Assembly: GCA_025356015.1 (NCBI GenBank)
Contig: JANXYO010000008.1
Span: forward strand, 1-64,000
Length of the DNA stretch: 64,000 nucleotides
Reading direction: 5' to 3'
Origin: Spirochaetaceae bacterium
GTDB lineage: Bacteria; Spirochaetota; Spirochaetia; Treponematales; Rectinemataceae
Shown: one piece after another, positions 1-64,000 of the stretch
Numbering within the stretch: the stretch's first letter is position 1
Layout of the letters: each line of letters opens with the position of its first letter
Position numbers and translations under genes: made by a program
Notes under the pieces: model-generated
The model's database searches: none
Told to the model about the DNA's origin: nothing
Seen by the model: only the letters and a program-made list of their open reading frames with translations

Positions 1-17
1 CCTGAGAAAAGATCCCG

Positions 18-884
18 CTACCCGACACCATAGAGCCCAGGCAAGCGGCCAGTGATGTTCTCTTCCCGAACGACTCGATTCCCGGCGCAGTAAGATACGC
101 TGTGATTCTGGGCAGAATGGCTTCGAAGCTTGAGATGGGTAATCTCGAACTGTTGCCCCTTAACATCAACTATTTCCGCTTTCGCTGAAGACATCATGTG
201 TTCATCGTAGATGTCATCGAGATCGAGATTGTTCTCGGGATCAATGACGAAGACCTTCGGAGCACCGCCTTCTCGAATGAAGTACCAAAGACAATGCTCC
301 AAGAGGAGTTTCGCAATGGATGGTGCTGTTTTGCGCGCGTACTCCTTATACTGTTCACGGAACCCCTTCAAGACGATCTTGGTCTGTAGCGCTTGGCCAG
401 CATCGCAGCCTTCGATAGTATTCCCGGCAATTCCCACCTCTGTGTCGAAGATGAACGTTCGCTTCCGACAGGTGCCATCACTGTCTAAGAAATGGCTCTC
501 GACTTCCACACGTTCAAAGGCCTTGAGCCAAAGCAACCGGCCAACTCCTCTGCAGCCTTGGTCGATCTTATGATCGGTATCGAGGGTCTCGAAGGCAGCC
601 ATGTTTTCATCCGTGAACCCTACGCCATTGTCGGTTATCACGAAGCCGGTGATTTCGTCCTCAGCCTCTGGGCCTGGTTTCTTCTCCTCAGAGAAGAGAC
701 GCTTCTGACCTTTGGAAGAGACTCGTTCTATCTCGACGGTTATCCGTCCTTGCTTGGAATCCTTGCCAGATTCCTCGATGGCGTGGATAGAGTTGACCAC
801 CGCCTCGAAGACGGGGAGAAGTGCATGGGTCTTGGGGAGGCTTGTGTTCCGAAGCCTTCCTCTTAGGTTGGTCACCAGGCTCAA
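18..884 (-). pseudogene. GHKL (HSP90-like) ATPase, N-terminal part only
   Basis: The 288 residues form an N-terminal histidine-kinase-like ATPase fold. Asn31 in VVNSIHAI is the N box, DNGVGF at residues 85-90 is the G1 box, and RGVGR at 112-116 is the G2/lid motif. Related island-borne ATP-binding proteins are usually much longer, with a transducer domain and an extra C-terminal region. Here the frame stops with TAG just after a GRLPGLYG motif, where the family normally continues. The start is TTG, chosen because AAGGGGG lies seven bases upstream and an in-frame stop lies close behind. The stop makes it a probable truncated gene, although a short natural variant cannot be excluded. The biological role is unknown. 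Confidence 0.6.
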
Positions 885-1230
885 GATCGCCCCCTTGCTG
901 ACAGCAGGCTACATTCCTCAAGTCCGAAGCAACCTTGGGCATTTGCATATTCTCGTTTGAAAGCAGTCAGGTCGTTTGGGTGACTCGGCGGGGATCGCAT
1001 ACTAACTCCCTGTTTTAGTGATTGTTCATTCTCTGATTATGGACACTGAAGAAGGAACGGGCAAGGCATGTTCGCTTGTTCGTGTGACTGAAGCTGTTAC
1101 TTTTCTGTCTTGCATACTGTGACATATCATGGCATAAGGATACACAAGCCGTTGGCTAGAAACCGAGTTACAGCAAGGGTTTGGCATACGTAAGCATATG
1201 TGGGCAAAGGAATTATTCAGCTTCACACGG
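885..1230. other. Island tail without a recognisable gene
   Basis: About 350 bases lie between the ATPase start and the tRNA fragment. Short open frames on both strands show no family motif, no ribosome binding site and no codon bias. The composition is AT-richer than the flanking chromosome. I see no convincing promoter, terminator or repeat. Confidence 0.5.
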
Positions 1231-1263
1231 TAGAAGTCACTGGTTCAATCCCAGTATCGCCCA
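1231..1263 (+). other. tRNA 3'-end fragment, probable attR
   Basis: A complete T arm is present: stem ACTGG at 1239-1243 pairs with CCAGT at 1251-1255 around the loop TTCAATC. It is followed by a seven-base acceptor strand ATCGCCC and discriminator A. No matching GGGCGAT 5' acceptor strand, D arm or anticodon arm exists upstream, so this is not a whole tRNA gene. CCA is not encoded. Orientation and position fit the duplicated 3' end left at the distal border of an island inserted in a tRNA gene. The isotype cannot be told. Confidence 0.7.
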
Positions 1264-1298
1264 AACCCCGCATACTTTTCATCGCATGAGTCCGCAAC

Positions 1299-1314
1299 AG
1301 CCGCACCTGCGGCT
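1299..1314. other. Small GC hairpin after the tRNA fragment
   Basis: AGCCGC and GCGGCT pair around an ACCT loop. There is no T-run behind it, so it is at best a weak terminator left from the original tRNA locus. The rest of the 1264-1379 spacer shows only the ribosome binding site GGGAG for the next gene. Confidence 0.35.
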
Positions 1315-1379
1315 AGACCCATGTTCCTGCCACGAGCCTCTCTCTGTATGCATCATATGCAAGGCACTGGGAGTCGACA

Positions 1380-3040
1380 ATGACGCAAGAGTTCGGACTG
1401 ATCCTGGCACTAACTGGTGGACTCGGCGCCGCCCTGCTTTTCGGCGATCTGGCGAAGCGGCTTGGCCTGTCCCCCATCGTCGGCTATCTGATCGCGGGTA
1501 TAGCGGTCGGCCCCCACACGCCGGGCCTCGTCGCCGACGACACGATAACCCGCCAGGTATCGGAAGTTGGAGTGGTCCTCCTCATGTTCGGCGTGGGGCT
1601 CCACTTCCGGCTTGGCGATCTCCTCTCGGTCCGGGGGATCGCCCTCCCAGGAGCCTTGATCCAGGTGGGTCTTTCGGCGGCGGCCGCTGCCCTTGTCTCT
1701 CGCCTCTTCGGCTGGGGCTGGGAACAAGGCCTCATCTTCGGCCTGGCCCTTTCGATCGCGAGCACGGTCGTGGCGACCCGGGTTCTCACCGACAACAAGG
1801 CCCTCCATAGCCCCGAGGGGAAGATAAGCCTGGGCTGGCTTGTAGTGGAGGATTTGCTGACGGTCTTCGCCCTCTTCCTCCTTCCGGCCATCGCCGTCTC
1901 CGGAGGAGGGCGGCCGTCGGCCCTGGATCTGCTGGCTTCGCTCGGTCTGGTCATCCTCAAGCTGGCCATCCTCTTCGGCCTGACCCTTGTCGTCGGGAAG
2001 CGGCTCGTGCCCAAGGCCCTCAGCTATGTATCCAGGACGGGATCCAGGGAGCTGTTCTCCCTGACAGTCCTCGTTCTGGCCCTGGGCATCGGGCTCGGGT
2101 CGTCTATGCTTTTCGGGGCCTCGATGGCCCTCGGCGCTTTCCTGGCGGGGATGGTCGTGGGCCAGTCTGACTACAGCACGAGGGCAGCATCTGAGGTGAT
2201 GCCCCTGCGCGACGCCTTCGCAGTCCTTTTCTTCGTCTCGGTCGGGAATGCAGCTTGATCCCCCTGGTTTCGCTCGCGATTGGCCCCTTGTGCTCGCGGC
2301 CATCGCCCTTGTTCTCTTCGTGAATACCTCTATCGCCTTCTTCCTCTCGGTGGGCCTCGGGCGGTCCTTCGGCTCTGCCGCCATCATCGCTGCCTCGCTC
2401 GCGCAGATCGGCGAGTTCTCCTTCATCCTCGGATCCCTCGCCTCGGGCCTTGGTCTCCTCCCGGGAAACGCGATGAACGTGATCGTAGCGGTCTCGGTCG
2501 CGACGGTCGCCCTGAACCCGACGATCTTCAAGCTCGTGTCCGATCGTGCGAGACTGAGGGTCGGCGACTCAAATGGCCAGATGGCCGAGGAGGGCGAAGA
2601 CAAGCAGGCCAACCGCGTGGTCCTCGTGGGCTACGGTTCGGTCGGCAGGGTGCTGTATCGCATCCTCCGTGGCTACGGCATATATGTCACCGTCATCGAG
2701 CTGAATCTGGAGACCGTGAAGGAGCTCAGGGAATCGGGCATCGCCGCGGTATACGGTGACGCTACCCGTTTTGAGACCATGGCCGCCGCGAGGCTCGAGG
2801 ACGCGCTGAGCCTCATCGTCTCAGCCCCTGGCCTTTCCGGCAAGGACCTGACAGAGATCGCCAAGGGCATCCAGCCCAAGATCCGCGTGTTCCTCAGGTC
2901 GGAGTTCCTGGGCGAGGTTCCCGCGGCCCGGGATTCCGGCGCGGACGAGGTCTTCACCGACGAGAAAGAGGTGGCGATCTCAATGGCCTCGAGCCTCCTT
3001 CGCGAGCTCGGATCCACCGACGAGCAGATCGACCTCGAGC
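1380..3040 (+). pseudogene. CPA2-type K+/H+ antiporter with TrkA-N domain, frameshifted and 3'-truncated
   Basis: The product resembles KefB/YbaL-type monovalent cation:proton antiporters: about 12 membrane helices (opening FGDLAKRLGLSPIVGYLIAG) followed by a cytoplasmic Rossmann RCK domain (VVLVGYGSVGRVLYR, a GxGxxG fold). The first reading frame stops at 2258 after VLFFVSVG. The next frame takes up exactly there with MQLDPPGF, so removing one A at 2247-2248 restores a continuous protein. A second break comes at about 3040: the normal RCK tail (ELGSTDEQIDLER) runs straight into sequence of another family in another frame. The start has GGGAG eight bases upstream. As written it cannot make a full antiporter. 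Confidence 0.75.
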
Positions 3041-3214
3041 GAGGATGCCGGAGTGCTCGGAACCGAGGTGGCGGTGTTCGGCAAGACGCGCAAGCTTGGG
3101 GTCCTCCTTGTCTCGGCCTCCAGCCATGCGACGCACCATCGAGGCCAGGTTTCTCAGATCCTCGACGAACTCAAGGTCGAAAACGACTTTTTCGCGGCCT
3201 TCAGGGAACTCTAG
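3041..3214 (+). pseudogene. C-terminal remnant of a DinB/YfiT-family protein
   Basis: In the frame ending with TAG at 3212-3214 the sequence reads a DinB-superfamily C-terminus. It has a histidine motif ATHHRGQVSQILDEL, typical of the metal-binding last helix, followed by VENDFFAAF. There is no start codon and no N-terminal three quarters. The frame begins abruptly after the antiporter's RCK domain. A deletion joining the two genes is the simplest reading. Recognition rests on the HxxHHRGQ-like motif alone. Confidence 0.55.
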
Positions 3215-3290
3215 CCAAAGGAATTTGCGCCCTCCGGCCCCCGATCCTCAGTAGCTTTCTGGGTATTCTGGTTTGGTGGAGGTAGAGTCC

Positions 3291-3482
3291 ATGCAGATAG
3301 GGGGTATCGATAGCAGCAGCCAGGCGATCGCGCCGGTGAGCTATACCACAAACAACATGCAGTCCGAGGAGAGCACGGAGATCCGAAATGGCACGACCGA
3401 GGAGGCGCAGAACACCTCCAAGCTGGTCAAGTCGGCGGAACAGGAGCGGGGAGTGGGGCAGAACATCGACCTCACTGCGTGA
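3291..3482 (+). CDS. Small hypothetical protein, 63 aa
   Basis: A short polar, serine/threonine/glutamate-rich protein starts at an ATG preceded by GGAGGTAGAGTCC, a good ribosome binding site. It opens MQIGGIDSS and ends GVGQNIDLTA, with no membrane segment and no cysteine. The amino-acid pattern, amphipathic middle and defined ends look like real coding. I do not recognise the family. It is followed directly by a strong terminator, so it is probably a single-gene transcript. Confidence 0.5.
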   Translation: MQIGGIDSSSQAIAPVSYTTNNMQSEESTEIRNGTTEEAQNTSKLVKSAEQERGVGQNIDLTA

Positions 3483-3522
3483 CAGCTCGCGTGGCCCTCC
3501 GTCTTGGGGGCACGCGACCGAA

Positions 3523-3562
3523 GGGCCGGCCGGGCGCAGAAACCCGGCCGGCCCCATTTTTT
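3523..3562 (+). terminator. Rho-independent terminator
   Basis: A perfect 12-base GC stem (GGGCCGGCCGGG with CCCGGCCGGCCC, eight-base loop) is followed by A and six T. It ends the small gene at 3291 and overlaps the stop of the convergent MFS gene. On the minus strand no U-run follows, so it acts mainly on the plus strand. Confidence 0.85.
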
Positions 3563-4943
3563 AGCATTCGGAGAATTCCACGCAGGACCTCAGCTCTGGC
3601 GCGGCTGGGCCGCGGTAGCTGCCAAGGTAGAGGATGCCACCGGCAACGACAATGACGCTAAAGGCCAGCATGAGGTTGCTGTACGGGGTTCCAGCCGGGG
3701 ACTGGCCCACCGGGAGGAGGCGGAAGTCGAGCCAGCCCCCGTCAAGGCTCCGGCCGACGATCGCCGCACCCATCGCCCCGGAGACGATGCTCACCAGATT
3801 GAACAGCCCCATCCCCACCCCCGTTTCCTCCGGCGGGAGGGTCTGCGAGACGCTGTTGATCATCGCCGTCTGGAAGAGGGTGAAGCCGGTGTAGGTGAGA
3901 AGGAGGGCAGCGCCGACGACGAGGGGAGAGAGGCTGAGCCAGAAGGCCATCATGAGCATGCTCGTGATGAGGAGCATGAGGCCGAGCGACACGACGAAGC
4001 TGTTGCCCCTGCGGTCCGCGAGGCTGCCGGCGACGGGGCCGAAGAGGGCCGAGCTCATGGCGCCAGGGAAGAGGATGAGGCCAATCTGCGCGGTGTCGAG
4101 GCCGTAGACCCGGCTCAGCATGAGGGGCACGACGAACAGGATGCCGATGACGACCGAAAAGAGGGCGAAGCCGACGATGACGCCGTTTCGGAATTTCACG
4201 TTGGAGAACAGCGAGGGCTTTATGAATGGCTCGCTCACGCTATTGATGCGCGCGACGAACAGGGCGAGCGAGATCGCGCAAGCTGTGAGAAGGTACCAGT
4301 AGGGAAAATTGAGCCAGAGCACGAATGAGCCCACAGTGCCTGCCAGGAGGAAGGCCCCGACTGCGTCGATCCTCCCTGCCCTCCTGTCCTCCTTCGGCAA
4401 CTCCCTCGCGAAGAAGGGTATGGAGACGGCGAGGAACAGCGGGATGAGGAAGAGGAAGGACCAGTGGAGGGCGGCAGAGACGAAGCCGCCGATCACTGGG
4501 CCGAGGCCTATCGCCAGGGAGACGGTGGAGGTGATCATGCCGAAGACCCTCCCGCGCTGAGAGGCTTCGTAGTGGCGCGCCACCACGACGAATACGAGGG
4601 CCGGGATGGCCGATCCGCCAATGCCCTGGATGGCTCGCGCGGCGATGACCAGGGCGTAGGAGGAGCGGAGGACGAAGCCAAGGACGGAGCCCAGCAGGTA
4701 CACGCTGATCCCGATGAGGATGAGGCGCCTGAGGCTGTAGATGTCTGACAGCTTGCCGAAGATCACCGTGCTGATGCCGAAGAAGACCATGAAGATCGTC
4801 ATCATCCAGGAGACGCCGGAGGCGCTCAGTGAGAACTCGGCGGCGATCCTGGGAGTGGAGACATTGAAAACGGTTTCGTTGAGCACCGCGAAGAATATGA
4901 GGTAGACGATCCAGGGGACAAGCCTGTCTGCTTTTGATGCCAT
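3561..4943 (-). CDS. MFS efflux transporter, DHA2-like
   Basis: A 460-residue polytopic membrane protein with about 14 predicted helices, the layout of drug:H+ antiporters of the DHA2/Tet(L) type. The signature between helices 2 and 3 (GKLSDIYSLRRL) matches MFS motif A, and GLGPVIGGF after helix 5 resembles motif C of exporters. The chosen start (MASKADRLVPW) immediately precedes the first helix. The longer open frame upstream would run under the divergent MATE gene and lacks codon bias. Substrate is unknown. It faces a MATE exporter head to head, so the two may share control. Confidence 0.8.
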   Translation of the reverse strand: MASKADRLVPWIVYLIFFAVLNETVFNVSTPRIAAEFSLSASGVSWMMTIFMVFFGISTVIFGKLSDIYSLRRLILIGISVYLLGSVLGFVLRSSYALVIAARAIQGIGGSAIPALVFVVVARHYEASQRGRVFGMITSTVSLAIGLGPVIGGFVSAALHWSFLFLIPLFLAVSIPFFARELPKEDRRAGRIDAVGAFLLAGTVGSFVLWLNFPYWYLLTACAISLALFVARINSVSEPFIKPSLFSNVKFRNGVIVGFALFSVVIGILFVVPLMLSRVYGLDTAQIGLILFPGAMSSALFGPVAGSLADRRGNSFVVSLGLMLLITSMLMMAFWLSLSPLVVGAALLLTYTGFTLFQTAMINSVSQTLPPEETGVGMGLFNLVSIVSGAMGAAIVGRSLDGGWLDFRLLPVGQSPAGTPYSNLMLAFSVIVVAGGILYLGSYRGPAAPELRSCVEFSEC

Positions 4944-5037
4944 TCCCCGAAAATACCTTCGCCGGCGGCCGGTGGTCAAATCGGGTTTGTGGATCCGTTC
5001 CTTCTCTTTCCTTTCCGGATTACTTATTTTCAAATCC

Positions 5038-6456
5038 ATGCGTGCAATGACAGAAGGCAATGAGGCGAAGCTCATCGTCGCCTTCTCGATCCCCCTGCTG
5101 CTGGGCAATGTCTTCCAGCAACTCTACTCAACGGTCGACGCGATGGTGGTGGGCATGGGAGTCAGCAAGGAGGCTCTCGCCGCGGTCGGCGTCAGCTTCC
5201 CCCTGATCTTCTTGACGATCTCCGTGATCATGGGGGTGACCATGGGCGGTAGCGTGGTCCTCGCGCAGCACTTCGGCGCGGGAGACCGTGTCAGGCTCCG
5301 CGCGAGCATGCACACGATCTACGCCTTCCTGCTTGTCGCGAGCGCGATCACCTCGGTGGCAGGTATCATCCTTGCGAGGCCGATACTCGTCCTCATCGGC
5401 ACGCCCCAGGCGTATCTGGAACAGGCCAGGGTATTCTTACAGATCACGTTTTCGGGCATCATATTCGTCTTCGGGTACAACGCGATCTCCTCGGTGCTCC
5501 GCTCGGTAGGGGACTCGAAGAATCCCCTCTATTTCCTGGTCTTCGCGAGCCTCCTTAACATCTGTCTTGTCCTGCTCTTCGTGCTGGTCTTTGGCTGGGG
5601 AGTCGCGGGCTCGGCCTGGGCCACCTTCTTCGCCCAGGCCGCGGCCTTTGGCGCCTCGTACGCATTCATCCAGCGCTCAAGGGAGGAACTCCTCCATATC
5701 TCCTTAGGCGAGTTGCGGATCGACCGGACCGAGCTCGCTCTGATCCTCAAGGTAGGTCTCCCCACCGCGATCCAGATGGGACTCGTGTCCCTCTCCTTTG
5801 TGGCCCTGAGCGCGATCGTGAATCCCTTCGGCACCGATGTGATGGCGGGCTACACGGCGGCGAGCCGCCTTGACAGCTTCGCGATCCTGCCGGCGATGAA
5901 CCTGAGCATCGCAATGAGCATCTTCACCGGGCAGAACATGGGCGCCGGCAGGAGTGAGAGGGTCAGGCGCGGCCTTCGTGCCACCCTCCTCCTGGGATCG
6001 GGGGTGTCCCTCCTGATCTCCGCCTTGTTTCTGCTCTTCCCGAGAGGCCTCATCGGTCTCTTCGCCTCCGACCCCGCTGTCGTCGCCCATGGCGTCCGCT
6101 ACCTCCTGGTCGTGGCCTCCTTCTATCCGCTTTTCTCAGCCATGTTCGTCCTGAGCGGCCTCCTCCGGGGAGCGGGCGCCGCGACCTTCGCGATGGTGGC
6201 GGCCGTGGTGGCCGTGTGGCTCGCCCGGATCCCCGCCAGTTTTGCCCTCTCCCGCCTGTACGGAGCCGACGGCATCTGGTTCGGGATCCCCATCGGCTGG
6301 GTCTTCGGCCTCGCCATGGTATCGGCCCACTATCTTGGCGGATCGTGGAAGAAGTACCGGGTGGCCGACGACGAGGCCGCCGCCGAGGGCTCCCTTGTCC
6401 TCGCGGGGGGCGAAGAGGCCCTGCCATGCGGCTACGGTCTCGCTGAGTGCAGCTAG
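5038..6456 (+). CDS. MATE-family multidrug efflux protein
   Basis: A 472-residue membrane protein with about 12 helices in two similar halves. The opening (LIVAFSIPLLLGNVFQQLYSTVDAMVVG, shown here only in part: PLLLGNVFQQLYSTVDA) is the hallmark of NorM/DinF-like MATE transporters, which exchange Na+ or H+ for cationic compounds. A second ATG nine bases downstream is an alternative start; neither has a strong ribosome binding site. The spacer of about 95 bases to the divergent MFS gene must hold both promoters. The gene ends convergently with the FlcA-like gene. Confidence 0.85.
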   Translation: MRAMTEGNEAKLIVAFSIPLLLGNVFQQLYSTVDAMVVGMGVSKEALAAVGVSFPLIFLTISVIMGVTMGGSVVLAQHFGAGDRVRLRASMHTIYAFLLVASAITSVAGIILARPILVLIGTPQAYLEQARVFLQITFSGIIFVFGYNAISSVLRSVGDSKNPLYFLVFASLLNICLVLLFVLVFGWGVAGSAWATFFAQAAAFGASYAFIQRSREELLHISLGELRIDRTELALILKVGLPTAIQMGLVSLSFVALSAIVNPFGTDVMAGYTAASRLDSFAILPAMNLSIAMSIFTGQNMGAGRSERVRRGLRATLLLGSGVSLLISALFLLFPRGLIGLFASDPAVVAHGVRYLLVVASFYPLFSAMFVLSGLLRGAGAATFAMVAAVVAVWLARIPASFALSRLYGADGIWFGIPIGWVFGLAMVSAHYLGGSWKKYRVADDEAAAEGSLVLAGGEEALPCGYGLAECS

Positions 6457-6484
6457 GCTAGAGGCTGGTCTTTGGGACCTGTCT

Positions 6485-9484
6485 TCACGGCAGGCGTTTG
6501 GGAAAGTCCATGTCCCTTTCGATCTCGGCGTAGACCACCGGCTGGACGCCCCTTCTTGGATTGAGGGCGAGGTTCATGTTTAGGAGGCCGAGGTTGCGGT
6601 CCTCGGGCATGGCGCTCACCGCCGAGCCGAGGCCGAGCTCGTCGTAGCCGCGGGTGGCGGCTGCGAAGGCTGAGTAGGCCTTGGAGCGAAGGGCGGCGTT
6701 CCCCAGGCGGTTCGCGACGTTGTAGAGGGCGGCCCCGAGGTTGTTGTCGGCCTTCATGAGAAGGGTGACGAGCTCGGCCTGGTGGGAGTCCTCGCGGGGG
6801 ACGGGCGAATCTATGCCCGCGATCTCGTCGCCGATGACCTGCTTCACTTTCCGGAAATAGCCCTCGGCCGCCGACCAGTCCTGGCGCGCGTACAGGGCCG
6901 CGCCGAAGGCGAAGCTCAGGTAGGGGCCCTCGCTGCCGAGCCTGCCGGCCCTGTGGAACTGCTCGAGCGAATCCGCATAACGCGCCGTCTTGTAGAGGAT
7001 GTAGCCGCGCTTGTAGCGCGTGTCCGCCGTGTCGTAGCCGTTCGCCTCGGCCCTCTTGTAGAGCCGCAGGGCCGATTCGAGGTCGGCCCTCTGGCGCAGG
7101 GCCACCTCGGCCAGTCCCGCGTAGGCCTCGGCCGCGAAGGTCTCATGGAAGCGCGCGCCGCGCGGGAGGCGCCTGAGCTCGACTGCGTCCTCGTAGGCGG
7201 AGGCGGCCGCTGTGAAGTCCTCCTCGGCGCCGATCCACTGGCTCTCCGCGATGCGGAAGCGCCCTCGCCATATCAGGCTCTCGATGTACCCTGCGGTCCG
7301 TTTCGCCGTGAGGGCGGGCAGGGCGCGGTAGGTGCTGACCGCGTTGTCGAGGGCCTTGCGCTCCTCGCTCGTCGAGGCGGTGTGGCGGAAGTAGCGGGCG
7401 AGCTCGAAGTGGGCCTCGGGCACCAGGGAGTCCTTCCTGGCGGCCTCCTGGAGGATGGAGTTCACGTCCTCGAGCATGCCCTTGTCCATGAGATATCCGC
7501 CCAGCTCGGCCAGGGAGAGGGCGTCGAGGGGGTTCTTCTTCTCGCCGAGGAAGCGCGCCTTGAGGGGCAGGACTTCCTTGAGGTTGTCGGTCCTGATGAA
7601 GTAGCGCAGCATCCGGCCGAGGTAGAGGTCGTCGCCCCCATAGCGCTGGATGAGGGCGGCGTAGCTCCGCCTCGCCTGCTCGAACCATTTCGGGTCCTCG
7701 TCGGCCCAGTCGAGGTAGATGTCGCCAAGCAGGAGGAGGCCGTCCTTGTTGAAGTAGTCCCAGGAGAGGAGGCGCTCCCTGATCACCTTCACCGCCGAAT
7801 CGTATTTGAGCTGGTCGCGCTCGAGGCGCGCCCAGTCAAGGGCCCCGGCCGATTCCTTCGGGTGGCGGTTGAGGAGGGCCTCGTACTTCTTCTCGGCGAG
7901 GATGTACTGCCGATGGGCGCGATAGGCCTCGGCGTAGCGGTAGTACCAGGCGATGAACTCGTGTTTTCCTGTCGCCCTATCGAAGGTCGCGTCGGCCTCG
8001 CTGTAGCGGTCCTCGGCGATGAGCTGGTAGCCCTGGCGGTACAGGGCGTTCGCCGCGAGCGGGATGTAGATGTAGCGGTAGCACATCCAGCCAAGGAGGG
8101 CGGTGACTGCGAGGACCAAGAAGCCGACCTTGAGGACGGGCAGCACCGTGTGGACGAAGGCATAGCGGAAAGTCCCGCGCTCCGCCTCGATCGAGGCCCC
8201 AGTCTTCTTCTCGTAGCCGCGCGGTATCTGGATGCGCCGCTTTAATATGCGGCCCGCGATGAAGGCGAGATCCTCGAGGGGCATCCCCTCGACCATGCCC
8301 CAAACGATCCTTGAACGCTGGGCCTCCGTCCCCTTCTCGTTCGCGAGGATGTCCTCGACGGCGACCCTGAGGTTCAGGGGATAGGCGAGGAGGTTGTCCT
8401 GGAGGCGGTCGACCTGGCCCTCGGTGAGAGCCACGGGACGGGCCTTTTCCTCTGGCGCGCCGCCGGCGGCCGGTCCCGCGGGCCTGGCCGGGGCCTGCCG
8501 CGGCGGAGGAGCCGCCCCGGGGACCTCGTCGAAGCCGCTCCAGTCCTGGTCGAGGGAAAAGGTCTCCTCGGCAGCGGGAGGAGCCTCGTCGCTCAGTGCG
8601 GCGATTTCCCTCTCGAAGCTCAGGGCAGAGGAGGCGCTCTCGCCGTTCTCAGGCCCGAGGCCTCCGCCCCCCTCCTCGAAACTGAAGGACTCGAAGGAAT
8701 CGAGGGCCCCGCCGAGGGACAGTGCCTCTTCTGCCGGGGGGCTAGGCTCATCATCGCCGAATGAGGCGAGTCCCTCGGCCTCCTGGGTAGGCGCCTCCGA
8801 CTCGGGAGCTTCCTCCGCGAAGCCCATGTCGGGAATCGAGAACTCGTCGGCCCCAGCGGCTGGCTCGGCCCCGCCTTCGGGCGGGGGCGAGAGATCGAAG
8901 GCGTCCAGGTCGGGAAGTTCGAAGCCGGCTCCCTCAGGCTCCGCTGTCGGAGCCTCCTCGAAGGAGAGGAGTTCCTCGGCCTCCCCACCTGCATCCTGGG
9001 GCGGCTCCTCGGAGAATTCCTTGGTCGTGAGGGGCTCGGCCCCGATACCGGCAGCCTCTTCGGCCGGGACCTCGCTCGGGGTGGGAGATTCGTCGAAGGG
9101 GGACAGGTCCCCGAAGGAAGCGAGGTCGAAGGCATCCTCCTCGGCTGTGGGGGCCTCCTGTGGCCCGGAAGGAGGGCTCTCGAGGAGGTCGCCGAAATCG
9201 AGGGCGTCGGCCGGGGCCTCGGATTCTGGGGCGATGTCCCCTGGCGGCGGCTCTTCCTCGGGGAAGGGTTCAAGAAGGGCGCCAAGCTCGGCATCGCTGG
9301 TCTCGCTCTCGAGGGCTCTGCCATCCTCAGCCTCGCCCCCGAGGCTCTCGACCTGGGCAGCTTCCTCGCCCCCGGGGGGCTCGATGACCGGCAGGGCTTC
9401 GCCCCAACGTTCCAGGACTTCTCCCTCGTGAGCGAGCGAGGCGAGATCTTGTTTGAAGCGTTCGATGTCCTGCAGACGGGGCAT
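6485..9484 (-). CDS. flcA: FlcA-like periplasmic flagellar collar TPR protein
   Basis: A 999-residue protein. Residues 1 to about 330 are low-complexity and very acidic (Glu, Ala, Pro, Ser, Phe-Asp repeats). A conserved helical stretch follows (VDRLQDNLLAYPLNLR onward), then one membrane helix at about 448-472. After the membrane come some 500 residues of tetratricopeptide-like repeats, presumably periplasmic. This layout and the opening (MPRLQDIERFKQDLASL) match the spirochaete collar protein FlcA (Borrelia BB0236 type), which builds the collar around the periplasmic flagellar motor. The intracellular acidic domain is larger than I would expect. The start has GGAAGGATCGCC upstream. It is transcribed alone; a TTAATATAGG element lies before the start. 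Confidence 0.7.
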   Translation of the reverse strand: MPRLQDIERFKQDLASLAHEGEVLERWGEALPVIEPPGGEEAAQVESLGGEAEDGRALESETSDAELGALLEPFPEEEPPPGDIAPESEAPADALDFGDLLESPPSGPQEAPTAEEDAFDLASFGDLSPFDESPTPSEVPAEEAAGIGAEPLTTKEFSEEPPQDAGGEAEELLSFEEAPTAEPEGAGFELPDLDAFDLSPPPEGGAEPAAGADEFSIPDMGFAEEAPESEAPTQEAEGLASFGDDEPSPPAEEALSLGGALDSFESFSFEEGGGGLGPENGESASSALSFEREIAALSDEAPPAAEETFSLDQDWSGFDEVPGAAPPPRQAPARPAGPAAGGAPEEKARPVALTEGQVDRLQDNLLAYPLNLRVAVEDILANEKGTEAQRSRIVWGMVEGMPLEDLAFIAGRILKRRIQIPRGYEKKTGASIEAERGTFRYAFVHTVLPVLKVGFLVLAVTALLGWMCYRYIYIPLAANALYRQGYQLIAEDRYSEADATFDRATGKHEFIAWYYRYAEAYRAHRQYILAEKKYEALLNRHPKESAGALDWARLERDQLKYDSAVKVIRERLLSWDYFNKDGLLLLGDIYLDWADEDPKWFEQARRSYAALIQRYGGDDLYLGRMLRYFIRTDNLKEVLPLKARFLGEKKNPLDALSLAELGGYLMDKGMLEDVNSILQEAARKDSLVPEAHFELARYFRHTASTSEERKALDNAVSTYRALPALTAKRTAGYIESLIWRGRFRIAESQWIGAEEDFTAAASAYEDAVELRRLPRGARFHETFAAEAYAGLAEVALRQRADLESALRLYKRAEANGYDTADTRYKRGYILYKTARYADSLEQFHRAGRLGSEGPYLSFAFGAALYARQDWSAAEGYFRKVKQVIGDEIAGIDSPVPREDSHQAELVTLLMKADNNLGAALYNVANRLGNAALRSKAYSAFAAATRGYDELGLGSAVSAMPEDRNLGLLNMNLALNPRRGVQPVVYAEIERDMDFPKRLP

Positions 9485-9580
9485 GGCGATCCTTCCCTAT
9501 ATTAACGGACGATCTGGCGCTTTGTGAAGGAAATCCGCTTGAGCCCGGCATCGGAAGCAGCCGATATTCGGTATATAGCC

Positions 9581-10339
9581 ATGAAAAGACTCATTTTCGC
9601 TGCCTGTCTCTCTGTTGCCGCCCTGCTTTCACTGGCCGCGGCATCTCCGGAATCGGGATCCCCAGAGGCCCCCCAGGGACTCTACAGCCCCTTTCCGGCC
9701 GTGGAGTCCCTGACCCTCCACATGAGGCTCGCCGGCCTGGCAAAGGTCTCAGCCCCCCAAATAATCGAAGGCTTCCTTGTCCTCTCTGCCGCGGGCCCCC
9801 ACAGGTATGTCGGAGCCGCCTTCGCCCACGAGGGTTTCGCCTCCGTGCACTCCTTCAGGAGGAATGCCAGGGGCGTCTTCGTGCTCGCGTATCAGATCCC
9901 CCTGAAGCGCAGCGAGCCCCTCGCGTATCGACTGGTCATCGATGGAGTCTGGACCTGGGACCCGGCCAATCCCCAGCGCCTGATTGACCCCTCCCTCGGC
10001 CTCGCCGTCTCCCTGGCTGCCATCCCCTATATTAGCGACCTCCACCTCGGCGTCTACGAGATCCTCGATCCCAGGGACGGGAGGACGGCGAATTTCATCT
10101 TCCGCGCCGCCCCGGGCGAGCTTGTCACGGTGAGCGGGGATTTCGACAACTGGGACCCCTTCATCCACGAGATGAGCGAAACAGCGCCGGGTGTGTACGA
10201 GCTTTCCCTTCCCCTGACGCCCGGGACCCACCTCTACGGCTTCGTCTACCGCGGTTCCCTTGTCCCCGATCCGCTGAACGTATCCAAGGCCTCGAACCGG
10301 GAGGGCAAGATCGTCTCAGTCCTGGCAGTCGGCCGCTAG
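9581..10339 (+). CDS. Secreted protein with CBM48/AMPK-type glycogen-binding domain
   Basis: A 252-residue protein with a Sec signal peptide (MKRLIFAACLSVAALLSLAAA, cleavage near residue 21) and no clear lipobox. Two beta-rich modules follow. The second, at about 170-235, contains VTVSGDFDNWDPF and GTHLYGFVYRG, the core of the CBM48/isoamylase-N E-set fold that binds alpha-glucans or acts as a structural module. No catalytic domain is present. The first ATG after the divergent promoter region was preferred because the upstream part of the frame would precede the signal peptide. The ligand is unknown. It neighbours the FlcA-like gene, so a role in the envelope is as likely as carbohydrate binding. 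Confidence 0.65.
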   Translation: MKRLIFAACLSVAALLSLAAASPESGSPEAPQGLYSPFPAVESLTLHMRLAGLAKVSAPQIIEGFLVLSAAGPHRYVGAAFAHEGFASVHSFRRNARGVFVLAYQIPLKRSEPLAYRLVIDGVWTWDPANPQRLIDPSLGLAVSLAAIPYISDLHLGVYEILDPRDGRTANFIFRAAPGELVTVSGDFDNWDPFIHEMSETAPGVYELSLPLTPGTHLYGFVYRGSLVPDPLNVSKASNREGKIVSVLAVGR

Positions 10340-10353
10340 GAAGACCAATGCCA

Positions 10354-10374
10354 TCCCCACAGGGGGGCTTTTTC
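10354..10374 (+). terminator. Weak terminator in convergent spacer
   Basis: CCCC and GGGG pair around ACAG, followed by GGCTTTTT. The stem is short, but it sits 15 bases after the stop of the CBM48 gene in a convergent spacer. Confidence 0.4.
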
Positions 10375-10397
10375 TGTCCAGGGCGCTTGGGCCGCCT

Positions 10398-11441
10398 TCA
10401 TGTGCCGTGGCGGACGAGTCCGGCGTCACGGAGCGCTGCGAGTGCGTTTTCGGCCGTCCTTCTCCTGAGCTCCCGTATCGAGTCGACCGAGGCGTAGGCA
10501 CTGTGGTCGGTGAAGACCACGTTGGGGAAGGAGCGGAGGGCTGTCCCCTGGGGAAGGGGTTCGGCGACGAAGACGTCGAGGCCGGCCCCGGCGATGTGGC
10601 CGGAAGCCAGGGAAGCGATGAGGGCCTCCTCGTCGAGCACGGCCCCGCGCGATACGTTCACCAGGCAGGCGCCCTTCTTCATCGAGGCGAGGGCCTCGCT
10701 TCCGATGATCCCGCGGGTCTCGCCCTTGAGCGGAAGATGCACCGAGATCCAGTCGGAATCCCTGAGGAGCTCGTCGAATGAGGCTGGCCGCACGGCGACG
10801 CCCAGGGCCACGGGCGCCCCGCCGAGGGCGGCATCGATGCGCTCACAGCTGATGCGCGGGCTCCAGACGAGTATCTCGCTGAAGCCCAGGCCGAGGGCGA
10901 TCCGGGCCAGGGCCCTTCCCGTCCCGCCGAAGCCGAGGATGCCAAGCCTTGTGCCCGCGAGCCGCCTCCCGAAGGGGACAGTGCCCCAGCCTCCGCCACG
11001 GACAAGGCTGTCGCGCCTCGCTATGCCCCTCGAGAGACAGAGTATGAGGGCGAGTGCGTGCTCCGCCACCTCGGTGTCGCAGTAGCCTGGCACGTTGGCC
11101 ACGACGATCCCGCGCCGGGCCGCGGCCTCCTGGTCGACGTTGTCGAGGCCTATGCCGTAGCGGGCGATGACGCGGCAGCGCTCGAGGGCCTCGATCGCAG
11201 CCGCGTCCGCCGGGGCGAGGTTCACAAGGAGGGCGTGCGCCTCCTTGCCCGCCGCCGCGACGTCTGCCGAGCTCCGGCACTTCGCCACGACCAGGTCGAC
11301 CCCGGCAGCCTCGAGGATGTCCCGCTCGATCAGCGACTCGCCGAAGCGGTCGTCGGTGATGACCGCCAGGGGGCGTCGTGCGCAGGCGGCTGAGCCCGGC
11401 TCCGGCCGCGGGGCTTGGCTGAAGTCCGGGCCTTCGGTCAC
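10398..11441 (-). CDS. D-isomer-specific 2-hydroxyacid dehydrogenase (CtBP-like)
   Basis: A 347-residue NAD-dependent dehydrogenase. The nucleotide-binding motif is GILGFGGTGRAL. Catalytic Arg lies in VNVSRGAVLDE, Glu in GLDVFVAEP and His in FTDHSAYAS. The early segment ARYGIGLDNVD is diagnostic of the phosphoglycerate dehydrogenase/C-terminal-binding-protein group. No ACT domain follows, so it is not a full biosynthetic SerA. It starts with GTG three bases after the stop of the soluble chemoreceptor gene, making it the third gene of a leftward operon. The substrate, some D-2-hydroxy acid or 2-oxo acid, is not evident. Confidence 0.8.
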   Translation of the reverse strand: MTEGPDFSQAPRPEPGSAACARRPLAVITDDRFGESLIERDILEAAGVDLVVAKCRSSADVAAAGKEAHALLVNLAPADAAAIEALERCRVIARYGIGLDNVDQEAAARRGIVVANVPGYCDTEVAEHALALILCLSRGIARRDSLVRGGGWGTVPFGRRLAGTRLGILGFGGTGRALARIALGLGFSEILVWSPRISCERIDAALGGAPVALGVAVRPASFDELLRDSDWISVHLPLKGETRGIIGSEALASMKKGACLVNVSRGAVLDEEALIASLASGHIAGAGLDVFVAEPLPQGTALRSFPNVVFTDHSAYASVDSIRELRRRTAENALAALRDAGLVRHGT

Positions 11442-11444
11442 AGT

Positions 11445-12299
11445 TTAGCGCTCTCCCTTGTCGAGGAGGGTGTCCAGGAAGTCGTGGCTTGTCGACAGGG
11501 CGCTGAACACCGCGTGCGTGTCCTTCACGCTGCCCGAGATGGACTCGAGCGAGGCGAGTCCGTCGGTGAGTGCCTTGGTCTCCTCCTGGATGGCGGTCGA
11601 GATCTCAGAGAGGAAGTGGCCGGCCTCGTCGATGCTGCCTGCGTTCGCCTTGAAGTTGGCGAGGATCTCGGCAAAGGAACTGCGGAAGCGCTCGAGCAGG
11701 TCGATGAAGCCCCGCATGCGCTCGTCGATGACGGCGACCGAGGAGCGGAACTCCCCGATCGTCGAATCGATCTCCTTCGCGAAATCCCCGGTCTGGCCCG
11801 CGAGGGTGCGGACCTCGTTTGCGATGATGCGGAAGCCCTTGCCCACCGATCCGGCCCGCGCGGCCTCGATCGATGCGTTGATCGCGAGGATGTTGGTGCG
11901 GTCGGAGACGTCGCGTATCGCCCCCGTCACGTTCTCGATGCTCTTGGTCTTGCCCTGGAGGTCGCGGAAGAGGCCGTCGATGTGCCGCGCGTCGGAGGCG
12001 GCTCGCTCGAGTTCCTTCATGCGCTCGACCACGTCCGAGTCCATGGTCGAGTTCTCGACGAGGATCCTGGACATCATGCTGTCGATCCTGACCGCGTTGT
12101 CCGAGGTGCTCGCCCCCGTGGCCCTGATCTCCTCGAAGGAGGCGACGATGGTGGAGAGGGCGTCCTCGATCCCCTTCATCGATGAGTCGAGGATGCCCAG
12201 GGATCGCTGGGTCACCGAGGAGAGGACGACGGACTTGTTGTAGCCGACCGCGAATCGGTCGAGGGCGACCTTGTAGTTGGCGAGGATGTCTTCCTGCAT
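11445..12299 (-). CDS. Soluble methyl-accepting chemotaxis protein
   Basis: A 284-residue chemoreceptor without membrane helices or a recognisable input domain. The centre (TNILAINASIEAARAG through FRIIANEVRTLA) is the conserved hairpin tip that contacts CheA and CheW, flanked by long coiled coils. It starts eight bases after the diiron protein gene, which suggests the partner protein supplies the sensing. In Treponema denticola such a cytosolic MCP is encoded beside, and acts with, the oxygen-binding diiron protein ODP. I infer the same here: an oxygen-responsive cytoplasmic receptor feeding CheA. Confidence 0.8.
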   Translation of the reverse strand: MQEDILANYKVALDRFAVGYNKSVVLSSVTQRSLGILDSSMKGIEDALSTIVASFEEIRATGASTSDNAVRIDSMMSRILVENSTMDSDVVERMKELERAASDARHIDGLFRDLQGKTKSIENVTGAIRDVSDRTNILAINASIEAARAGSVGKGFRIIANEVRTLAGQTGDFAKEIDSTIGEFRSSVAVIDERMRGFIDLLERFRSSFAEILANFKANAGSIDEAGHFLSEISTAIQEETKALTDGLASLESISGSVKDTHAVFSALSTSHDFLDTLLDKGER

Positions 12300-12307
12300 A
12301 ATTTGTC

Positions 12308-13084
12308 CTAGACCCGGTACAGCTCGTCGAGCAGGTCGACGCCGCAGCGCAGGGAGGAGAGCCAGGTCAGGAAGTCACCGACGGCCCTTCCCCTGTAGAT
12401 GCCGCCGTGCTGGGGGGCGATCATCTGGGGATCGAGGCGTCTGACGATATCGGTCCATCGGCGCACCACGGAATTCGAGGCCATGTAGCGCTTGTGGAAG
12501 CCCTCGGTGTAGGGGAGGGCCGCGGCGAAATCGTCGATGAAGAGGGTCTCGGCCCCGTCTGGGAAGACGGCTGCCCCGACATCGGCGGAAAAGAGGATCT
12601 TCGCCCTCTCGTCGAAGAGGGACCAGGCGCCAGGGGAGTGCATGAAGTGGGTGGGGACGAAGCTCAGGCGGGCTCCCGAGCCCAGGGTCAGGGCCTTGCC
12701 CGAGTCCTCGATCGCCGTGATCCGGCTCTGGTCGACAAGGCCAAAGTGGGGGATGAACCTCGTCCACAGGCTCGAGATGTAGACCTTGGCCGAGGTGACG
12801 CCGAGCCAGAGGGCGATGCCCGAGGAGACATCGGGGTCCTGGTGGGAGAAGAAGATCCCCTCGATCCTGTCCAAGGAGATATAGCGGCTCGCGCTTGCCA
12901 CGACCTGGGAGAAGAGATGGACCCCGCCCGGATCGAGGAGCCAGCCCCTGTTCTTGTCAACGATCAGGTATTGGAGGGTCTGGACAATGCCCTTGCGGTC
13001 GGCCGGATCTGTGCCTAGCCAGATGAATTTGTGCTCCCCGTCGTCGAAGAGGATCCGTCCATCTATGTCGCCCTTGTCTATCAC
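12308..13084 (-). CDS. Diiron beta-lactamase-fold protein, ODP-like oxygen sensor
   Basis: A 258-residue metallo-beta-lactamase-fold protein of the flavodiiron branch without the flavodoxin domain. Candidate iron ligands are all present: His81, Asp83 and Asp85 in FSHQDPDVSSG, His146 (and His149) in PTHFMHSPGAW, Asp168 in LFSADVG and His226 in APQHGG. The fold and this ligand set fit the spirochaete ODP family, which binds O2 at a diiron site and couples to a soluble chemoreceptor. The receptor gene follows directly. A hydrolase or an FDP-like O2 reductase is the alternative, but no flavin domain is present. It is the first gene of the operon; the divergent GH5 gene shares the upstream region. 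Confidence 0.7.
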   Translation of the reverse strand: MIDKGDIDGRILFDDGEHKFIWLGTDPADRKGIVQTLQYLIVDKNRGWLLDPGGVHLFSQVVASASRYISLDRIEGIFFSHQDPDVSSGIALWLGVTSAKVYISSLWTRFIPHFGLVDQSRITAIEDSGKALTLGSGARLSFVPTHFMHSPGAWSLFDERAKILFSADVGAAVFPDGAETLFIDDFAAALPYTEGFHKRYMASNSVVRRWTDIVRRLDPQMIAPQHGGIYRGRAVGDFLTWLSSLRCGVDLLDELYRV

Positions 13085-13133
13085 TTCTTCCTCCGCTTGT
13101 GCCGCCGCCCTTACGGACGGTCCCTGGCTTCCA

Positions 13134-13163
13134 TTGTCGGCTCTCGGGAACCGGCGCTATAGT
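13134..13163 (+). promoter_or_regulatory. Promoter of the GH5 gene
   Basis: TTGTCG and TATAGT are separated by 18 bases and lie 23 bases before the GH5 start, which has its own GGGGGAG ribosome binding site. The -10 matches the consensus well, the -35 moderately. Confidence 0.55.
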
Positions 13164-13185
13164 CGGTCCGTATAGGGGGAGCCCC

Positions 13186-15150
13186 ATGGAGATAATAGGC
13201 GAGAGGTGGCGTGATACGGAAGGACGGAGGATCGTCTTCCGCGGGGTCAACCTCGGCGGGGACTGCAAGATCCCCACGAGGCCCGATGGCGCGACCCACC
13301 TGAAGGCTGGATTCTACCAGAGAAAAGGCGTCTCCTTCCTCGGAAGGCCCTTCCCCTTGGCCGAGGCCGACGCCCACCTCGGGAGACTCAGGCGCTGGGG
13401 GATGAACTTCCTCAGGCTCCTCGTCACCTGGGAAGCGATCGAGCACGACGGTCCCGGCGTCTACGACCTCGAGTATCTGGACTATCTCGAGGCCCTCGTG
13501 GCCAAGGCCTGCGAGTGGGGCTTCGCCGTCCTCATCGATCCCCACCAGGATGTCTGGAGCCGCTGGACCGGAGGCGACGGGGCCCCGATCTGGACCCTCG
13601 AGGCCGCGGGCTTCGAGCCCGAGCGGCTGCACGGGTCGGGAGCGGCCCTCGTCCATCAGGAGCTTGGTGAGGCCTACCCCCGCATGAAGTGGTTCTCCAA
13701 CGGATCGAGGCTTGGCTGCGCGACCATGTTCAGCCTCTTTTTCGGCGGCGAGACCTTCGCGCCTGGAATCAGGCCATTCGAGGAAACCACGGGACCATCG
13801 ATCCAGGAATTCCTCCAGGGCCACTTTGTGGCTGCGATGTGCGAGGTCGCGCGTCGTGTCGGGCGCTTCGAGGGGGTCCTTGGCTTTGACAGCCTGAACG
13901 AGCCCCTGCCAGGATTCATCGGCCACCGCGACCTCGCCCGGCCCGAGGGCGGGGTGCCGGTTTTCATGCCCGCCATGTCCCCCTGGGACGCCATCCGCGC
14001 CGGGTCTGGCTTTCCTGCCGGAGGCCTGGGCAGCCGGGGACAGGGCTCATGGAAGGACGGCTCGGAGTGCGTCTGGAGACGCGCCGGGGTCTGGGAGCTC
14101 AAGAGGGGCAGGCCGAGCCTCCTCCGCCCAGGGCACTTCCTCTCGGCGGGGGACAGCCAGGTCGACTTTGGCCGCGACTTCCTGCTTCCATTTGCAAGGC
14201 GGTTCATCGCCGGCGTCAGGGAAGCGGCCCAAGGGGGACAGAGCCTGGCAGGGGGACCGGTACGGGGACAGGGCATGGCCCTTTTCATCGAGGGCCCCCC
14301 CGAGGGAGGCCGCCAGCCTTGGGATCCGCGTTCAGACCCTGTCCCCGCCGTGAACGCGACCCACTGGTACGACGTCGTGACCCTCTATCTCAAGCGCTGG
14401 ACCGGCTTCCTCGCATTCGACCCCGAGACCAGCGGGGTCATCGTGGGGCCGCGCCGGGTGAGGCGTTTTTTCCACGCGGCGATCGCGAGGATCGCAGACC
14501 ATGGCCGCAGGGCCATGGGTGGCATCCCCAGCCTGCTCGGCGAGTTCGGTCTGCCCTTTGACATCGACGGCAGGCACGCCTACCCAGGGGGGACGAGGCC
14601 GGGCGATTACAGCAAACACGAGGAGGCCCTGGGCGCCTACTACGACGCGATCGACGCCCAGCTTCTGGACGCTGCCCTGTGGAATTACTGCGCCTCGAAT
14701 TCCCACGAGCGTGGGGATAACTGGAACGGGGAGGACCTCTCGGTCTGGTGCGCCGATGAGGCCTCGGCCTCCCGTCCCGGCGGTCCGAGGTCGGAGACGG
14801 GCTTGCGCGAGGACGCGGGGGGCAGGGCCCTTCGCGGCTTTGTGCGGCCCTTCGCGCGGGCCGTGGCGGGCGAGATCATTGCCATGGGCTTCGACATGAT
14901 CAGCGGGGAATTCTTTCTGCGCTGGCTCTGTGACCCGGCAGTCCCCACCCCAACAGAGATCTTCGTGCCGCGGCTCCAGTATCCCGCGGGCTTCGATGTC
15001 GAGGCCTCGGGGGCCGTCTGGACAGCCGGCGCCAGCTCGGATCTTATCGAGGCGAGGGCCCGGCAAGGGGCAGCGGAATGCGCGCTGCGCATACGTCGCC
15101 GGGCCAGGACCTTGCGGGCGGTCGGCAACAGCCTCGGCATCAAGGATTGA
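13186..15150 (+). CDS. GH5 glycosidase, glucosylceramidase/steryl-glucosidase type
   Basis: A 654-residue family 5 glycoside hydrolase without a signal peptide. The acid/base Glu is in DSLNEPLPG and the nucleophile Glu in LLGEFGLPF. The motif PHQDVWSRWTGGDGAP followed by WTLEAAGF resembles GH5_12 enzymes, which remove glucose from glucosylceramides or sterol glucosides. A C-terminal beta domain occupies roughly the last 120 residues. The absence of a signal suggests that it acts on imported or internal glycolipid. Start chosen at the ATG after GGGGGAG; an open frame extends further upstream without support. galU follows 32 bases downstream on the same strand. Confidence 0.7.
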   Translation: MEIIGERWRDTEGRRIVFRGVNLGGDCKIPTRPDGATHLKAGFYQRKGVSFLGRPFPLAEADAHLGRLRRWGMNFLRLLVTWEAIEHDGPGVYDLEYLDYLEALVAKACEWGFAVLIDPHQDVWSRWTGGDGAPIWTLEAAGFEPERLHGSGAALVHQELGEAYPRMKWFSNGSRLGCATMFSLFFGGETFAPGIRPFEETTGPSIQEFLQGHFVAAMCEVARRVGRFEGVLGFDSLNEPLPGFIGHRDLARPEGGVPVFMPAMSPWDAIRAGSGFPAGGLGSRGQGSWKDGSECVWRRAGVWELKRGRPSLLRPGHFLSAGDSQVDFGRDFLLPFARRFIAGVREAAQGGQSLAGGPVRGQGMALFIEGPPEGGRQPWDPRSDPVPAVNATHWYDVVTLYLKRWTGFLAFDPETSGVIVGPRRVRRFFHAAIARIADHGRRAMGGIPSLLGEFGLPFDIDGRHAYPGGTRPGDYSKHEEALGAYYDAIDAQLLDAALWNYCASNSHERGDNWNGEDLSVWCADEASASRPGGPRSETGLREDAGGRALRGFVRPFARAVAGEIIAMGFDMISGEFFLRWLCDPAVPTPTEIFVPRLQYPAGFDVEASGAVWTAGASSDLIEARARQGAAECALRIRRRARTLRAVGNSLGIKD

Positions 15151-15182
15151 TGGCCCGAGGGCCCTTCGGGTACCATGGCCGC

Positions 15183-16034
15183 ATGAAGGGCATCATAGTA
15201 GCTGCGGGTTACGGCACCCGCTTCCTCCCGGTCACCAAGACGGTTCCCAAGGAACTGCTTCCCGTGGGCACCAAGCCGTCCATTGCCTACATCGTCGAGG
15301 AGTTCATCGCCTCGGGGATAAGCGACATAGTCATCATCAGCTCGCGGAGGAAGAAGAGCCTCGAGGACTATTTCGACCGCGAGGTCGAGCTCGAGGAGAT
15401 CTTCCGCCGCGAAGGCAGGGCAGACAAGCTCGCCGCCATCGCGCCCCCGGAGGCGAGGATCTTCTTCGTCCGGCAGACCGAGATGCGCGGCACTGGCCAC
15501 GCCCTTCTGCAGGCGAGGGCCTTCGTCGGAGGCGACCCCTGCGTGGTCGCCTATCCCGACGACCTGCACATCGGAGCGAGGCCCCTCGCCCTCCAGCTCA
15601 TCGAAGCCCACGAGCGCACGGGCAAGTCGGTGATGGCGACGATCCACGAGGCCGGGGATGTCTCCCGCTACGGCGTCGTCGATCCGGGGCCCGATGGGGT
15701 ATCCGTCGCGGGCTTCGTCGAGAAACCTGCTCGAGGGAAGGAGCCCAGCCATGAGGTCTCGATCGGAAGATACCTCTACACGAGCGAATTCTTCGATCTT
15801 CTCGAGGAGGGCTGGAAGGCACACACAGGCGGGGAGTACTTCCACACCTATGCCCTCGACCGTCTCATCGCCAAGGGCAAGGTTGCCTTCGCGAGGGTGG
15901 AGGGCGAGCGCCTCGATACCGGCGACCCCGCCGGCTACCTCGAGGCCATACTCCGCGACGCGGCGGCGAATCCCTCGTTGAGGCCGGTGCTGGAGCGCTT
16001 CGCCCGTGGCCTCCTGGGCGGGGGCAGGTCATGA
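15183..16034 (+). CDS. galU: UTP-glucose-1-phosphate uridylyltransferase
   Basis: A 283-residue nucleotidyltransferase making UDP-glucose from UTP and glucose-1-phosphate. The N-terminal signature IVAAGYGTRFLPVTKTVPKE, then LLPVGTKPSIAYIVEE, is that of bacterial GalU, and FVEKP lies in the expected place. Length fits the family. The ATG just before GIIVAAG was chosen over upstream in-frame starts because it gives the canonical N-terminus. Its stop overlaps the start of the pantothenate kinase by four bases (ATGA), indicating translational coupling. Confidence 0.9.
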   Translation: MKGIIVAAGYGTRFLPVTKTVPKELLPVGTKPSIAYIVEEFIASGISDIVIISSRRKKSLEDYFDREVELEEIFRREGRADKLAAIAPPEARIFFVRQTEMRGTGHALLQARAFVGGDPCVVAYPDDLHIGARPLALQLIEAHERTGKSVMATIHEAGDVSRYGVVDPGPDGVSVAGFVEKPARGKEPSHEVSIGRYLYTSEFFDLLEEGWKAHTGGEYFHTYALDRLIAKGKVAFARVEGERLDTGDPAGYLEAILRDAAANPSLRPVLERFARGLLGGGRS

Positions 16035-16840
16035 CGGTCGGCCTCGACATCGGCGGAAGCACGACCAAGATCGTGGGCGTTGATGACGGCGCCGCCCCCA
16101 TCTGCGTGACCGTCAGGGCCAGCGACCCCGTCACCTCGGCCGCGGGAGCTGTGGGCAAGTTCCTTTCGATCGCGGCCAAGAAGATGGCTGACATCGAGAG
16201 GCTCGCAGTCACCGGGGTGGGGGCTGCCGCCATCGGGACCGACGTGCTCGGGATCGAGATAGTGAGCGTGGACGAGTTCAGGGCCATCGGGCTCGGGGGA
16301 CTCCGCCTCTCCGGCGAGAGCCGGGCCCTCGTCGTGAGCGTTGGAACGGGCACGGCCTTTGTGCGCGCCGAGGGCAGGGACATAAGCCACATCGGCGGCT
16401 CGGGCGTCGGGGGGGGGACCATAATCGGCCTCTGCTCCCGCCTCGCGGGCATTTCCGATTTCGAGGCCATCGTCGAGGCCGCCGCGGGCGGAAGGCTCGA
16501 GAACGTCGATCTCGCGTTGGGCGACATAGCCCGAATCGCGGTCGGGAACCTTCCGCCGGACGCGACCGCCTCGAATTTCGGCAAGATATCGGAACGGGCA
16601 TCTCCCGAGGACCTCGCCGCCGGCGTCGTCAACATGGTCTTCCAGACCGTCGGCATGATCGCGGTCATGGCGGCCCGGGCCGAGGGCTGCTCCTGCGCGG
16701 TGATGGTAGGCAAGTCCACGAGGCTCCCGATGGCGCGGGCCGTCCTCTCCTGGATCTCCTCGCTCTATGACATCCGCTTTGTAGTGCCCGAGCTCGCGGA
16801 ATACGCAACGGCTATCGGCGCCGCCCTCGCCTTGCACTAG
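16031..16840 (+). CDS. coaW: Type II pantothenate kinase
   Basis: A 269-residue actin-fold kinase catalysing the first step of coenzyme A synthesis. The opening VGLDIGGSTTKIVGV is the phosphate-1 motif of type II (Staphylococcus-like) pantothenate kinases. VVSVGTGTAFV and the glycine-rich GGSGVGGGTIIGL complete the ATP site. The length and lack of ROK zinc motif separate it from sugar kinases. Coupled to galU by an ATGA overlap. Type II enzymes are typically insensitive to CoA feedback. Confidence 0.85.
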   Translation: MTVGLDIGGSTTKIVGVDDGAAPICVTVRASDPVTSAAGAVGKFLSIAAKKMADIERLAVTGVGAAAIGTDVLGIEIVSVDEFRAIGLGGLRLSGESRALVVSVGTGTAFVRAEGRDISHIGGSGVGGGTIIGLCSRLAGISDFEAIVEAAAGGRLENVDLALGDIARIAVGNLPPDATASNFGKISERASPEDLAAGVVNMVFQTVGMIAVMAARAEGCSCAVMVGKSTRLPMARAVLSWISSLYDIRFVVPELAEYATAIGAALALH

Positions 16841-16869
16841 AATGGAGGTAGTGCGCCTCCAGGGGCGCC

Positions 16870-16889
16870 GGCGCCTCCTCGGAGGCGCC
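16870..16889. other. GC hairpin upstream of the patatin gene
   Basis: GGCGCCTC and GAGGCGCC pair perfectly around a four-base loop. No T-run follows, so this is probably an mRNA structure or a weak terminator of the galU-coaW transcript rather than a strong stop. Confidence 0.4.
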
Positions 16890-16924
16890 CGGGGGCAGGT
16901 CTCCCGCGCGAAGAGGAGGAACCC

Positions 16925-17737
16925 GTGAAAGTGGGACTGGCGCTCGGTTCCGGCGGCGCCAAGGGCTACGCGCACATCGCTTATCTCGAGGTGCTCGACC
17001 AGCTGTTCATCAAGACCAGCGCGATCGCTGGGGCGAGCATGGGTGCCCTCATCGGCGCCTTCTATGCCTCCGGCATGCCGGCCCGCGAGATCCGCAAGCT
17101 TGCCGAGTCGATCAGCTTCAGGAACATCCCCCACATCGTCGATCTCGCGGGGCCCATGGATTCGGGCATAATCAAGGGGAGGAAGATCGAGGAGTGGATC
17201 AGGGAGAACCTCAAGGCGAAGACCTTCGAGGACCTCAATATCCCCCTCAGGATCGTGGCCACCGATTTCTGGCGCAAGGAGCAGGTGGTATTCGACTCAG
17301 GCGAGCTCGTGCCGGCGATCAGGGCGAGCATCTCGATACCCGGAGTCTTCGAGCCCTACCAGCTCGGCGGCCGCCTCCTAGTCGACGGAGGTGTCGTCAA
17401 CCCTGTACCCATAGACCTTCTGGGGGACGCGGACTTCCTGGTCGGCATCGACGTGAGCGGGGAGCGCGTGGAAGATGCGGCCAAGGATCCGGGCCGGCTT
17501 GAGGTCCTCCTCGGCGCCTACGGCATCATGGGCAAGATCATCATGGAGAGCCGCGCGGTGGACGAGAAGGTGGCGATCTACCTCAAGCCACCCTTAAGTG
17601 GATTCAACAGCATGGAGTTCCTGAGGGCAGCCGAGATCATCGAATCGGTCAGAGAGGACGCCGAGAGCTTCAGGCGGGCCCTCGTCGCCGCTAAGGTGGA
17701 CCGCAAGGCCAGGGATGCGGGCAAGGCGGCCGGCTGA
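16925..17737 (+). CDS. Patatin-like phospholipase, RssA/NTE type
   Basis: A 270-residue cytoplasmic serine acyl hydrolase. The oxyanion loop GSGGAKGYAH, the nucleophile elbow GASMGA (GxSxG) and the dyad Asp in VDGGVVNPVP are all present in the usual order. No signal peptide or membrane span. GAAGAGGAGGAACCC precedes the start. The likely reaction is hydrolysis of phospholipid or lysophospholipid acyl chains. Nothing in the context defines a substrate. Confidence 0.85.
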   Translation: MKVGLALGSGGAKGYAHIAYLEVLDQLFIKTSAIAGASMGALIGAFYASGMPAREIRKLAESISFRNIPHIVDLAGPMDSGIIKGRKIEEWIRENLKAKTFEDLNIPLRIVATDFWRKEQVVFDSGELVPAIRASISIPGVFEPYQLGGRLLVDGGVVNPVPIDLLGDADFLVGIDVSGERVEDAAKDPGRLEVLLGAYGIMGKIIMESRAVDEKVAIYLKPPLSGFNSMEFLRAAEIIESVREDAESFRRALVAAKVDRKARDAGKAAG

Positions 17738-18116
17738 GGCATTCCGAGCCAGGCAGCCACAGCCCAGCCGACCGGGGCTCGGCATTCGAATTCCTCGATG
17801 AGCAATGAAGGCCCCCGTCGAGCGTCAATAGAAAGTGGGAGTAGCGGAGAATCATGCTTATGTCCTCCGCGTGATCGGCGGATCGGCGAGCTTGGAGCAG
17901 GAATGGGCACCATCCTTGCTGCGAAGGGCCTCGCTCAGTCCTCGCTCTGCTGTTCGTCAGAACAGTGCGCAGAGCTGCGGAGATCGCTCGGCCCTTCTCC
18001 GCGTTCGGCGCTCATCGAATCGTGCCGTATGAATTGCACCAGCGGGGTGCCCAATTTTCGGCCGATGTCGAAATGGGCTGCCAGTGTGCAAGCGACCGAG
18101 AGCCCTTTCTCCGTGG
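17738..18116. other. Convergent spacer, no recognisable gene
   Basis: Several short open frames run through on both strands, but none has a family motif or a ribosome binding site, and codon use differs from the flanking genes. The stretch leads into two blocks of tandem repeats. It could be the eroded body of a small mobile element. Confidence 0.4.
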
Positions 18117-18240
18117 CCGGGAGCCGGTCCTCCGTGCTCGGCAATCACAGTGCGGGTGACATAGGGTCATTGCTAGGTGACCGGGAGTCGCCCCTCCGTG
18201 CTCGGCACAGCGCAGGTGACATAGGCCTGTTCCTACCTGG
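18117..18240. repeat. Two degenerate direct repeats of about 62 bases
   Basis: Units 18117-18180 and 18181-18240 share CCGGGAG, then CTCCGTGCTCGGCA, then a GGTGACATAGG core, with substitutions and small gaps between. A partial unit (CCGAGAG...CTCCGTG) precedes them. The core read on the minus strand is CCTATGTCACC, similar to subterminal repeats at the ends of some insertion sequences, but no transposase can be read here. Confidence 0.65.
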
Positions 18241-18249
18241 CCTGCTGTC

Positions 18250-18356
18250 GCCCCTACCGTGATGGCGAGCGCCCCTTACCACGGCGGCAAGGGCCCCCCT
18301 CATGGCGGACACCGCCCCTACCACGACCGCAAGGGCACCTACCTCGTGCCGAGGGC
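18250..18356. repeat. Tandem array of five 21-22-base units
   Basis: Units begin near 18250, 18271, 18293, 18314 and 18335. They follow the pattern GCCCCTACC, then a CAC/CGG middle, then GGCAAGG. Copies differ at several positions but keep the spacing. The last unit runs into the 3' end of the ROK regulator gene and supplies its stop codon region. There are no spacers between units, so this is a minisatellite rather than a CRISPR array. Confidence 0.65.
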
Positions 18357-19565
18357 GAGGGCCAGCTTCCTGTCGAGGACGAGGCAGGCGGCCCCGAGGG
18401 CGCCGGCGAACTCGCCCAGGTGGCCCCGCTCGATCCGCACGGCTTGGAAGGGATAGTCCATCGCCCAACGCGCCGCCTCGGCCTTCACCAGCTCGAGGTA
18501 GGGTCCCTCCACCTGGCCCACGGGGCCGCCCAGGATCACCTTGTCGGGGTTGAAGGTCGTGACGATGTTGGCGACCGCGAGCCCGAGGTAGGAGGCGGCC
18601 TCCTTGAGGCTCTGGGCCGCGACGCTGTCGCCCTCGGCGGCGGCTGCGCAGACCTCCTCGCCGCGCATCTGGGAGGCTGGGATCAGCTCGAGGCTCGAGG
18701 GCCTTCCCGAGGCGATGAGGGCCGAGGCCCGCCTCGCCATGGCCAGGCCCGAGGAGAGGACCTGAAGGCAGCCCCGCTTCCCGCAGCGGCAGACCGGGCC
18801 CTCGGCGTCCATGACGACGTGGCCGATCTCTCCTGCGCTGTAGCTCGAGCCGTGGAGGAGGCTGCCGTCCGAGACGAAGGCGGCGCTGATGCCCGTCCCG
18901 ATGCCGATGTAGACGAGGCCGTGGACCCCCTTGCCCGCGCCGAAGCGGGCCTCGGCCAGGCCTGAGCCGCGGTTGCGGTTGATAACATAGGTCTCGAGTC
19001 CAAGGGCGGCGCTGACTGTCTCGCCGACGGGGACCGCGTTCCAGCCGAGGTCGTCGGCCCTGATGATCCTGCCTGAGCCGCAGTCGACGAGGCCGGGGGC
19101 GCCGATGCCTATGGCGGGGAGGAGCTCGCCTGGGCAGAGGAGCATGGCCTCCTTGAGCCCCTCGACCAGGGTGGAGAGGAAGGACTCAGGGCCCTCCTCG
19201 GGGACGGGCCTTGTCGCGCTGGCGACGATCCCGCCCTTCAGGTTGGTGATGGCGAAGGCCCAGTGCCCCGAATGGAACTCGGCCCCGAGGGCGAACCATC
19301 TCTGGGTGTCGAGGTCGAGGAGGATGCCGGGTCTGCCGCGGCCGTCGGCGCGGGCCTCGGGCCTCGGCCCCTCGTCCGAGCTGCGCTCTGCCACGAGGCC
19401 CGCGGCGAGGAGCCGGGAGACGATCGTCGAGGCTGTGGTCCGGCTGAGGCCCAGCTTCTTGGCGAGGAGTGCCCTGGATATTCCCCCGCTAGCCTCGATC
19501 CCGGCCAGCATGCCTGTGATGTTGAAGAGCTCGGCCGTGTCTGCGTGGAGGGGAAGGGCGGGCAT
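18339..19565 (-). CDS. ROK-family transcriptional repressor (NagC/XylR type)
   Basis: A 408-residue regulator with an N-terminal MarR-like winged helix (ALLAKKLGLSRTTASTIVSR, residues about 32-51) and a C-terminal ROK sugar-binding domain. GIGAPGLVD, YIGIGTGISAAF and the zinc motif CRCGKRGC are in order. Such proteins bind palindromes and are released by a sugar or sugar phosphate. It is divergent from the large catabolic operon, and a strong inverted repeat lies in the 77-base gap. It probably represses both itself and the operon. Its 3' end abuts a tandem-repeat array. Confidence 0.85.
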   Translation of the reverse strand: MPALPLHADTAELFNITGMLAGIEASGGISRALLAKKLGLSRTTASTIVSRLLAAGLVAERSSDEGPRPEARADGRGRPGILLDLDTQRWFALGAEFHSGHWAFAITNLKGGIVASATRPVPEEGPESFLSTLVEGLKEAMLLCPGELLPAIGIGAPGLVDCGSGRIIRADDLGWNAVPVGETVSAALGLETYVINRNRGSGLAEARFGAGKGVHGLVYIGIGTGISAAFVSDGSLLHGSSYSAGEIGHVVMDAEGPVCRCGKRGCLQVLSSGLAMARRASALIASGRPSSLELIPASQMRGEEVCAAAAEGDSVAAQSLKEAASYLGLAVANIVTTFNPDKVILGGPVGQVEGPYLELVKAEAARWAMDYPFQAVRIERGHLGEFAGALGAACLVLDRKLALALGTR

Positions 19566-19589
19566 GGGCCGAGCTTAGCACGGCCACCT

Positions 19590-19616
19590 TATTTTGTCTA
19601 TTATCTTGACAAAATA
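19590..19616. promoter_or_regulatory. Palindromic operator of the ROK regulator
   Basis: TATTTTGTC and GACAAAATA form a perfect nine-base inverted repeat with a nine-base spacer, in otherwise GC-rich sequence between the divergent regulator and operon. AT-rich palindromes with a TTTTGTC/GACAAAA-like arm are typical of ROK repressor sites. It covers the -35 element of the operon promoter, so binding would block transcription. Confidence 0.75.
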
Positions 19617-19633
19617 CCAAGCCGTGCTACTGT
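19606..19633 (+). promoter_or_regulatory. Promoter of the ROK-controlled operon
   Basis: A perfect TTGACA, which is also the right arm of the operator, is followed after 16 bases by TACTGT. The transcript would begin within a few bases of the first start codon, so the mRNA may be leaderless. No ribosome binding site is visible before that codon. Confidence 0.5.
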
Positions 19634-19642
19634 CGATCCTAT

Positions 19643-21043
19643 ATGATCGCTGGCAAGGGCGTCCGCGTCGGGGAAGTACGTCTCTATTTCCTCCCATACC
19701 GGCTCGAGACCCCCCTGAAGTTCGGCAGGGAGACCACAGGCCGCTGCGAGTGCGTCAGGGTCTGGGTCGGTGTCACGAAGCGTGGTGGTGCCGGGGCCAG
19801 CGGATGGGGAGAGGTCCCGATCGGCGCAGCCTGGGCATGGCCATCCTTACTTGCGCTCGAGTCCCGCACCGAGGCCATGAGGGCCTTCTGCCAGGAGCTC
19901 GCCGCCGCCTGGCTTGGCTTCGGGGCATGGGGAGCCGCCCTCGAGTTGGGATGGCGCTTCCTTTGCGAGGTCCTGCCCTCGGTCTGGACCGCCCACAACG
20001 CCGAGCGCAGGAGTCGGGGCGAGGAGGACCTGCCCTGGCTCGCCGCCCTCCTCTGCGCCGCCCCCTTCGACATCGCCCTCCATGACGCCTATGGCCGGGC
20101 CTCGGGAGCCCCAAGCTTCGAAACACTCAACGCGGATTACCTCGAGCGTGACCTGGCCTGGTTCTACTGGGAGGGGAGCTCCTCGCCCTTCTCGGGCCTC
20201 TACCCGCAGAGCTTCCTCGCCCGGCCACCTTTCCGCTCCCTCCCGGTCTGGCACCTCGTGGGGGCGGCCGATCGTCTGGAAACGGGGAGCCCGGCGGGAC
20301 CCTCGGGCCTTCCCGGAGACCTGGTCTCCTGGATCCGCCGCGACGGGCTACAGCTCCTCAAGGTGAAGCTCCTCGGCAGGGACCTCGATGCCGACTACGA
20401 CCGCCTCGTCGCCGTGGGGCGGATAGCCCAGGCAGAGGGGATCGAGGGCATCGGCATCGACTTCAACGGCACGGTCGAGGACCAGCTCTGGATGCGTGAG
20501 CTCCTCGACCGCCTCGGGGCCGAGGAGGCCGGGACCGCCTCGCTCCTCCGCTATGTCGAGCAGCCCTTCTCGCCCGACCTTCGAGGGCGGGGCCTCCACC
20601 TGGGCGAGCTCGGCTCGCGGATCCTCATGGTCCTCGACGAGGCCGCGACCGACTACAGCTGCGTCGACCTAGGCCTCAGCCTGGGCTGGGGCGGGATAGC
20701 CCTCAAGACCTGCAAGACCCTCACCGGGGCGATCCTGAGCCTCTGCCGCGCCAGGGCAGCGGGCATGGAGGTCCTCGTCCAGGACCTGACGAACCCCATG
20801 CTCGCCCTGATCCCCCATGCCCTTCTTGCGGCCAACGCGGGCTCGATGTCGGGCCTCGAGGCCAACGCCGCGCAGTTCTGCCCCTCGGCTTCCGCGCCCG
20901 AGGCGGAGCTCCACCCAGGCCTCTACCGCAGGAGCTCGGGCAGGATCAGTCTCGAGAGCCTAACGGGCGCGGGGCTCTGCTACGCCGGCGCCGAGGAGGC
21001 GCGCAGCCTGCCCGAGCCCGCCTGGGCCGGAGGCGTACTATGA
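19643..21043 (+). CDS. Enolase-superfamily enzyme (mandelate racemase/muconate lactonizing-like)
   Basis: A 466-residue member of the enolase superfamily. Metal ligands expected on successive barrel strands can be seen: Asp in GIDFNG (about 272), Glu in YVEQPF (about 306) and Asp in MVLDEA (about 331). Catalytic Lys candidates are in LLKVKLL (about 240) and ALKTCK (about 354). These enzymes abstract a proton next to a carboxylate, as dehydratases or epimerases of acid sugars or dipeptides. The protein is longer than the usual 370-400 residues, mainly in the capping domain. First gene of the ROK-controlled operon. The exact reaction is unknown. Confidence 0.75.
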   Translation: MIAGKGVRVGEVRLYFLPYRLETPLKFGRETTGRCECVRVWVGVTKRGGAGASGWGEVPIGAAWAWPSLLALESRTEAMRAFCQELAAAWLGFGAWGAALELGWRFLCEVLPSVWTAHNAERRSRGEEDLPWLAALLCAAPFDIALHDAYGRASGAPSFETLNADYLERDLAWFYWEGSSSPFSGLYPQSFLARPPFRSLPVWHLVGAADRLETGSPAGPSGLPGDLVSWIRRDGLQLLKVKLLGRDLDADYDRLVAVGRIAQAEGIEGIGIDFNGTVEDQLWMRELLDRLGAEEAGTASLLRYVEQPFSPDLRGRGLHLGELGSRILMVLDEAATDYSCVDLGLSLGWGGIALKTCKTLTGAILSLCRARAAGMEVLVQDLTNPMLALIPHALLAANAGSMSGLEANAAQFCPSASAPEAELHPGLYRRSSGRISLESLTGAGLCYAGAEEARSLPEPAWAGGVL

Positions 21044-22185
21044 ACGGCCGCGAACGGGTCCTCGCCGCCCTCGACCATTCGGGAGCCTCCTACCCCCTCG
21101 ACCTCTGCGGCACGACGGTGACGGGCATCGCGACGGGCATCCTCGCAAAGGTCCTCGAGGCGAGGGGCCTGCCGCCCAAGACCCTGGTGGCCGACACGGT
21201 CCAGGGCATCTCCTCCCCTCCGCCCGAGGCCCTCCTCGCGCTCGGATCCGACACCCTCAGGGTTGGCATGGACAGGATAAGGACAAGCCCGAGGCCGAGG
21301 GAGGACGGGTCCCTGGAGACATGGGACGGCTTCGGCGTCCTCTGGAGGCGGGCCCCGGGGCAGCTCTACTTCAGCCAGGCAAGCGCCCCCCTGTCAGAGG
21401 GCAGGCTCTCCGATGCCCTCAGGGCCTACCGCTTCCCCGAGCCCGACCTCGAACCCATGAGGGCGGCCGTGGAGCAGGGGAGGCTTGATTCGGCCAAGTT
21501 CGGCCTTTTCCCCATCCTCGACCGGGACTGCGCCGGCCTCCTCGAGATGTCGGCGCGGCTTCGGGGGACGGAGCGGCTCTATCTCGACATGTACGACGAC
21601 CCCGAGGGCGTCGAGGAGCTTGCCGAGCGTCTGCTCGAGTACAAGCTCTCCTACTGGAAGGCCCAGGTCTCGCTCTGGGGCGGTGGCGCGGTCGGCATCG
21701 CCGAGGCCGACGACTACGGCTCCGAGCTCTCCCTCCTCGTCGCGCCCCAGACCCTCAGGAGGACCTACATCGGGCGCTACGCCAGGCTCTTCTCGGCCAT
21801 CCGGTCGAGGCTGCCGGAGGCGAGGGTCGTCTTCCACTGCTGCGGCGCGATACGCGACATCATAGGCGACCTCATCGAGGCCGGCATCGACGCCCTGAAC
21901 CCCGTCCAGTACCTGGCCTCGGGGATGGAGCCCGCCGCGCTCAAGCGCGACTTCGGAAAACAGCTCTCCTTCTGGGGCGGGGCCGTGGACACCAAGCGCG
22001 TGCTTCCCCACGGCAGCCCCGCCGAGGTCAGGGCCGAGCTCCTCAGGAACTCCGAGGCCCTCGGCCCGAATGGCGGCTGGGTGGTCTCGGCTGTGCACAA
22101 CATCCAGGAGGACGTCCCCCTCGAGAACGCCCTGGCCTTCCTGGACGCCGCCGCCGAGCTCAAGGAGAAGGGAGGCGGGATGTGA
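21040..22185 (+). CDS. Uroporphyrinogen decarboxylase-family protein
   Basis: A 381-residue TIM barrel of the UroD/MtaA/CmuA superfamily, overlapping the previous stop by ATGA. FHCCGAIRDII carries the His-Cys pair used for zinc in methyltransferase-type members, and the C-terminal SAVHNIQEDVPLENA is characteristic. Haem-type UroD signature residues are lacking and no other haem gene is nearby. UroD-like proteins of this type are often found in sugar-utilisation operons with unassigned function. I would not call it hemE. Confidence 0.75.
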   Translation: MNGRERVLAALDHSGASYPLDLCGTTVTGIATGILAKVLEARGLPPKTLVADTVQGISSPPPEALLALGSDTLRVGMDRIRTSPRPREDGSLETWDGFGVLWRRAPGQLYFSQASAPLSEGRLSDALRAYRFPEPDLEPMRAAVEQGRLDSAKFGLFPILDRDCAGLLEMSARLRGTERLYLDMYDDPEGVEELAERLLEYKLSYWKAQVSLWGGGAVGIAEADDYGSELSLLVAPQTLRRTYIGRYARLFSAIRSRLPEARVVFHCCGAIRDIIGDLIEAGIDALNPVQYLASGMEPAALKRDFGKQLSFWGGAVDTKRVLPHGSPAEVRAELLRNSEALGPNGGWVVSAVHNIQEDVPLENALAFLDAAAELKEKGGGM

Positions 22186-22988
22186 GGTACGCCGTCTGCA
22201 ACGAGCTCTTCGGGGCCATGGATTTCGCCGTCTCCTGCGGGATCATCGCCGAGGCGGGCTTCCAGGGAATCGAGATCGCCCCCTACACCCTCGGCCAAGA
22301 CCCCTCGGCCCTGGGCACGAAGAAGATATCGGCCCTGCGCCGGGCGATGGAGGGGAGCGGCCTCGCTTTCGCCGGGATGCACTGGCTCCTCGCCTCCCCT
22401 CCGGGACTCCACCTGGCCTCGGCGGACGCGCCGACGAGGAGGCGCACGATCGATTTCCTCAAGGCGATGTGCGATCTCGCAGGCGGGCTCGGGGGCGGCA
22501 TGCTTGTCCTCGGCTCGCCCAGACAGCGCGGCTCTCAGCATGTGCCTGCCGCCAGGGCCATGGCCCACCTCGGCGAGGCCCTCTCCGAGTGCGGTCCCCA
22601 CGCGGCGGCCTGCGGATCCATGATCCTCCTCGAGGCCCTCGATTCCACTCAGACCGACGTGGTGAACACCCTCTCCGAGGCGGCTTCGGTCATCGCGTCC
22701 ATAGGCTCGACGGGGGTAGGGGGGATGTTCGACTTCCACAACACGGGCAGCGAGACCGAGCCCTGGCCCGAGCTCATCCGCCGCTATTCCCCGATCATCG
22801 AGCATGTGCACGCGAACGAGAGCGACGGCACAAGCCCGCGGCGGGGCGGCTCCGATCTCGCGCCCTCCTTCGCGGCCCTCCGCGACATCGGCTTCTCGGG
22901 CTGGGTATCGGTCGAGGCCTTCGACCAGCCGGCTGATCCCGCCTCGACCCTGAAGGAGACCATGAGCCTTTTCAGGGATCTTGAGTAA
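22182..22988 (+). CDS. Sugar phosphate isomerase/epimerase-like TIM barrel (first copy)
   Basis: A 268-residue AP-endonuclease-2/xylose-isomerase-like barrel beginning with GTG inside a four-base overlap with the UroD-family gene. Features are the N-terminal VCNELFG, GFQGIEIAPYTL on the second strand, LLEAL with a metal-binding Glu, FDFHNTGS with Asp/His, and EHVHANESDG followed by VSVEAF with the last Glu. These match a metal-dependent ketose 3-epimerase or related isomerase. Substrate unknown; two more members of this fold lie downstream in the operon. Confidence 0.8.
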   Translation: MRYAVCNELFGAMDFAVSCGIIAEAGFQGIEIAPYTLGQDPSALGTKKISALRRAMEGSGLAFAGMHWLLASPPGLHLASADAPTRRRTIDFLKAMCDLAGGLGGGMLVLGSPRQRGSQHVPAARAMAHLGEALSECGPHAAACGSMILLEALDSTQTDVVNTLSEAASVIASIGSTGVGGMFDFHNTGSETEPWPELIRRYSPIIEHVHANESDGTSPRRGGSDLAPSFAALRDIGFSGWVSVEAFDQPADPASTLKETMSLFRDLE

Positions 22989-23044
22989 GTACCATGCCCC
23001 CCCGGCAGCGGAGGGAGATTTCGGACTTCATAAGGAGACAGGAG

Positions 23045-24046
23045 ATGAACAGAGCCTTGCGCCTCATCGCGATCCTTGCCCTCGTCGCGGCATTCGCCGC
23101 CGTTCCGGCCTTCACCCAGGAGTGGAAACCGGACCACACGATCACCGTCGTCGTTCCCTGGCCGGCCGGCGGAGCCTCCGACACGGTGGGTCGCATGCTC
23201 GCGGGCCTCATGGAGCAGTACATGGGGCAGCGGATGGTCATCGTCAACGCGCCCGGCGGCGCCGGCGCGATCGGGACCAAGGAGGTCTGGGACAAGCCGC
23301 ACGACGGCTACACCCTCACCGCCAACGCCACCGCGGGTTTCGTGAGCTACGAGATCCTCGGGACGATGGAGCAGACCCACCGCGACTGGACCTTCTTCCT
23401 CCCGATCTTCACCCCCAACGTGATCTGCGTGAAGAATGAATCCGCCATAAAGACCGTGGACGACCTCGTCGCCGCGATGAAGGCCAAGCCCAACGGCGTG
23501 GTCCTCGCCTCCGCCGGCGTCGGCAGCTCCGGCCACTACGCCGCCGAGCTCTTCAAGGGCGCGACGGGGGTGACCTACAGGCACGTCCCCTACGCCGGCG
23601 GGGCCCCCGCTGTCATGGCCGTCGCCTCAGGCGAGGCCGAGGTCGTCATGCAGCTCTCCGTCGAGGTCGCCGAGCTCCTCCGCTCAGGCAAGCTCCGCGC
23701 ACTCGCCGTCTCCGCAAAGGATGGGCTCACAATCGAGGGCGTAGGCTTCATCCCGCCCGTCCAGAAGGCCATCCCGTCCTTCCCGGACTACGGTTCCTAC
23801 TTCGGCATCATCGCCCCGGCCAACCTGCCCAAGAACGTCCAGGCCACCTACGAGGCCGCGTTCGTGAAGGCCGCCGCCTCCCAGGGCGTCAAGGACTACG
23901 CGAAGACCAAGGGAGCCATGCCCGTGGCGATCTACGGCAAGGAGGCCGCGGCCCTCGTCGAGCGCCTCGCGAGCAAGGAGGCCTGGATCCTCGCCGACGC
24001 CGGTGCGGCGAAGAAGTCGCCCGCGCTGTTCAACATCAGCCGCTGA
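23045..24046 (+). CDS. tctC: Tripartite tricarboxylate transporter substrate-binding protein
   Basis: A 333-residue periplasmic binding protein of the TctC/Bug family with a signal peptide (MNRALRLIAILALVAAFAAV, cleaved near AFTQ). Typical elements are ITVVVPWPAGGASDTVGR, NAPGGAGAIGT and the central GVGSSGH. Bug proteins bind carboxylated ligands such as citrate, aromatic acids or acidic sugars through water-mediated contacts with two carboxylate oxygens. AGGAG precedes the start. The membrane partners tctB and tctA follow directly. The ligand is therefore predicted to be acidic, which bears on the pathway substrate. Confidence 0.9.
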   Translation: MNRALRLIAILALVAAFAAVPAFTQEWKPDHTITVVVPWPAGGASDTVGRMLAGLMEQYMGQRMVIVNAPGGAGAIGTKEVWDKPHDGYTLTANATAGFVSYEILGTMEQTHRDWTFFLPIFTPNVICVKNESAIKTVDDLVAAMKAKPNGVVLASAGVGSSGHYAAELFKGATGVTYRHVPYAGGAPAVMAVASGEAEVVMQLSVEVAELLRSGKLRALAVSAKDGLTIEGVGFIPPVQKAIPSFPDYGSYFGIIAPANLPKNVQATYEAAFVKAAASQGVKDYAKTKGAMPVAIYGKEAAALVERLASKEAWILADAGAAKKSPALFNISR

Positions 24047-24051
24047 CGGAC

Positions 24052-24597
24052 ATGTCCGCCGACAACCGATTGGCGGAGGGGGGGGAGACCCCCCTTCCGC
24101 CCGACCAGGTCAGGAAGGAGAGGCCGCGGAACGACCTCACGGGCGGGCTCCTCCTTTTCCTCGTGAGCTCGGTGTTCCTCGTCCAGTCCCTGGGCATGCG
24201 GTTCAAGGACCCCTCCTGGGAGTGGTACACCTCGCCGGCGATCTTCCCCACGGCCATGGCCGGCCTCCTCGCCACCCTGAGCCTCGCGGTGGCGGCGCGC
24301 GGCGCCCTGGCCTGGGCCAGGACGCGCGCGACCATCGCGCCGCTGCGCATCGGCCGGGCGCTCAGGGAATGGGGCCTCGTCCGCTTCCTCGAGGGGGCGG
24401 CGGCGGTCATCGTGTTCCTCTTCTTCCTCGGCAAGGTCAACTTCTACCTCCTCTCGGCCGCGATGATCGTGATTTTCGGCACCCTGTTCAGGAGCGGCAG
24501 CCTCCTGAAGGCCCTCAAGGGGGCCTGCACGGCCGCGGTCTTCATCGTCGTCTTCCTCTATCTGCTGGGCCGGATTTTCGGGATCGTATTCCCATGA
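24052..24597 (+). CDS. tctB: Tripartite tricarboxylate transporter small membrane subunit
   Basis: A 181-residue protein with about four membrane helices after a polar N-terminus of some 30 residues. Sequence is poorly conserved in this family, so the call rests on size, helix pattern and position between tctC and tctA. It starts six bases after the tctC stop. TctB is thought to assist the large subunit TctA in proton- or sodium-driven uptake. Confidence 0.85.
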   Translation: MSADNRLAEGGETPLPPDQVRKERPRNDLTGGLLLFLVSSVFLVQSLGMRFKDPSWEWYTSPAIFPTAMAGLLATLSLAVAARGALAWARTRATIAPLRIGRALREWGLVRFLEGAAAVIVFLFFLGKVNFYLLSAAMIVIFGTLFRSGSLLKALKGACTAAVFIVVFLYLLGRIFGIVFP

Positions 24598-24611
24598 TCG
24601 TGGAGCGGTAA

Positions 24612-26147
24612 ATGGACATAATCAGCATCCTCCTCGGCATGGGGAAACTGCTTCTCGACCCCGTGACGATCCTTTTCATCTTCCTCGGGGCCCAGGCCGG
24701 GATCATCTTCGGCATGATGCCCGGGCTCACCACCACGACGGCCCTGAGCCTCCTTACGGGGCTCACCTTCAGTCTCGCGCCCGACAAGGCCATCGCCGTC
24801 ATCATCTCGGCCTACGTCGGCTCGGTGACGGGCGGCAGCCGCTCGGCGATCCTCATCAACATCCCGGGCACCCCCGCCCAGGCGGCCGTGTGCCTCGACG
24901 GCTATCCCCTCGCGCTGCAGGGGAGGGCGGCCCAGGCGATCGGCCTCTCCGTCACCGCGTCGACGATAGGCACCCTCCTGGGCTTCATCTGCCTGGCCAT
25001 ATTCACGCCGATCATCGGCACGGCCGCGCTGAGCTTCGGCACCTACGAGTTCTTCTGGCTCGCCGTCTTCGGCGTCGTCATCGCGGGGAGCCTCTGCTCG
25101 CCGACCGACCCCATCAAGGGCTGGATCTCGGGCTTCCTCGGCCTCGTGCTCATGACCGTGGGTCAGGACGAGATCAACGCGGTCGAGCGCTACACCTTCG
25201 GCTGGCATCAGCTCCTCGGCGGCTTCGCCCTCATCCCCGTGCTCATCGGCGCCTATGGCGTGCCCGAGGTCCTCGACTCCGTCCGGAAGCACCAGAAGCC
25301 GGTTATGCAGACCACCGTGGGCCGGGTCGTGCCTCGTTTCCGCGAGGTCCTGAGGCACAAATGGATCATCCTCCGCTCGGCCGCGATCGGCATCGTCATC
25401 GGCATCATCCCGGGGGTCGGCAGCGACACCGCGTCCTGGCTCTCCTATTTCACGGCCAAGAAGGGCAGCAAGACCCCCGAGCAGTTCGGACACGGCTCGA
25501 TCGAGGGCTTCATCGCGGCGGAGACGGGGGACAACGCCTGCGTGGGCGGTGACATCATCCCCACCCTCACCCTCGCGATCCCGGGGAGCGCCCCGGCGGC
25601 CGTCCTCCTCGCCGCGATGACCATCCACAACCTCAGGCCCGGACCCCTGCTCGTCGCCGAGCAGCCCCAGGTCGTGGGCCAGATCATCGCGATCTCGATG
25701 GTGGCCACCCTCGCGGTCTTCGCCCTCTCCCTCGTGCTCGTGAGGCCGATGGTGAAGCTCCTCCTCATACCGCGGCACATCCTGATGCCCTCGGTCTTCA
25801 TCATCTGCGTGACGGGGGCCTACGCCCTCTCGGGACGGATCTTCGACATCTACGTGATGTTCGCCTTTGGCATCGTGGGCGTGATCCTGAGCCAGCTGGA
25901 GTACCCCGTCGCGCCCCTAGTGCTCGGTTTCATCCTGGGCCCGATGGCTGAGGACAACCTCCGGCGCGGCCTCATGATCACCGCGGGCGACCCCTCGCCC
26001 TTCTTCAGGCGGCCGATATCGCTCGCCCTCTTCCTCATGCTCGTCGTCTCGGTCCTCTGGTCGACGGCGCCCGGGAAGTGGATAGGGGAGAAGGTCTCTG
26101 GTGGCCTCGGCCGGATCAGGACCGCGTACGGGAAGGCCCCCAGATGA
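24612..26147 (+). CDS. tctA: Tripartite tricarboxylate transporter large membrane subunit
   Basis: A 511-residue permease with about 11-12 membrane helices. The two conserved repeats are visible: GIIFGMMPGLTTTTAL near residue 35 and IGIIPGVGSDTASWLSY near 260, along with SAILINIPGTPAQA. This is diagnostic of TctA, the transport channel partner of the periplasmic TctC protein. The stop overlaps the next start by ATGA. Confidence 0.92.
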   Translation: MDIISILLGMGKLLLDPVTILFIFLGAQAGIIFGMMPGLTTTTALSLLTGLTFSLAPDKAIAVIISAYVGSVTGGSRSAILINIPGTPAQAAVCLDGYPLALQGRAAQAIGLSVTASTIGTLLGFICLAIFTPIIGTAALSFGTYEFFWLAVFGVVIAGSLCSPTDPIKGWISGFLGLVLMTVGQDEINAVERYTFGWHQLLGGFALIPVLIGAYGVPEVLDSVRKHQKPVMQTTVGRVVPRFREVLRHKWIILRSAAIGIVIGIIPGVGSDTASWLSYFTAKKGSKTPEQFGHGSIEGFIAAETGDNACVGGDIIPTLTLAIPGSAPAAVLLAAMTIHNLRPGPLLVAEQPQVVGQIIAISMVATLAVFALSLVLVRPMVKLLLIPRHILMPSVFIICVTGAYALSGRIFDIYVMFAFGIVGVILSQLEYPVAPLVLGFILGPMAEDNLRRGLMITAGDPSPFFRRPISLALFLMLVVSVLWSTAPGKWIGEKVSGGLGRIRTAYGKAPR

Positions 26148-27058
26148 GCGGTAACCGGACCATGCGCCTCGGCCTCTTCTCCGTGAGCTACGCCGGGCTC
26201 TGGGGCCAGAAGGCCCTGAGCGCCCCCGCCTTCATCGAGAAGGCTGGGGAGCTCGGCTACGAGGGCGTGCTCCTCATGGCAAAACGCCCCCAGCTCTCGG
26301 TCCTCGACTCAGGCGAGAACGAGTTGCGCGACATCAAGACGGCCCTCGACCGGAGCGGGGTCGAGCTCATCGGCCTCGCCGCCTACAACGACTTCCTCCT
26401 CAAGGGGGCCTGCGAGCTGCCCATCCTCGAGATGCAGCTCTCCTACATCCGCGAGTGCATCAGGATCACCCGATCGCTCGGCGGGAGCCTCGTGCGCGTC
26501 TTCACCGGCTACGAGCGGGGCGACGAGCCCTACCAGCGCCAGTGGGAAGGCATCGTCGCCGCGCTCAGGGTCTGCGGCAGGATGGCCGAGGACGAGGGCA
26601 TCGTCATCGCGGTCCAGAACCACCACGACCTCGCCGTGGGCAGCGAGGCCATGGCCCGCCTGCTCGATGAGGTCGGGATGGGCTCGGTGCGCGCCGGCTA
26701 CGACGCCTGGTCGCCAGCCCTCCGCGGGGAGGAGCTCGAGGCGGGCGCCCTGGACATGGCCGCGAGGACTGCCATGACGATAGCGGCCGACTACGCGCGC
26801 ATGCCCCGCTGGCGTTACGTCCCCTCCCTCGTCAACTACGAGAGGGCCGAGCCCGACCTTATCCAGGCCGTCGCCATGGGCGAGGGCTTCATCGACTACC
26901 CAGGCTTCTTCTCAGCGCTTGAGCGGGGGGGCTTCGATGGATGGGCTGTCTACGAGATGTGCTCTCCCGTCGAGGGCGGGCCATCGGAGGCGAACCTGGA
27001 CGCCAAGGCCGCGGCCTTCGTGACCTGGATGAGGACAAGGGAAAGGGGAAGGCCATGA
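26144..27058 (+). CDS. Sugar phosphate isomerase/epimerase-like TIM barrel (second copy)
   Basis: A 304-residue xylose-isomerase-like barrel, coupled to tctA by ATGA. ELGYEGVLLMAKRP, VRVFTGYERG, IAVQNHHDLAVG and AGYDAWSP mark the successive strands. An N-terminal Met inside the tctA stop was preferred over the longer open frame. Probable metal-dependent isomerase or epimerase of a sugar or acid sugar. It differs enough from the other two barrels in the operon to suggest separate steps rather than duplicates. Confidence 0.78.
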   Translation: MSGNRTMRLGLFSVSYAGLWGQKALSAPAFIEKAGELGYEGVLLMAKRPQLSVLDSGENELRDIKTALDRSGVELIGLAAYNDFLLKGACELPILEMQLSYIRECIRITRSLGGSLVRVFTGYERGDEPYQRQWEGIVAALRVCGRMAEDEGIVIAVQNHHDLAVGSEAMARLLDEVGMGSVRAGYDAWSPALRGEELEAGALDMAARTAMTIAADYARMPRWRYVPSLVNYERAEPDLIQAVAMGEGFIDYPGFFSALERGGFDGWAVYEMCSPVEGGPSEANLDAKAAAFVTWMRTRERGRP

Positions 27059-28095
27059 ACTTCGGGATAATCGGCACCGGGATGATAGCCGACTTCCACG
27101 CCCGCGCCATCTCCGAGATGGAGGGCTCCCGCCTCGTCGCCTGTCTCGACACCGCGCCGGGCCGGGCCGAGGCCTTCGCGGCTAGGCACGGCTGCGCTGC
27201 CCACGCCGACCTCGCCTCCTTCCTCGACCAGCCCGGCCTGGAAGTGGTCAACGTCTGCACGCCGTCGGGGGCCCACCTCGAGGCAGCCCTGGCCTCGGCC
27301 AGGGCTGGCAAGCACCTGATCGTCGAGAAGCCCCTCGAGATCGACGAGGACCGCTGCGACCGCATGATAGAGGCCTGCGACAGGGCCGGCGTCGCGCTCT
27401 GCGGCATCTTCCCCTCGCGCTTCCACGAGGCCCCGCGCGCGATGAAGGCCGCCGTCGACGCGGGAAGGTTCGGGCGGGTCACGATGGGCAACGCCTACGT
27501 GAAGTGGTGGCGCGAGCAGTCCTACTACGACAAGGGGGGCTGGAAGGGGAGCAGGGCCCTGGACGGCGGCGGCGCCCTGATGAACCAGTCCATCCACGCC
27601 GTCGACCTCCTGCGCTGGCTCATGGGGCCGGTGGACGAGGTCAGGGCGATCACCGCGACCATAGGCCACGAGCGCATCGAGGTCGAGGACTGCGCGGCCG
27701 CCGTGCTGCGCTTCTCGAGCGGGGCCCTGGGCGTGGTCCAGGGAACGACTGCGGCCTGGCCGGGTTTCCTGAAGCGGATCGAGGTCTCGGGGGTCGACGG
27801 CAGCGCCGTCATGGAGGAGGAGAACATCTCCTTCTGGAGCTTCCGCAGGGAGGAGGCAGGCGACGAGAGTCTGCGCTCCCGCCTGTCCGCGGGGACGGTG
27901 ACGGGCGGAGGGGCTGCCGACCCATCGGCCATCGGCTACCACGGGCACAGGCTCCAGTTCGAGGACATGGTCGCCGCCATAAAGCAAGGGCGCAAACCCC
28001 TGGTCGACGGCGTGGAGGCAAGACGGGCGGTCGAACTCGTCCGCGCCATCTACAGGAGCGCGGAAACCGGCGCGCCAGTCCGGCTCGGACGATAG
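27055..28095 (+). CDS. Gfo/Idh/MocA-family NAD(P)-dependent oxidoreductase
   Basis: A 346-residue dehydrogenase with an N-terminal Rossmann fold (FGIIGTGMIADFHARA) and the EKPLEI motif whose Lys is catalytic. The C-terminal alpha/beta domain contains GGGALMNQSIHAVDLLRW with the usual His. The family oxidises or epimerises sugars and inositols. Overlaps the previous gene by ATGA and continues the same operon. A likely role is to oxidise a sugar hydroxyl to a keto form for the neighbouring isomerases. Confidence 0.88.
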   Translation: MNFGIIGTGMIADFHARAISEMEGSRLVACLDTAPGRAEAFAARHGCAAHADLASFLDQPGLEVVNVCTPSGAHLEAALASARAGKHLIVEKPLEIDEDRCDRMIEACDRAGVALCGIFPSRFHEAPRAMKAAVDAGRFGRVTMGNAYVKWWREQSYYDKGGWKGSRALDGGGALMNQSIHAVDLLRWLMGPVDEVRAITATIGHERIEVEDCAAAVLRFSSGALGVVQGTTAAWPGFLKRIEVSGVDGSAVMEEENISFWSFRREEAGDESLRSRLSAGTVTGGGAADPSAIGYHGHRLQFEDMVAAIKQGRKPLVDGVEARRAVELVRAIYRSAETGAPVRLGR

Positions 28096-28107
28096 GAGGA
28101 TCCCAAA

Positions 28108-28998
28108 ATGCGCATGAGTGGATTCGCCGACGAGGCAGCAGATGACCTCGAGGGTCAGATAGCCGCGACCAAGACCCTGGGATGGTCGCTCATCGAGCTG
28201 CGGAGCGTCGGCGGCATGAACGTCGTCGACCTCTCCGAAGCGGATTTCGCGCGCCTGCGCTCGAGGCTCTCCGAGGAGGACATCGCCGCGAACTGCATCG
28301 GGTCGACGATAGCCAACTGGGGAAAGAGCCTCGACGAGGACTTTGGCCCCGTACTCGACGCGGCTTCCCGGGCCGGAACGAGGGCGGTCGCCCTTGGCGC
28401 ACGCTTTGTCCGCGTCATGAGCTGGGCTGTGATCCGCGACTCTTCGGGCAGGGCCCTGGCCGACCAGCGCGAGGACGAGCGCTTCGCGAAGCTCCGCGAG
28501 GTCGTGCGCCGGATTTCGGACGCCGGGGCGAGGGCCGTGCACGAGAACTGCCTTAACTACGGCGGCATGAGCTGGGAGCACGGCTCAAGGCTCCTTGACG
28601 CCGTGCCAGGCCTCGAGCTCGTCTATGACACAGGCAACCCTGGCCTCACCCCCGATTTCCGCTCGCCCTGGCCCTATCCGAACCAGGACTCCTGGGAATG
28701 CTATTCTGCCCTACGGCCGCGAATCGTCCACGTCCACATCAAGGACGGGCGGAGGGATCCCCTGACCGGCAGGGAGGCCTACTTCTTTCCGGGCGAGGGC
28801 GACTGCGAGGTGGAGCGTGTGCTTGCCGACCTCCTCGGGCGCGGCTATGACGGGGATTTCAGCATCGAGCCCCACATGGAGGTCGTCTTCCACGACGACA
28901 GCGTGAAGGCGAGCGACGGCGCGCGCCTCGCGAACTACATCGAATACGGCCGGAGGACCGAAGCCATGCTCAGCCGCCTGTGTGGGAGCTCCCGATGA
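28108..28998 (+). CDS. Sugar phosphate isomerase/epimerase-like TIM barrel (third copy)
   Basis: A 296-residue xylose-isomerase-like barrel preceded by GGAGGATCC. LGWSLIELRSVGG, ELVYDTGNPGLT, IVHVHIKDGRRD and FSIEPHMEVVF give the metal-binding strands. KDGRRD together with GEGDCEVERVL resembles 3-dehydroshikimate dehydratase/inosose isomerase-like members more than tagatose epimerases. Sits between the MocA-type dehydrogenase and the NagA-like gene, with an ATGA overlap into the latter. Confidence 0.78.
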   Translation: MRMSGFADEAADDLEGQIAATKTLGWSLIELRSVGGMNVVDLSEADFARLRSRLSEEDIAANCIGSTIANWGKSLDEDFGPVLDAASRAGTRAVALGARFVRVMSWAVIRDSSGRALADQREDERFAKLREVVRRISDAGARAVHENCLNYGGMSWEHGSRLLDAVPGLELVYDTGNPGLTPDFRSPWPYPNQDSWECYSALRPRIVHVHIKDGRRDPLTGREAYFFPGEGDCEVERVLADLLGRGYDGDFSIEPHMEVVFHDDSVKASDGARLANYIEYGRRTEAMLSRLCGSSR

Positions 28999-30035
28999 AT
29001 CCGGGGAATTCAGCCGGAGCATGGGAAGGGCACCTGCGCCTTCCCGGTCTCGTCGATCTCCAGGTGAACGGCTGGGGCGGGATCGACTTCAATGCGCCCG
29101 CCCTTGGCCCCGAGGAGATGGAGTCGGCGGCAGCGGGACTGCTCGGGAATGGGATCGTCGCCTTTTTGCCAACGATTGTGACCAATTCCGTGCCGGCGAT
29201 GATTGGAGCCCTGCGAGCCATCGCGGCTCCTGGCGTGGGTCTCGCCTCCCGCATGATCGCCGGGATCCACCTCGAGGGGCCCTTCATATCGGCCCTCGAG
29301 GGACCTAGGGGGGCCCATCCGCCCGAGCACGTCCGACTTCCCGATCTGGGCCTCGCCGAGGAGCTCCACCAGGCCTCGCGCGCGGGCATACGGATCCTCA
29401 CCCTCGCGCCCGAGCTCCCGGGCGCGATGGAGCTGATAGAATGGTGTGTCCAGCGCGGAATCATCGCGGCGATCGGGCATAGCGCGGCCGACTCCTCATG
29501 CATCGCCCGGGCGGTGGATGCAGGAGCCAGGCTCTCGACCCATCTCGGCAACGGCTGCGCCCAGGTCCTGCCGCGCCATCCCAACCACATATGGGACCAG
29601 CTCGCCGATGAGGCCCTCATGGCCACGGTGATCGCGGACGGCCACCACCTTCCCGATTCCGTCCTGAGGGTCTTCGCGCGGGCGAAAGAGCGGGGCATGA
29701 TCCTCGTGAGCGACGTGACTGCCTTTGGCGGGATGCCACCCGGGACCTACGAAACCCACATCGGCGGGAGGGTCCTTGTCGATCCTGATGGCAGGGTCTC
29801 GATCGAGTCCTCCCCGGGCCTCCTTGCGGGCGCGGCCCTCCCCCTGCTGCGAGGGGTCCTGAACCTCGCCGAGCGCGGCATTGTGGATTTCGACACCGCG
29901 TGGGAGATGGCCTCCACCCGGCCCGCCCGAGTCCTGGGCCTGGGCAGGCCTCCAGGCGATGTCCTCTTCGATCCGGGGAGCGGGATAGTCATCAGGACCA
30001 CCCTGCATGATCAGATCTCAAGGAGCGCGGGATGA
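28995..30035 (+). CDS. nagA: N-acetylglucosamine-6-phosphate deacetylase-like amidohydrolase
   Basis: A 346-residue amidohydrolase. GLVDLQVNGWGG, GIHLEGPF (metal Glu), IGHSAA and STHLGNG (metal His), ADGHHLP and SDVTAFGG (catalytic Asp) follow in NagA order. It is shorter than usual: the N-terminal strands of the small beta domain that normally precede LVDLQVNG are almost absent, since only about 13 residues come before it. TFNAM-type residues are also changed to GNGCAQ. It may deacetylate a related N-acetyl sugar phosphate rather than GlcNAc-6-P. Coupled by ATGA on both sides. Confidence 0.75.
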   Translation: MNPGNSAGAWEGHLRLPGLVDLQVNGWGGIDFNAPALGPEEMESAAAGLLGNGIVAFLPTIVTNSVPAMIGALRAIAAPGVGLASRMIAGIHLEGPFISALEGPRGAHPPEHVRLPDLGLAEELHQASRAGIRILTLAPELPGAMELIEWCVQRGIIAAIGHSAADSSCIARAVDAGARLSTHLGNGCAQVLPRHPNHIWDQLADEALMATVIADGHHLPDSVLRVFARAKERGMILVSDVTAFGGMPPGTYETHIGGRVLVDPDGRVSIESSPGLLAGAALPLLRGVLNLAERGIVDFDTAWEMASTRPARVLGLGRPPGDVLFDPGSGIVIRTTLHDQISRSAG

Positions 30036-30811
30036 GCGCCATGATCTGGAAGGAACGGATTGGCGGCCTCGAGCTCAGGGTCTACGGCAACCGCGGCGCG
30101 ATGGGCGAGGCAGCGGCGGCCGACTGCGCCGCCGCGCTCCGGTCCCGCATCGCCTCATCCGGATCGGCCCGAGCCATATTCGCTGCCGCGCCATCGCAGA
30201 ACGAGCTCCTTGCTGGCCTGGCCGCGGCCCCGGGGATCCAGTGGGATCGCGTCACGGCCCTGCACATGGACGAGTACATCGGCCTTGATGCGGGCGCAAC
30301 GCAGTCTTTCGCCCTATTCCTGAAGGACAGGCTCTTCGGCCGCCTTCCCCTGCGGTCGGCCCACTACCTCTGCCCGGATCCGGCGGCCCCCTGGGAAGAG
30401 GCCCGGCGCTACTCTGCCCTGATCGCGGAAGAGCCCATCGACATTGTCTGTCTCGGGGTGGGCGAGAACGGCCACGTCGCCTTCAATGATCCTCCGGCCG
30501 ACCTCAAGGACCCCCTTCTCGTCCGCGAGGTCGAGCTCGACGCCGCCTGCAGGAGGCAGCAGGTGAATGACGGCTGCTTCCCGAGCCTCGAGGTAGTTCC
30601 CCGCCGCGCCCTGACCCTCACGGTCCCGGCCCTCATGGGGGGAGGGCGGCTCTTCTGCGTCGTTCCAGGCCAATCCAAGGCTGCCGCGGTCAAGGCAATG
30701 CTGCGCGGGCCCATCGACGGCAGCTGCCCCGCGAGCGCCCTTCGGATGCACCCCTCCTGCATCCTCTACCTCGATCGCGATTCGGCCGCCGGCTTTCTGT
30801 CCTCGCGCTGA
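30032..30811 (+). CDS. nagB: Glucosamine-6-phosphate deaminase-like protein
   Basis: A 259-residue member of the NagB/RpiA/SugarP isomerase fold. LHMDEYIGL carries the conserved Asp (80). GVGENGHVAFNDP aligns with GIGPDGHIAFNEP of classical NagB, keeping the ring-opening His148. Classical catalytic Asp141 and Glu148 are replaced by Asn146 and Asp153. The change places it in a divergent NagB-like group found in sugar operons, so deamination of GlcN-6-P is probable but not certain. Last gene of the ROK-controlled operon; a large hairpin follows. Confidence 0.72.
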   Translation: MSAMIWKERIGGLELRVYGNRGAMGEAAAADCAAALRSRIASSGSARAIFAAAPSQNELLAGLAAAPGIQWDRVTALHMDEYIGLDAGATQSFALFLKDRLFGRLPLRSAHYLCPDPAAPWEEARRYSALIAEEPIDIVCLGVGENGHVAFNDPPADLKDPLLVREVELDAACRRQQVNDGCFPSLEVVPRRALTLTVPALMGGGRLFCVVPGQSKAAAVKAMLRGPIDGSCPASALRMHPSCILYLDRDSAAGFLSSR

Positions 30812-30832
30812 GCACCGGCCCGGTTTGGATCT

Positions 30833-30893
30833 CGAAATGCGACTCCTTTACTCTCCCCGCCGCAAAGGGGTAGAGTAAGGGCTGCGGCATTCG
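30833..30893. other. Long imperfect hairpin after the nagB-like gene
   Basis: CGAAATGC at the left end pairs with GCATTCG at the right, TTACTCT with AGAGTAA, and CCCC with GGGG around a GCCGCAAA loop, with a mismatched section between. There is no T-run, so it may stabilise the 3' end of the operon mRNA or act with Rho rather than as a simple intrinsic terminator. Confidence 0.55.
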
Positions 30894-30906
30894 CATCGAC
30901 ACAATC

Positions 30907-32121
30907 ATGAGCATACCCCAATGGAAGAAGACCCTCTACGCGGTATGGGCGGCTGAGCTCCTCGCCCTCGCGGGTTTCGCCACCTCGACCCCCATAATCC
31001 CCTTCTATCTGCAGGACATGGGCGTCCTCGACCCTACCCGGCTCAAGATCCTCACGGGCCTGAACCAGGCCCTGCCGGCCATCAGCCTCGCCATCATGGC
31101 ACCGATCTGGGGAAGCCTCGCCGACAACTATGGGCGCAAGCCCATGCTCCTTCGCGCGATGTTCGGCGGAGCCCTCACCATGGTGCTCCAGGGTTTCGTG
31201 ACGGCTCCATGGCAGCTGCTCTTCCTGCGCACCGTTCAGGGCTGCATAACCGGGACGGTCGCGGCGGCCACCGTCCTCGTTGCCTCGACCACCCCCGAGG
31301 AGGAGCAGGGCTACGGCATGGGCCTGCTGCAGATGGCGATCTTCCTGGGCTCCTCCCTGGGGCCCATGTTCGGCGGAGTCATCTCCGATTTTTTTGGCCA
31401 CCGGGTCAACTTCTTTGCCACCTCGCTGCTTCTTCTCGCCGCCGGGTTCATCATCTCGAAGTTCGCGGTCGACGACTTCGTCCCGCCCCAGGACCGCAAG
31501 TCGGTCCTGAAGAGCCTTGTGCCCGACTTCAGCCCCCTCATGAAGTCGAGGGCGCTCTGGTCCCTCATGGCCGTCGTGGCCGCCGACAACATCGCGGGAA
31601 GTATCGTCTCCCCCTTCCTCCCCCTCTTCATCCAGAGCATCTCCACGAGCGCGGCGAGGGTGGCCTCAAATACCGGCCTCATCCTCGGCCTTGGAGCCCT
31701 CGCGAGCGCCATCGCTGCCGTCTCGGTGGGCAAGATCAGCTACCGCATCGGCTACCAGAGGACCCTGATCTTTTGCATGACCGGTGCAGCCTTCTTCACG
31801 ATCCCCCAGGCCCTGGTCCACACGCCCTTGCAGCTCCTGTTCCTGAGGATCGCCAGCGGCTTCTTCGTGGGAGGGACCATGCCTGCGGCGAACGCCCTCA
31901 TCGCGCAGAGGACGGAGAACGGCAAGCAGGGGAGCGTCTACGGCGTGCGTAGCTCTGTCGCCTCGGGGAGCGGGGCCATCGGCCCGGCCATCGGCGCCAC
32001 GCTCGCTGCGGCTTCCGGCTACTCTTCGGTCTTCCTGGCGACGGGGGCGATCCTCGCCGCTTCGGGCATCGGGATAGCGATGTTCGTGCGGAGGCCCAGG
32101 ATGGGCCAGTCCGTCTCCTAG
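30907..32121 (+). CDS. MFS transporter, DHA1-like
   Basis: A 404-residue protein with 12 predicted helices. PIWGSLADNYGRKPML is motif A in the loop after helix 2, and GSSLGPMFGGVISD resembles the exporter motif C after helix 5. A long central loop (about 195-215) separates two six-helix halves. No ribosome binding site is obvious at the ATG. It lies in the same direction as the catabolic operon after a hairpin, so read-through is possible. Substrate unknown: drug or sugar efflux. Confidence 0.8.
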   Translation: MSIPQWKKTLYAVWAAELLALAGFATSTPIIPFYLQDMGVLDPTRLKILTGLNQALPAISLAIMAPIWGSLADNYGRKPMLLRAMFGGALTMVLQGFVTAPWQLLFLRTVQGCITGTVAAATVLVASTTPEEEQGYGMGLLQMAIFLGSSLGPMFGGVISDFFGHRVNFFATSLLLLAAGFIISKFAVDDFVPPQDRKSVLKSLVPDFSPLMKSRALWSLMAVVAADNIAGSIVSPFLPLFIQSISTSAARVASNTGLILGLGALASAIAAVSVGKISYRIGYQRTLIFCMTGAAFFTIPQALVHTPLQLLFLRIASGFFVGGTMPAANALIAQRTENGKQGSVYGVRSSVASGSGAIGPAIGATLAAASGYSSVFLATGAILAASGIGIAMFVRRPRMGQSVS

Positions 32122-32135
32122 GCGAGAGGAGTTCT

Positions 32136-32873
32136 GTGGAGCTCGGCAGCGCTGGGGTTGTCCTCATCTCGGTCTCGGCCCTCATCGCCGGACTCGCAAA
32201 GACGGGCCTGCCCGGGGCCGGCATCGTCGTCATACCCCTCGCGGCCACGGCCATGGACGCGCGCGCCTCCACTGGTTTCATCGTCCCCATCCTGGTCTTC
32301 GCCGACTGCCTCGCGGTGATCTACTGGAGACGGAAGGCCTCCTGGGTCCACATCGTGAGGATCATCCCCTGGACGATGCTCGGCGTCGCCCTTGGCTACT
32401 TCGCGATGTCATGGGTGAGCGACGCCGTGTTCAGGCCAGCCCTCGGCCTCTTCATCCTCCTCATCGTGGGCCTCGAGCTCCTGCTCAAGCTCCGGGGCGG
32501 AGGAACGCCCGGCAAGGCGAGCCTCCCCTTCGCGGCGGCGATCGGCATCATCGCCGGGGCCGCCACCATGATGGCCAACGCGGCGGGGCCGATCATGACC
32601 ATATACCTCCTCTCGGTCGGCCTTCCCAAGGAGGATTTCGTCGGCACCGGGGCCTGGTTCTACTTCATCCTCAACCTCTTCAAGGTCCCGTTCAGCATCG
32701 CCCTTGGCCTCATTACCTGGCCGAGCTTCAAGCTCGACCTGATGCTCCTGCCCCTGATTGTCGCCGGCGGCTTCATGGGTGTGGCAGTGATGAAGCGCCT
32801 GCCCCAGAAGGCCTTCGACCTTGTTGCCCGGGTTCTCGCCGCGGCCGGAGCGGTCAAGCTCCTCATCGGCTGA
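32136..32873 (+). CDS. TauE/SafE-family sulfite/anion exporter-like permease
   Basis: A 245-residue protein with about eight helices, starting with GTG five bases after AGAGGAG. Both family repeats are visible: GLAKTGLPGAGIVVIPL near the start and IIAGAATMMANAAGPIMTIY in the middle, each ending in the expected Gly/Pro pattern. The family exports sulfite, sulfoacetate or other small anions. Its substrate here is unknown. It follows the MFS gene by 14 bases, probably in one transcript. Confidence 0.85.
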   Translation: MELGSAGVVLISVSALIAGLAKTGLPGAGIVVIPLAATAMDARASTGFIVPILVFADCLAVIYWRRKASWVHIVRIIPWTMLGVALGYFAMSWVSDAVFRPALGLFILLIVGLELLLKLRGGGTPGKASLPFAAAIGIIAGAATMMANAAGPIMTIYLLSVGLPKEDFVGTGAWFYFILNLFKVPFSIALGLITWPSFKLDLMLLPLIVAGGFMGVAVMKRLPQKAFDLVARVLAAAGAVKLLIG

Positions 32874-32900
32874 TTCTGGCGCGCGGGCCTTTGGGCGAGT

Positions 32901-33893
32901 ATGATTGAGCCGATGCATGCTCTGGGAATCGACATTGGCGGCACGAAGTGCGCGGTGAGCCTCGCAACGAAGGCCGAGGAAGGCATCGACATCATCTCGA
33001 GGTCGGAGTTCCCGACTCCCCGGAGACCCGAGGAATGTCTCGAGCGGGCCTCGGCCCTCGCGGCGGCCGCTCTCGGCGCCGCCGGCATCTCGGAGCGCGA
33101 TGTCGGCGCGGTCGGAATCAGCTGCGGCGGCCCCCTCGACCTCGAGCGCGGCCTGGTCCTCTCCCCGCCCAACCTGCCAGAGTGGGACGGGATCGCCATC
33201 GTCGAACATTTCCGCGAGCTTTGTCCCCGGGTCATCCTGCAGAACGACGCGAACGCCTGCGCCCTTGCGGAGTGGCGCTATGGCGCGGGCCGGGGACTGG
33301 GCAGCCTCATCTACCTCACCTTTGGCACGGGGCTCGGGGCCGGGATCATCCTGGGCGGCCGGCTCTGGTCGGGGGCGAGCGGAATGGCAGGGGAGCTCGG
33401 CCACATGCGGCTCTCCGAATTCGGGCCCGTGGGCTACGGCAAGGCCGGCTCCTTCGAGGGTTTTTGCTCGGGAGGCGGCATCGCGCAGCTCGCGCGGATC
33501 ATGGCTGTGGAGCGTTTCCAGAGGGGCGAGCGGGTGTCCTTCTGCACAGACCAAGACGCCCTTGGCAGGCTCGACGCCAGGGCGGTGGCCGAGGCCGCGA
33601 GGGCCGGCGACCCCCTGGCCCTTGATGTCTTCGCCCTGAGCGGCTCCTATCTTGGCAAGGGCCTGGCCCTCGCCATCGACCTGATCAATCCCGAGGCCGT
33701 CATCATTGGGGGGATTTTCCTGCGCTGCGAGGACCTACTGAGGCCTGCGATGGAGAGGGAGCTCTCGAGGGAATGTCTGGGCCGGAACCTTGGAGCGTGC
33801 CGGATCACGGCGGCCGGGCTCGGCGAGAGGGTGGGCGACTACGCGGCGCTCGCCGTCGCCTTCCATGGTCCAGAGGAAGGGAGGATCACATGA
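32901..33893 (+). CDS. ROK-family sugar kinase
   Basis: A 330-residue kinase without a DNA-binding domain. LGIDIGGTKCAV is the phosphate loop, ILQNDANACALAEW holds the catalytic Asp, and LTFGTGLGAGIILGG and GELGHM follow. The usual ROK zinc motif CxCGxxGC is missing: after GHMRL the sequence reads GSFEGFCSGGG, with a single Cys. It probably phosphorylates a hexose or amino sugar. The next gene overlaps by ATGA and is a SIS-domain isomerase. An alternative start lies four codons downstream. Confidence 0.82.
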   Translation: MIEPMHALGIDIGGTKCAVSLATKAEEGIDIISRSEFPTPRRPEECLERASALAAAALGAAGISERDVGAVGISCGGPLDLERGLVLSPPNLPEWDGIAIVEHFRELCPRVILQNDANACALAEWRYGAGRGLGSLIYLTFGTGLGAGIILGGRLWSGASGMAGELGHMRLSEFGPVGYGKAGSFEGFCSGGGIAQLARIMAVERFQRGERVSFCTDQDALGRLDARAVAEAARAGDPLALDVFALSGSYLGKGLALAIDLINPEAVIIGGIFLRCEDLLRPAMERELSRECLGRNLGACRITAAGLGERVGDYAALAVAFHGPEEGRIT

Positions 33894-34540
33894 AAGCCGC
33901 GACAGAGGCCATTCTGGCGATTTTCCTGAGGCGCAAGGCCGAGCTCGAGCCCTGCGCAAGCGACATCCGCGCCGCCTTCATCGTCCTCGAGACCTCCTTC
34001 AGATCGGGAGGCCGCCTCCTGGTCTGCGGCAACGGTGGGAGCGCAGCGGACGCTGACCACATCGTCGGGGAGCTCATGAAGGGCTTCCTGCTCAGGCGGC
34101 CCATCCTTCAGCTGGAGCGGGAGGCCCTCCTTCGCAGCTCTGCCCTCCATGGGCCAAGGCTCGCGGACTCGCTGCAGCGCGCCCTTCCGGCCATCTCCCT
34201 GTGCGGAGCGCCGGCCTTCTCCTCGGCCTTCGCGAACGATGTCGCCGCCGACCTGGTCTATGCCCAGGCCGTCCATGCCCTGGGCAGGAAGGGGGACGTC
34301 CTCCTGGCCCTGAGCACCTCGGGCGATTCGCGCAACGTGGTCTACGCCGCGGTGGCGGCGCGGGCCTCGGGGCTCGGCACCATCGCCCTCACGGGGCGTG
34401 GTGGCGGCGAACTCGCGCAGGCATGCGACGTCGCAGTCCGCGCGCCTGCCCACGAGACCTTCCTGGTCCAGGAGCTCCACCTCCCCGTGTTCCACGTCCT
34501 CTGCGCGATGCTCGAGGAGGAATTCTTCGGGCAGGGCTAG
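33890..34540 (+). CDS. SIS-domain phosphosugar isomerase (GmhA/DiaA-like)
   Basis: A 216-residue SIS protein. LLVCGNGGSAADADHIVGEL is the phosphosugar-binding motif of sedoheptulose-7-phosphate isomerase GmhA and of DiaA, and LALSTSGDSRNV is the second SIS loop. AFANDVAADL resembles GmhA. An unusual charged segment (residues about 65-100, KGFLLRRPILQLERE onward) sits where GmhA has a short loop. Translationally coupled to the ROK kinase, so it likely isomerises the kinase product. Confidence 0.78.
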   Translation: MKAATEAILAIFLRRKAELEPCASDIRAAFIVLETSFRSGGRLLVCGNGGSAADADHIVGELMKGFLLRRPILQLEREALLRSSALHGPRLADSLQRALPAISLCGAPAFSSAFANDVAADLVYAQAVHALGRKGDVLLALSTSGDSRNVVYAAVAARASGLGTIALTGRGGGELAQACDVAVRAPAHETFLVQELHLPVFHVLCAMLEEEFFGQG

Positions 34541-34547
34541 CGCCCTC

Positions 34548-35780
34548 CTAGACGCGGCCGAGGCAGAGAACGCAGTTGTGCCCGCCGAAGCCAAAGGAGT
34601 TCGAGATCGCGGCCTCTATGCGCGCGTCCCTGGCCTCGTTCGGGACATAGTCGAGGTCGCAGGCGGGATCGGGGTTCTCGAGGTTTATGGTTGGCGGCAG
34701 GATCCCGTGGTACACACTGAGGGCAGTGATCGCGGCCTCGAGGGCTCCTGCGGCCCCGAGGGTGTGGCCGAGCATGGACTTGCTCGAGCTCACCGGGGGA
34801 TTCCTAAAGCCCCTGGCACCAAAGGCCCTTTTTATCGCGACGGTCTCGATCCTGTCATTGGCCTCGGTCGAGGTGCCGTGGGCATTGATGTAGCCGATCC
34901 TGTCTGGCGTGAGGCCCGAACGCGAGATGGCCTGCTCCATCGCCCGGGCAGCCTGGGCCCCTTCTGGCTCCGGGGCGGCGACGCTGTAGGCGTCGCAAGT
35001 CGAGCCGTAGCCCAGGAGCTCGGCGTAGATCCTGGCCCCTCGCTTCGATGCATTCTCGTAGGTCTCAAGGACCAGGACGCAGGCGCCCTCGCCGATCACA
35101 AAGCCGTCGCGGTCGCGGTCGAATGGCCGCGAGGCCCGCTGGGGCTCGTCGTTCCTGCGCGAGAGGACCCGCATGCAGTCGTAGGAGTCCACGACCAGGG
35201 GGGAGATCGTGGCCTCCGTGCCTCCCGCTATCATGGCCTCGGCGTAGCCGAGCCTTAGCGTGTCCATGGCCGTGCCGATGGAGTGGGCCCCTGTGGCGCA
35301 GGCCGAGAGCACTGCCACATTGGGCCCCGTTATGCCGAGCTCGATGGCCGCGTTGCTCGAGGCCATGTTCGCGATGATCTTGGGGACGGCGAGGGCGTTG
35401 CCGTGGGTCGGACCCTTCGCGGCGTGGGTGGCGAACTGGGTCTGGAGGACGTCGTAGTCGCCGGCCGCCGAGCCTATGACGCAGCCGACCTTCTCCTTGC
35501 CGTACTTCTCGAGCTCGATGCCGGAATCCTTGACCGACATGAGGGCGGCTGCCGTCGCCAGCTGGGAGAACCGCGCCATCCTTTTTGCGCGCTTGCGGTC
35601 GAGGTGGTCCTCGGGAACGAAATCCCTGGCCTCGCAGGCTATCGTGCTTCCGTAGCCTGAGGGATCGAATGCGGAGATGGTCGCCGCTCCTGACTTGCCG
35701 GCAACGAGCTTATCCCAGAAGCTTTCCTTCGAGCAGCCGAGGGAGGAAATGACCCCGATGCCCGTGACGACGATCCTCAT
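34548..35780 (-). CDS. fabF: 3-oxoacyl-ACP synthase II
   Basis: A 410-residue condensing enzyme of fatty-acid elongation. The Cys-His-His triad is in [16 protein letters not shown] and GHTLGAAG, and the C-terminal glycine-rich [10 protein letters not shown] is present. Length and motifs fit FabF rather than FabB or FabH. The start at MRIVVTGIG has GGAG upstream; a longer frame is not supported. No other fab gene or acpP adjoins it, so it is a stand-alone copy here. It faces the SIS gene convergently across seven bases. Confidence 0.9.
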
Positions 35781-35870
35781 GCGCGGAACTCCTTCACAGC
35801 TCTCGGAGCCACGACCGCCCCAAGGCACTTCAATGTCCAGCAGGATGCCATGGATGTTCCGGAGGATCAA

Positions 35871-37967
35871 TTAGAATGACTCGAATTCCCGGTCATCGGA
35901 GCCCGTCGCTGGCTTGATCGCCCTCACCGCCAGAGGCCGGTGGGCAGAAGGGTCAGCGCGCGACACGAGCCTCGCGGGAAGTTTTTTCACCGAATCAGGC
36001 CCGGGTGCGGCCACGGCGGCGGTCGGCCCGTGCTGCCGCTCCTCCTTTCCGGTCCTGAAGAAGGACAGTGAATCCCGCATCGTCTCTGACTGCCCGGTGA
36101 GCTCCTCGGCCATCGAGGCGAGCTCCTCGGATGCCGCGGCGTTGGCCTGGATAACCTGGTCGAGCTGCAGGAGGGCCTTGTTGATCTGCTCGACCCCCGA
36201 GGTCTGCTCCCTGCTCGACGCGGCTATCTCCTGGACAAGCTCGGCCGTCCTGCTGATGTCGGGTATGATGTCTCCGATGAGGCCTCCCGCCTTCTCTGCT
36301 GCCTCCACCGTCGAGCGAGAGAGGGCCGTTATCTCTCCGGCGGCCTTCTGGGAACGCTCGGCGAGCTTCCTGACCTCGCTAGCAACGACGGCGAAGCCCT
36401 TGCCGGCGTCTCCGGCGCGGGCAGCCTCGATGGCTGCGTTGAGCGCCAGGAGGTTTGTCTGACGCGCGATTTCCTCTATGATGTCGATGCGTTGGGCGAT
36501 TTCCTTCATCGCCCCCACTGCCGTGGCGACCGCCTCGCCGCCGCTCTTCGCGTCGCTCGCTGCCTTGCGCGCGATCTTCTCGGTCGTCATCGCGTTGTCG
36601 GCGCTCTGCTTGATGTTCGCGCTCATCTGCTCCATCGCGCTCGAGACTTCCTCCCCTGCCGCGGCTTGTTCCGTGGTCCCCTGGGACAGTCTCTGTGCAG
36701 TGGAGCTCACTTGGCTTGCTCCCTTGTAGACCTCGGTTGAACCTGCCTGGACGGCGCCAACCCGATCTGTCGTCGCTGCGATGAAGCTGTCCATCGCCTG
36801 GGTCGCGTCGCCCAGCTCATCTGCCCTGGAACGCATCTTCGCGTAGCCTGCGGAGTCGATGCCCGCGAGGGTGAAATCGCCCGCGGCAAAGCCGACCATC
36901 GCAGCCGTCACCAGGCGCACGGGTCTCGAGATGGTCCGCGCTATGAAGAGGAGGGCGAGCAGGGCGAGGAGGGAGCCTGCGATCCCGAGGACCAGCATGA
37001 TCATGACGATTCTCTTCAACTGGGCGAGGAGTGCGTCAAGCGGAAGGACGACACCGATCGACCAGGGGTGACTGTCCTTGCCGATGAAGACGGGAGCGAA
37101 GCCCACATATGACCGAGCCCCTGTGACGAGGTTGAGCTTCACCTGTCTGTAGGTCTTCCCCTCCCTGATCGCCTTGAGCAGGGCCTCCTTTCCATCCGGA
37201 GTCACGTCGCCGATGGAGGTCCTGATGAGCTTGGCGTTTGGGTGGTAGACGAAGGCGCCGGTATTGGACAGGAGGAATCCATAGGCCCCCTGCACGGGCT
37301 TGATACCCTTCATGATTTCTGCGAGACCCGCGAGGCTGAGGTCGTGCCCGATTACACCGACGACCTTTCCCTCGATGATGATCGGCACGCACGTGCTTGC
37401 CTCGAGTATCTCGTCTGCCTTGTTGCCAGTATAGGAATAGAAGTAGGGCTCGGTGACATACTCCTGTTTTGAGTTCCTGGGCACGAGGTAGGGGTCGCCC
37501 GGTCCGGGTGTCTCATAGTCGACGAGGGCGCTCTGCTGGATCCTGCCGAGACCACGGTCCCAGGATGGGATGAATCGGCCGGTCGCGTCGTGGAAGGGGG
37601 CCTTCCTAAACGCGGCGTCCTTGCCGTCCAAGGCATTGGGCTCCCAGGCAGTCCAGACCGCGAGGAAGGATGGATTGGCCTCGAGGTTCTGCCTGAGGAT
37701 CGAGTTGATCAACCCCCGATCGGCCGAGCCTGCCTGCCTGAGCGCGATCATCATGTTGCCGAGGGTCCTCGCGTCACTCATCGCGGTGTTGAGATCAGCC
37801 GCTATCAGGGCGGAGGAATTTGCGGCGATGAGGTCGCCCCAGATGTAGGCCTGATCCGTGACAACGCGTGACACGGCGGAATATGAGACGAGGATTATCG
37901 CAAGGACCGTGAACACGGAAAGGGAAACAGTCGGAATGATGAGACGCGCGCCGATCCTGATTTTCAA
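35871..37967 (-). CDS. Methyl-accepting chemotaxis protein with Cache sensor
   Basis: A 698-residue membrane receptor. Helix one is at residues about 9-31, then a periplasmic double-Cache-like domain to about 310 ([12 protein letters not shown] and [12 protein letters not shown] are typical), helix two at about 318-342, a HAMP domain and a long cytoplasmic signalling domain. The tip reads [18 protein letters not shown]. The protein ends in EFESF, which fits the aromatic-x-x-aromatic pattern of C-terminal CheR/CheB docking pentapeptides. Cache receptors usually sense small organic acids or amino acids. Monocistronic. Confidence 0.88.
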
Positions 37968-38143
37968 GGAGTCCCTCCTCAGGGCGACGATCGGGGCGCG
38001 GACCGGGACTGTGCCTCCGGCCAGATTCCGCGCTAACTGAGTATTGCCCTCTTATGGAAATTACCTATAGATGTGAACAATGTGTAGTTCGGGCAGGGTC
38101 AAAAGCAAGGCATTTCGGGGCGAGCTCGGTCGCTCCACTCGCG

Positions 38144-38173
38144 GCGACGAAGCGCCCGGATGCGCTTCGTCGC
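38144..38173. other. Perfect 12-base inverted repeat downstream of glmS
   Basis: GCGACGAAGCGC and GCGCTTCGTCGC pair exactly around CCGGAT. It lies 28 bases beyond the glmS stop and well upstream of the Cache receptor gene. No T-run follows on the minus strand, so it may be a 3'-stabilising hairpin or repeat element rather than an intrinsic terminator. Nothing else is recognisable in the 233-base spacer. Confidence 0.55.
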
Positions 38174-38200
38174 TTGCTCCCATCACCCCAACGCGCCGCC

Positions 38201-40687
38201 TCAGTCCACGGTAATTGACTTCGAAACATTTTTCGGCGCGTCGGGGTGAACGCCGTGGTCGGCGACGCGGAGGGCGTCGAGCCACTCCATTTTCTTGACC
38301 GACATCCGGTAGGCGAGGAACTGGAGCAGCACAGCGGCACCGAATACAAAGAGGTTGCGGTCGCCAGTGTGCGGCAGCTCGACGTACCTTGACCAGTAGT
38401 CGGTGCTCCCCATGGGCGCCCCTGCGGCCGCCAGGGCGAGATCGTTCTGCTTCTCGGCGAAGAGGATTATATCGGCTCCGCGGATCTTGTGGGTGTGGAT
38501 CTGGCTGATGGTGATGCGTATGTCCCTCTCGTCGGGCGGGCAGATGAACACGAGGGGGTAGTTCCGGAACAGGCCCTCGAGTATCGAGGGCTTCTCCCTC
38601 ATGGCGTCCAGCGGATCGAGCTTGGCGAGGGCGGGCTCCTTCGCCACCAGGTCGCGGTAGGCGCCGATGGCCCGGGCGACGTCGTCGGCCGAGAAGATCG
38701 TGTTCTTGCCAAGGATGGTGTTCGGGCCGTGCTTGAACTCGGCGGCGTCGTAGCCTTCGGCGTGGTTCAGGACGACCTCCCTGACCTTCAGGGCCCCCTC
38801 CCTGGCGAGGCCAATGAGGCTCGCGCCGAGTATGTGGACCGAGGGGCGCAGGAAGAGCCTTTCGGCGCAGGCCTCGATGTCGCCGGCCGCGAGCTTGAGG
38901 CTCTCCTCGATGAGGCCTCGGGCCCGGTCCACCTGCCGGACGAGCTTTCGCTCGGGCAGGGAGAAGCCGGCGGCGATGATATAGAGTATGACGATCTGGT
39001 TGAGGAAGGACTTGGTCGCCGCCACCGCGATCTCTGGCCCACAGAGGATGGGAAGGTAGAAGTCCGAGAGCTCCTGGGGGATGCGGCTGTTCTCGTTGTT
39101 CACGATCGAGGCCCGGCGCACTCCCTTCGACCCCTCGCGCAGGTCCTGGAAGATGTCCACCAGGTCCTTGGTCTCTCCCGACTGAGTGATGCCGATGAGG
39201 AGGTCGTTGGCGCTGAGGGAGGACATGTACATCGAGCGGAACATGCCGGGGTTGCAGGGATACACGCTCATTCCAGCGAGGTCGTCGAAGAAGCCGGCCG
39301 CGATGAGGGCGGCGTGGTAGGAGGTCCCCGATGCGACGAAGTAGACCCGGCCGCCGGCCTTCGCGGTCTCCCTGATCGCCCCCATGAGCTCGACGAGGTA
39401 GCGGGTCACAGCCCTGCGCTTTCGCCAGACGAAGACGCTGTCGACGAGGGCGAGCTCTGCCGCCCGCGAGGGAGCGAGACGGACGAGCTCGGCGAGGAGG
39501 GCCTTCTCGTCGGAGACCAGGCGGGAGGACCGGACCGCCGCCGCAGGGGCGACGGACCGTGCATGGGAAGCGAGCTCGGCGAAGGCCTGCCCGCCGAGGA
39601 TGGCCTCGATGCCGGCGGCGAGCTCCTTGTCGCCGAAGCGGTCGCCCAGTTCGGCGCATCGGTCGGTGACTTCCTTGCAGAGTTCGCGCTTCTCCTCGAA
39701 GGCGGCGGCGAGGTCCTCGTCGGCAGGATCCTTGAAATAGTAGCGCACGATGCGCTCGATGTTCGCCGAGCTTCCCAGGATCTCCTGTTCCATGTAGTGC
39801 TTGAAACGGGGGTCGAGGGCGGTGTCCTGGACGTTCAGCTTGGAGCGTTTGAGGCGGGGCTGGCTGAAGGCCGCCTCTGCGCGCAGGGAGAAGACCAGGT
39901 ACTCTTTCTCGCTGAACCACAGGCCCTCGCCCTCGGCGAGGGGTATGAGGGCCCTGGTCTTGGAGAGCACCGAGGTCAGGTCGGAGGAGACGACGATGAA
40001 CTCCCCTGCGCCGTCGGTGCCGAGGCCCGCGTAGAGGGAGGATCCGGACTTGACAGCGAAGATGCCGGGGAGCCTGGGATCGGCCACGGCGGCGGCGTAG
40101 GAGCCCTCGGCGCGGGCCTCGGCCTTGCGGATGGCGTCGATCATGAGGAGGACCCCGTCGGGGATGCCCGCCTCGAAGCGGCCCGAGGCCTTGAGGCCCG
40201 AGGCGCCGAAGGCCCGCTTCATGTCGGCGAGGGCCGTCTCGGGATGGGCCAGGTTCGCGCCGTAGTGCTCCTCGACGAGGTGGACGATTATCTCGCCGTC
40301 ATTGTCGCTCACGACCGCGTGGCCGTGGGCGGTGAGCCAGGCCTTCAGGCTGTCGGTGTTGGATATGTTGCCGTTGTGGGCGCCGACCATGTCGACCTTG
40401 CAGCGGACATGGTGGGGCTGGCTGTTGATGTCGTTCACGGCTCCATAGGTCGCCCACCGTACCTGGCCGATGAAGCGCTGGCCCACGCTGGCGTCTATGC
40501 CGAGCTCGACGCAGACCTTGGAGGGGGCGCCGACCTTCTTCATCACGCTGATGCCGCGCTTCTCGTCGATGAAAGAGGCTCCGGTCGAGTCGTAGCCGCG
40601 GTATTCGAGGCGCCTGAGGAGGGCAGCCGCCTCCTTGCCCATGTCTGCATTCTCGTGCTTGTAGATGAGGGAGACGATTCCGCACAT
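38201..40687 (-). CDS. glmS: Glutamine-fructose-6-phosphate aminotransferase, enlarged
   Basis: Makes glucosamine-6-phosphate for cell wall synthesis. Cys2 (MCGIVSL) is the glutaminase nucleophile, and YRGYDSTG and GAHNGNISN belong to the class II amidotransferase domain. Two SIS domains follow (FVASGTSYHAALIA, then HILGASLIGLAREG), with LKVREVVLNHAEGYDAAEFKHGP and a canonical tail PKNVSKSITVD. At 828 residues it is some 200 longer than the usual 610. Extra sequence lies in the glutaminase domain (about 150-200) and between the domains (about 305-430). The HTRWATHG motif is altered to GQVRWATYG. The start is the only one giving the processed Cys terminus. Confidence 0.88.
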   Translation of the reverse strand: MCGIVSLIYKHENADMGKEAAALLRRLEYRGYDSTGASFIDEKRGISVMKKVGAPSKVCVELGIDASVGQRFIGQVRWATYGAVNDINSQPHHVRCKVDMVGAHNGNISNTDSLKAWLTAHGHAVVSDNDGEIIVHLVEEHYGANLAHPETALADMKRAFGASGLKASGRFEAGIPDGVLLMIDAIRKAEARAEGSYAAAVADPRLPGIFAVKSGSSLYAGLGTDGAGEFIVVSSDLTSVLSKTRALIPLAEGEGLWFSEKEYLVFSLRAEAAFSQPRLKRSKLNVQDTALDPRFKHYMEQEILGSSANIERIVRYYFKDPADEDLAAAFEEKRELCKEVTDRCAELGDRFGDKELAAGIEAILGGQAFAELASHARSVAPAAAVRSSRLVSDEKALLAELVRLAPSRAAELALVDSVFVWRKRRAVTRYLVELMGAIRETAKAGGRVYFVASGTSYHAALIAAGFFDDLAGMSVYPCNPGMFRSMYMSSLSANDLLIGITQSGETKDLVDIFQDLREGSKGVRRASIVNNENSRIPQELSDFYLPILCGPEIAVAATKSFLNQIVILYIIAAGFSLPERKLVRQVDRARGLIEESLKLAAGDIEACAERLFLRPSVHILGASLIGLAREGALKVREVVLNHAEGYDAAEFKHGPNTILGKNTIFSADDVARAIGAYRDLVAKEPALAKLDPLDAMREKPSILEGLFRNYPLVFICPPDERDIRITISQIHTHKIRGADIILFAEKQNDLALAAAGAPMGSTDYWSRYVELPHTGDRNLFVFGAAVLLQFLAYRMSVKKMEWLDALRVADHGVHPDAPKNVSKSITVD

Positions 40688-40770
40688 GACCTGTCCTTCC
40701 TTCTCGCGGCCACGGGGCCGGGGCAAAAGGATAGCACGGCCTTCCGCTTCGGGCGAGCCGAAGATGCGTA

Positions 40771-40802
40771 GAAACAGGCCCCGGCCCAGGTCGGGCCGGG
40801 CC
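40771..40802 (-). terminator. Terminator after the Atg22-like permease gene
   Basis: On the minus strand GGCCCGGCCC pairs with GGGCCGGGGCC (one bulged G) around GACCT, followed by TGTTTCT. It sits about 45 bases beyond the permease stop and before glmS, separating the two leftward transcripts. Confidence 0.6.
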
Positions 40803-40845
40803 CTCATCCCCGGCCTTCAGGCCTTAGTCCGGGCTGTCCTCAGGC

Positions 40846-42198
40846 CTAAAGTTTCGCCGCGTCGGCGATGGCCTTCTCGACCCGCACGAAGGGCAGGAAG
40901 ACCAGGCCCATCACGAAGAAGAAGATGAGGGAGAGGATCGCGATGCGCAGGTTCCCGAAGAGCTGGTTCATGAGGCCAAAGAGGAGGGGGCCGATCCATG
41001 AGGTGCCCCGCTCGGAGACCTCGTAGAATGAGTAGTACTCGGCCTCCTTCCCCTGCGGGATCATCTGGGCGTAGAGGCTCCTCGAGATCGCCTGGGACCC
41101 GCCCATCACTAGGGCGATGCAGGCGCCGAGGGCGAAGAACTGCATGACCCTGCTCTCGCCCTGGAGGCCGCCATAGGCATAGATGACGACAGCGGCCCAG
41201 ATCACAAGGCTCACCATGATCGCGCGCTTCGCCCCGATCCATGAGGCGAGCCTGCCCCAGAACAGGGCGCCAAAGAAGGCCATGAACTGGATCATCAGGA
41301 TGACGAGGGTGAGGGTGCCTGTCTCCATGCCGACGCCGCCGCGGATGATGGGGGCGGCGGCGAAGGTGGCGGCGACGGCGATCACTGTCTGTATCCCGTC
41401 GTTGTAGAGGAAGTAGGCGAGAAGGAACTTGAGGGTCTCGGGCAGGGTCTTGAGTTCGGCCAGGGTGGACTTAAGCTGGCGGAAACCGACCTTGAGGTAG
41501 GTCGATCCGGCCGGCAGGGCACGGCGGGGAGAGCGGGAACGGAGCCGTGCCCAGGTGATGAAGGAGAAGCCGAGCCACCAGAGACCGGCCGATGCCAGGT
41601 TGATCCTGATGGCGAGGCCAGACGGAACGCCGAGGGCCGAGCGGAACTGCCAGAAGACCAGGTTGAGGAGGAGGAGGAGACCTCCTCCCAGGTAGCCCAT
41701 GGCCCAGCCGTAGGACGAGACCCTGTCCCTGTCTGCCTCGGCCGCGATGTCGGGAAGCCAGGAGTTGTAGAAGACCATCGAGGCGCCGAAGAAGAGGTTG
41801 GCCACGATAAACAGGAGGCCCCCGAGCCACCACAGGCTGCCCGTGACGGCGAAGAGGCCGATGGTCGCGAGGGCGCCGGCGACGGCGCAGAGCCTCATCA
41901 TGCGGCGGCGCAAGCGCGAGTAATCGGCGATGGCCCCGAGGATGGGCAGGAAGAGGACCTGGAAACCCACCGACAGTGAGACGCAGTAGGGCATGAAGGA
42001 ATCGGGCGCTATCGGGATGCCCATGAGGCGCACGAGGCCGTCGCTCGAGCTGCGCGCGGCCTCGGCGGCGAGGGACGCGAGGTAGGGGCCGAGGAATACG
42101 GTTCCCACTGTCGTGCTGAAGGCGCTGTTCGCCCAGTCGTACATCGCCCAGCCGAAGATCTCCCGTTTGGCCGCCCGCTGCTCGCCTGGGTCTCTCAT
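40846..42198 (-). CDS. MFS permease of the Atg22/UMF1 type
   Basis: A 450-residue protein with 12 helices. The opening REIFGWAMYDWANSAFSTTV is the hallmark of the vacuole-effluxer/UMF1 branch of the major facilitator superfamily, and GAIADYSRLRRRMM is its motif A. Eukaryotic relatives release amino acids from vacuoles; bacterial members are uncharacterised. The start overlaps the stop of the phosphodiesterase gene by ATGA, so the two are cotranslated. Confidence 0.82.
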   Translation of the reverse strand: MRDPGEQRAAKREIFGWAMYDWANSAFSTTVGTVFLGPYLASLAAEAARSSSDGLVRLMGIPIAPDSFMPYCVSLSVGFQVLFLPILGAIADYSRLRRRMMRLCAVAGALATIGLFAVTGSLWWLGGLLFIVANLFFGASMVFYNSWLPDIAAEADRDRVSSYGWAMGYLGGGLLLLLNLVFWQFRSALGVPSGLAIRINLASAGLWWLGFSFITWARLRSRSPRRALPAGSTYLKVGFRQLKSTLAELKTLPETLKFLLAYFLYNDGIQTVIAVAATFAAAPIIRGGVGMETGTLTLVILMIQFMAFFGALFWGRLASWIGAKRAIMVSLVIWAAVVIYAYGGLQGESRVMQFFALGACIALVMGGSQAISRSLYAQMIPQGKEAEYYSFYEVSERGTSWIGPLLFGLMNQLFGNLRIAILSLIFFFVMGLVFLPFVRVEKAIADAAKL

Positions 42199-43526
42199 CG
42201 GTCCCTCCTGCCCGCGATATCGCTGTCTTGCTCCTGTAGAAGTCCCTTGATGGGGAAGCCGTCGCATTCCGGAAACTCGAGGCCGAGGAGTCGGGCGAGG
42301 CTGGCACCGACATCGACCATGTCGATCTCACCTTTGAGCTCGCCCCTGGCTATGCCCGGGCCCGCGGCGAGGAAGAGGCTGCGGTAGCCAGGCAGGTCGG
42401 GGCTGTAGCCGTGGTCGGCCCCAAAGTCCCCAGGCCGGTTTTCGGTCTCGAGGAGGGGTCCTTCGGGGTCCTCGAGGAACTGGAATCCGGCCCGGGCATC
42501 GATGGCGAAGGCCGCGCCGCTGTCGCCGTGGCGGGCGGCGATCTCCGATCGGTCCAGGACCGATGCGATGCCCATCGCCGGATCCGAGGCTGCCGTCTTG
42601 AGCGCCGCGAGGGCCAGGGTCTCTGCCTCGGCGTCCCCGGGTCGCGTGTGGACGTAGGCAGATCCGCCCGAACAGCGGCACCAGGCCCTCCATTCGAAGG
42701 AGCCGTGGGGAAGGCCCCAGAGCCCGGCCTCGTGGAGGATTCGGTTGGGCCTGAGGCGGCTGTGTATGTCGATGTGGCCGTGGTCGCCAAGGACGACGAG
42801 GCTGGTGGCACCGGCCTGGCCCGAGGCATCGATCGCGTCGATGATCCGCCCCAGGGCGATGTCGAGGAAGCCGAGGGCTGCCGCCGTCTTCGGGGAATTC
42901 GAGCCCGACTCGTGCTTGGCGGCATCGAGGGCGATCAGATGGGTCATGAGGAGCCGAGGCCTGCGCGTCCTGATGGTATGGGCCGCGCTTCGCGACACGA
43001 AGTCGTCGAGGTAGGGTTCCTCGCTTCCCCGCCTGTACCTGCCGAAGCGCGCCTGGAGCCCGAGGAGATAGGCAGGGCTGCCCGCGCGCAGGGCCTTGAT
43101 GGTCTGGTTCTCTCCGCTCAAGGCGGCGATCTCGGGCAGGTTCCAGGTTATCCGCGCGCCGGAGACCAGGGGCCAGAGCACTGCCGCGCTCGTCATGCCC
43201 GAGGCCCGGGCGAGGTCGAAGAGACTCGGTGAAGCGAGCTGGCGGGCGTACCAGAACCAGGCCTGCCGGTCCGAGGGTACGCCGGGCTGGAGGGGATGGT
43301 TGTGGGTCACCCCGTGGTTCACCGGATGGCGGCCCGTCATCATGGTGGCGTGGGCGACGTAGGTGAGGCTAGGATAGACGCTGCGCAGCGAGGAGGAAAG
43401 GGCGCCCCTCGCCATCAGCGAGGAAAAGCGCGGCAGGCTCTCAATGCTCCCCAGTTCCCGCAGCGAGAGGCCGTCCACCGAAACCACGACGAGCCGTCGG
43501 GCCAGTCTGCTTCGAATCTTCCCCAT
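42195..43526 (-). CDS. Nucleotide pyrophosphatase/phosphodiesterase-family protein
   Basis: A 443-residue alkaline-phosphatase-superfamily enzyme of the NPP type. The metal site is visible: Asp in VVSVDGLSL, the Thr nucleophile in YPSLTYVAHATMMTG, Asp and His in LIALDAAKHESG, Asp-His in VVLGDHGHID and His in FGADHGYSPDL. No signal peptide is apparent, so it is probably cytoplasmic. The start at MGKIRSRLARR was chosen because the frame upstream lacks coding character and would overlap the divergent reductase gene. Cotranslated with an Atg22-type permease. Substrate is a phosphate or phosphonate ester, unspecified. Confidence 0.82.
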   Translation of the reverse strand: MGKIRSRLARRLVVVSVDGLSLRELGSIESLPRFSSLMARGALSSSLRSVYPSLTYVAHATMMTGRHPVNHGVTHNHPLQPGVPSDRQAWFWYARQLASPSLFDLARASGMTSAAVLWPLVSGARITWNLPEIAALSGENQTIKALRAGSPAYLLGLQARFGRYRRGSEEPYLDDFVSRSAAHTIRTRRPRLLMTHLIALDAAKHESGSNSPKTAAALGFLDIALGRIIDAIDASGQAGATSLVVLGDHGHIDIHSRLRPNRILHEAGLWGLPHGSFEWRAWCRCSGGSAYVHTRPGDAEAETLALAALKTAASDPAMGIASVLDRSEIAARHGDSGAAFAIDARAGFQFLEDPEGPLLETENRPGDFGADHGYSPDLPGYRSLFLAAGPGIARGELKGEIDMVDVGASLARLLGLEFPECDGFPIKGLLQEQDSDIAGRRDR

Positions 43527-43584
43527 GGGCGAGAGTATAGCGGAAGCCGAATTGCTCCGCTTCCCGAATCGCGGGATCTTCCGG

Positions 43585-43590
43585 TATAGT
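43585..43590 (+). promoter_or_regulatory. Putative -10 element of the aldo-keto reductase gene
   Basis: TATAGT lies five bases before the chosen ATG, with no ribosome binding site between, which suggests a leaderless transcript. No clear -35 hexamer is present. Confidence 0.35.
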
Positions 43591-43595
43591 TGCGC

Positions 43596-44750
43596 ATGCA
43601 CTACCGACGATTCCCCCTGATAGACGAGCTCGAGATCTCCGCCCTCGGTCTTGGCTGCATGCGCCTGCCCACGGTCGGCGGGGACGATGCCGTGATCGAC
43701 GAGCCCGGCTTCGACGCCATGCTCGTCGCGGCAGCCGACGCGGGCATCAGCTATCTCGACACCGCCTATGTCTATCACCGTGGGAAGAGCGAGACGGCCC
43801 TCGGGGCCGCCCTCGACCGGACCGGCCTGCGCGGCAGCTTCACCCTTGCGACCAAGAGCCCGGTCTGGATGGTCAAGGAAGCCTCAGACTGGGACCGCTA
43901 TCTTGACGAGCAGCTGAAGCGCCTGGGCACCGGGCACATCGACTTCTACCTTCTCCACGCCCTGAGCTCGGAAAGATGGGAGAAGGTCCTCAAGCTGGGC
44001 GGACTCAAGGCCCTCGAGCGGGCCCGGGCCGATGGACGCATAGGGCACATCGGCTTTTCCTTCCACGATTCCCTGGATTCCTTCAAGAAGATCATAGACG
44101 GCTACCAGGGCTGGGAGTTCTGCCAGGTCCAGTTCAACTATGTCGATCTCGACTTCCAGGCCGGGGCCGCCGGCATCGAGTACGCCGCCGACCGCGATAT
44201 CGGAGTCATCGTCATGGAACCCCTGCGCGGCGGAGGCCTCGCCAGGCCGCCGGCCGACGTGCGGGAGGAATTGCGCAAGCACCCGACGCCGAGGACTCCG
44301 GCCGAGTGGGCGCTTCGCTTTGTCCTCGACCGGCAGGAAGTTGTCACCACCCTCTCGGGCATGGGCTCGGCGGGCCAGGTACTCGAGAACGCCGCGGTCG
44401 CGGCCTCGGCCCGTCCCAACGCCCTCGCCCGGAGCGAGCACGAGATCCTCGAGGATGCGCGGCGCCTCTTCAAGGCGCGGGAACGAGTGGGATGCAGCAC
44501 CTGCGGCTACTGCCAGCCCTGCCCGAGCAAGGTGGCGATTCCCGATATCTTCTCGATGTACAACACCGCGGTGATGTTCGACGAGCGAGTGGGGCGGAGC
44601 TCCTGGTACGCGATAGCGAATCTCAAGACGGGCACCGGCGCCGATTCCTGCACGCGCTGCGGCCTCTGCCTCGCCAAGTGCCCGCAAGCCATCGCGATTC
44701 CCGACAGGCTCGCCGAGGCCCATGCCTACCTGACGGGAAGCGGCTCCTAG
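43596..44750 (+). CDS. Aldo-keto reductase with C-terminal 4Fe-4S ferredoxin domain
   Basis: A 384-residue fusion. Residues 1 to about 285 are an aldo-keto reductase barrel: LGLGCMRLP, YLDTAYVYHRGKSE with catalytic Asp and Tyr, ATKSP with Lys, and FYLLHAL with His. The C-terminal 90 residues hold cysteine clusters CSTCGYCQPCP and CTRCGLCLAKCPQ for iron-sulfur binding. This architecture is common in anaerobes, where electrons may pass through the clusters. The ATG at the third codon of the open frame was preferred over TTG. Divergent from the phosphodiesterase gene. Confidence 0.88.
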   Translation: MHYRRFPLIDELEISALGLGCMRLPTVGGDDAVIDEPGFDAMLVAAADAGISYLDTAYVYHRGKSETALGAALDRTGLRGSFTLATKSPVWMVKEASDWDRYLDEQLKRLGTGHIDFYLLHALSSERWEKVLKLGGLKALERARADGRIGHIGFSFHDSLDSFKKIIDGYQGWEFCQVQFNYVDLDFQAGAAGIEYAADRDIGVIVMEPLRGGGLARPPADVREELRKHPTPRTPAEWALRFVLDRQEVVTTLSGMGSAGQVLENAAVAASARPNALARSEHEILEDARRLFKARERVGCSTCGYCQPCPSKVAIPDIFSMYNTAVMFDERVGRSSWYAIANLKTGTGADSCTRCGLCLAKCPQAIAIPDRLAEAHAYLTGSGS

Positions 44751-44823
44751 ACAGGGCGCAGCCCCCGGTCTCCCTTCGTATTTTTGGCTAGGGCGCATCG
44801 CGGGCCCCGATAAGGAGGGCAGC

Positions 44824-45258
44824 ATGAAGTGGTTCATTCTCGCCATCAGCCTCGCAGGCCTCGCCCCGAGCCCGGTCCGGGCCCATGGCTACGTGGCTCC
44901 CGCCAACGTCACGATCGCCGTCGACACGGGGGGAGGGGATCCGGGTTTCCAGACCATCGTCTATGTCCAGAACGTGACCACCGGCGCCACGGCCTCCTAC
45001 GCGATCGCCCCGCATTCGAAACCCTTCATCGCCTACATCGCCGAGCCCGGGACCTACGTATTCTACGGACGCCTCGTCGAGGCGATGGACGATTATTTCT
45101 TCGGCTCGACTGGGGCGAAATCGAGATCCACTCCCGTGCTTCGCCCCCTCCTTGCCCTGGACATCGAGCTCGGGAAGGAATACCAGGTCCTCATAAACGA
45201 CCGCTCGGTGAAGCTGCCCGAGAAGGGGAAACCGGTCACCGTGCCCTGGCGACGCTAG
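44824..45258 (+). CDS. Small secreted protein of unknown function
   Basis: A 144-residue protein with a signal peptide (MKWFILAISLAGLAPSPVRA, cleavage near residue 20) and a strong AAGGAGGG ribosome binding site. The mature part is a single beta-rich domain (VYVQNVTTGATASYAIAPHS, then IAEPGTYVFYGRL) ending in basic residues. It contains no cysteine after the signal. It resembles small immunoglobulin-like periplasmic domains in outline, but I recognise no family. Located in a convergent pair with the AraC regulator. Confidence 0.6.
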   Translation: MKWFILAISLAGLAPSPVRAHGYVAPANVTIAVDTGGGDPGFQTIVYVQNVTTGATASYAIAPHSKPFIAYIAEPGTYVFYGRLVEAMDDYFFGSTGAKSRSTPVLRPLLALDIELGKEYQVLINDRSVKLPEKGKPVTVPWRR

Positions 45259-45281
45259 AGCCGGCCGGCGCGTTTCGCGTC

Positions 45282-46136
45282 CTAGGCCGAGTTTATGTGC
45301 ATGTGCGAATACAGCTTCCGGAAGGCGTTCGGACTCATCCCTTCCGAGCGCTTGAACAGGCGCCTGAAGTAGACGACATTCCCGTAGCCGCACTCAAGCG
45401 ACACCTCGTTCACGTTGTTGTTCTCGTCCAGGAGGAGCCTCTTCGCGAGGCGGATCCTGTGGGCATGGATGTCCTCCATAACCGACAGCCCGAAGCAGCG
45501 CTTGTAGACCCTGCCCAGGTAGTCGGGATTGCAGGAGAGTTCCCTCGCCACGAGGCTTGTGGCGATCTCGCCCTGGAAGGAGCGGGAGATCAGGCGCTTC
45601 GCCTCGCGCGCCACGAGGGGCACACGCTCGTCGTCCTCCGAGGCCCGTGATTCCCTGCGGTCGATCTCGAGGAGGATCATGAGGCAGAGCATGTTGGCGC
45701 GCTTCGGCTCCAGACGCTGCTTCTCCTGGGCGTCGAGGAACCAGCGGAAAAGCTCCAGCAGCCGCGAGGGATCGCCGACCCGCCCGTGGCGGGGAAAGTC
45801 CAGGGACAGCCGCTCCGGGCGGCTTCCCCGTGCGGCGCCAAGCTTGCGGAAGTGCAGCCAATAGAACTCCAGCTCCTCCGGGAAATCCCCGCTGCCCCAG
45901 TGCCTGACCCCAGGCACGAGGACGAGGTACTCGCCGTGGCCGACGGCGAACTCCCTGTCCTCCTCGGCCAGGCGCAGCACGCCGCGCACGACGAAGATCA
46001 CCTCGAATGACGAGATGACGCGGTCCGGATGGCGGCCCACCCCCCTGCTCACGAAGAGGCCCGCGTTCTCGGACTCGATGGGACAGGAAAATGAGAAGCT
46101 CATGTCCCGGGTCTGCTTGGTCGGAATCGTACTCAT
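45282..46136 (-). CDS. AraC-family transcriptional regulator
   Basis: A 284-residue regulator. An N-terminal cupin-like ligand domain (FEVIFVVRGVLRLAEEDREF, then HWGSGDFPEELEFYWLHF) is followed by two helix-turn-helix motifs at about 190-280. The closing VNEVSLECGYGNVVYFRRLF and KRSEGMSPNAFRKLY match AraC/XylS. It diverges from a sugar ABC transporter and GH127 operon, which it probably activates in response to an arabinoside or similar sugar. An internal Met at codon 12 is an alternative start with a better upstream GGG. Confidence 0.87.
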   Translation of the reverse strand: MSTIPTKQTRDMSFSFSCPIESENAGLFVSRGVGRHPDRVISSFEVIFVVRGVLRLAEEDREFAVGHGEYLVLVPGVRHWGSGDFPEELEFYWLHFRKLGAARGSRPERLSLDFPRHGRVGDPSRLLELFRWFLDAQEKQRLEPKRANMLCLMILLEIDRRESRASEDDERVPLVAREAKRLISRSFQGEIATSLVARELSCNPDYLGRVYKRCFGLSVMEDIHAHRIRLAKRLLLDENNNVNEVSLECGYGNVVYFRRLFKRSEGMSPNAFRKLYSHMHINSA

Positions 46137-46261
46137 TTTCTACGCCCTGTTCATTCTTGTCCGCCATCGCCGGCGCGTCAATACTGCTGCTTACCGATGG
46201 AGGCCGCCCCTGCGCATGGGGGCAGGGCCGACCACGGAAAATGGCTATCAAGGAGCTAGAG

Positions 46262-47527
46262 ATGACAAGATGGACCGGTCTTCTCGCGGCCGCGATGCTG
46301 GCGACGGCCGCCCTTGTTCCCGGATTCGCGCAATCCTCGGCCCTGAAGGGCAAGGTCTCGTTCATGAGCTGGGGCGACGAGTCCGAGCGCAGGATGTACG
46401 AGATCGTCATCAATGATTTCGAGGCGAAGAACCCCGGCGTGAAGGTCAACTACATCTTCGCGCCAGACGACTACTACACCAAGCTGCAGACCATGATCGC
46501 GGGCAACTCGGCCCCCGACATCTTCTACCTGAACGAGGGAAGGTTCGCCGCCTTCGCGAAGGACGGAGTCTGCCTGGACCTGGGGCCGTGGATCAAGAAA
46601 TATCCCGAGCTCACCGCCGATTTCGTCGGAGGGCTGCTGCGCTACGGGAGCTACAACGGGAAGCAGTACGGAATCCCCAAGGACTGGCAGCCCATCGTCA
46701 TGTACGTCAATGAGGACATATTCAAGGCGGCCGGGGTCCCCCTGCCAGGTCCGTCCTGGACGACCGAGGACTACCGCTCGATAGCCAAGCGCCTCACGGT
46801 GCTCGACGCGAAGGGCAAGGTCCAGCAGTGGGGAGCGGCGGTGGAGAACTACCGCGCCGACTGGATGGTGTTCGCCCGAAGCTATGGCGGGGAGTGGTTC
46901 AGGAACGGCAAGTCGAACTGGAGCGATCCCAATGTCATCAAGGGCATGCAGGCGATGCTCGACGTCATAGCGGACAAGAGCGCTCCCTCCCCGACGGCCC
47001 TGAGCGGCATGGGCCAGTCAGAGACCCAGCTCTTCGAGACGGGCAAGGTCGGCATGTTCCCGACCGGACGCTGGGCCGTGCCGACCTACCGGGAGACCTG
47101 CGCCGCCTTCAAGTGGTCGACGGTCGAGATGCCCAAGGGCAGCATGCGTTCCAACCCGATCATAACGGCGAACCTCGCCTTGAGCTCGCAGACGAAGAAC
47201 CCCGAGGTCGCGGTTGCCCTGCTGAGGCACATCCTCTCCGATGAGAGCCTGGCCACCGTGATGAAGCTGGGCATCGGGATGCCCTCCTACAAGAGGCTCC
47301 TCACCAAGACCGGCTACATCGCCGAGCCTCCATCGGCCGCGCCCTTCATCGCCACCGGGGCATACATCGACTCGAAGGTCCAGTACGAGTGCGTCGCCAC
47401 GGCGAAGTACCCACAGTACCAGGACATCATCTCCGCCCAGCTCGACCTCGCCATGCGGGGCTCCATCACCATGAAGGAAGCCGCTGCCGCCATCGACGCG
47501 AAGGCGAACTCCGAGATATTCAAGTAG
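46262..47527 (+). CDS. Sugar ABC transporter substrate-binding protein
   Basis: A 421-residue family 1 extracellular solute-binding protein with a signal peptide (MTRWTGLLAAAMLATAALVP, cleavage after GFAQ). FMSWGDESERRMYEIVINDF, FEAKNPGVKVNYIFAP and APDIFYLNEGRFAAFA are typical of oligosaccharide binders. AAGGAG lies seven bases before the start. The longer frame upstream has no support. Permease genes follow after a pair of hairpins, and a GH127 hydrolase closes the operon, so an arabinose-containing oligosaccharide is the likely ligand. Confidence 0.88.
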   Translation: MTRWTGLLAAAMLATAALVPGFAQSSALKGKVSFMSWGDESERRMYEIVINDFEAKNPGVKVNYIFAPDDYYTKLQTMIAGNSAPDIFYLNEGRFAAFAKDGVCLDLGPWIKKYPELTADFVGGLLRYGSYNGKQYGIPKDWQPIVMYVNEDIFKAAGVPLPGPSWTTEDYRSIAKRLTVLDAKGKVQQWGAAVENYRADWMVFARSYGGEWFRNGKSNWSDPNVIKGMQAMLDVIADKSAPSPTALSGMGQSETQLFETGKVGMFPTGRWAVPTYRETCAAFKWSTVEMPKGSMRSNPIITANLALSSQTKNPEVAVALLRHILSDESLATVMKLGIGMPSYKRLLTKTGYIAEPPSAAPFIATGAYIDSKVQYECVATAKYPQYQDIISAQLDLAMRGSITMKEAAAAIDAKANSEIFK

Positions 47528-47547
47528 CGCGAAGCTCCGGGCCGAGG

Positions 47548-47584
47548 CGCCGCCTGCGCGGCGGCGAACCGGTCCGGGGACCGG
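47548..47584 (+). other. Pair of hairpins between binding-protein and permease genes
   Basis: CGCCGCC pairs with GGCGGCG around TGCGC, and immediately after it CCGGTCC pairs with GGACCGG. Hairpins in this position commonly protect the binding-protein mRNA from 3' decay and lower downstream expression, allowing the binding protein to be made in excess. Confidence 0.55.
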
Positions 47585-47600
47585 AAGGGGTGCACACAGT

Positions 47601-48497
47601 ATGAGGATAGATGGGCCGCGGAGCATGCGCCTGCGGGACGGGATCGAAGGCTGGCTTTTCATAGCTCCCGCAATGATCGGATTCGTGCTCTTCATGGCCT
47701 ACCCGATCATCGCGTCCTTCGCCATGAGCCTGTACGACTGGAACCTCACGGGCAGCGCGACCTTCATCGGATTCTCGAATTTCGTCGACCTCGCGCAAGA
47801 CGAGGTGTTCAGGATCAGCCTCTCGAACACCCTGAAATGGGTCCTCGTCTATGTGCCGCTATCGGTCATCGCCGCCTTCGTGCTGGCCAACGCCATGGAC
47901 AAGCCCCTGCGCGGCCTTGCGGCCTTCCGCACGATATTCTATCTGCCCTCGGTCTCGCCCCTCATCTGCATCGCCCTGCTTTTCGTCTGGCTCTACAACA
48001 GGGATTTCGGGCTCATCAACTACCTTTTGAGCCTGGTCGGGATCCAGGGCGTCGGCTGGCTCACCAACCCGAAGATCTCGATCTACAGCGTGGCCCTCAT
48101 GTACATGTACAAGGAGGCGGGCTACAACGTGATCATACTCCTAGCGGCCATGCAGGGCATTCCCCGGCAGCTCTACGAGGCTGCCGAGATCGACGGGGCC
48201 ACGGGTCTCCGGAGGCTCTGGTACGTCAAGATCCCACTCCTCACTCCGGCCTTCTACTACATCGTCATCATATCCATGATCTACGCTTTCCAGGTCTTCA
48301 CGGAGATCTACGTCATGACCAACGGAGGGCCGGGCTACTCGAGCTACACCCTCGGCTACTACCTGTGGTCCAACGCCTTCAGGTACGGAAGGATGGGCTA
48401 CGCCGCCTCCCAGGCCGTCGTGCTCTTCCTCATGATACTCTCCGTCACCCTCGTCCAGACCAGGGTCCTCGGCAAGCGCGTGCAATACGATCTATAG
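47601..48497 (+). CDS. Sugar ABC transporter permease, MalF/UgpA type
   Basis: A 298-residue inner-membrane protein with six helices. The EAA loop that docks the ATPase is visible as LYEAAEIDGATGLRRLWYVK near residue 190. LFIAPAMIGFVLFMAYPI near the start is typical of the MalF-like half. Partner of the following gene; no ATPase gene is in the operon. Confidence 0.9.
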   Translation: MRIDGPRSMRLRDGIEGWLFIAPAMIGFVLFMAYPIIASFAMSLYDWNLTGSATFIGFSNFVDLAQDEVFRISLSNTLKWVLVYVPLSVIAAFVLANAMDKPLRGLAAFRTIFYLPSVSPLICIALLFVWLYNRDFGLINYLLSLVGIQGVGWLTNPKISIYSVALMYMYKEAGYNVIILLAAMQGIPRQLYEAAEIDGATGLRRLWYVKIPLLTPAFYYIVIISMIYAFQVFTEIYVMTNGGPGYSSYTLGYYLWSNAFRYGRMGYAASQAVVLFLMILSVTLVQTRVLGKRVQYDL

Positions 48498-48507
48498 GGG
48501 GCGAGAC

Positions 48508-49338
48508 ATGGTACGCAAGAACAGACTCGCAACCGCACTGACCTATGCCTTCCTGTGCGCCGCGGCCCTCGTCGACATCATCCCCTTCGTCTGGATGATC
48601 CTCTCTTCCCTCAAGCCCCAGTCCGAGATCTTCAGCTTCCCACCCAGCCTCCTTCCCAGGCAGTTCACCCTGCGCAATTACACGGCAGCCTGGAACGCCG
48701 GGGGACTGAATTTCGCGCGCATGTTCATGAACTCGATGATCGTCGCCGTCCCGGCGACCAGCCTGTGCATCCTTTCGTCCTCCCTGGCGGCCTTCGCCTT
48801 CGCGCGGATCCGCTTTTCCGGCAGGGACTTCCTCTTCATGTGCTTCGTGTCTGCCATCATGATGCCCACGATGATGGTGATGATTCCGACATTCCTCCTC
48901 ATGCGGCCCTTCATCGACACCTTCGTTCCCCTCATCGCCAGGGTCATGTTCGGCCTGCCTTTCGTCGTCTTCCTCTTCCGTCAGTTCTTCATGACGATAC
49001 CGAGGGAGCTGGATGACGCGGCCCTTGTCGACGGCTACTCGAAGCTGAGGATCTGGTGGAGCATCATCATGCCCCTGTCGAAACCCGTCGTAGCGACCCT
49101 CGTCGTGTTCGTGTTCCAGCAGGTCTACAATGACTTCCTGTATCCCCTCATCTTCATCAACTCCAAGTCGAACTTCACTGTCCAGCTGGGTCTCGCCTCC
49201 TTCCGGGGGATCTACGCGACGCGCTATGATCTGCTCATGGCCGCCTCGGTCTTCACCCTAGTACCGATACTCGCGCTTTTCGTCGCGGCCCAGCGCTATT
49301 TTGTCGAGGGCGTCGTCATGACTGGCCTCAAGGGCTAG
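48508..49338 (+). CDS. Sugar ABC transporter permease, MalG/UgpE type
   Basis: A 276-residue permease with six helices. ELDDAALVDGYSKLRIWW near residue 170 is the EAA loop, and PFVWMILSSLKPQSEIF is the typical MalG-like opening. Starts ten bases after the previous permease, completing the heterodimer. The missing ATPase must come from elsewhere, as with shared MsmK/UgpC-type ATPases. Confidence 0.9.
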   Translation: MVRKNRLATALTYAFLCAAALVDIIPFVWMILSSLKPQSEIFSFPPSLLPRQFTLRNYTAAWNAGGLNFARMFMNSMIVAVPATSLCILSSSLAAFAFARIRFSGRDFLFMCFVSAIMMPTMMVMIPTFLLMRPFIDTFVPLIARVMFGLPFVVFLFRQFFMTIPRELDDAALVDGYSKLRIWWSIIMPLSKPVVATLVVFVFQQVYNDFLYPLIFINSKSNFTVQLGLASFRGIYATRYDLLMAASVFTLVPILALFVAAQRYFVEGVVMTGLKG

Positions 49339-49391
49339 GACAGCCGGCCCCCCTAAAGTCCCGCCGCAGCAATTCTCCAAGGAGCGTAGGC

Positions 49392-51317
49392 ATGGTTTCG
49401 GTCGATGCGAAGCAGGTAAGGATAAACGACGCCTTCTGGTCGAGATATAGGGAACTCGTGAGGACTGTCATGATCCCCTATCAGTGGGAGGTCATGAATG
49501 ACCGCGTGCAGGGCGCCGAGAAGAGTCACGCCATCGCGAACTTCCGGATCGCGGCCGGGCTCGAGGCCGGCGAGTTCTACGGATTCCGCTTCCAGGACAG
49601 CGACGTCGCGAAGTGGCTCGAGGCCGTGGCTGGCTGTCTCGCGTGGCGGCCAGACTCCTCCCTCGAGGCCCTGGCCGACGAGGTCATCGAGCTTGTCGGG
49701 AAGGCCCAGGCGCCGGACGGCTACCTCAACACCTACTTCACCATCGCGGCTCCGGATAGGCGCTGGAAGAACGAGAGGGACGGCCACGAGCTCTACGTCG
49801 CCGGGCATTTCATCGAGGCGGCGGTCGCGTACTACCGCTCGACGGGTAAGCGGGCCCTCCTCGACATCATGCGCAGGAACGCCGAGCACATTGACGGCGT
49901 GTTCGGTCCCGGGGAGGGGAAGAAGCACGGCTATCCCGGCCACCAGGTGATCGAGATGGCCCTCGTCCGCCTCCACGAGGCGACTGGCGAGGAGCGTTGG
50001 CTCAGGCTGGCGAAGTACTTCCTGGACGAGAGGGGCGGTACGCCCAGCTTCTTCGAGCTCGAGGCCGCCGAAAGGGGCGAGCCGGGGGACAAGGGGAAGT
50101 TCGGGGAGGGCATGCTCGAGTATCTGCAGTCCCACCTGCCCGTGCGCGAGCAGGAGATGGCGACGGGCCATGCGGTGCGGGCCGTCTACATGTACGCGGC
50201 CATGGCCGAGGTCGCGGCGAGGACTGCCGACGAGGGGCTCGCGCGGGCCTGCCGCCGTCTTTGGACCGACCTCACGAGGCGGCAGATGTTCGTCACGGGA
50301 GGAATCGGGCAGCAGGAATACTGGGAGGGCTTCTCCTTCGACTATGACCTGCCGAACGACATGACCTACAACGAGACCTGCGCGTCGATAGGCCTCGTCT
50401 TCTGGGCCAAGGCCATGAGCCGCCTCGAGTGCCGGGGCGACTATTACGACGTCGCCGAGCGGGCCCTCTACAACGCGGTGCTGGGCGGCATGTCCCTGGA
50501 CGGGAAGAAGTATTTTTACGCGAACCTCCTCGAGTCGGTTCCATCCCTCATCGCCGAACGCCGCGACCTCGACTACGCGGCTCCCACCCGGAGGGCCTGG
50601 TTCGCCTGCGCCTGCTGCCCGCCGAATATCGCGCGGCTCATCGCCTCGCTCGGCGCCTATGTCCTATCGGCCGGGGCCGAGGGGATCGCCGTCCACCTGT
50701 ACATCGGCTGCGAGGCCGAGCTCGAGGCCGGAGGCACGAAGGTCGCACTGAGGATAGAGGGGGACTATCCCTGGTCGGGGTCCTTGCGGATCGGCCTTTC
50801 GGCCGAGAGGAAGGCGCGCTTCCCGCTGCGCCTTCGCATCCCCGGCTGGTGCGAGGGGGCCACGGCCAAGGTCGGTGGAAGCCCCGTAGCGGCCGCAGCC
50901 GTGGATGGCTACCTCTCCATCGATCGCGAATGGGGGCAGGCCGAGCTTGTCGAGCTTGAGCTTCCCATGCCGGTCAGGCGGCTCCGGGCGAATCCGGCGG
51001 TACGCGCCGACGCGGGCAAGACTGCCCTCGCGCGGGGACCCCTGGTGTATTGCTTTGAGGAGGTCGACAACGGGAAACACCTCTGGAACCTCCTTGTGCC
51101 CAGGACGGCCCGGCTCCAGGCCTCCCGGCGTCCCGACCTGCTCGGCGGCGTCGTCGCGATCGAGGGCGAGGCCCTAAGGAGGACCGAGGACTGGGGCGAG
51201 GAGCTCTACCGGGACGATGAGTCCAGCCGCGTTCCCATGGCCTTCCGCGCCGTGCCCTACTTCGCCTGGGACAACCGCGGCGAGAATGAGATGAGCGTCT
51301 GGATGGAGGAGGCCTAG
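49392..51317 (+). CDS. GH127 beta-L-arabinofuranosidase-like hydrolase
   Basis: A 641-residue family 127 glycoside hydrolase with an (alpha/alpha)6 barrel and C-terminal beta domains. AQAPDGYLNTYF, HELYVAGHFIEAAVAYY and MFVTGGIGQQEYWEGF are conserved. The zinc/catalytic cysteines are in YNETCASIG (Glu and Cys) and ACACCPPNIARL (Cys-Cys, the last two including the proposed nucleophile). No signal peptide, so it cleaves imported oligosaccharide. Last gene of the AraC-controlled transport operon, which points to arabinoside uptake and breakdown. Confidence 0.87.
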   Translation: MVSVDAKQVRINDAFWSRYRELVRTVMIPYQWEVMNDRVQGAEKSHAIANFRIAAGLEAGEFYGFRFQDSDVAKWLEAVAGCLAWRPDSSLEALADEVIELVGKAQAPDGYLNTYFTIAAPDRRWKNERDGHELYVAGHFIEAAVAYYRSTGKRALLDIMRRNAEHIDGVFGPGEGKKHGYPGHQVIEMALVRLHEATGEERWLRLAKYFLDERGGTPSFFELEAAERGEPGDKGKFGEGMLEYLQSHLPVREQEMATGHAVRAVYMYAAMAEVAARTADEGLARACRRLWTDLTRRQMFVTGGIGQQEYWEGFSFDYDLPNDMTYNETCASIGLVFWAKAMSRLECRGDYYDVAERALYNAVLGGMSLDGKKYFYANLLESVPSLIAERRDLDYAAPTRRAWFACACCPPNIARLIASLGAYVLSAGAEGIAVHLYIGCEAELEAGGTKVALRIEGDYPWSGSLRIGLSAERKARFPLRLRIPGWCEGATAKVGGSPVAAAAVDGYLSIDREWGQAELVELELPMPVRRLRANPAVRADAGKTALARGPLVYCFEEVDNGKHLWNLLVPRTARLQASRRPDLLGGVVAIEGEALRRTEDWGEELYRDDESSRVPMAFRAVPYFAWDNRGENEMSVWMEEA

Positions 51318-51323
51318 GCCTGC

Positions 51324-51329
51324 TATAGT
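51324..51329 (+). promoter_or_regulatory. Putative -10 element before the thioesterase gene
   Basis: TATAGT lies eight bases before the ATG and no ribosome binding site is present, so transcription from it would give a leaderless or nearly leaderless mRNA. The -35 region is not recognisable. Confidence 0.3.
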
Positions 51330-51336
51330 CGCGGCC

Positions 51337-52065
51337 ATGGTCATAGTCCAGCCACTCTCGCTCGAGTTCGATGTCAGGGGTTTCGACTGCGGCTACGGCG
51401 GGTCCCTGCGCATCCTCTCCCTCACCAATTTCTTCCAGGAGACGGCGGGCGAGCACGCCGAGCTCATCGGCTACGGGGTCGGCAAGCTGCTCGGGGAGGG
51501 CCGCACCTGGATGCTCTCTCGCTTCGACCTGCGCATCGACGAGCTTCCCCAGGCGGGCGAGCGAGTCGTCGTGAAGACCCAGCCCGCGGGCACCGAGAGG
51601 CTCTTCGCCCTGCGCGACCTGGCGATGACGGGAGCCGATGGGCGGAGCCTCGCGAGGGCCGTCTACGCCTACCTCGTCGTCGACCTCGCGACCAGGAGGC
51701 TCCTGCGCCCGGACAGGCTGTTCGGCGAGGCCATCCCGGTCGGCGCCGACCCGCACCCGGTCCAGGACCGCTCTTTCGGCCTGCCGGAAAGCGGTGCGAC
51801 GGATATCTCATTCGCACAACGCGCCTCAGCCCGCCACATCGACCACAACGGCCATGTCAACAATGCCTGGCTCGTCGACTGGCTCGCGGATGCGGTTCCG
51901 CGCCCGCGGCGGGTGGAAGCGCCGACTTCCATGAGGGTGGAATTCCTCGCCGAGGCCCTCGAGGGCGACGAGCTGAGCGCCAGCTGGGGAGCCTCGGGAG
52001 GCGGGACCCTTTCGGAGCTCCGCCGCGGCGGCACCGCCATCGCAAGGGCCTTCTTCTCGCCCTAG
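51337..52065 (+). CDS. Acyl-ACP thioesterase, FatA/FatB-like
   Basis: A 242-residue double hotdog protein that releases fatty acids from acyl carrier protein. The N-terminal hotdog holds LTNFFQETAGEHAELIGYG and GRTWMLSRFDLRI. The second begins at about 155 and contains HIDHNGHVNNAWLVDWL, the conserved Asn/His motif of plant and bacterial acyl-ACP thioesterases. A short spacer separates it from the GH127 gene, but it is functionally unrelated to it. A small hairpin terminator follows. Confidence 0.83.
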   Translation: MVIVQPLSLEFDVRGFDCGYGGSLRILSLTNFFQETAGEHAELIGYGVGKLLGEGRTWMLSRFDLRIDELPQAGERVVVKTQPAGTERLFALRDLAMTGADGRSLARAVYAYLVVDLATRRLLRPDRLFGEAIPVGADPHPVQDRSFGLPESGATDISFAQRASARHIDHNGHVNNAWLVDWLADAVPRPRRVEAPTSMRVEFLAEALEGDELSASWGASGGGTLSELRRGGTAIARAFFSP

Positions 52066-52083
52066 GCGCAGAGGCGGGCGAAT

Positions 52084-52106
52084 CGGCTCACCTAAGAGCC
52101 GCTCTT
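52084..52106 (+). terminator. Weak intrinsic terminator after the thioesterase gene
   Basis: CGGCTC and GAGCCG pair around ACCTAA, followed by CTCTTCCTT. The stem is short and the tail is pyrimidine-rich rather than a pure T-run. Confidence 0.45.
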
Positions 52107-52108
52107 CC

Positions 52109-52137
52109 TTGACCTCGAACCCTCCTTAAGTTAGCCT
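52109..52137 (+). promoter_or_regulatory. Promoter of fhs
   Basis: TTGACC and TAGCCT are separated by 17 bases and lie 37 bases before the fhs start, which has its own GAGGAGG site. A housekeeping sigma-70-type promoter is likely. Confidence 0.6.
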
Positions 52138-52174
52138 TTGGTCCAAGGCCGGGGGAGACTCGAGGAGGCGGACA

Positions 52175-53938
52175 ATGTCAGTTGAGAGGCAGAAGCCGGT
52201 ACCGAGCGACATCGACATCGCGCAGTCGGCGAAGATAAGGCCCATTGTCGAGGTCGCCGAGGGCTACGGGATCTGCAACGATTGCATCGACCATTTCGGG
52301 AAGTACAAGGCCAAGGTGAGGCTCGAGTTCCTCAAGGACAACATGTCCCTCCCGGTGAGGGCGAAATACATAGACGTGACGGCGATCACGCCCACCCCTC
52401 TCGGAGAGGGAAAGACCACCACGACCGTGGGCCTGACCCAGGGCTTCGGCGCCATCGGACGCAAGGCGATAGCCGCCATACGCCAGCCCTCCATGGGGCC
52501 CACCTTTGGCATCAAGGGCGGTGCCGCGGGCGGAGGCTACTCCCAGATAGTCCCGATGGAGGACTTCAACCTCCACCTCACTGGAGACACCCATGCGGTC
52601 TCGGTCGCGCACAATCTCTGCGCCACCGCCCTTGACGCGAGGATCTACCACGAGTGGCGCTGGTCCGATGCCTATTTCGAGAAGATGGGCATAAAGCGCC
52701 TGAACTTCGACCCCTATGAGACCTGGTGGAACCGGGTAGTGGATATGAACGACCGCTCCCTGCGCCGCGTGATAGTGGGCGTCGGTGGCGTCGAGAACGG
52801 GCCTTTCCGCGAGTCGGGCTTCGACATAGCGGTCGCCAGCGAGGTAATGGCGATCCTCGCCCTGGCCAAGGACCTCCGAGATCTCCGGGAGCGCATGGGC
52901 AGGATTGTCCTGGGACTCGACAAGGCAGGCCACCCCATCACCACCGAGGAGCTCGGCGTAGCGGGGGCGATGACCATCCTCATGAAGGACGCCATCAAGC
53001 CGAACATCCTGCAGACACTCGAGGAGCAGCTCGCCTTCGTCCACGCGGGACCCTTCGCCAACATCGCACACGGCAACTCCTCGGTCCTGGCCGACATGAT
53101 AGCCTTGCGCATCTCCGACTATGTCGTCACGGAATCCGGCTTTGGCGCCGACATGGGCTTCGAGAAGTTCGTGGACATCAAATGCCGCACCTCGGGCCTC
53201 ATGCCCGACGCCGCCGTCGTGGTGGCCACCGTGCGCGCCCTCAAGATGCACGGGGGCGGCCCCAGGGTCATTCCCGGCAAGGCCCTTCCCGCGGCCTACA
53301 CCGACGAGGACCGCGAGCTCGTCAGGAAGGGCATCCCCAACCTCAAGGCCCACCTCGCGATACTGCGCAAGTTCGGAGTTCCCGCGGTCGTGGCCATCAA
53401 CGAGTTCCCCACTGACACCGAGGCCGAGCACGACATAATCCGCGAGGCGGCCATCGCCGCAGGGGCCGTGGACGCCGTGGTCACGCGCAACTGGGCCATG
53501 GGCGGGGAAGGCGCAGCCGACCTCGCCAGGGCCGTGGAGAAGGCCGCCCAGACGGGCTCGACCTGCGCGCCCTTCTATCCCCTCGAGCTGTCGGTGAAGG
53601 AGAAGATCGAGCGAATAGCCCGCGAGATATACGGAGCAGACCACGTGAGCTACACCGCCGAGGCCGAGAACAAGATCGAGGTCTTCTCGAAGCTGGGCTA
53701 CGACAAGCTTCCCATCTGCATGGCGAAGACCCAGTACTCGATCTCCCACGACCCCGCGGTCAAGGGAGCGCCAAAGGGCTTCATCTTCCCGATAACCGAT
53801 GTGAGGCTCGCTGCGGGAGCGGGCTTCCTCTACCCGATGTCGGGGACCATCACTACCATGCCGGGCCTGCCATCGAAGCCAGGCTACATGGGCATGGACA
53901 TCGACGTCGATACCGGCAGGATAATCGGCCTGTCGTGA
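52175..53938 (+). CDS. fhs: Formate-tetrahydrofolate ligase
   Basis: A 587-residue enzyme that makes 10-formyltetrahydrofolate from formate, ATP and tetrahydrofolate. The P-loop TPTPLGEGKTTTTVGL, the motif RQPSMGPTFGIKGGAAGGGY and the C-terminal TMPGLPSKPGY are all present. It is some 30 residues longer than typical, mainly at the N-terminus and in small loops. A good ribosome binding site precedes the ATG. Supplies one-carbon units for purines and initiator tRNA, or serves acetogenic metabolism. Confidence 0.95.
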   Translation: MSVERQKPVPSDIDIAQSAKIRPIVEVAEGYGICNDCIDHFGKYKAKVRLEFLKDNMSLPVRAKYIDVTAITPTPLGEGKTTTTVGLTQGFGAIGRKAIAAIRQPSMGPTFGIKGGAAGGGYSQIVPMEDFNLHLTGDTHAVSVAHNLCATALDARIYHEWRWSDAYFEKMGIKRLNFDPYETWWNRVVDMNDRSLRRVIVGVGGVENGPFRESGFDIAVASEVMAILALAKDLRDLRERMGRIVLGLDKAGHPITTEELGVAGAMTILMKDAIKPNILQTLEEQLAFVHAGPFANIAHGNSSVLADMIALRISDYVVTESGFGADMGFEKFVDIKCRTSGLMPDAAVVVATVRALKMHGGGPRVIPGKALPAAYTDEDRELVRKGIPNLKAHLAILRKFGVPAVVAINEFPTDTEAEHDIIREAAIAAGAVDAVVTRNWAMGGEGAADLARAVEKAAQTGSTCAPFYPLELSVKEKIERIAREIYGADHVSYTAEAENKIEVFSKLGYDKLPICMAKTQYSISHDPAVKGAPKGFIFPITDVRLAAGAGFLYPMSGTITTMPGLPSKPGYMGMDIDVDTGRIIGLS

Positions 53939-53953
53939 TCCAAGGGAGAGTGG

Positions 53954-54652
53954 ATGCGTTTCGAGATCGAGAAGACGGTCCTTGAGGCGGCTCCCGACAT
54001 CGTCATCGGTGTCGTCGTCGCCAGGGGAATCGACAACAGCCGTCCCAGGCCCGCCATAAGCGCGAGGCTGGGCGAGGCCATAGCCGAGACCCTGCCCAGG
54101 CTCGCGTCCAAGGCCAAGGAGGATCAGCGGATACAGGCCTACCGCGAGGCCTTCTCCCGCTTCGGGATAAACCCCAACAAGTACCCCTGCTCCATAGAAG
54201 CCATCATGAGCCGTCTGCAGAAGGGCGGGAACCTCCCCTCCATCAACCCCATCGTCGACCTTGGGAACGCGGTGTCGATCAAGTACATCCTGCCCATAGG
54301 AGCCCACGACCTCGACCAGGTAGGGGGCGAGCTGTCCCTGAGGCGGGCGGTGAGGGGGGATCGCTTCCTCCCATTCGGGACCGACCAGGAGGAGGTCGTG
54401 GACGAGGGAGAGCTCGTCTACGCGAGCGGGAGCACTGTGCGCACGCGGCGCTGGATGTGGAGGCAGAGCGAGATAGGGAAGATAGTGGCAGGGAGCTCCT
54501 ACGTATTCTTCCCGATCGACGGTTTCGCCGGGATCAACGAGGCTGCGGTGCTGGAAGCCCGCGACGAGCTCGCCCGCCTCGTGGAGAGCGAGCTCGGAGG
54601 GACGGCCGTGACGGGCCTCGTTGACCGCGGAACGCCAGTCTTCGAGGCCTAA
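53954..54652 (+). CDS. B3/B4-domain protein (PheRS beta-like editing fold)
   Basis: A 232-residue stand-alone B3/B4 domain, the fold that in phenylalanyl-tRNA synthetase beta performs editing. AYREAFSRFGINPNKYPCSIEAI and PSINPIVDLGNAVSIKY (shown in short form) are typical of the free-standing family, and the C-terminal part ends with VFFPIDGFAGIN. The function of these free proteins is not settled; deacylation of a misacylated tRNA or a sugar-related role has been suggested. It follows fhs by 15 bases, likely cotranscribed. Confidence 0.78.
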   Translation: MRFEIEKTVLEAAPDIVIGVVVARGIDNSRPRPAISARLGEAIAETLPRLASKAKEDQRIQAYREAFSRFGINPNKYPCSIEAIMSRLQKGGNLPSINPIVDLGNAVSIKYILPIGAHDLDQVGGELSLRRAVRGDRFLPFGTDQEEVVDEGELVYASGSTVRTRRWMWRQSEIGKIVAGSSYVFFPIDGFAGINEAAVLEARDELARLVESELGGTAVTGLVDRGTPVFEA

Positions 54653-54676
54653 AGAGGGCGAAGGAGGACTTGCGAG

Positions 54677-55159
54677 ATGATACGGAAGATGAGGGACGAG
54701 GACTCGCTCTCCGTCCTTGCGATCTACCGGCAGGGAATCGAGGCGAGGAGCGCGACCTTCGAGACCGAGCTCCCCACCTGGTCTGAATGGCTGCGCGGCA
54801 AGCTCGAGCATTCGCGCTTTGTCTACCTGGAACGCGAGCTGCCTGTCGGCTGGGCAGTCCTCTCCCTCAGCTCCTCCAGGGCGGCCTATGCGGGTGTCGC
54901 CGAGGCCAGCATCTACGTCCACCAGGAGCACCGGAGGAAGGGCATCGGCGACCGCCTTCTCAGGGCGCTCGTGCAGTCCTCGGAGGAGCATGGGATATGG
55001 ACCCTCAGCGCCTCGGTCTTCCCGGAAAACGAGGCTAGCATCGCATTGCTCAAGAAGAACGGATTCCGGATAGTCGGGCGGAGGGAAAGGATCGCCAGGC
55101 TGGACGGGATCTGGCGCGACACCATCCTCCTCGAGCGGAGGAGCGACGCGATCCGATGA
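54677..55159 (+). CDS. GNAT N-acetyltransferase (phosphinothricin acetyltransferase-like)
   Basis: A 160-residue acetyltransferase. MIRKMRDEDSLSVLAIYRQG at the start and ASIYVHQEHRRKGIGDRLL, the acetyl-CoA pyrophosphate loop, fit the Pat/YncA group that acetylates amino acid analogues such as methionine sulfoximine. AGGAGG precedes the start. The gene is followed by a second GNAT with a four-base overlap. Substrate not determinable. Confidence 0.83.
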   Translation: MIRKMRDEDSLSVLAIYRQGIEARSATFETELPTWSEWLRGKLEHSRFVYLERELPVGWAVLSLSSSRAAYAGVAEASIYVHQEHRRKGIGDRLLRALVQSSEEHGIWTLSASVFPENEASIALLKKNGFRIVGRRERIARLDGIWRDTILLERRSDAIR

Positions 55160-55626
55160 GGAGCGGAACAAGCATGGTGACACGTAGCTGGGAGGAGGGC
55201 GACCTGCCCCAGGTCCTCGCCCTCCTCAAGAGCCTTGCCGAGAGCCTGCACGACGACATCGCCTTCGAAAGCGAAAGGCTCCGGCGCCAGTTCAGGAGCA
55301 TGAAGCGGAAACCCGAGATCTACGAGAGCTTTGTCTGCGAGGAAGCCGGGGCCATCCTAGGCTTTGTCTCCATTGTCTTCTACGAGAGCGCCTTCCACCA
55401 CAAGGGGACTGCCCTTTTGAGCGAGCTTGTGGTCGCCGCGGGGGCGAGGGACGCGGGGATAGGAGAGCGCCTCCTCAGACGGGCAGTCGAGGAGGCCGAA
55501 ATCCGCGAGATGGACGAGGTCGAGGTCGGGGTCATGAAGGACAACGAAGCTGCGATCCGCTTCTACAAGAAACGGGGCCTCGTCGAGGAATACCTCCTCC
55601 TCGGGCTCGATCTGGGCGGGGACTAG
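55156..55626 (+). CDS. GNAT N-acetyltransferase
   Basis: A 156-residue acetyltransferase with the motif A loop VVAAGARDAGIGERLLRRAV and the motif B segment NEAAIRFYKKRGLVEEYLLL. It starts inside the stop of the preceding acetyltransferase gene. A second Met at codon 7 is an alternative start. Target is unknown. The gene ends convergently with tpx. Confidence 0.8.
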   Translation: MRSGTSMVTRSWEEGDLPQVLALLKSLAESLHDDIAFESERLRRQFRSMKRKPEIYESFVCEEAGAILGFVSIVFYESAFHHKGTALLSELVVAAGARDAGIGERLLRRAVEEAEIREMDEVEVGVMKDNEAAIRFYKKRGLVEEYLLLGLDLGGD

Positions 55627-55633
55627 CGATGGC

Positions 55634-56149
55634 CTAGGCCGACTTGGCCTGCCTCACCGCCGCGAGGGCCCGCTCGTAATCGGGCTCGATGCCGATCTCC
55701 GGCACCTGCTGGGTGTAGACGACCTTGTCGCCCGCGTCGACCACGACGATTGCCCGAGACAGGAAGCCCGCCAGGGCACCGTCGATCAGTTCCACGCCGT
55801 AGGCCTTGCCGAAATCCCGTCCCCTCAACTCAGACAGGGGGACGACGACATCGACTCCCTCGGCCTTGCAGAACCTGCCCATGGCGAAGGGCGTGTCCCG
55901 GCTCACCGTGAGCACGACGGCCCCCTCGAGCTTCTTGATCTCCCTGTTGAACTTGACCGCCGAGGTCGCGCAGACCCCGGTGTCGAGGCTGACGACGATG
56001 TTGAGGATCTTGACCTTGCCCGCGTAGTCCTTGAGCGACACGTCGCGGAGTTCGGCAGTGGTGAGGCGGAAATCCGGAGCCTTGGTGCCGAGCTCGGGGA
56101 GCTTCCCCGAGCTGTGCACCTGGTTGCCGTTGTGTATGATCGTGGCCAT
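55634..56149 (-). CDS. tpx: Thiol peroxidase
   Basis: A 171-residue atypical 2-Cys peroxiredoxin that reduces lipid and hydrogen peroxides through thioredoxin. The peroxidatic Cys60 is in SLDTGVCATSAVKFN and the resolving Cys94 in GRFCKAEGVD, spaced as in the family. The usual TPVC is changed to TGVC (Pro to Gly). Cytoplasmic despite homology to periplasmic names. Transcribed alone, with GGAGG before the start. Confidence 0.92.
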   Translation of the reverse strand: MATIIHNGNQVHSSGKLPELGTKAPDFRLTTAELRDVSLKDYAGKVKILNIVVSLDTGVCATSAVKFNREIKKLEGAVVLTVSRDTPFAMGRFCKAEGVDVVVPLSELRGRDFGKAYGVELIDGALAGFLSRAIVVVDAGDKVVYTQQVPEIGIEPDYERALAAVRQAKSA

Positions 56150-56259
56150 CTTAAGACGCCTCCTTTGGTTTCTGCATGGAGCGCCCTTCGCGCCCTTGCT
56201 CTGGAAGCTACTAAGGGCGGGGCCCCCGGATCAAGGCCGCAGGAGGGACGGGTTGGGCG

Positions 56260-56904
56260 CTACATTCCGTAGGGGAAGAGGATGCCCTGGGTGTCCCGCA
56301 GGCGGCCCTCCACCTCATCCATGATCGCCTTCAGGTCCTTGGACTCTGCCACGAAGTCGAGCCTGTCGCCGGGCACGACGAGGACGGGGGAAAGGTCGAA
56401 GCCGTCAATCCATTCCTCGTAGAAGCGGTTGAGGCCGGCGAGGTATGAGTCCTCTATGGAGGACTCGATTTCCCTGCCCCTCATGGCTATGCGTTTCTTG
56501 AGGGTGTCCACCGAGGCCCTGATGTAGACGACGAGGTCGGGAGGAGGAAGGAGGCCCTTGAGGGTCCTGTACAGCTCGCAGTAGCTCGACCAGTCTCGTT
56601 CGCTCATGGAGCCCTGCTCGTAGAGGTTCCTCGCGAAGACCTCGGCGTCCTCATAGAGGGAACGGTCCTGGACCACGGAGTGCGGATCTTCCATGAGGGC
56701 GCGGTGCGCCCTCACGCGGTGGGTGAGGAAGAAGACCTGGGAGTTGAAGGCCCAGCGCTTCATGTCGGAGTAGAAGTCCGCGAGATAGGGGTTCTCCGCG
56801 ACAGGCTCGTAGTATGGCCTGAAACAGAGGCGCTCCGCGAGGAGGCCAACCAGAGTGGACTTGCCCGCTCCTATGTTGCCGGCGAGGACGATGTACTTTT
56901 TCAT
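56260..56904 (-). CDS. Deoxynucleoside kinase (dGK/dCK-like)
   Basis: A 214-residue kinase of the deoxyadenosine/deoxyguanosine kinase family. The P-loop is GNIGAGKST at residues 9-17, the specificity-linked EPVAENPYL follows, and QDRSLYEDAEVF carries the DRS motif. R-rich lid residues (KKRIAMRGREIE) complete the site. It salvages deoxynucleosides to monophosphates. Located 92 bases after the aspS2 gene in the same direction, possibly in the same transcript. Confidence 0.88.
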   Translation of the reverse strand: MKKYIVLAGNIGAGKSTLVGLLAERLCFRPYYEPVAENPYLADFYSDMKRWAFNSQVFFLTHRVRAHRALMEDPHSVVQDRSLYEDAEVFARNLYEQGSMSERDWSSYCELYRTLKGLLPPPDLVVYIRASVDTLKKRIAMRGREIESSIEDSYLAGLNRFYEEWIDGFDLSPVLVVPGDRLDFVAESKDLKAIMDEVEGRLRDTQGILFPYGM

Positions 56905-56996
56905 GCGGTCAGTCTTTCGGCCCTAGGATAGACGTTGCGCCACACCGAGCGCAAGCGGTGGGCCAGCTTTTGGCCGTCCAGGGCCAGGCCGATCGC

Positions 56997-58268
56997 CTAT
57001 GGAGTCAGGCGATGGCGATCCCTGGGGAAGAGGCTGGCCTGGCGGACGTTCTGGAAGCCCATGATCTTCTGGGTAAGCCGCTCGAGGCCTATGGCGAAGC
57101 CTCCGTGCGGCGGGCAGCCGTACTTGAATATCGAGGCGTAGGCCGCGTAGTCCCCCTCCTCCATTCCGTTGCGCTCGAAGCTCTCCTTGAGCATCGTGTA
57201 CTCGTTGATCCTGCGGCCCCCCGTCGTCACCTCGAGGCCGCGGAAGATGCAGTCGAAGCTCATGGTCGACCTGCCCTTGGGGTAGGCGTAGAAGGGCCTG
57301 TGCTTGCGCGGGAACTCGTTCACGAAGACCAGGTCGCTGCCGCGCTCGCGCTCCGACCAGGCGCATATCGCGCGCTCGACCTCGGGCGTGATCTCGTAGG
57401 CCTTCGTGCCCGCCTCGCGGTTCGCGATCTCGATCGCCTCGTCGTGCCCTACAACGGGGGCTTTCGCCACTTCCTCGGGAGTCGGGACGCGGGCGCCCCA
57501 GGCCGAAAGCTCGCGCGAGTTGCGGGATGAGACCGCCTCGAAGATCGAGGAGAAGAGCCGGCGCTCGAGTTCGATGAGGTCGAGCTCGCTTTCTATGAAG
57601 GCGAGCTCGAGGTCGAGGGAGCAGTACTCGTTGAGGTGCCGAGGCGTGTCGTGCTTCTCGGCCCTGTATGCCTGGCCGATCTCGAAGACCCGCTCGAGTC
57701 CCGAGGCCACCATCGCCTGCTTGTAGAACTGAGGAGACTGGGCCAGATACGCGCGTTGTCCGAAATAGTCGACCTCAAAGAGTCCCGATCCCCCTTCCGT
57801 CCCGGTGGCCACGAGCTTCGAGGTCTTGACCTCGGTGAAGCCCTGGGATCTCAGGGTGGTTGCGAAAGCCTCGAGGATTGTCGCCTGGACGCGGAAGGCC
57901 CCGAGGGCCTTGGGGTTCCTCAAGGAGAGGAAGCGCTGGTCGAGGGCCGATTCAAGGGACAGTGAATCGGGATCGGCGTTCACCTGGATCGGGATTCCGG
58001 GCTCTGCGGGGGCGATCAGCTCGATGGAGGTGGCGGCGAGCTCCCAGCCGCCAGGGGCCCGTGGGTTCTCCCTCGACTTGCCTCGCACCCTGATCACGGA
58101 CTCAAGCGTAGCCTCAGGCGCGGCATCCGCGACCACCTGGGCGAGGCCCGAGCGGTCGCGGAGCACGACAAAGCAGATCTTGCCGAGGTCGCGGACCCTA
58201 TGGATCCAGCCGGCGAGCTCGACATCGGCCCCTTCCTCATGGGGCAATTCGGCGGCGAGGGTCCTCAT
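56997..58268 (-). CDS. aspS: Archaeal-type aspartyl-tRNA synthetase, probably non-discriminating
   Basis: A 423-residue class IIb synthetase lacking the bacterial GAD insertion. An N-terminal OB fold is followed by the catalytic core. TATGTEGGSGLF-like signature (here KLVATGTEGGSGLFEV), YLAQSPQFYKQAMVASG and FEIGQAYRAEKHDTPRHL define AspRS rather than AsnRS, which would have a VSGQL motif. His23 (GWIHRV) and Pro71 (PRAPGGWEL) stand at the two positions where discriminating archaeal AspRS has Trp and Lys. This His/Pro pair is that of enzymes that charge both tRNA-Asp and tRNA-Asn. Overlaps gatB by ATGA, consistent with Asp-tRNA-Asn being passed to GatCAB. Confidence 0.85.
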   Translation of the reverse strand: MRTLAAELPHEEGADVELAGWIHRVRDLGKICFVVLRDRSGLAQVVADAAPEATLESVIRVRGKSRENPRAPGGWELAATSIELIAPAEPGIPIQVNADPDSLSLESALDQRFLSLRNPKALGAFRVQATILEAFATTLRSQGFTEVKTSKLVATGTEGGSGLFEVDYFGQRAYLAQSPQFYKQAMVASGLERVFEIGQAYRAEKHDTPRHLNEYCSLDLELAFIESELDLIELERRLFSSIFEAVSSRNSRELSAWGARVPTPEEVAKAPVVGHDEAIEIANREAGTKAYEITPEVERAICAWSERERGSDLVFVNEFPRKHRPFYAYPKGRSTMSFDCIFRGLEVTTGGRRINEYTMLKESFERNGMEEGDYAAYASIFKYGCPPHGGFAIGLERLTQKIMGFQNVRQASLFPRDRHRLTP

Positions 58269-59683
58269 GATCCGATCTCCTTACGTATCGCGGCCTCGAG
58301 GGCCCGCGGGTCTGCCATCCCCTTTGACGCGCGCATCGCCGCGCCCATGACGCGCGAGAGTGCCTTCGCGTTCCCGGCGAGGAAGGCATCTGCCGAATCC
58401 CTCTCGGCCGCCACGGCCGAACGCGCGATGGCCTCGATCGCCGGATAGTCAGCGATGCGCGAGCGCGATGCCTCCTCCAGGTGCTTCCGCGGGTCCTTGC
58501 CTTCCACGACGGCCGCGTCAAGGGCGGCGCGGGCCACGCCTGCGCCGATCTCGCCCGCGGCGAGGCCCTGGACGATGGCGGCGAGTCCGGGCCCGTCGAG
58601 GCGCTCGATGACCTGGGAGAGGCCGAAACGGTTCACCCGGGCCCTGATGTCGCTTTCCATGAAGGTCGCTGTGGCGGCAGCCTCGGCGCCGGCGGCAAGG
58701 GCCGCGTCGAAGAGCTCGGCGAGACCGCGCTCCTCGACGATGGAGTCGGCCCTCTCATTCGGAATGCCGAGTGCAAGGAGGGCGCGCTTTCGCGCGAGCG
58801 GGGATGCGATGGCAGCCGAGGCGATGCCGGCGAGGTACTCATCGCTCGCGGCGAAGGCCGGTAGGTCTGGCTCGGGGAAGAAGCGGTAGTCGTGGGAGGA
58901 TTCCTTGCGGCGCATGGTCGCCGTTGCCCCGTGGTTCTCGTTCCAGAGCCTGGTCTCCTGCCAGATCCTCTCACCCTCATCGAGGGCCTTGGTCTGCCGC
59001 TCTATCTCGAACTCGATCGCCTCCCTGACAAAGCGGAAGGAGTTCATGTTCTTCACCTCGACCTTGGTGCCGAGGCCGGCGCCCTCGGTGTTCACGGAGA
59101 CGTTCGCGTCGCAGCGCAGGCTGCCCTCCTCCATGTTGCCGTCGCAGACCCCGAGGTGGCGCACCAGGCGGCGAAGGGAGCGGAGCATGGCCTCGGCCTC
59201 GGTCCCGCTGGAGAGCTCGGGCTCGGTGACGATCTCAAGGAGGGGGCAGCCCGCGCGGTTGAAATCAAGGAGGGACTTCTCCCCGGCATGGATCATCTTG
59301 CCCGCGTCCTCCTCGAAATGGCATTCGCGCAAGCGCAGGGTCTTCGCGCCGCCTCCGAGCTCGAACTCGAAGGCACCGCCCCTGCCGACGGGACGGGCGA
59401 ACTGGGAGATCTGGTAGTTCTTGGGCATGTCAGGATAGAAGTAGCTCTTCCGCTCGAAGAAGCTCTCGCGCTCGAGGGTGCAGCCCAGGGCATGGGCCGT
59501 GCGGTAGGCCATGGCAAGCGCCTCCTCGTTCAGGGCGGGAAGGACGCCGGGATAACCCATGCACACGGGGCAGACGTTCGTGTTCGGCTCGTCGCCGAAA
59601 TGCGCGGGGCATGAACAGAAGGCCTTGGTTCGCGAGCGCAGGTGGATGTGGATCTCGAGTCCTACAAAGCTCTGGTATTTCAT
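58265..59683 (-). CDS. gatB: Asp/Glu-tRNA amidotransferase subunit B
   Basis: A 472-residue subunit that phosphorylates the misacylated tRNA and binds it. FVGLEIHIHLRSRTKAFC (normally LEIHVQL) opens the protein. CPVCMGYPGVLPALN and YFYPDMPKNYQISQ are signature segments, and the zinc cysteines are in FCSCPAHFG and NVCPVC. The C-terminal helical and YqeY tail covers about the last 150 residues. The start inside the gatA stop (ATGA) was chosen over one three codons upstream. Central gene of the gatC-gatA-gatB-aspS operon. Confidence 0.93.
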   Translation of the reverse strand: MKYQSFVGLEIHIHLRSRTKAFCSCPAHFGDEPNTNVCPVCMGYPGVLPALNEEALAMAYRTAHALGCTLERESFFERKSYFYPDMPKNYQISQFARPVGRGGAFEFELGGGAKTLRLRECHFEEDAGKMIHAGEKSLLDFNRAGCPLLEIVTEPELSSGTEAEAMLRSLRRLVRHLGVCDGNMEEGSLRCDANVSVNTEGAGLGTKVEVKNMNSFRFVREAIEFEIERQTKALDEGERIWQETRLWNENHGATATMRRKESSHDYRFFPEPDLPAFAASDEYLAGIASAAIASPLARKRALLALGIPNERADSIVEERGLAELFDAALAAGAEAAATATFMESDIRARVNRFGLSQVIERLDGPGLAAIVQGLAAGEIGAGVARAALDAAVVEGKDPRKHLEEASRSRIADYPAIEAIARSAVAAERDSADAFLAGNAKALSRVMGAAMRASKGMADPRALEAAIRKEIGS

Positions 59684-61122
59684 GCGGGGCACTCCTCGCT
59701 GTACAGCGGCGGGGCCGCTGGGGGGATGTGGTCCGCGAGGACCCGCGCGATGGCAAAGAGCCTGTCCTCGCCGAAGGCCCTGCCCATGAGCTGGATACCC
59801 GTGGGCAGACCGCCCTCAAGGGTGGAAGGCATGGCGAGTGCGGGAAGCCCAGCGAGGTTCGCCGCGCAGGTGAAGCGGTCGGCGAGCTTCTGCATGAAGG
59901 GATCCATTGCCGGATCCCCCCTGCGGAAGGCCTGGGTCGGGAAGACGGGGCTCGCGATGGCGTCGACGCCAAGGGCGGCGGCGGCGAGCTCGCCGGCGAT
60001 GAGGCTCCGCAGCTTCTGGGCCTTGTGGTAGTAGCGGTACTGGAAGCCCGAGCGGAGGACATAGGTCCCGAGGAGGATCCTGAGCTTCACCTCGTCGCCG
60101 AAACCGGCGCTGCGGGTCTTCAAGACGAGCTCCTCGTGGCTCTCGGCTCCCGCCATCCTGGCGCCGTAGGATATACCGGTGAAGCGTGCGAGGTTGGCCG
60201 AGGCCTCGGCTGTCGCGATGACGTAGTAGGCTGGCACCACGTGAGCGAGCGAGGGCAGCTCGATGTCCACGACCTCGGCTCCTGCATCGCGCAACGCGTC
60301 GATGGCATTGCGGAAGCCCCGCTCGACCCCAGGCTCCAGGCCGAGGAGGGAGCCGGACGGTACGGCGATCCTCGAGCCGGCCAGGGGCCCGGCCGCCCCG
60401 CCCGTGTGAGCCCTGCGGTCGGCGGCCTCTTCCCCGGGCGCGTCGACGCTCGTCCTGTCTCGCGGATCGCGGCCGGCCATGGCTACGAAGACGGCCTGGG
60501 CCAGGTCGACTGTCCTTGCCATCACGCCGGCGGTCTCGAGGGAGGAGGCGTAGGCGACGAGGCCGAAGCGCGACACCGCGCCATAGGTCGGCTTGAGGCC
60601 ATAGAGGCCGCAGAAGGCGGCGGGCTGGCGGACCGAGCCGCCTGTGTCGGTGCCGAGGGCGAAGGGCACCATGCCGGCGGCCACCGCGGCGGCCGAGCCG
60701 CCCGAGGATCCCCCTGGCACCCGGTCGCGGTCCCAGGGGTTGAGGCTCGGCTTGTATGCCGAGTTTTCGGAGGAGGAGCCCATGCCGAACTCGTCGAGGT
60801 TTGTCTTGCCGATGCAGGCCGCCCCGGCCTCGAGGAGCCTGCGTACGCAGGTCGCCGAGTAGGGCGAGCGGAAGCCGTCGAGGATGCGCGAGCCGCAGGA
60901 GAGGCCCATGCCCTCGACGGCGATGTTGTCCTTGACCGCGAAGGGCAGGCCTGCGAGGGCTCCCGTGGCGGCTTTTCCATCCTTGTCGAGGGCGCGGACC
61001 GGATTTCTGGGATCGAGCTCGAGGAAGGCGCCGAGACCGCGCTCCCTTTCCTCGAGTACGCGGGAATATGCTTCGAGCCGGGCTCCAACGAGGATCCCGC
61101 CCCAAGGGGGAAGATGAGACAT
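59680..61122 (-). CDS. gatA: Asp/Glu-tRNA amidotransferase subunit A
   Basis: A 480-residue amidase-signature protein that frees ammonia from glutamine. The Ser-cisSer-Lys triad is visible: Lys64 in PFAVKDNIA, cis-Ser139 in VPGGSSGGSAA and nucleophile Ser163 in GTDTGGSVRQPAAF. KPTYGAVSRFGLVAYASSL is typical of GatA. It supplies ammonia to GatB for amidating Asp-tRNA-Asn or Glu-tRNA-Gln. Follows gatC by 15 bases. Confidence 0.95.
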   Translation of the reverse strand: MSHLPPWGGILVGARLEAYSRVLEERERGLGAFLELDPRNPVRALDKDGKAATGALAGLPFAVKDNIAVEGMGLSCGSRILDGFRSPYSATCVRRLLEAGAACIGKTNLDEFGMGSSSENSAYKPSLNPWDRDRVPGGSSGGSAAAVAAGMVPFALGTDTGGSVRQPAAFCGLYGLKPTYGAVSRFGLVAYASSLETAGVMARTVDLAQAVFVAMAGRDPRDRTSVDAPGEEAADRRAHTGGAAGPLAGSRIAVPSGSLLGLEPGVERGFRNAIDALRDAGAEVVDIELPSLAHVVPAYYVIATAEASANLARFTGISYGARMAGAESHEELVLKTRSAGFGDEVKLRILLGTYVLRSGFQYRYYHKAQKLRSLIAGELAAAALGVDAIASPVFPTQAFRRGDPAMDPFMQKLADRFTCAANLAGLPALAMPSTLEGGLPTGIQLMGRAFGEDRLFAIARVLADHIPPAAPPLYSEECPA

Positions 61123-61137
61123 GGAGACCTCCGGGTC

Positions 61138-61440
61138 TTACAGGACGTTCGGAATTACGACGTACCGCCCCGAGGTCTCCGGGGCGTTATTGACGAGGGA
61201 GTTCGAGAGGGGATTGTTGGAAGGATTGCGGTTGTTGAAATCGGTCGGGTCATCGGCGCGCTGTGGCGTGGCGCCAGCGGCCCAGTGGCTTCGCGCGGCC
61301 ACGGCATCGAGGTCGAGGGCGTCCATCGCGGAGAAGAAATCCAGCATCTGGGCGAGGGACCTTTCGAAGCCCTCGCGCTCGTCGCTTCCCAGAGCCAGCA
61401 TGGCCAGCTCGGCGGTCACGTCGAGGTCGTCCTTACGCAT
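61138..61440 (-). CDS. gatC: Asp/Glu-tRNA amidotransferase subunit C
   Basis: A 100-residue helical belt protein that stabilises the GatA-GatB complex. LDVTAELAMLALGSDEREGF and MLDFFSAMDALDLDAV give the N-terminal helices, and the C-terminal APETSGRYVVIPNVL is the usual closing motif (P-x-VL). The ATG giving MRKDDLDV was preferred to one seven codons upstream. First gene of the leftward operon; it diverges from a membrane-protein gene. Confidence 0.9.
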   Translation of the reverse strand: MRKDDLDVTAELAMLALGSDEREGFERSLAQMLDFFSAMDALDLDAVAARSHWAAGATPQRADDPTDFNNRNPSNNPLSNSLVNNAPETSGRYVVIPNVL

Positions 61441-61541
61441 AGAATCGTACCCCCGGGACACTTTCCCACATCGGGAGGCGCGGCGTCAAGCGGCCCAATG
61501 GACCCTTCGGTCCCCAGGGGCTCCTTGAGCCTTGCGGCAAA

Positions 61542-61570
61542 TTGACAGGGGGCTCCGGCACCGCTATCTT
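61542..61570 (+). promoter_or_regulatory. Promoter of the 272-aa membrane protein gene
   Basis: A consensus TTGACA, a spacer of 17 bases and TATCTT lie 42 bases before the TTG start. This is one of the best sigma-70-type promoters in the window. The GGACC/GGTCC hairpin just upstream (near 61500) belongs to the divergent spacer. Confidence 0.7.
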
Positions 61571-61611
61571 GGATCCTCGAAGGCCCGAGTGTCCGGGAAG
61601 GAGAGCTTGGA

Positions 61612-62430
61612 TTGGAGCGATCCGCAGCCTTTCGCGCGCGCGTTCTTTCTTCCCTGGTCGCGGTCCTTTCCGGCCTTGCCTCGGGTCTCGGCTTCTTCAT
61701 GCGCGACATCTACCGCGACAATCGATGGACAGCGACCCAGCTGCTCGGCAACGACGCGGTCACACTCTTCGTAGCGACCCCTGCCCTCCTTCTCGGCCTT
61801 GTCCTATGGGCCCTGGGTTCGCGGCGCGGAGCGATCCTCAACCTTGCCATGCTCCACTACATGCTTTACAACTTCGCCTTCTACCTGTTCGGCACCGCAT
61901 TCAACTTCCTGTTCCTGGCCTATGCCGCGATCTTCGCACTCTCGATCCTTGCCCTCGTCTTCGGCCTCAGCTCGAGGGAGCTCCCCGCGATCGCCTCGGC
62001 CTTCTCCGGGACCGCGCCCGCCCGCGCGGCCGGCGCCTGGCTCATCTTTGTCGCCCTCGTCGTTGGCGGGCTGTGGACAGCCCTGTCGATCGTCTTCATC
62101 GCCAGCGGAAGGCTCCCCCAGGTCCTCGTCGATTCGGGGCACCCGACGAGCGTGGTCTTCGCCGTTGACCTCGGCCTTCTCGTGCCCTTTCTCATCCTGG
62201 GCGGGGTCTGGCTGTATGCGAGAAAGCCCTGGGGCTACGTCCTTGGCACTGCCCTCCTGATCAGCTCGGCCACCTATACCCTGGCCCTCGCCGCGATGGG
62301 TGTGAGCGCAGACAAGACAGTCGTTCTCGGCGCCGCCTTCCTGGTTCCCCTCTGGATGGCCCTGAGTCTGGCGAGCCTCGGCCTGGCGGTCTCGATGCTC
62401 GCCCGCTTCGCGCCAAGGCCGAAGGCATAG
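61612..62430 (+). CDS. Polytopic membrane protein of unknown function
   Basis: A 272-residue protein with about seven or eight membrane helices and no enzymatic motif. A short exoplasmic loop (RDIYRDNRWTATQLLGND, residues about 31-48) follows the first helix, as in uncharacterised conserved integral membrane families of Chloroflexi and spirochaetes. Start is TTG, with AAGGAGAG seven bases upstream. The nitrilase-family gene follows seven bases later, so the two were probably cotranscribed before the IS66 insertion. Confidence 0.6.
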   Translation: MERSAAFRARVLSSLVAVLSGLASGLGFFMRDIYRDNRWTATQLLGNDAVTLFVATPALLLGLVLWALGSRRGAILNLAMLHYMLYNFAFYLFGTAFNFLFLAYAAIFALSILALVFGLSSRELPAIASAFSGTAPARAAGAWLIFVALVVGGLWTALSIVFIASGRLPQVLVDSGHPTSVVFAVDLGLLVPFLILGGVWLYARKPWGYVLGTALLISSATYTLALAAMGVSADKTVVLGAAFLVPLWMALSLASLGLAVSMLARFAPRPKA

Positions 62431-62436
62431 TGCAGC

Positions 62437-63123
62437 ATGCGCGTCGCACTTGTGCAGTCCCGGCCCGTCTTCGGCGAGCTCGACCTGAACCTCGACAGCC
62501 TCGTCGGCGCCGTCTCGAGCGCCGAGGCAGACTTCTTCGTCCTCCCCGAGCTCTGTCTTTCGGGCTACGATTTCGACAACAGGTCCGAGTGCTCCCGCTA
62601 CGCCCTGGGGGCCGAGGACCCGAGGGTGCTCGAGCTCTCGCGGGCCGCGACAGACAAGGGCGCGGGCATCGCCTTCGGTTTCGCCGAGGCCGCAGGCCAA
62701 GGCGGGCTCTTCAACTCGGCCATGCTGGCCTTCCCCGACGGCCGCGCGAGGGTATACCGCAAGACCCACCTCTTCGCGCGCGAGAAGCTCTGCTTCGATC
62801 CTGGGGACTCGGGCTCCTTCGTCGAGGAGTTCCTGGGGACGAGGATCGGGGTCGCAATTTGTTTCGACTGGATCTTCCCCGAGAGTTTCCGCACCCTCGC
62901 CATCCGAGGAGCCGACCTCGTCGCCCATTGCTCGAACCTCGTCATGCCCTACTGCCAGCGGGCCGACTTCGCCCGGTCGATAGAGAACCGCGTCTATGTC
63001 TTCACGGCGAACAGGATCGGAACCGAGGAGCGATCGGGCCGGCGTCTTGAGTTCACGGGCGAGAGCGTGGCCCTGGCCCCCGACGGCAGTTACCTCCTGC
63101 GACTGCCCGTCGACCGGGAGTAA
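62437..63123 (+). pseudogene. Carbon-nitrogen hydrolase (nitrilase family), 3' end cut by IS66
   Basis: The 228 residues hold the whole Glu-Lys-Cys triad of a nitrilase-superfamily amidase: Glu in VLPELCLSGYD, Lys in RKTHLFAREK and Cys in AICFDWIFPESFR. Family members are usually 260-290 residues and end with a strand-helix segment after the last sheet; here the frame stops with YLLRLPVDRE. The stop codon TAA is formed by the first bases of the adjoining IS66 element (GTAAACG), so the insertion removed roughly the last 40 residues. Residual activity is possible but unlikely because the C-terminal tail is part of the dimer interface. Confidence 0.7.
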
Positions 63124-63190
63124 ACGTCAAAACAACCGCGCGTTGAGCGCATAGCTCGAATCGGGCATCTTCCTTTCGAGGAGGATGCCG

Positions 63191-63508
63191 ATGGAACGAC
63201 ACGGCCCTGAGTTCTGGAAGAAGCGCATTGCCGAGCAGCAATCGCGGAGGCAGAGCGTCGTCGACTACTGCGATCGCCAGGGACTCTCACGGTACACCTT
63301 CATACGGTGGCGGAGTCGCCTTGCTGTGGTGGCGGGGAGCGGCTTGGTGGAGATCAAGAAGTCGCCTGACTCCAGGTCCAGCTTTCGTGGTGACTTCGAC
63401 GCAGTGCTGGAATTGTGCCTTGGCGACGATCTCCGGGCCCGGTTCCGGTCCATGCCGGAGCCAGAGGCGCTCGCCGAGTTCGTCGCGGCGCTCCGGAACG
63501 CGCGATGA
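63191..63508 (+). CDS. tnpA: IS66 accessory protein TnpA
   Basis: A 105-residue protein with a helix-turn-helix of the IS66 OrfA/IS2-like type (SVVDYCDRQGLSRYTFIRW). It binds the element ends. The ATG six bases after GAGGAGG was chosen over an earlier one that would sit directly against the ribosome binding site. Overlaps tnpB by four bases. Confidence 0.8.
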   Translation: MERHGPEFWKKRIAEQQSRRQSVVDYCDRQGLSRYTFIRWRSRLAVVAGSGLVEIKKSPDSRSSFRGDFDAVLELCLGDDLRARFRSMPEPEALAEFVAALRNAR

Positions 63509-63852
63509 GAATCGACCTCGAAACGGCGAGGGTCTTCGTCCGGCCGGGCGTGACCGACATGCGCAAGCATATCAACGGGCTCGCGGCGATCGTGGAGGGA
63601 ACGATGCGGGAGAGCCCCTTCACGGGGAACCTCTTCCTGTTCGCGAACCGCCAGAAGACCACCTTGAAGGTGATCTATTGGGACCGCAATGGATTCTGCC
63701 TCTGGATCAAGCGGCTCGAGAAAGACCGCTTCCCATGGCCGGACGATGAGGCGGCCGCCCGCGAGATCACGCACGACGAGGTGCGAATGATGCTCGCGGG
63801 AATCGATTTCTGGCACCGCCACGGGGAGCTTCGCTACACGACGGTGCTATGA
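63505..63852 (+). CDS. tnpB: IS66 accessory protein TnpB
   Basis: A 115-residue IS66 Orf2 protein, full length for the family. The conserved RPGVTDMRKHINGLAAIV, LFLFANRQKTTLKVIYWDRN and GFCLWIKRLEKDRFPWP are unmistakable. Its role in transposition is required but mechanistically unclear. Translationally coupled to tnpA by ATGA. Confidence 0.95.
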   Translation: MRIDLETARVFVRPGVTDMRKHINGLAAIVEGTMRESPFTGNLFLFANRQKTTLKVIYWDRNGFCLWIKRLEKDRFPWPDDEAAAREITHDEVRMMLAGIDFWHRHGELRYTTVL

Positions 63853-63858
63853 TGGCGC

Positions 63859-64000
63859 ATGGGCGACACGATGACGAAAGCCTCGCAGGCGAGGCTGGAC
63901 GAGGCGCTGGGCGAGATCGCGCTCTTGCGCGAGCGGGTGCGGGAACTCGAGCGGGCGAATGCGCTGCAGGCGGAAGAGATCCGGATCATGAGGCTCCGGG
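63859..64000 (+). CDS. tnpC: IS66 transposase TnpC, 5' end only
   Basis: The first 47 codons of the DDE transposase lie inside the window. They read MGDTMTKASQARLDEALGEI and then a leucine-zipper-like coiled coil (LLRERVRELERANALQAEEI), the standard N-terminus of IS66 TnpC. The start is six bases after the tnpB stop. The catalytic domain continues past the window edge, so activity cannot be judged. Confidence 0.8.
   Translation, partial: MGDTMTKASQARLDEALGEIALLRERVRELERANALQAEEIRIMRLR

Follow-up and report, generated by a model that had tools for sequence, protein, structure and literature searches.

Genes at the locus

The window, which here means the whole 64,000-nucleotide stretch analysed, contains three closely spaced genes on its minus strand, presented in Table 1 with their flanking features. 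In order of reading, they encode a protein of the oxygen-binding di-iron protein family (ODP), a chemoreceptor (MCP) and a dehydrogenase (DH), and the profile matches behind these names lie far beyond chance (PF19583, E 3e-72; MCPsignal, E 2.5e-26; 2-Hacid_dh_C, E 3.3e-49). According to the open reading frames of the window, 8 bases separate ODP from MCP and 3 bases separate MCP from DH. Because of this tight spacing, the three genes likely form one operon. A promoter scan of the intergenic stretch found no minus-strand sigma-70-like site upstream of ODP. Gene calling for the survey placed the start of the convergent gene at 9701, against 9524 in the table.

Table 1. Positions of the three genes and of the features around them in the window.
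Feature	Position	Strand	Description and evidence
ODP	12308..13084	-	258 aa; di-iron protein, metallo-beta-lactamase fold; PF19583, 6qnm/6qrq matches, ligand columns
Soluble chemoreceptor (MCP)	11445..12299	-	284 aa; MCPsignal, hydropathy, predicted hairpin, Foldseek
D-2-hydroxyacid dehydrogenase (DH)	10398..11441	-	347 aa; 2-Hacid_dh_C, intact R265/E294/H313
Intergenic stretch between ODP operon and divergent GH5-like gene	13085..13185	.	operon promoter expected here (inferred placement)
GH5-like glycosidase gene, divergent	13186..15150	+	Glyco_hydro_5_C, E 1.3e-15; flank marker outside the system; same flank in relatives
CBM48/AMPK-CBM protein gene, convergent	9524..10339	+	AMPK1_CBM, E 4e-08; flank marker outside the system

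The encoded proteins

The first protein matches PF19583 with 243 bits against a curated cut-off of 27.2, covering positions 1–194 of 194. Its best matches among solved structures are 6qnm/6r9n (E 1.7e-112), followed by 6qrq/6qwo (E 1.1e-88), all named oxygen-binding di-iron protein, and flavodiiron chains appear at E 0.0018 or worse. We take 6qrq to be the ODP of T. maritima, a distant relative of the window protein. The ligand positions H81, D83, D85, H149, D168, Q225 and H226 form a pattern identical to that of the aligned solved ODP structures. In addition, Val86 occupies the place of the third motif-2 histidine of zinc hydrolases, and Gln225 precedes the last histidine. Through an alignment of 81 sequences, comprising the window protein and the best 80 of 409 ODP loci, it was observed that H81, D83, D85, H149, D168 and Val86 are each present in 81/81 sequences, H226 in 80/81, and Gln225 in 79/81 (one gap and one Leu). 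The flavodoxin domain is absent, unlike in flavodiiron proteins, and the profile matches are those to ODP and Lactamase_B alone, with flavorubredoxin models matched weakly.

Based on these ligand columns and scores, the window protein is assigned as a true ODP and not as a zinc hydrolase or flavodiiron enzyme. The initial annotation had described a di-iron beta-lactamase-fold protein with all expected ligands, and all seven positions are indeed present; kinship with zinc hydrolases, which it named as telling against this description, was tested and is contradicted by Val86 and Gln225. The Lactamase_B match (E 9.9e-14) and the weak flavorubredoxin matches might suggest that the first protein is instead a zinc hydrolase or a common flavodiiron oxygen reductase, but either identity is extremely improbable given the conservation of Val86 and Gln225, the missing flavodoxin domain and the far better matches to ODP structures, and both readings were discarded on the ligand columns and scores. 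The same genome contains three further PF19583 matches, which are flavodiiron-like and reach 27–29 bits against the ODP model; two of them have Ser in place of the Gln before the last histidine, and the alignment of the third ends earlier. In the available portion of PMC7785958, the T. maritima ODP is described as having lost the third motif-2 histidine and acquired Gln as a ligand in motif 5, and the window protein shares this Gln-for-His change. The accessible parts of PMC6978683 and PMC9665402 describe ODP as an oxygen sensor. By analogy with the T. denticola ODP, the window protein would bind O2.

For the second protein, no sensor family was matched beside MCPsignal, and no membrane-type hydrophobic stretch was found (best 19-residue mean, 0.82). 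The predicted fold consists of a long two-helix hairpin, H2–148 and H154–282 (mean pLDDT 87, pTM 0.47), and the best Foldseek matches of this model are chemoreceptors, among them 3g67, the soluble receptor of T. maritima. The MCP is a bare signalling hairpin without a sensor domain or membrane segment. In T. denticola, TDE2496 is coupled to ODP, lacks transmembrane or sensing modules and can modulate CheA (available text of PMC7666581), and ODP itself is TDE2498 (Muok et al. 2019, as cited in the same text). The window pair belongs to the same family and shows the same genetic coupling to a membrane-free, sensor-free receptor. The gap, the hydropathy and the hairpin agree with the proposal of a membrane-free chemoreceptor placed 8 bases from ODP, as in the Treponema system, and the first two genes are the ODP-receptor module for oxygen/iron chemotaxis already known from the literature.

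The third protein carries the marks of its superfamily, namely both 2-hydroxyacid dehydrogenase Pfam domains, a GxGxxG motif and an Arg-Glu-His triad. This catalytic triad is common to short phosphoglycerate dehydrogenase (PGDH), 2-hydroxyacid dehydrogenase and glyoxylate reductase enzymes. The triad, R265/E294/H313, is intact in 26/26 sequences of this DH type, including all 11 copies from genomes without the pair. Enzymes of the short PGDH, 2-hydroxyacid and glyoxylate reductase types (1wwk, 5tx7, 5aov) are the best sequence matches, with 1wwk and 5tx7 the best solved matches both as single sequence and as profile. The window DH differs from them in falling below every NCBIfam cut-off (PGDH 202 bits, glyoxylate reductase 189, D-LDH/VanH 59–98), its 202 bits against the serine-pathway PGDH model TIGR01327 comparing with a cut-off of 454, and in having Ser in place of the usual NAD-binding Asp. 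A fold search with the DH model gave similar scores for glyoxylate/hydroxypyruvate reductase, PGDH, D-LDH, phosphite dehydrogenase and CtBP, and it therefore names no substrate, since unlike enzymes score alike. By its sequence, DH is best classified as a D-2-hydroxyacid dehydrogenase nearest the PGDH and glyoxylate/2-hydroxyacid reductase types.

Two more specific roles were considered. A link between redox or lactate state and chemotaxis, suggested in the initial annotation, found no support: D-LDH models rank well below PGDH and glyoxylate reductase models, and with the DH profile D-LDH chains reached 150–153 bits against 229 for the best chain. By this ranking, DH would also differ from the T. 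pallidum D-lactate dehydrogenase TP0037 (available part of PMC7512555), a member of the same superfamily from the same phylum. A serine-pathway PGDH role was judged unlikely. The same genome has other family members, one of which lies beside serC and scores 300 bits for PGDH, also below the cut-off; because this better PGDH-like gene adjoins serC, DH is probably not the serine-pathway enzyme. The Ser of the window's DH type stands where strand 2 of the nucleotide fold ends, a position at which a second spirochaete type has Asp, and hints at a preference for NADP.

Distribution of the three genes

In a survey of 291 genomes of the order, with ODP and DH each counted at E<=1e-60, ODP was identified in 52 genomes and DH in 35, a threshold that leaves out diverged DH copies such as that of locus L042 (36%). 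With G095 added, in which ODP is cut by the contig end, 17 genomes have both genes, 36 have ODP alone, 18 have DH alone and 220 have neither. This co-occurrence is above expectation (Fisher p 9.4e-6, uncorrected for kinship). Genome G051 is among the 36 and probably holds the diverged L042 copy, and two of the 17 genomes with both genes (G030 and G057) carry the other DH type on another contig. The window's own DH type is present in 26 genomes, of which 15 have ODP and 11 lack both ODP and the partner MCP, with some of the ODP-less genomes only 79% complete. Genes were called with a codon-based caller, and longest-open-frame calls were dropped because of shadow frames in G+C-rich genomes. This caller missed two DHs (L150, L156) and one ODP (L045), which were recovered or checked by tblastn, and the genes of the L150 locus were called again with another training set.

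Wherever ODP and the window's DH type share a genome in this survey, they are adjacent (15/15). These trio genomes represent 9 genera in two families. The trio lies on one contig in 14 of the 15; in the remaining genome, G003, a break at MCP divides it between two contigs. With predicted start codons, 12 of these loci have a gap between MCP and DH of -4 to +3, and the other three have gaps of 14, 18 and 53. L042, probably from G051, adds one more adjacent arrangement, in which DH is diverged and the gap is 142 bases. Among the best 80 of 409 ODP loci, a selection that leans to near relatives and in which several loci end too early to reveal the gene behind MCP, DH lies directly behind MCP in 12 loci, in addition to L042. 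Other lineages have an unmatched protein plus NIF3, TrkH, PurE, GuaA, an MFS transporter or a PAS-GGDEF-EAL protein at this position. The window, with DH after the receptor, also differs from the named cultured Treponema loci L046, L049, L053, L054, L055, L056 and L059, none of which shows a DH. As a gene order, then, the DH that the initial annotation saw coupled behind the pair recurs in 15 genomes; as an extension of the sensing system it found no support, with 36 of the 53 ODP genomes of the order lacking a DH match.

The pair itself behaves differently. Among 40 spirochaete genomes chosen for having ODP or DH, 22 contain the partner MCP, and these are exactly the ODP holders (22/22 vs 0/18; 21 genomes of the order survey plus G095). 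CheA is present in 40/40 of the chosen genomes, with four matches in the window's own genome, so the loss of ODP is not a loss of chemotaxis, and this explanation was ruled out. Since ODP and MCP come and go together, the ODP-receptor pair is a unit of inheritance.

The conserved neighbourhood comprises the GH5-like gene, ODP-MCP-DH, the convergent CBM gene and a TPR gene. Within it, DH adjoins the convergent CBM gene in 12/26 genomes, compared with MCP in 15/26. Adjacency thus says little about function at this locus, because the CBM gene is adjacent nearly as often and cannot share the operon. The trio also persists despite a changed right-hand flank, which contains the CBM and TPR genes in family f1 and a YjjI-like glycyl radical enzyme or other genes in family f4. 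This persistence, together with the frequent overlap of the genes, makes shared transcription likely.

Flanks that are shared among relatives also reveal how the parts separate. In six of the genomes with DH only (G010, G011, G024, G032, G037 and G074), DH keeps its place ahead of the CBM and TPR genes although ODP-MCP is gone; in G001 it precedes the TPR gene, and in G002, G035, G056 and G059 it has other flanks. Conversely, ODP-MCP precedes the same CBM and TPR genes in G040, G048 and G083 with DH missing between them, and G068 keeps ODP-MCP with DH missing after MCP. Such differences occur within genera, as between G012 (trio) and G011 (DH only) or G025 (trio) and G024 (DH only), and genus g26 includes trio genomes, one genome with the pair only (G068) and one with DH only (G056). 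The closest relative of the window DH (73–74%) comes from G010, where ODP and the partner MCP were not found; this genome is only 79% complete, yet the pair is absent at the DH locus itself.

Phylogenies gave a compatible picture. In the DH tree, trio and DH-only rows interleave, and the starred branches force at least five to six label changes. The ODP tree has 47 rows, namely the window and spirochaete loci picked from the best 80 of 409, and places the trio rows in one clade of 20 rows (support 93), five of which are labelled as pair, one being a cut contig. Locus L088 carries the pair label though its contig ends inside ODP, and L019 was labelled as trio because G003 has the MCP end and DH on another contig. 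These are quick trees with many open forks and a root, hence a direction of gain or loss, that is not fixed, and the order of events was argued from the shared flanks. A single joining of DH, followed by several losses of either part, fits these data. Group-specific columns were also compared: one DH column is specific to trio copies and five to DH-only copies (shuffles mean 0.08), both sets probably reflecting kinship in part.

Two expectations of a three-part system were examined at E<=1e-60, and both failed. DH is not kept wherever ODP-MCP is kept, being without a match in 36/53 ODP genomes, and it does not occur only with ODP-MCP, since 11/26 genomes of the DH type lack both. Within the trio clade, DH is missing from at least four genomes that retain ODP-MCP. 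The association of the three genes, whose loss in relatives the initial annotation had named as speaking against it, is thus lost in both directions. DH is a genuine neighbour, though one limited to certain lineages, and relatives retain or lose it independently of the pair.

Sensor pair and neighbouring enzyme

We consider it quite probable that the locus combines the known ODP-receptor sensor pair with a co-transcribed but independent metabolic enzyme. The identity, ligands, gene order and co-inheritance of ODP and receptor were observed directly, and their action is proposed by analogy. The cytoplasmic ODP would bind iron and O2 at its di-iron site and pass its state to the cognate soluble chemoreceptor; the receptor would then modulate CheA and in this way let cells react to oxygen and Fe(II). 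DH would have joined the ODP operon once, in one spirochaete clade, as an ordinary NAD(P)-dependent 2-hydroxyacid dehydrogenase of metabolism that shares expression, and not signalling, with the pair.

A working role of DH as a third component within this clade, feeding the NAD(P)H or 2-oxoacid state to the pair so that swimming integrates oxygen and redox, appears unlikely. The fold of DH is common to CtBP proteins, in which a co-repressor role is regulated by NADH, and the close packing of the genes in 9 genera from two families, often with overlaps, together with adjacency in every genome that has both, would be consistent with such a role. Against it stand the repeated loss of either part alone, also within genera, and the origin of the closest DH in G010, which is 79% complete and lacks the pair at the locus. 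The single trio-specific column compared with five DH-only-specific ones and a catalytic triad as intact as that of a plain enzyme point in the same direction. A variant, in which the ODP-receptor operon of one clade recruited an NADP-type DH as a redox input and pair-less genomes reuse the enzyme in metabolism, seems rather improbable as a whole; a possible redox-input role of DH in this clade has its positive evidence in the gene order. If DH did act in sensing, it would be an uncommon example of an oxygen chemoreceptor coupled to a metabolic enzyme.

We give similarly little probability to passive synteny, in which a conserved chromosome stretch alone holds the three genes together with no shared expression. 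Such a stretch would account for DH lying beside the CBM gene nearly as often as beside MCP, but the gaps of -4 to +3 in most trio loci, and the persistence of the trio when its flanks change, argue for shared expression. The explanation of a sensor pair with a co-transcribed, independent enzyme implies that a tight operon can mislead, as its third gene behaves as a neighbour and not as a component.

In the accessible part of the TREND paper (PMC7319448), ODP-MCP operons are described in two gene orders, together with ODPs beside other signalling genes and in fusions, and that part makes no mention of a DH in ODP operons. The available text of PMC10653840 contains a bare citation of the 2019 ODP paper, and no report of a DH in an ODP operon was recognised in literature lying mostly outside subscription papers. 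The survey charts a gene arrangement that recurs among uncultured spirochaetes and confirms the ODP-receptor pair as an inherited unit.

Several observations were counted against the explanation of a sensor pair with an independent enzyme. Overlapping MCP and DH genes that survive a change of flank exceed the needs of passive synteny, and the incompleteness of some ODP-less genomes (79% complete) was also weighed here. The adjacency in all 15 genomes, the diverged L042 case and the co-occurrence of ODP and DH across the order were entered on the same side.

ODP domains in fused signalling proteins

In some genomes of the family to which the window belongs, which lack the ODP-MCP pair (oxygen-binding di-iron protein and soluble chemoreceptor), the ODP domain is fused with a GGDEF domain and a response-regulator receiver domain in a single protein, as found in the two of six such matches that were domain-scanned. 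These fusions retain the ODP-specific Gln-His motif, in which a Gln ligand directly precedes the last His, suggesting that they place cyclic-di-GMP signalling under O2/iron control.

Variation at ODP-MCP loci

A PAS-GGDEF-EAL protein gene adjoins ODP-MCP in L085 and similar Thermodesulfovibrio loci; as a signalling third gene, this protein is more plausible than the D-2-hydroxyacid dehydrogenase of the window. In genome G089, the gene call divides the MCP into fragments of 166 and 89 aa; the split may stem from a frameshift, or from masking or error in the sequence at that point.

Coordinates of the features described
Feature	Location	Strand	Remark
ODP-GGDEF-receiver fusion	L011 475-2214	-	ODP-domain match
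ODP-GGDEF-receiver fusion	L013 1162-3192	+	ODP-domain match
Matches similar to L011/L013 fusions	L012, L014, L015, L016
PAS-GGDEF-EAL protein gene	L085 2152-5274	+	immediately 3' of ODP-MCP
MCP, two pieces	L028 2417-3336		G089 gene call; same place as L171
Gene run: TctC and TctA transporter components, URO-D-family gene	window 18339-26147	+
285-aa reading frame	window 18-875	-
999-aa protein	window 6485-9484	-	beside CBM gene

Other genes of the window

The TctC/TctA/URO-D run, adjoined by a minus-strand ROK regulator gene, looks like an uptake operon for a carboxylate or sugar-acid. Pfam searches returned no match for the 285-aa frame (at 1e-5) or the 999-aa protein. The latter comprises a long, acidic, Pro-rich part followed by a repeat-like part, and in the locus survey of relatives it was kept adjoining the CBM48/AMPK-CBM gene in these spirochaetes.

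Follow-up and report, generated by a model that had tools for sequence, protein, structure and literature searches.

The gatCAB-aspS2 operon described here most likely (probability roughly 0.86, judged from gene content and sequence) encodes a module for tRNA-dependent asparagine synthesis, comprising an archaeal-type aspartyl-tRNA synthetase (AspRS2) and the amidotransferase GatCAB, that would work beside direct charging by AsnRS. AspRS2 would charge tRNA-Asp and also mischarge tRNA-Asn with aspartate, and GatCAB would amidate the resulting Asp-tRNA-Asn to Asn-tRNA-Asn, probably inside an AspRS2-GatCAB complex, a transamidosome, as in Thermus thermophilus. Because neither AsnA nor AsnB was found in the source genome, the module is probably the cell's sole de novo source of asparagine, and the operon most likely supplies the amino acid itself rather than replacing AsnRS. 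For its part, AsnRS would recharge tRNA-Asn with free asparagine, either imported or recycled from protein, the bacterial AspRS1 would serve tRNA-Asp, and Gln-tRNA-Gln would come from GlnRS, the presence of which would make GatCAB unnecessary for that product.

The operon occupies the minus strand of the window, that is, the whole 64,000-nucleotide stretch of DNA analysed, where the gene order gatC-gatA-gatB-aspS2 runs over 61461..56997 (Table 1). There are ATGA overlaps at both the gatA/gatB and gatB/aspS2 junctions; the probable start of gatB, ATG 59683, overlaps the gatA stop, and the ATGA at the gatB stop bears out the overlap with aspS2 reported in the preliminary description, which had taken the ATG of gatC at 61440 as its end point. 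That description had assigned an archaeal-type AspRS to the same operon as gatCAB, and both the gene order and the curated models agree with it. GatA scores 482.9 bits on TIGR00132 (cutoff 481.1) and 433 bits on Pfam Amidase, GatB 511.6 bits on NF004012 (cutoff 338) and 439 bits on TIGR00133 (cutoff 314.8), and GatC 31.4 bits on Pfam GatC (above the cutoff of 23) and 43.1 bits on TIGR00135, slightly below the cutoff of 47.1. With E < 1e-100 for every operon protein except GatC, a chance pattern is excluded as the source of these gene identities. Two other features of the window lie close by. A stand-alone B3/4 domain protein (95 bits; 53954-54652, plus strand) is encoded 2.3 kb from the operon and is possibly a tRNA-editing or related protein, the domain being otherwise found in PheRS beta. 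Near the upstream side of the operon, two short open reading frames (63185-63852, plus strand) resemble, by eye, IS66-type accessory genes.

Table 1. Coordinates of the operon genes and of two features within gatC and at its junction with gatA
Feature	Coordinates	Strand	Remarks
gatC, amidotransferase subunit C	61461..61138	-	start GTG 61461 or ATG 61440; open reading frame list and Pfam GatC
gatA, amidotransferase subunit A	61122..59680	-	TIGR00132, Pfam Amidase
gatB, Asp-tRNA(Asn)/Glu-tRNA(Gln) amidotransferase subunit B	59692..58265	-	NF004012, TIGR00133
aspS2, archaeal-type, probably non-discriminating aspartyl-tRNA synthetase	58268..56997	-	423 aa, H23/P72; NF003483, TIGR00458, PDB match
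GatC Asn-rich stretch FNNRNPSNNPLSNSLVNN	61181..61240 (approximate)	-	8 of 19 residues Asn, preceding D included
Candidate hairpin	61123..61185 (approximate)	-	GGAGACCTC in gatC, perfect 9-bp pairing with GAGGTCTCC

AspRS2 exceeds the cutoff of each of the two curated aspartate--tRNA(Asn) ligase models, with 497.1 bits on NF003483 (cutoff 353) and 374.7 bits on TIGR00458, aspS_nondisc (cutoff 368.4). Across its 423 residues, a Pfam scan returned an OB-fold and a tRNA-synt_2 domain and no bacterial GAD insertion, and its best match in the PDB is the T. thermophilus AspRS2 (1n9w/3kfu, E 1.3e-114), with which it shares 47% identity. In archaeal AspRS, discrimination between tRNA-Asp and tRNA-Asn is controlled by two positions of the anticodon-binding domain, which are His and Pro or Trp and Lys. 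The alignments place H23, A71 and P72 of AspRS2 in invariant columns, with His and Pro at the signature positions also in T. thermophilus AspRS2 and Sulfolobus AspRS, and Trp and Lys in Thermococcus AspRS. The preliminary description was right about His23, and its Pro71 was one residue off, the proline being Pro72. We conclude that AspRS2 is probably non-discriminating and would charge tRNA-Asn with aspartate as well, although the two-residue signature is an imperfect guide, as about a third of 85 relatives depart from it, among them an AspRS with H/V at these positions (locus L055) that comes from the same kind of operon.

The source genome (4.17 Mb, 150 contigs, 99.4% complete) contains three PF00152 loci, namely AspRS2, the bacterial AspRS1 (contig C55; 734 bits on TIGR00459) and a full-length bacterial AsnRS (contig C121; 602.6 bits on TIGR00457, cutoff 342.6). 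The preliminary description had foreseen either a second, bacterial-type AspRS or a missing AsnRS, and had counted a functional AsnRS as half of what would argue against its reading; the former enzyme is encoded elsewhere in the genome, and the AsnRS gene is present and complete. The search that it proposed for asnS, asnA, asnB and a bacterial aspS returned asnS and aspS only: AsnA has no PF03590 match and AsnB no PF00733 match in the genome, where TIGR01536 finds distant matches only (best 84.5 bits against a cutoff of 267). It is possible that asnA or asnB was overlooked in an assembly of 150 contigs, though unlikely given its completeness. The PF00152 matches include no class II LysRS; presumably a class I LysRS, as is usual in spirochaetes, charges lysine instead. 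GlnRS (642.8 bits, above cutoff) adjoins GluRS on contig C7, and GatB is present in a single copy. Only one tRNA-Asn(GUU) was found, with a U1-A72 pair and G73 (tccccug...gggggaG), and bacterial GatCAB needs the U1-A72 pair in order to recognise a tRNA (PMC4206432). The claim of indirect Asn-tRNA synthesis therefore stands insofar as the operon probably pairs a non-discriminating AspRS with gatCAB, but not as a stand-in for AsnRS.

Within a sample of 30 Rectinemataceae genomes that includes the source genome, GatB was found in two, the source genome and G009, and the same two exceed the NF003483 cutoff. Both carriers encode AsnRS, and neither AsnA nor AsnB was found in either; G009 has an identical gene order in a different surrounding neighbourhood. 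Asparagine synthetase is present in 15 of the 30 genomes, and the chance that both carriers would fall among the 15 without it is about 0.24, so that mutual exclusion of AspRS2-GatCAB and asparagine synthetase is suggestive only, two carriers being too few to test it. AsnA, AsnB and GatB all went undetected in G003-G008, G015, G017-G021 and G023, some of them almost complete (99% for G004), and these are possibly asparagine auxotrophs with AsnRS only. Three family genomes (G003, G025 and G012; loci L006, L007 and L008) encode an extra, divergent AsnRS of about 430 residues beside the normal one; that of L006, the one scanned, is above both AsnRS cutoffs but reaches 301 bits on the AspRS(Asn) model as well. 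Since AsnB, AsnA, AspRS2-GatCAB and none of these alternate among close relatives, the family offers a natural comparison for the gain and loss of indirect aminoacylation. The family sample also bears on the idea that AspRS1, too, is non-discriminating, with AspRS2 serving as a spare or a stress form and mischarging shared between the two. AspRS1 does carry His at the RDHGG position, and in Pseudomonas AspRS a His there has reportedly been linked to relaxed specificity. However, RDHGG also occurs in the AspRS of G001, G015, G016 and G022, all of them without a GatB that could repair Asp-tRNA-Asn, so this residue is not diagnostic of relaxed specificity, and we consider such sharing very improbable.

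Across the phylum, 56 of 393 sampled genomes gave an AspRS2 match at E < 1e-100, and, with G009 added, the carriers in the Spirochaetia number 37. All 37 encode AsnRS, which, together with the full-length AsnRS above the curated cutoff in the source genome, makes it extremely improbable that AspRS2-GatCAB is the only route to Asn-tRNA-Asn and that AsnRS is missing. Such an arrangement would have had precedent, as 10 of 15 genera with an extra AspRS outside Deinococcus-Thermus are without AsnRS (PMC4206432), and the same type of aspS2-gat operon is common in Clostridia. AsnB was found in 4 and AsnA in 10 of the 37 carriers; 11 have either or both, so that some carriers have a source of asparagine besides the operon, and in the remaining 26 both went undetected. 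The gat genes lie just upstream of aspS2 in 27 of the 37, whereas none were found beside aspS2 in the other 10, all of family f4 and some on short contigs. This common operon, along with the co-occurrence of GatCAB and AspRS2 in the family, argues against a discriminating AspRS2 that charges tRNA-Asp only, with GatCAB acting on Glu-tRNA-Gln and the operon unrelated to asparagine. Both tRNA-Gln genes carry U1-A72, which would let GatCAB work on Glu-tRNA-Gln provided that a GluRS produced it; however, a GlnRS above cutoff adjoins GluRS, and a strict AspRS2 beside AspRS1 would be redundant. We regard this alternative as very improbable, and a non-discriminating AspRS2 that provides GatCAB with Asp-tRNA-Asn remains our preferred reading.

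The nearest relatives of AspRS2 overall are from spirochaetes, at 51-66% identity. The relatives that carry names in the genome collection come from metagenome-assembled genomes of Spirochaetales, Spirochaetaceae and Treponema (56-61%); those from Clostridia, Bipolaricaulota, Thermus and archaea follow at 38-48%. AspRS2 falls in a Spirochaetia clade both in a quick tree (10 rows, support 100) and in a second tree (39 rows, support 99), and the GC and GC3 of the operon agree with those of the neighbouring genes. Since this clade is Spirochaetia-wide and the composition matches, a recent import from archaea, which we considered, is unsupported; the horizontal origin proposed in the preliminary description is plausible only as an ancient exchange. 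The AspRS2 tree that it called for recovers the clade and leaves the placement within it unsettled: the quick tree joins the source AspRS2 to that of G350, from another family, and the alternative tree, in which it groups with that of G009, is not rejected either, having a p-AU of 0.69 and the higher likelihood. For this reason, we make no claim of separate transfers into the source genome and G009.

Outside the Spirochaetia, 10 phylum genomes (G131, G071, G160, G195, G168, G044, G089, G116, G082 and G056; loci L201-L210) encode GatA and AspRS2 as one open frame of 960-982 residues, followed in most of them by gatB. A further fusion frame, L064:4348-7287, is apparently on the same contig as that of G195. 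The three fusion proteins scanned with Pfam each combine Amidase, OB-fold and tRNA-synt_2 in a single chain, and one fusion exceeds the cutoffs of gatA (559 against 481) as well as aspS_nondisc (420 against 368). The open-licence papers searched contain no mention of a GatA-AspRS2 fusion. The protein is possibly a covalent transamidosome, in which case mischarging and repair would be carried out by a covalently linked pair.

The end of gatC raises the question of how the operon might be controlled. Asn makes up 2.3% of residues in neighbouring genes, compared with 8 in 19 in the GatC stretch (Table 1). Directly after this stretch lies GGAGACCTC, and its partner GAGGTCTCC covers the gatA ribosome-binding site; the junction fold has a z of about -2.3 to -2.5, and a match of at least 9 bases arises in 0.4-0.5% of mononucleotide shuffles. 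An Asn-rich GatC linker before the conserved C-terminus also occurs in L218, from G223, where the last ~50 residues hold 16 Asn, and in L055, with smaller NNN runs in the GatC of L225, L236 and L240. Three GatCs have at least 8 Asn among their last ~50 residues, and two of them show the strongest of 25 junction folds when a 115-nt window is folded, in which Asn content and fold are correlated (Spearman -0.53, p 0.007, 25 junctions, post hoc), but the link is gone in a 170-nt window (Spearman -0.08). An Asn-rich stretch and a strong fold occur together in G223 as well, whereas L055 does not combine them. A shortage of Asn-tRNA-Asn might conceivably stall ribosomes on the Asn stretch, unpair the two strands of the hairpin and free gatA translation, and, if this were true, the operon would sense its own product. 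We consider such attenuation very unlikely, as the link depends on the length of sequence folded, is unaccompanied by a strong fold in L055 and was sought post hoc; it is a lead only. T-box control occurs among clostridial aspS2-gatCAB operons. Upstream of the operon reported here, an Rfam search found no T-box or other known riboswitch, and the two hits that it gave below threshold belong to RNA families of eukaryotes.

Among known systems, the closest likeness is to T. thermophilus and Deinococcus radiodurans, where an extra archaeal AspRS and GatCAB make Asn on tRNA-Asn in organisms that also possess AsnRS and GlnRS (PMC4206432). The source genome shares with this pathway an archaeal-type AspRS2 with H/P, AspRS1, AsnRS, GlnRS and GatCAB, as well as the lack of AsnA and AsnB and the U1-A72 pair of tRNA-Asn. 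It differs in that the host is a spirochaete, with an AspRS2 47% identical to that of T. thermophilus, and in that aspS2 is the last gene of a gatCAB operon with ATGA overlaps, whereas probes with the window proteins found no gat gene within flanks of up to 6 kb in four Thermus/Trueperaceae loci. Clostridial operons (for example L062, L074 and L081) likewise place gat genes next to that of an archaeal-type AspRS, but mostly with aspS2 first, then gatA-gatB, and with AspRS 39-45% identical. Bdellovibrio bacteriovorus resembles the source genome in having AsnRS, GlnRS and GatCAB, no asparagine synthetase, and Asn made on tRNA, although it uses one bacterial-type AspRS (PMC4206432). In a 2014 survey of 547 genera, the combination of AsnRS, GlnRS, GatCAB and an archaeal-type AspRS2 with no asparagine synthetase was found only in Deinococcus-Thermus (PMC4206432). 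The mechanism is thus already known from Thermus and Deinococcus, and what is new is its probable occurrence across the class Spirochaetia. The core of the combination, in which AspRS2 accompanies AsnRS and gat genes and asparagine synthetase is often missing, spans this class (GlnRS was checked in the source genome only), and heat adaptation is therefore a less general explanation for it.
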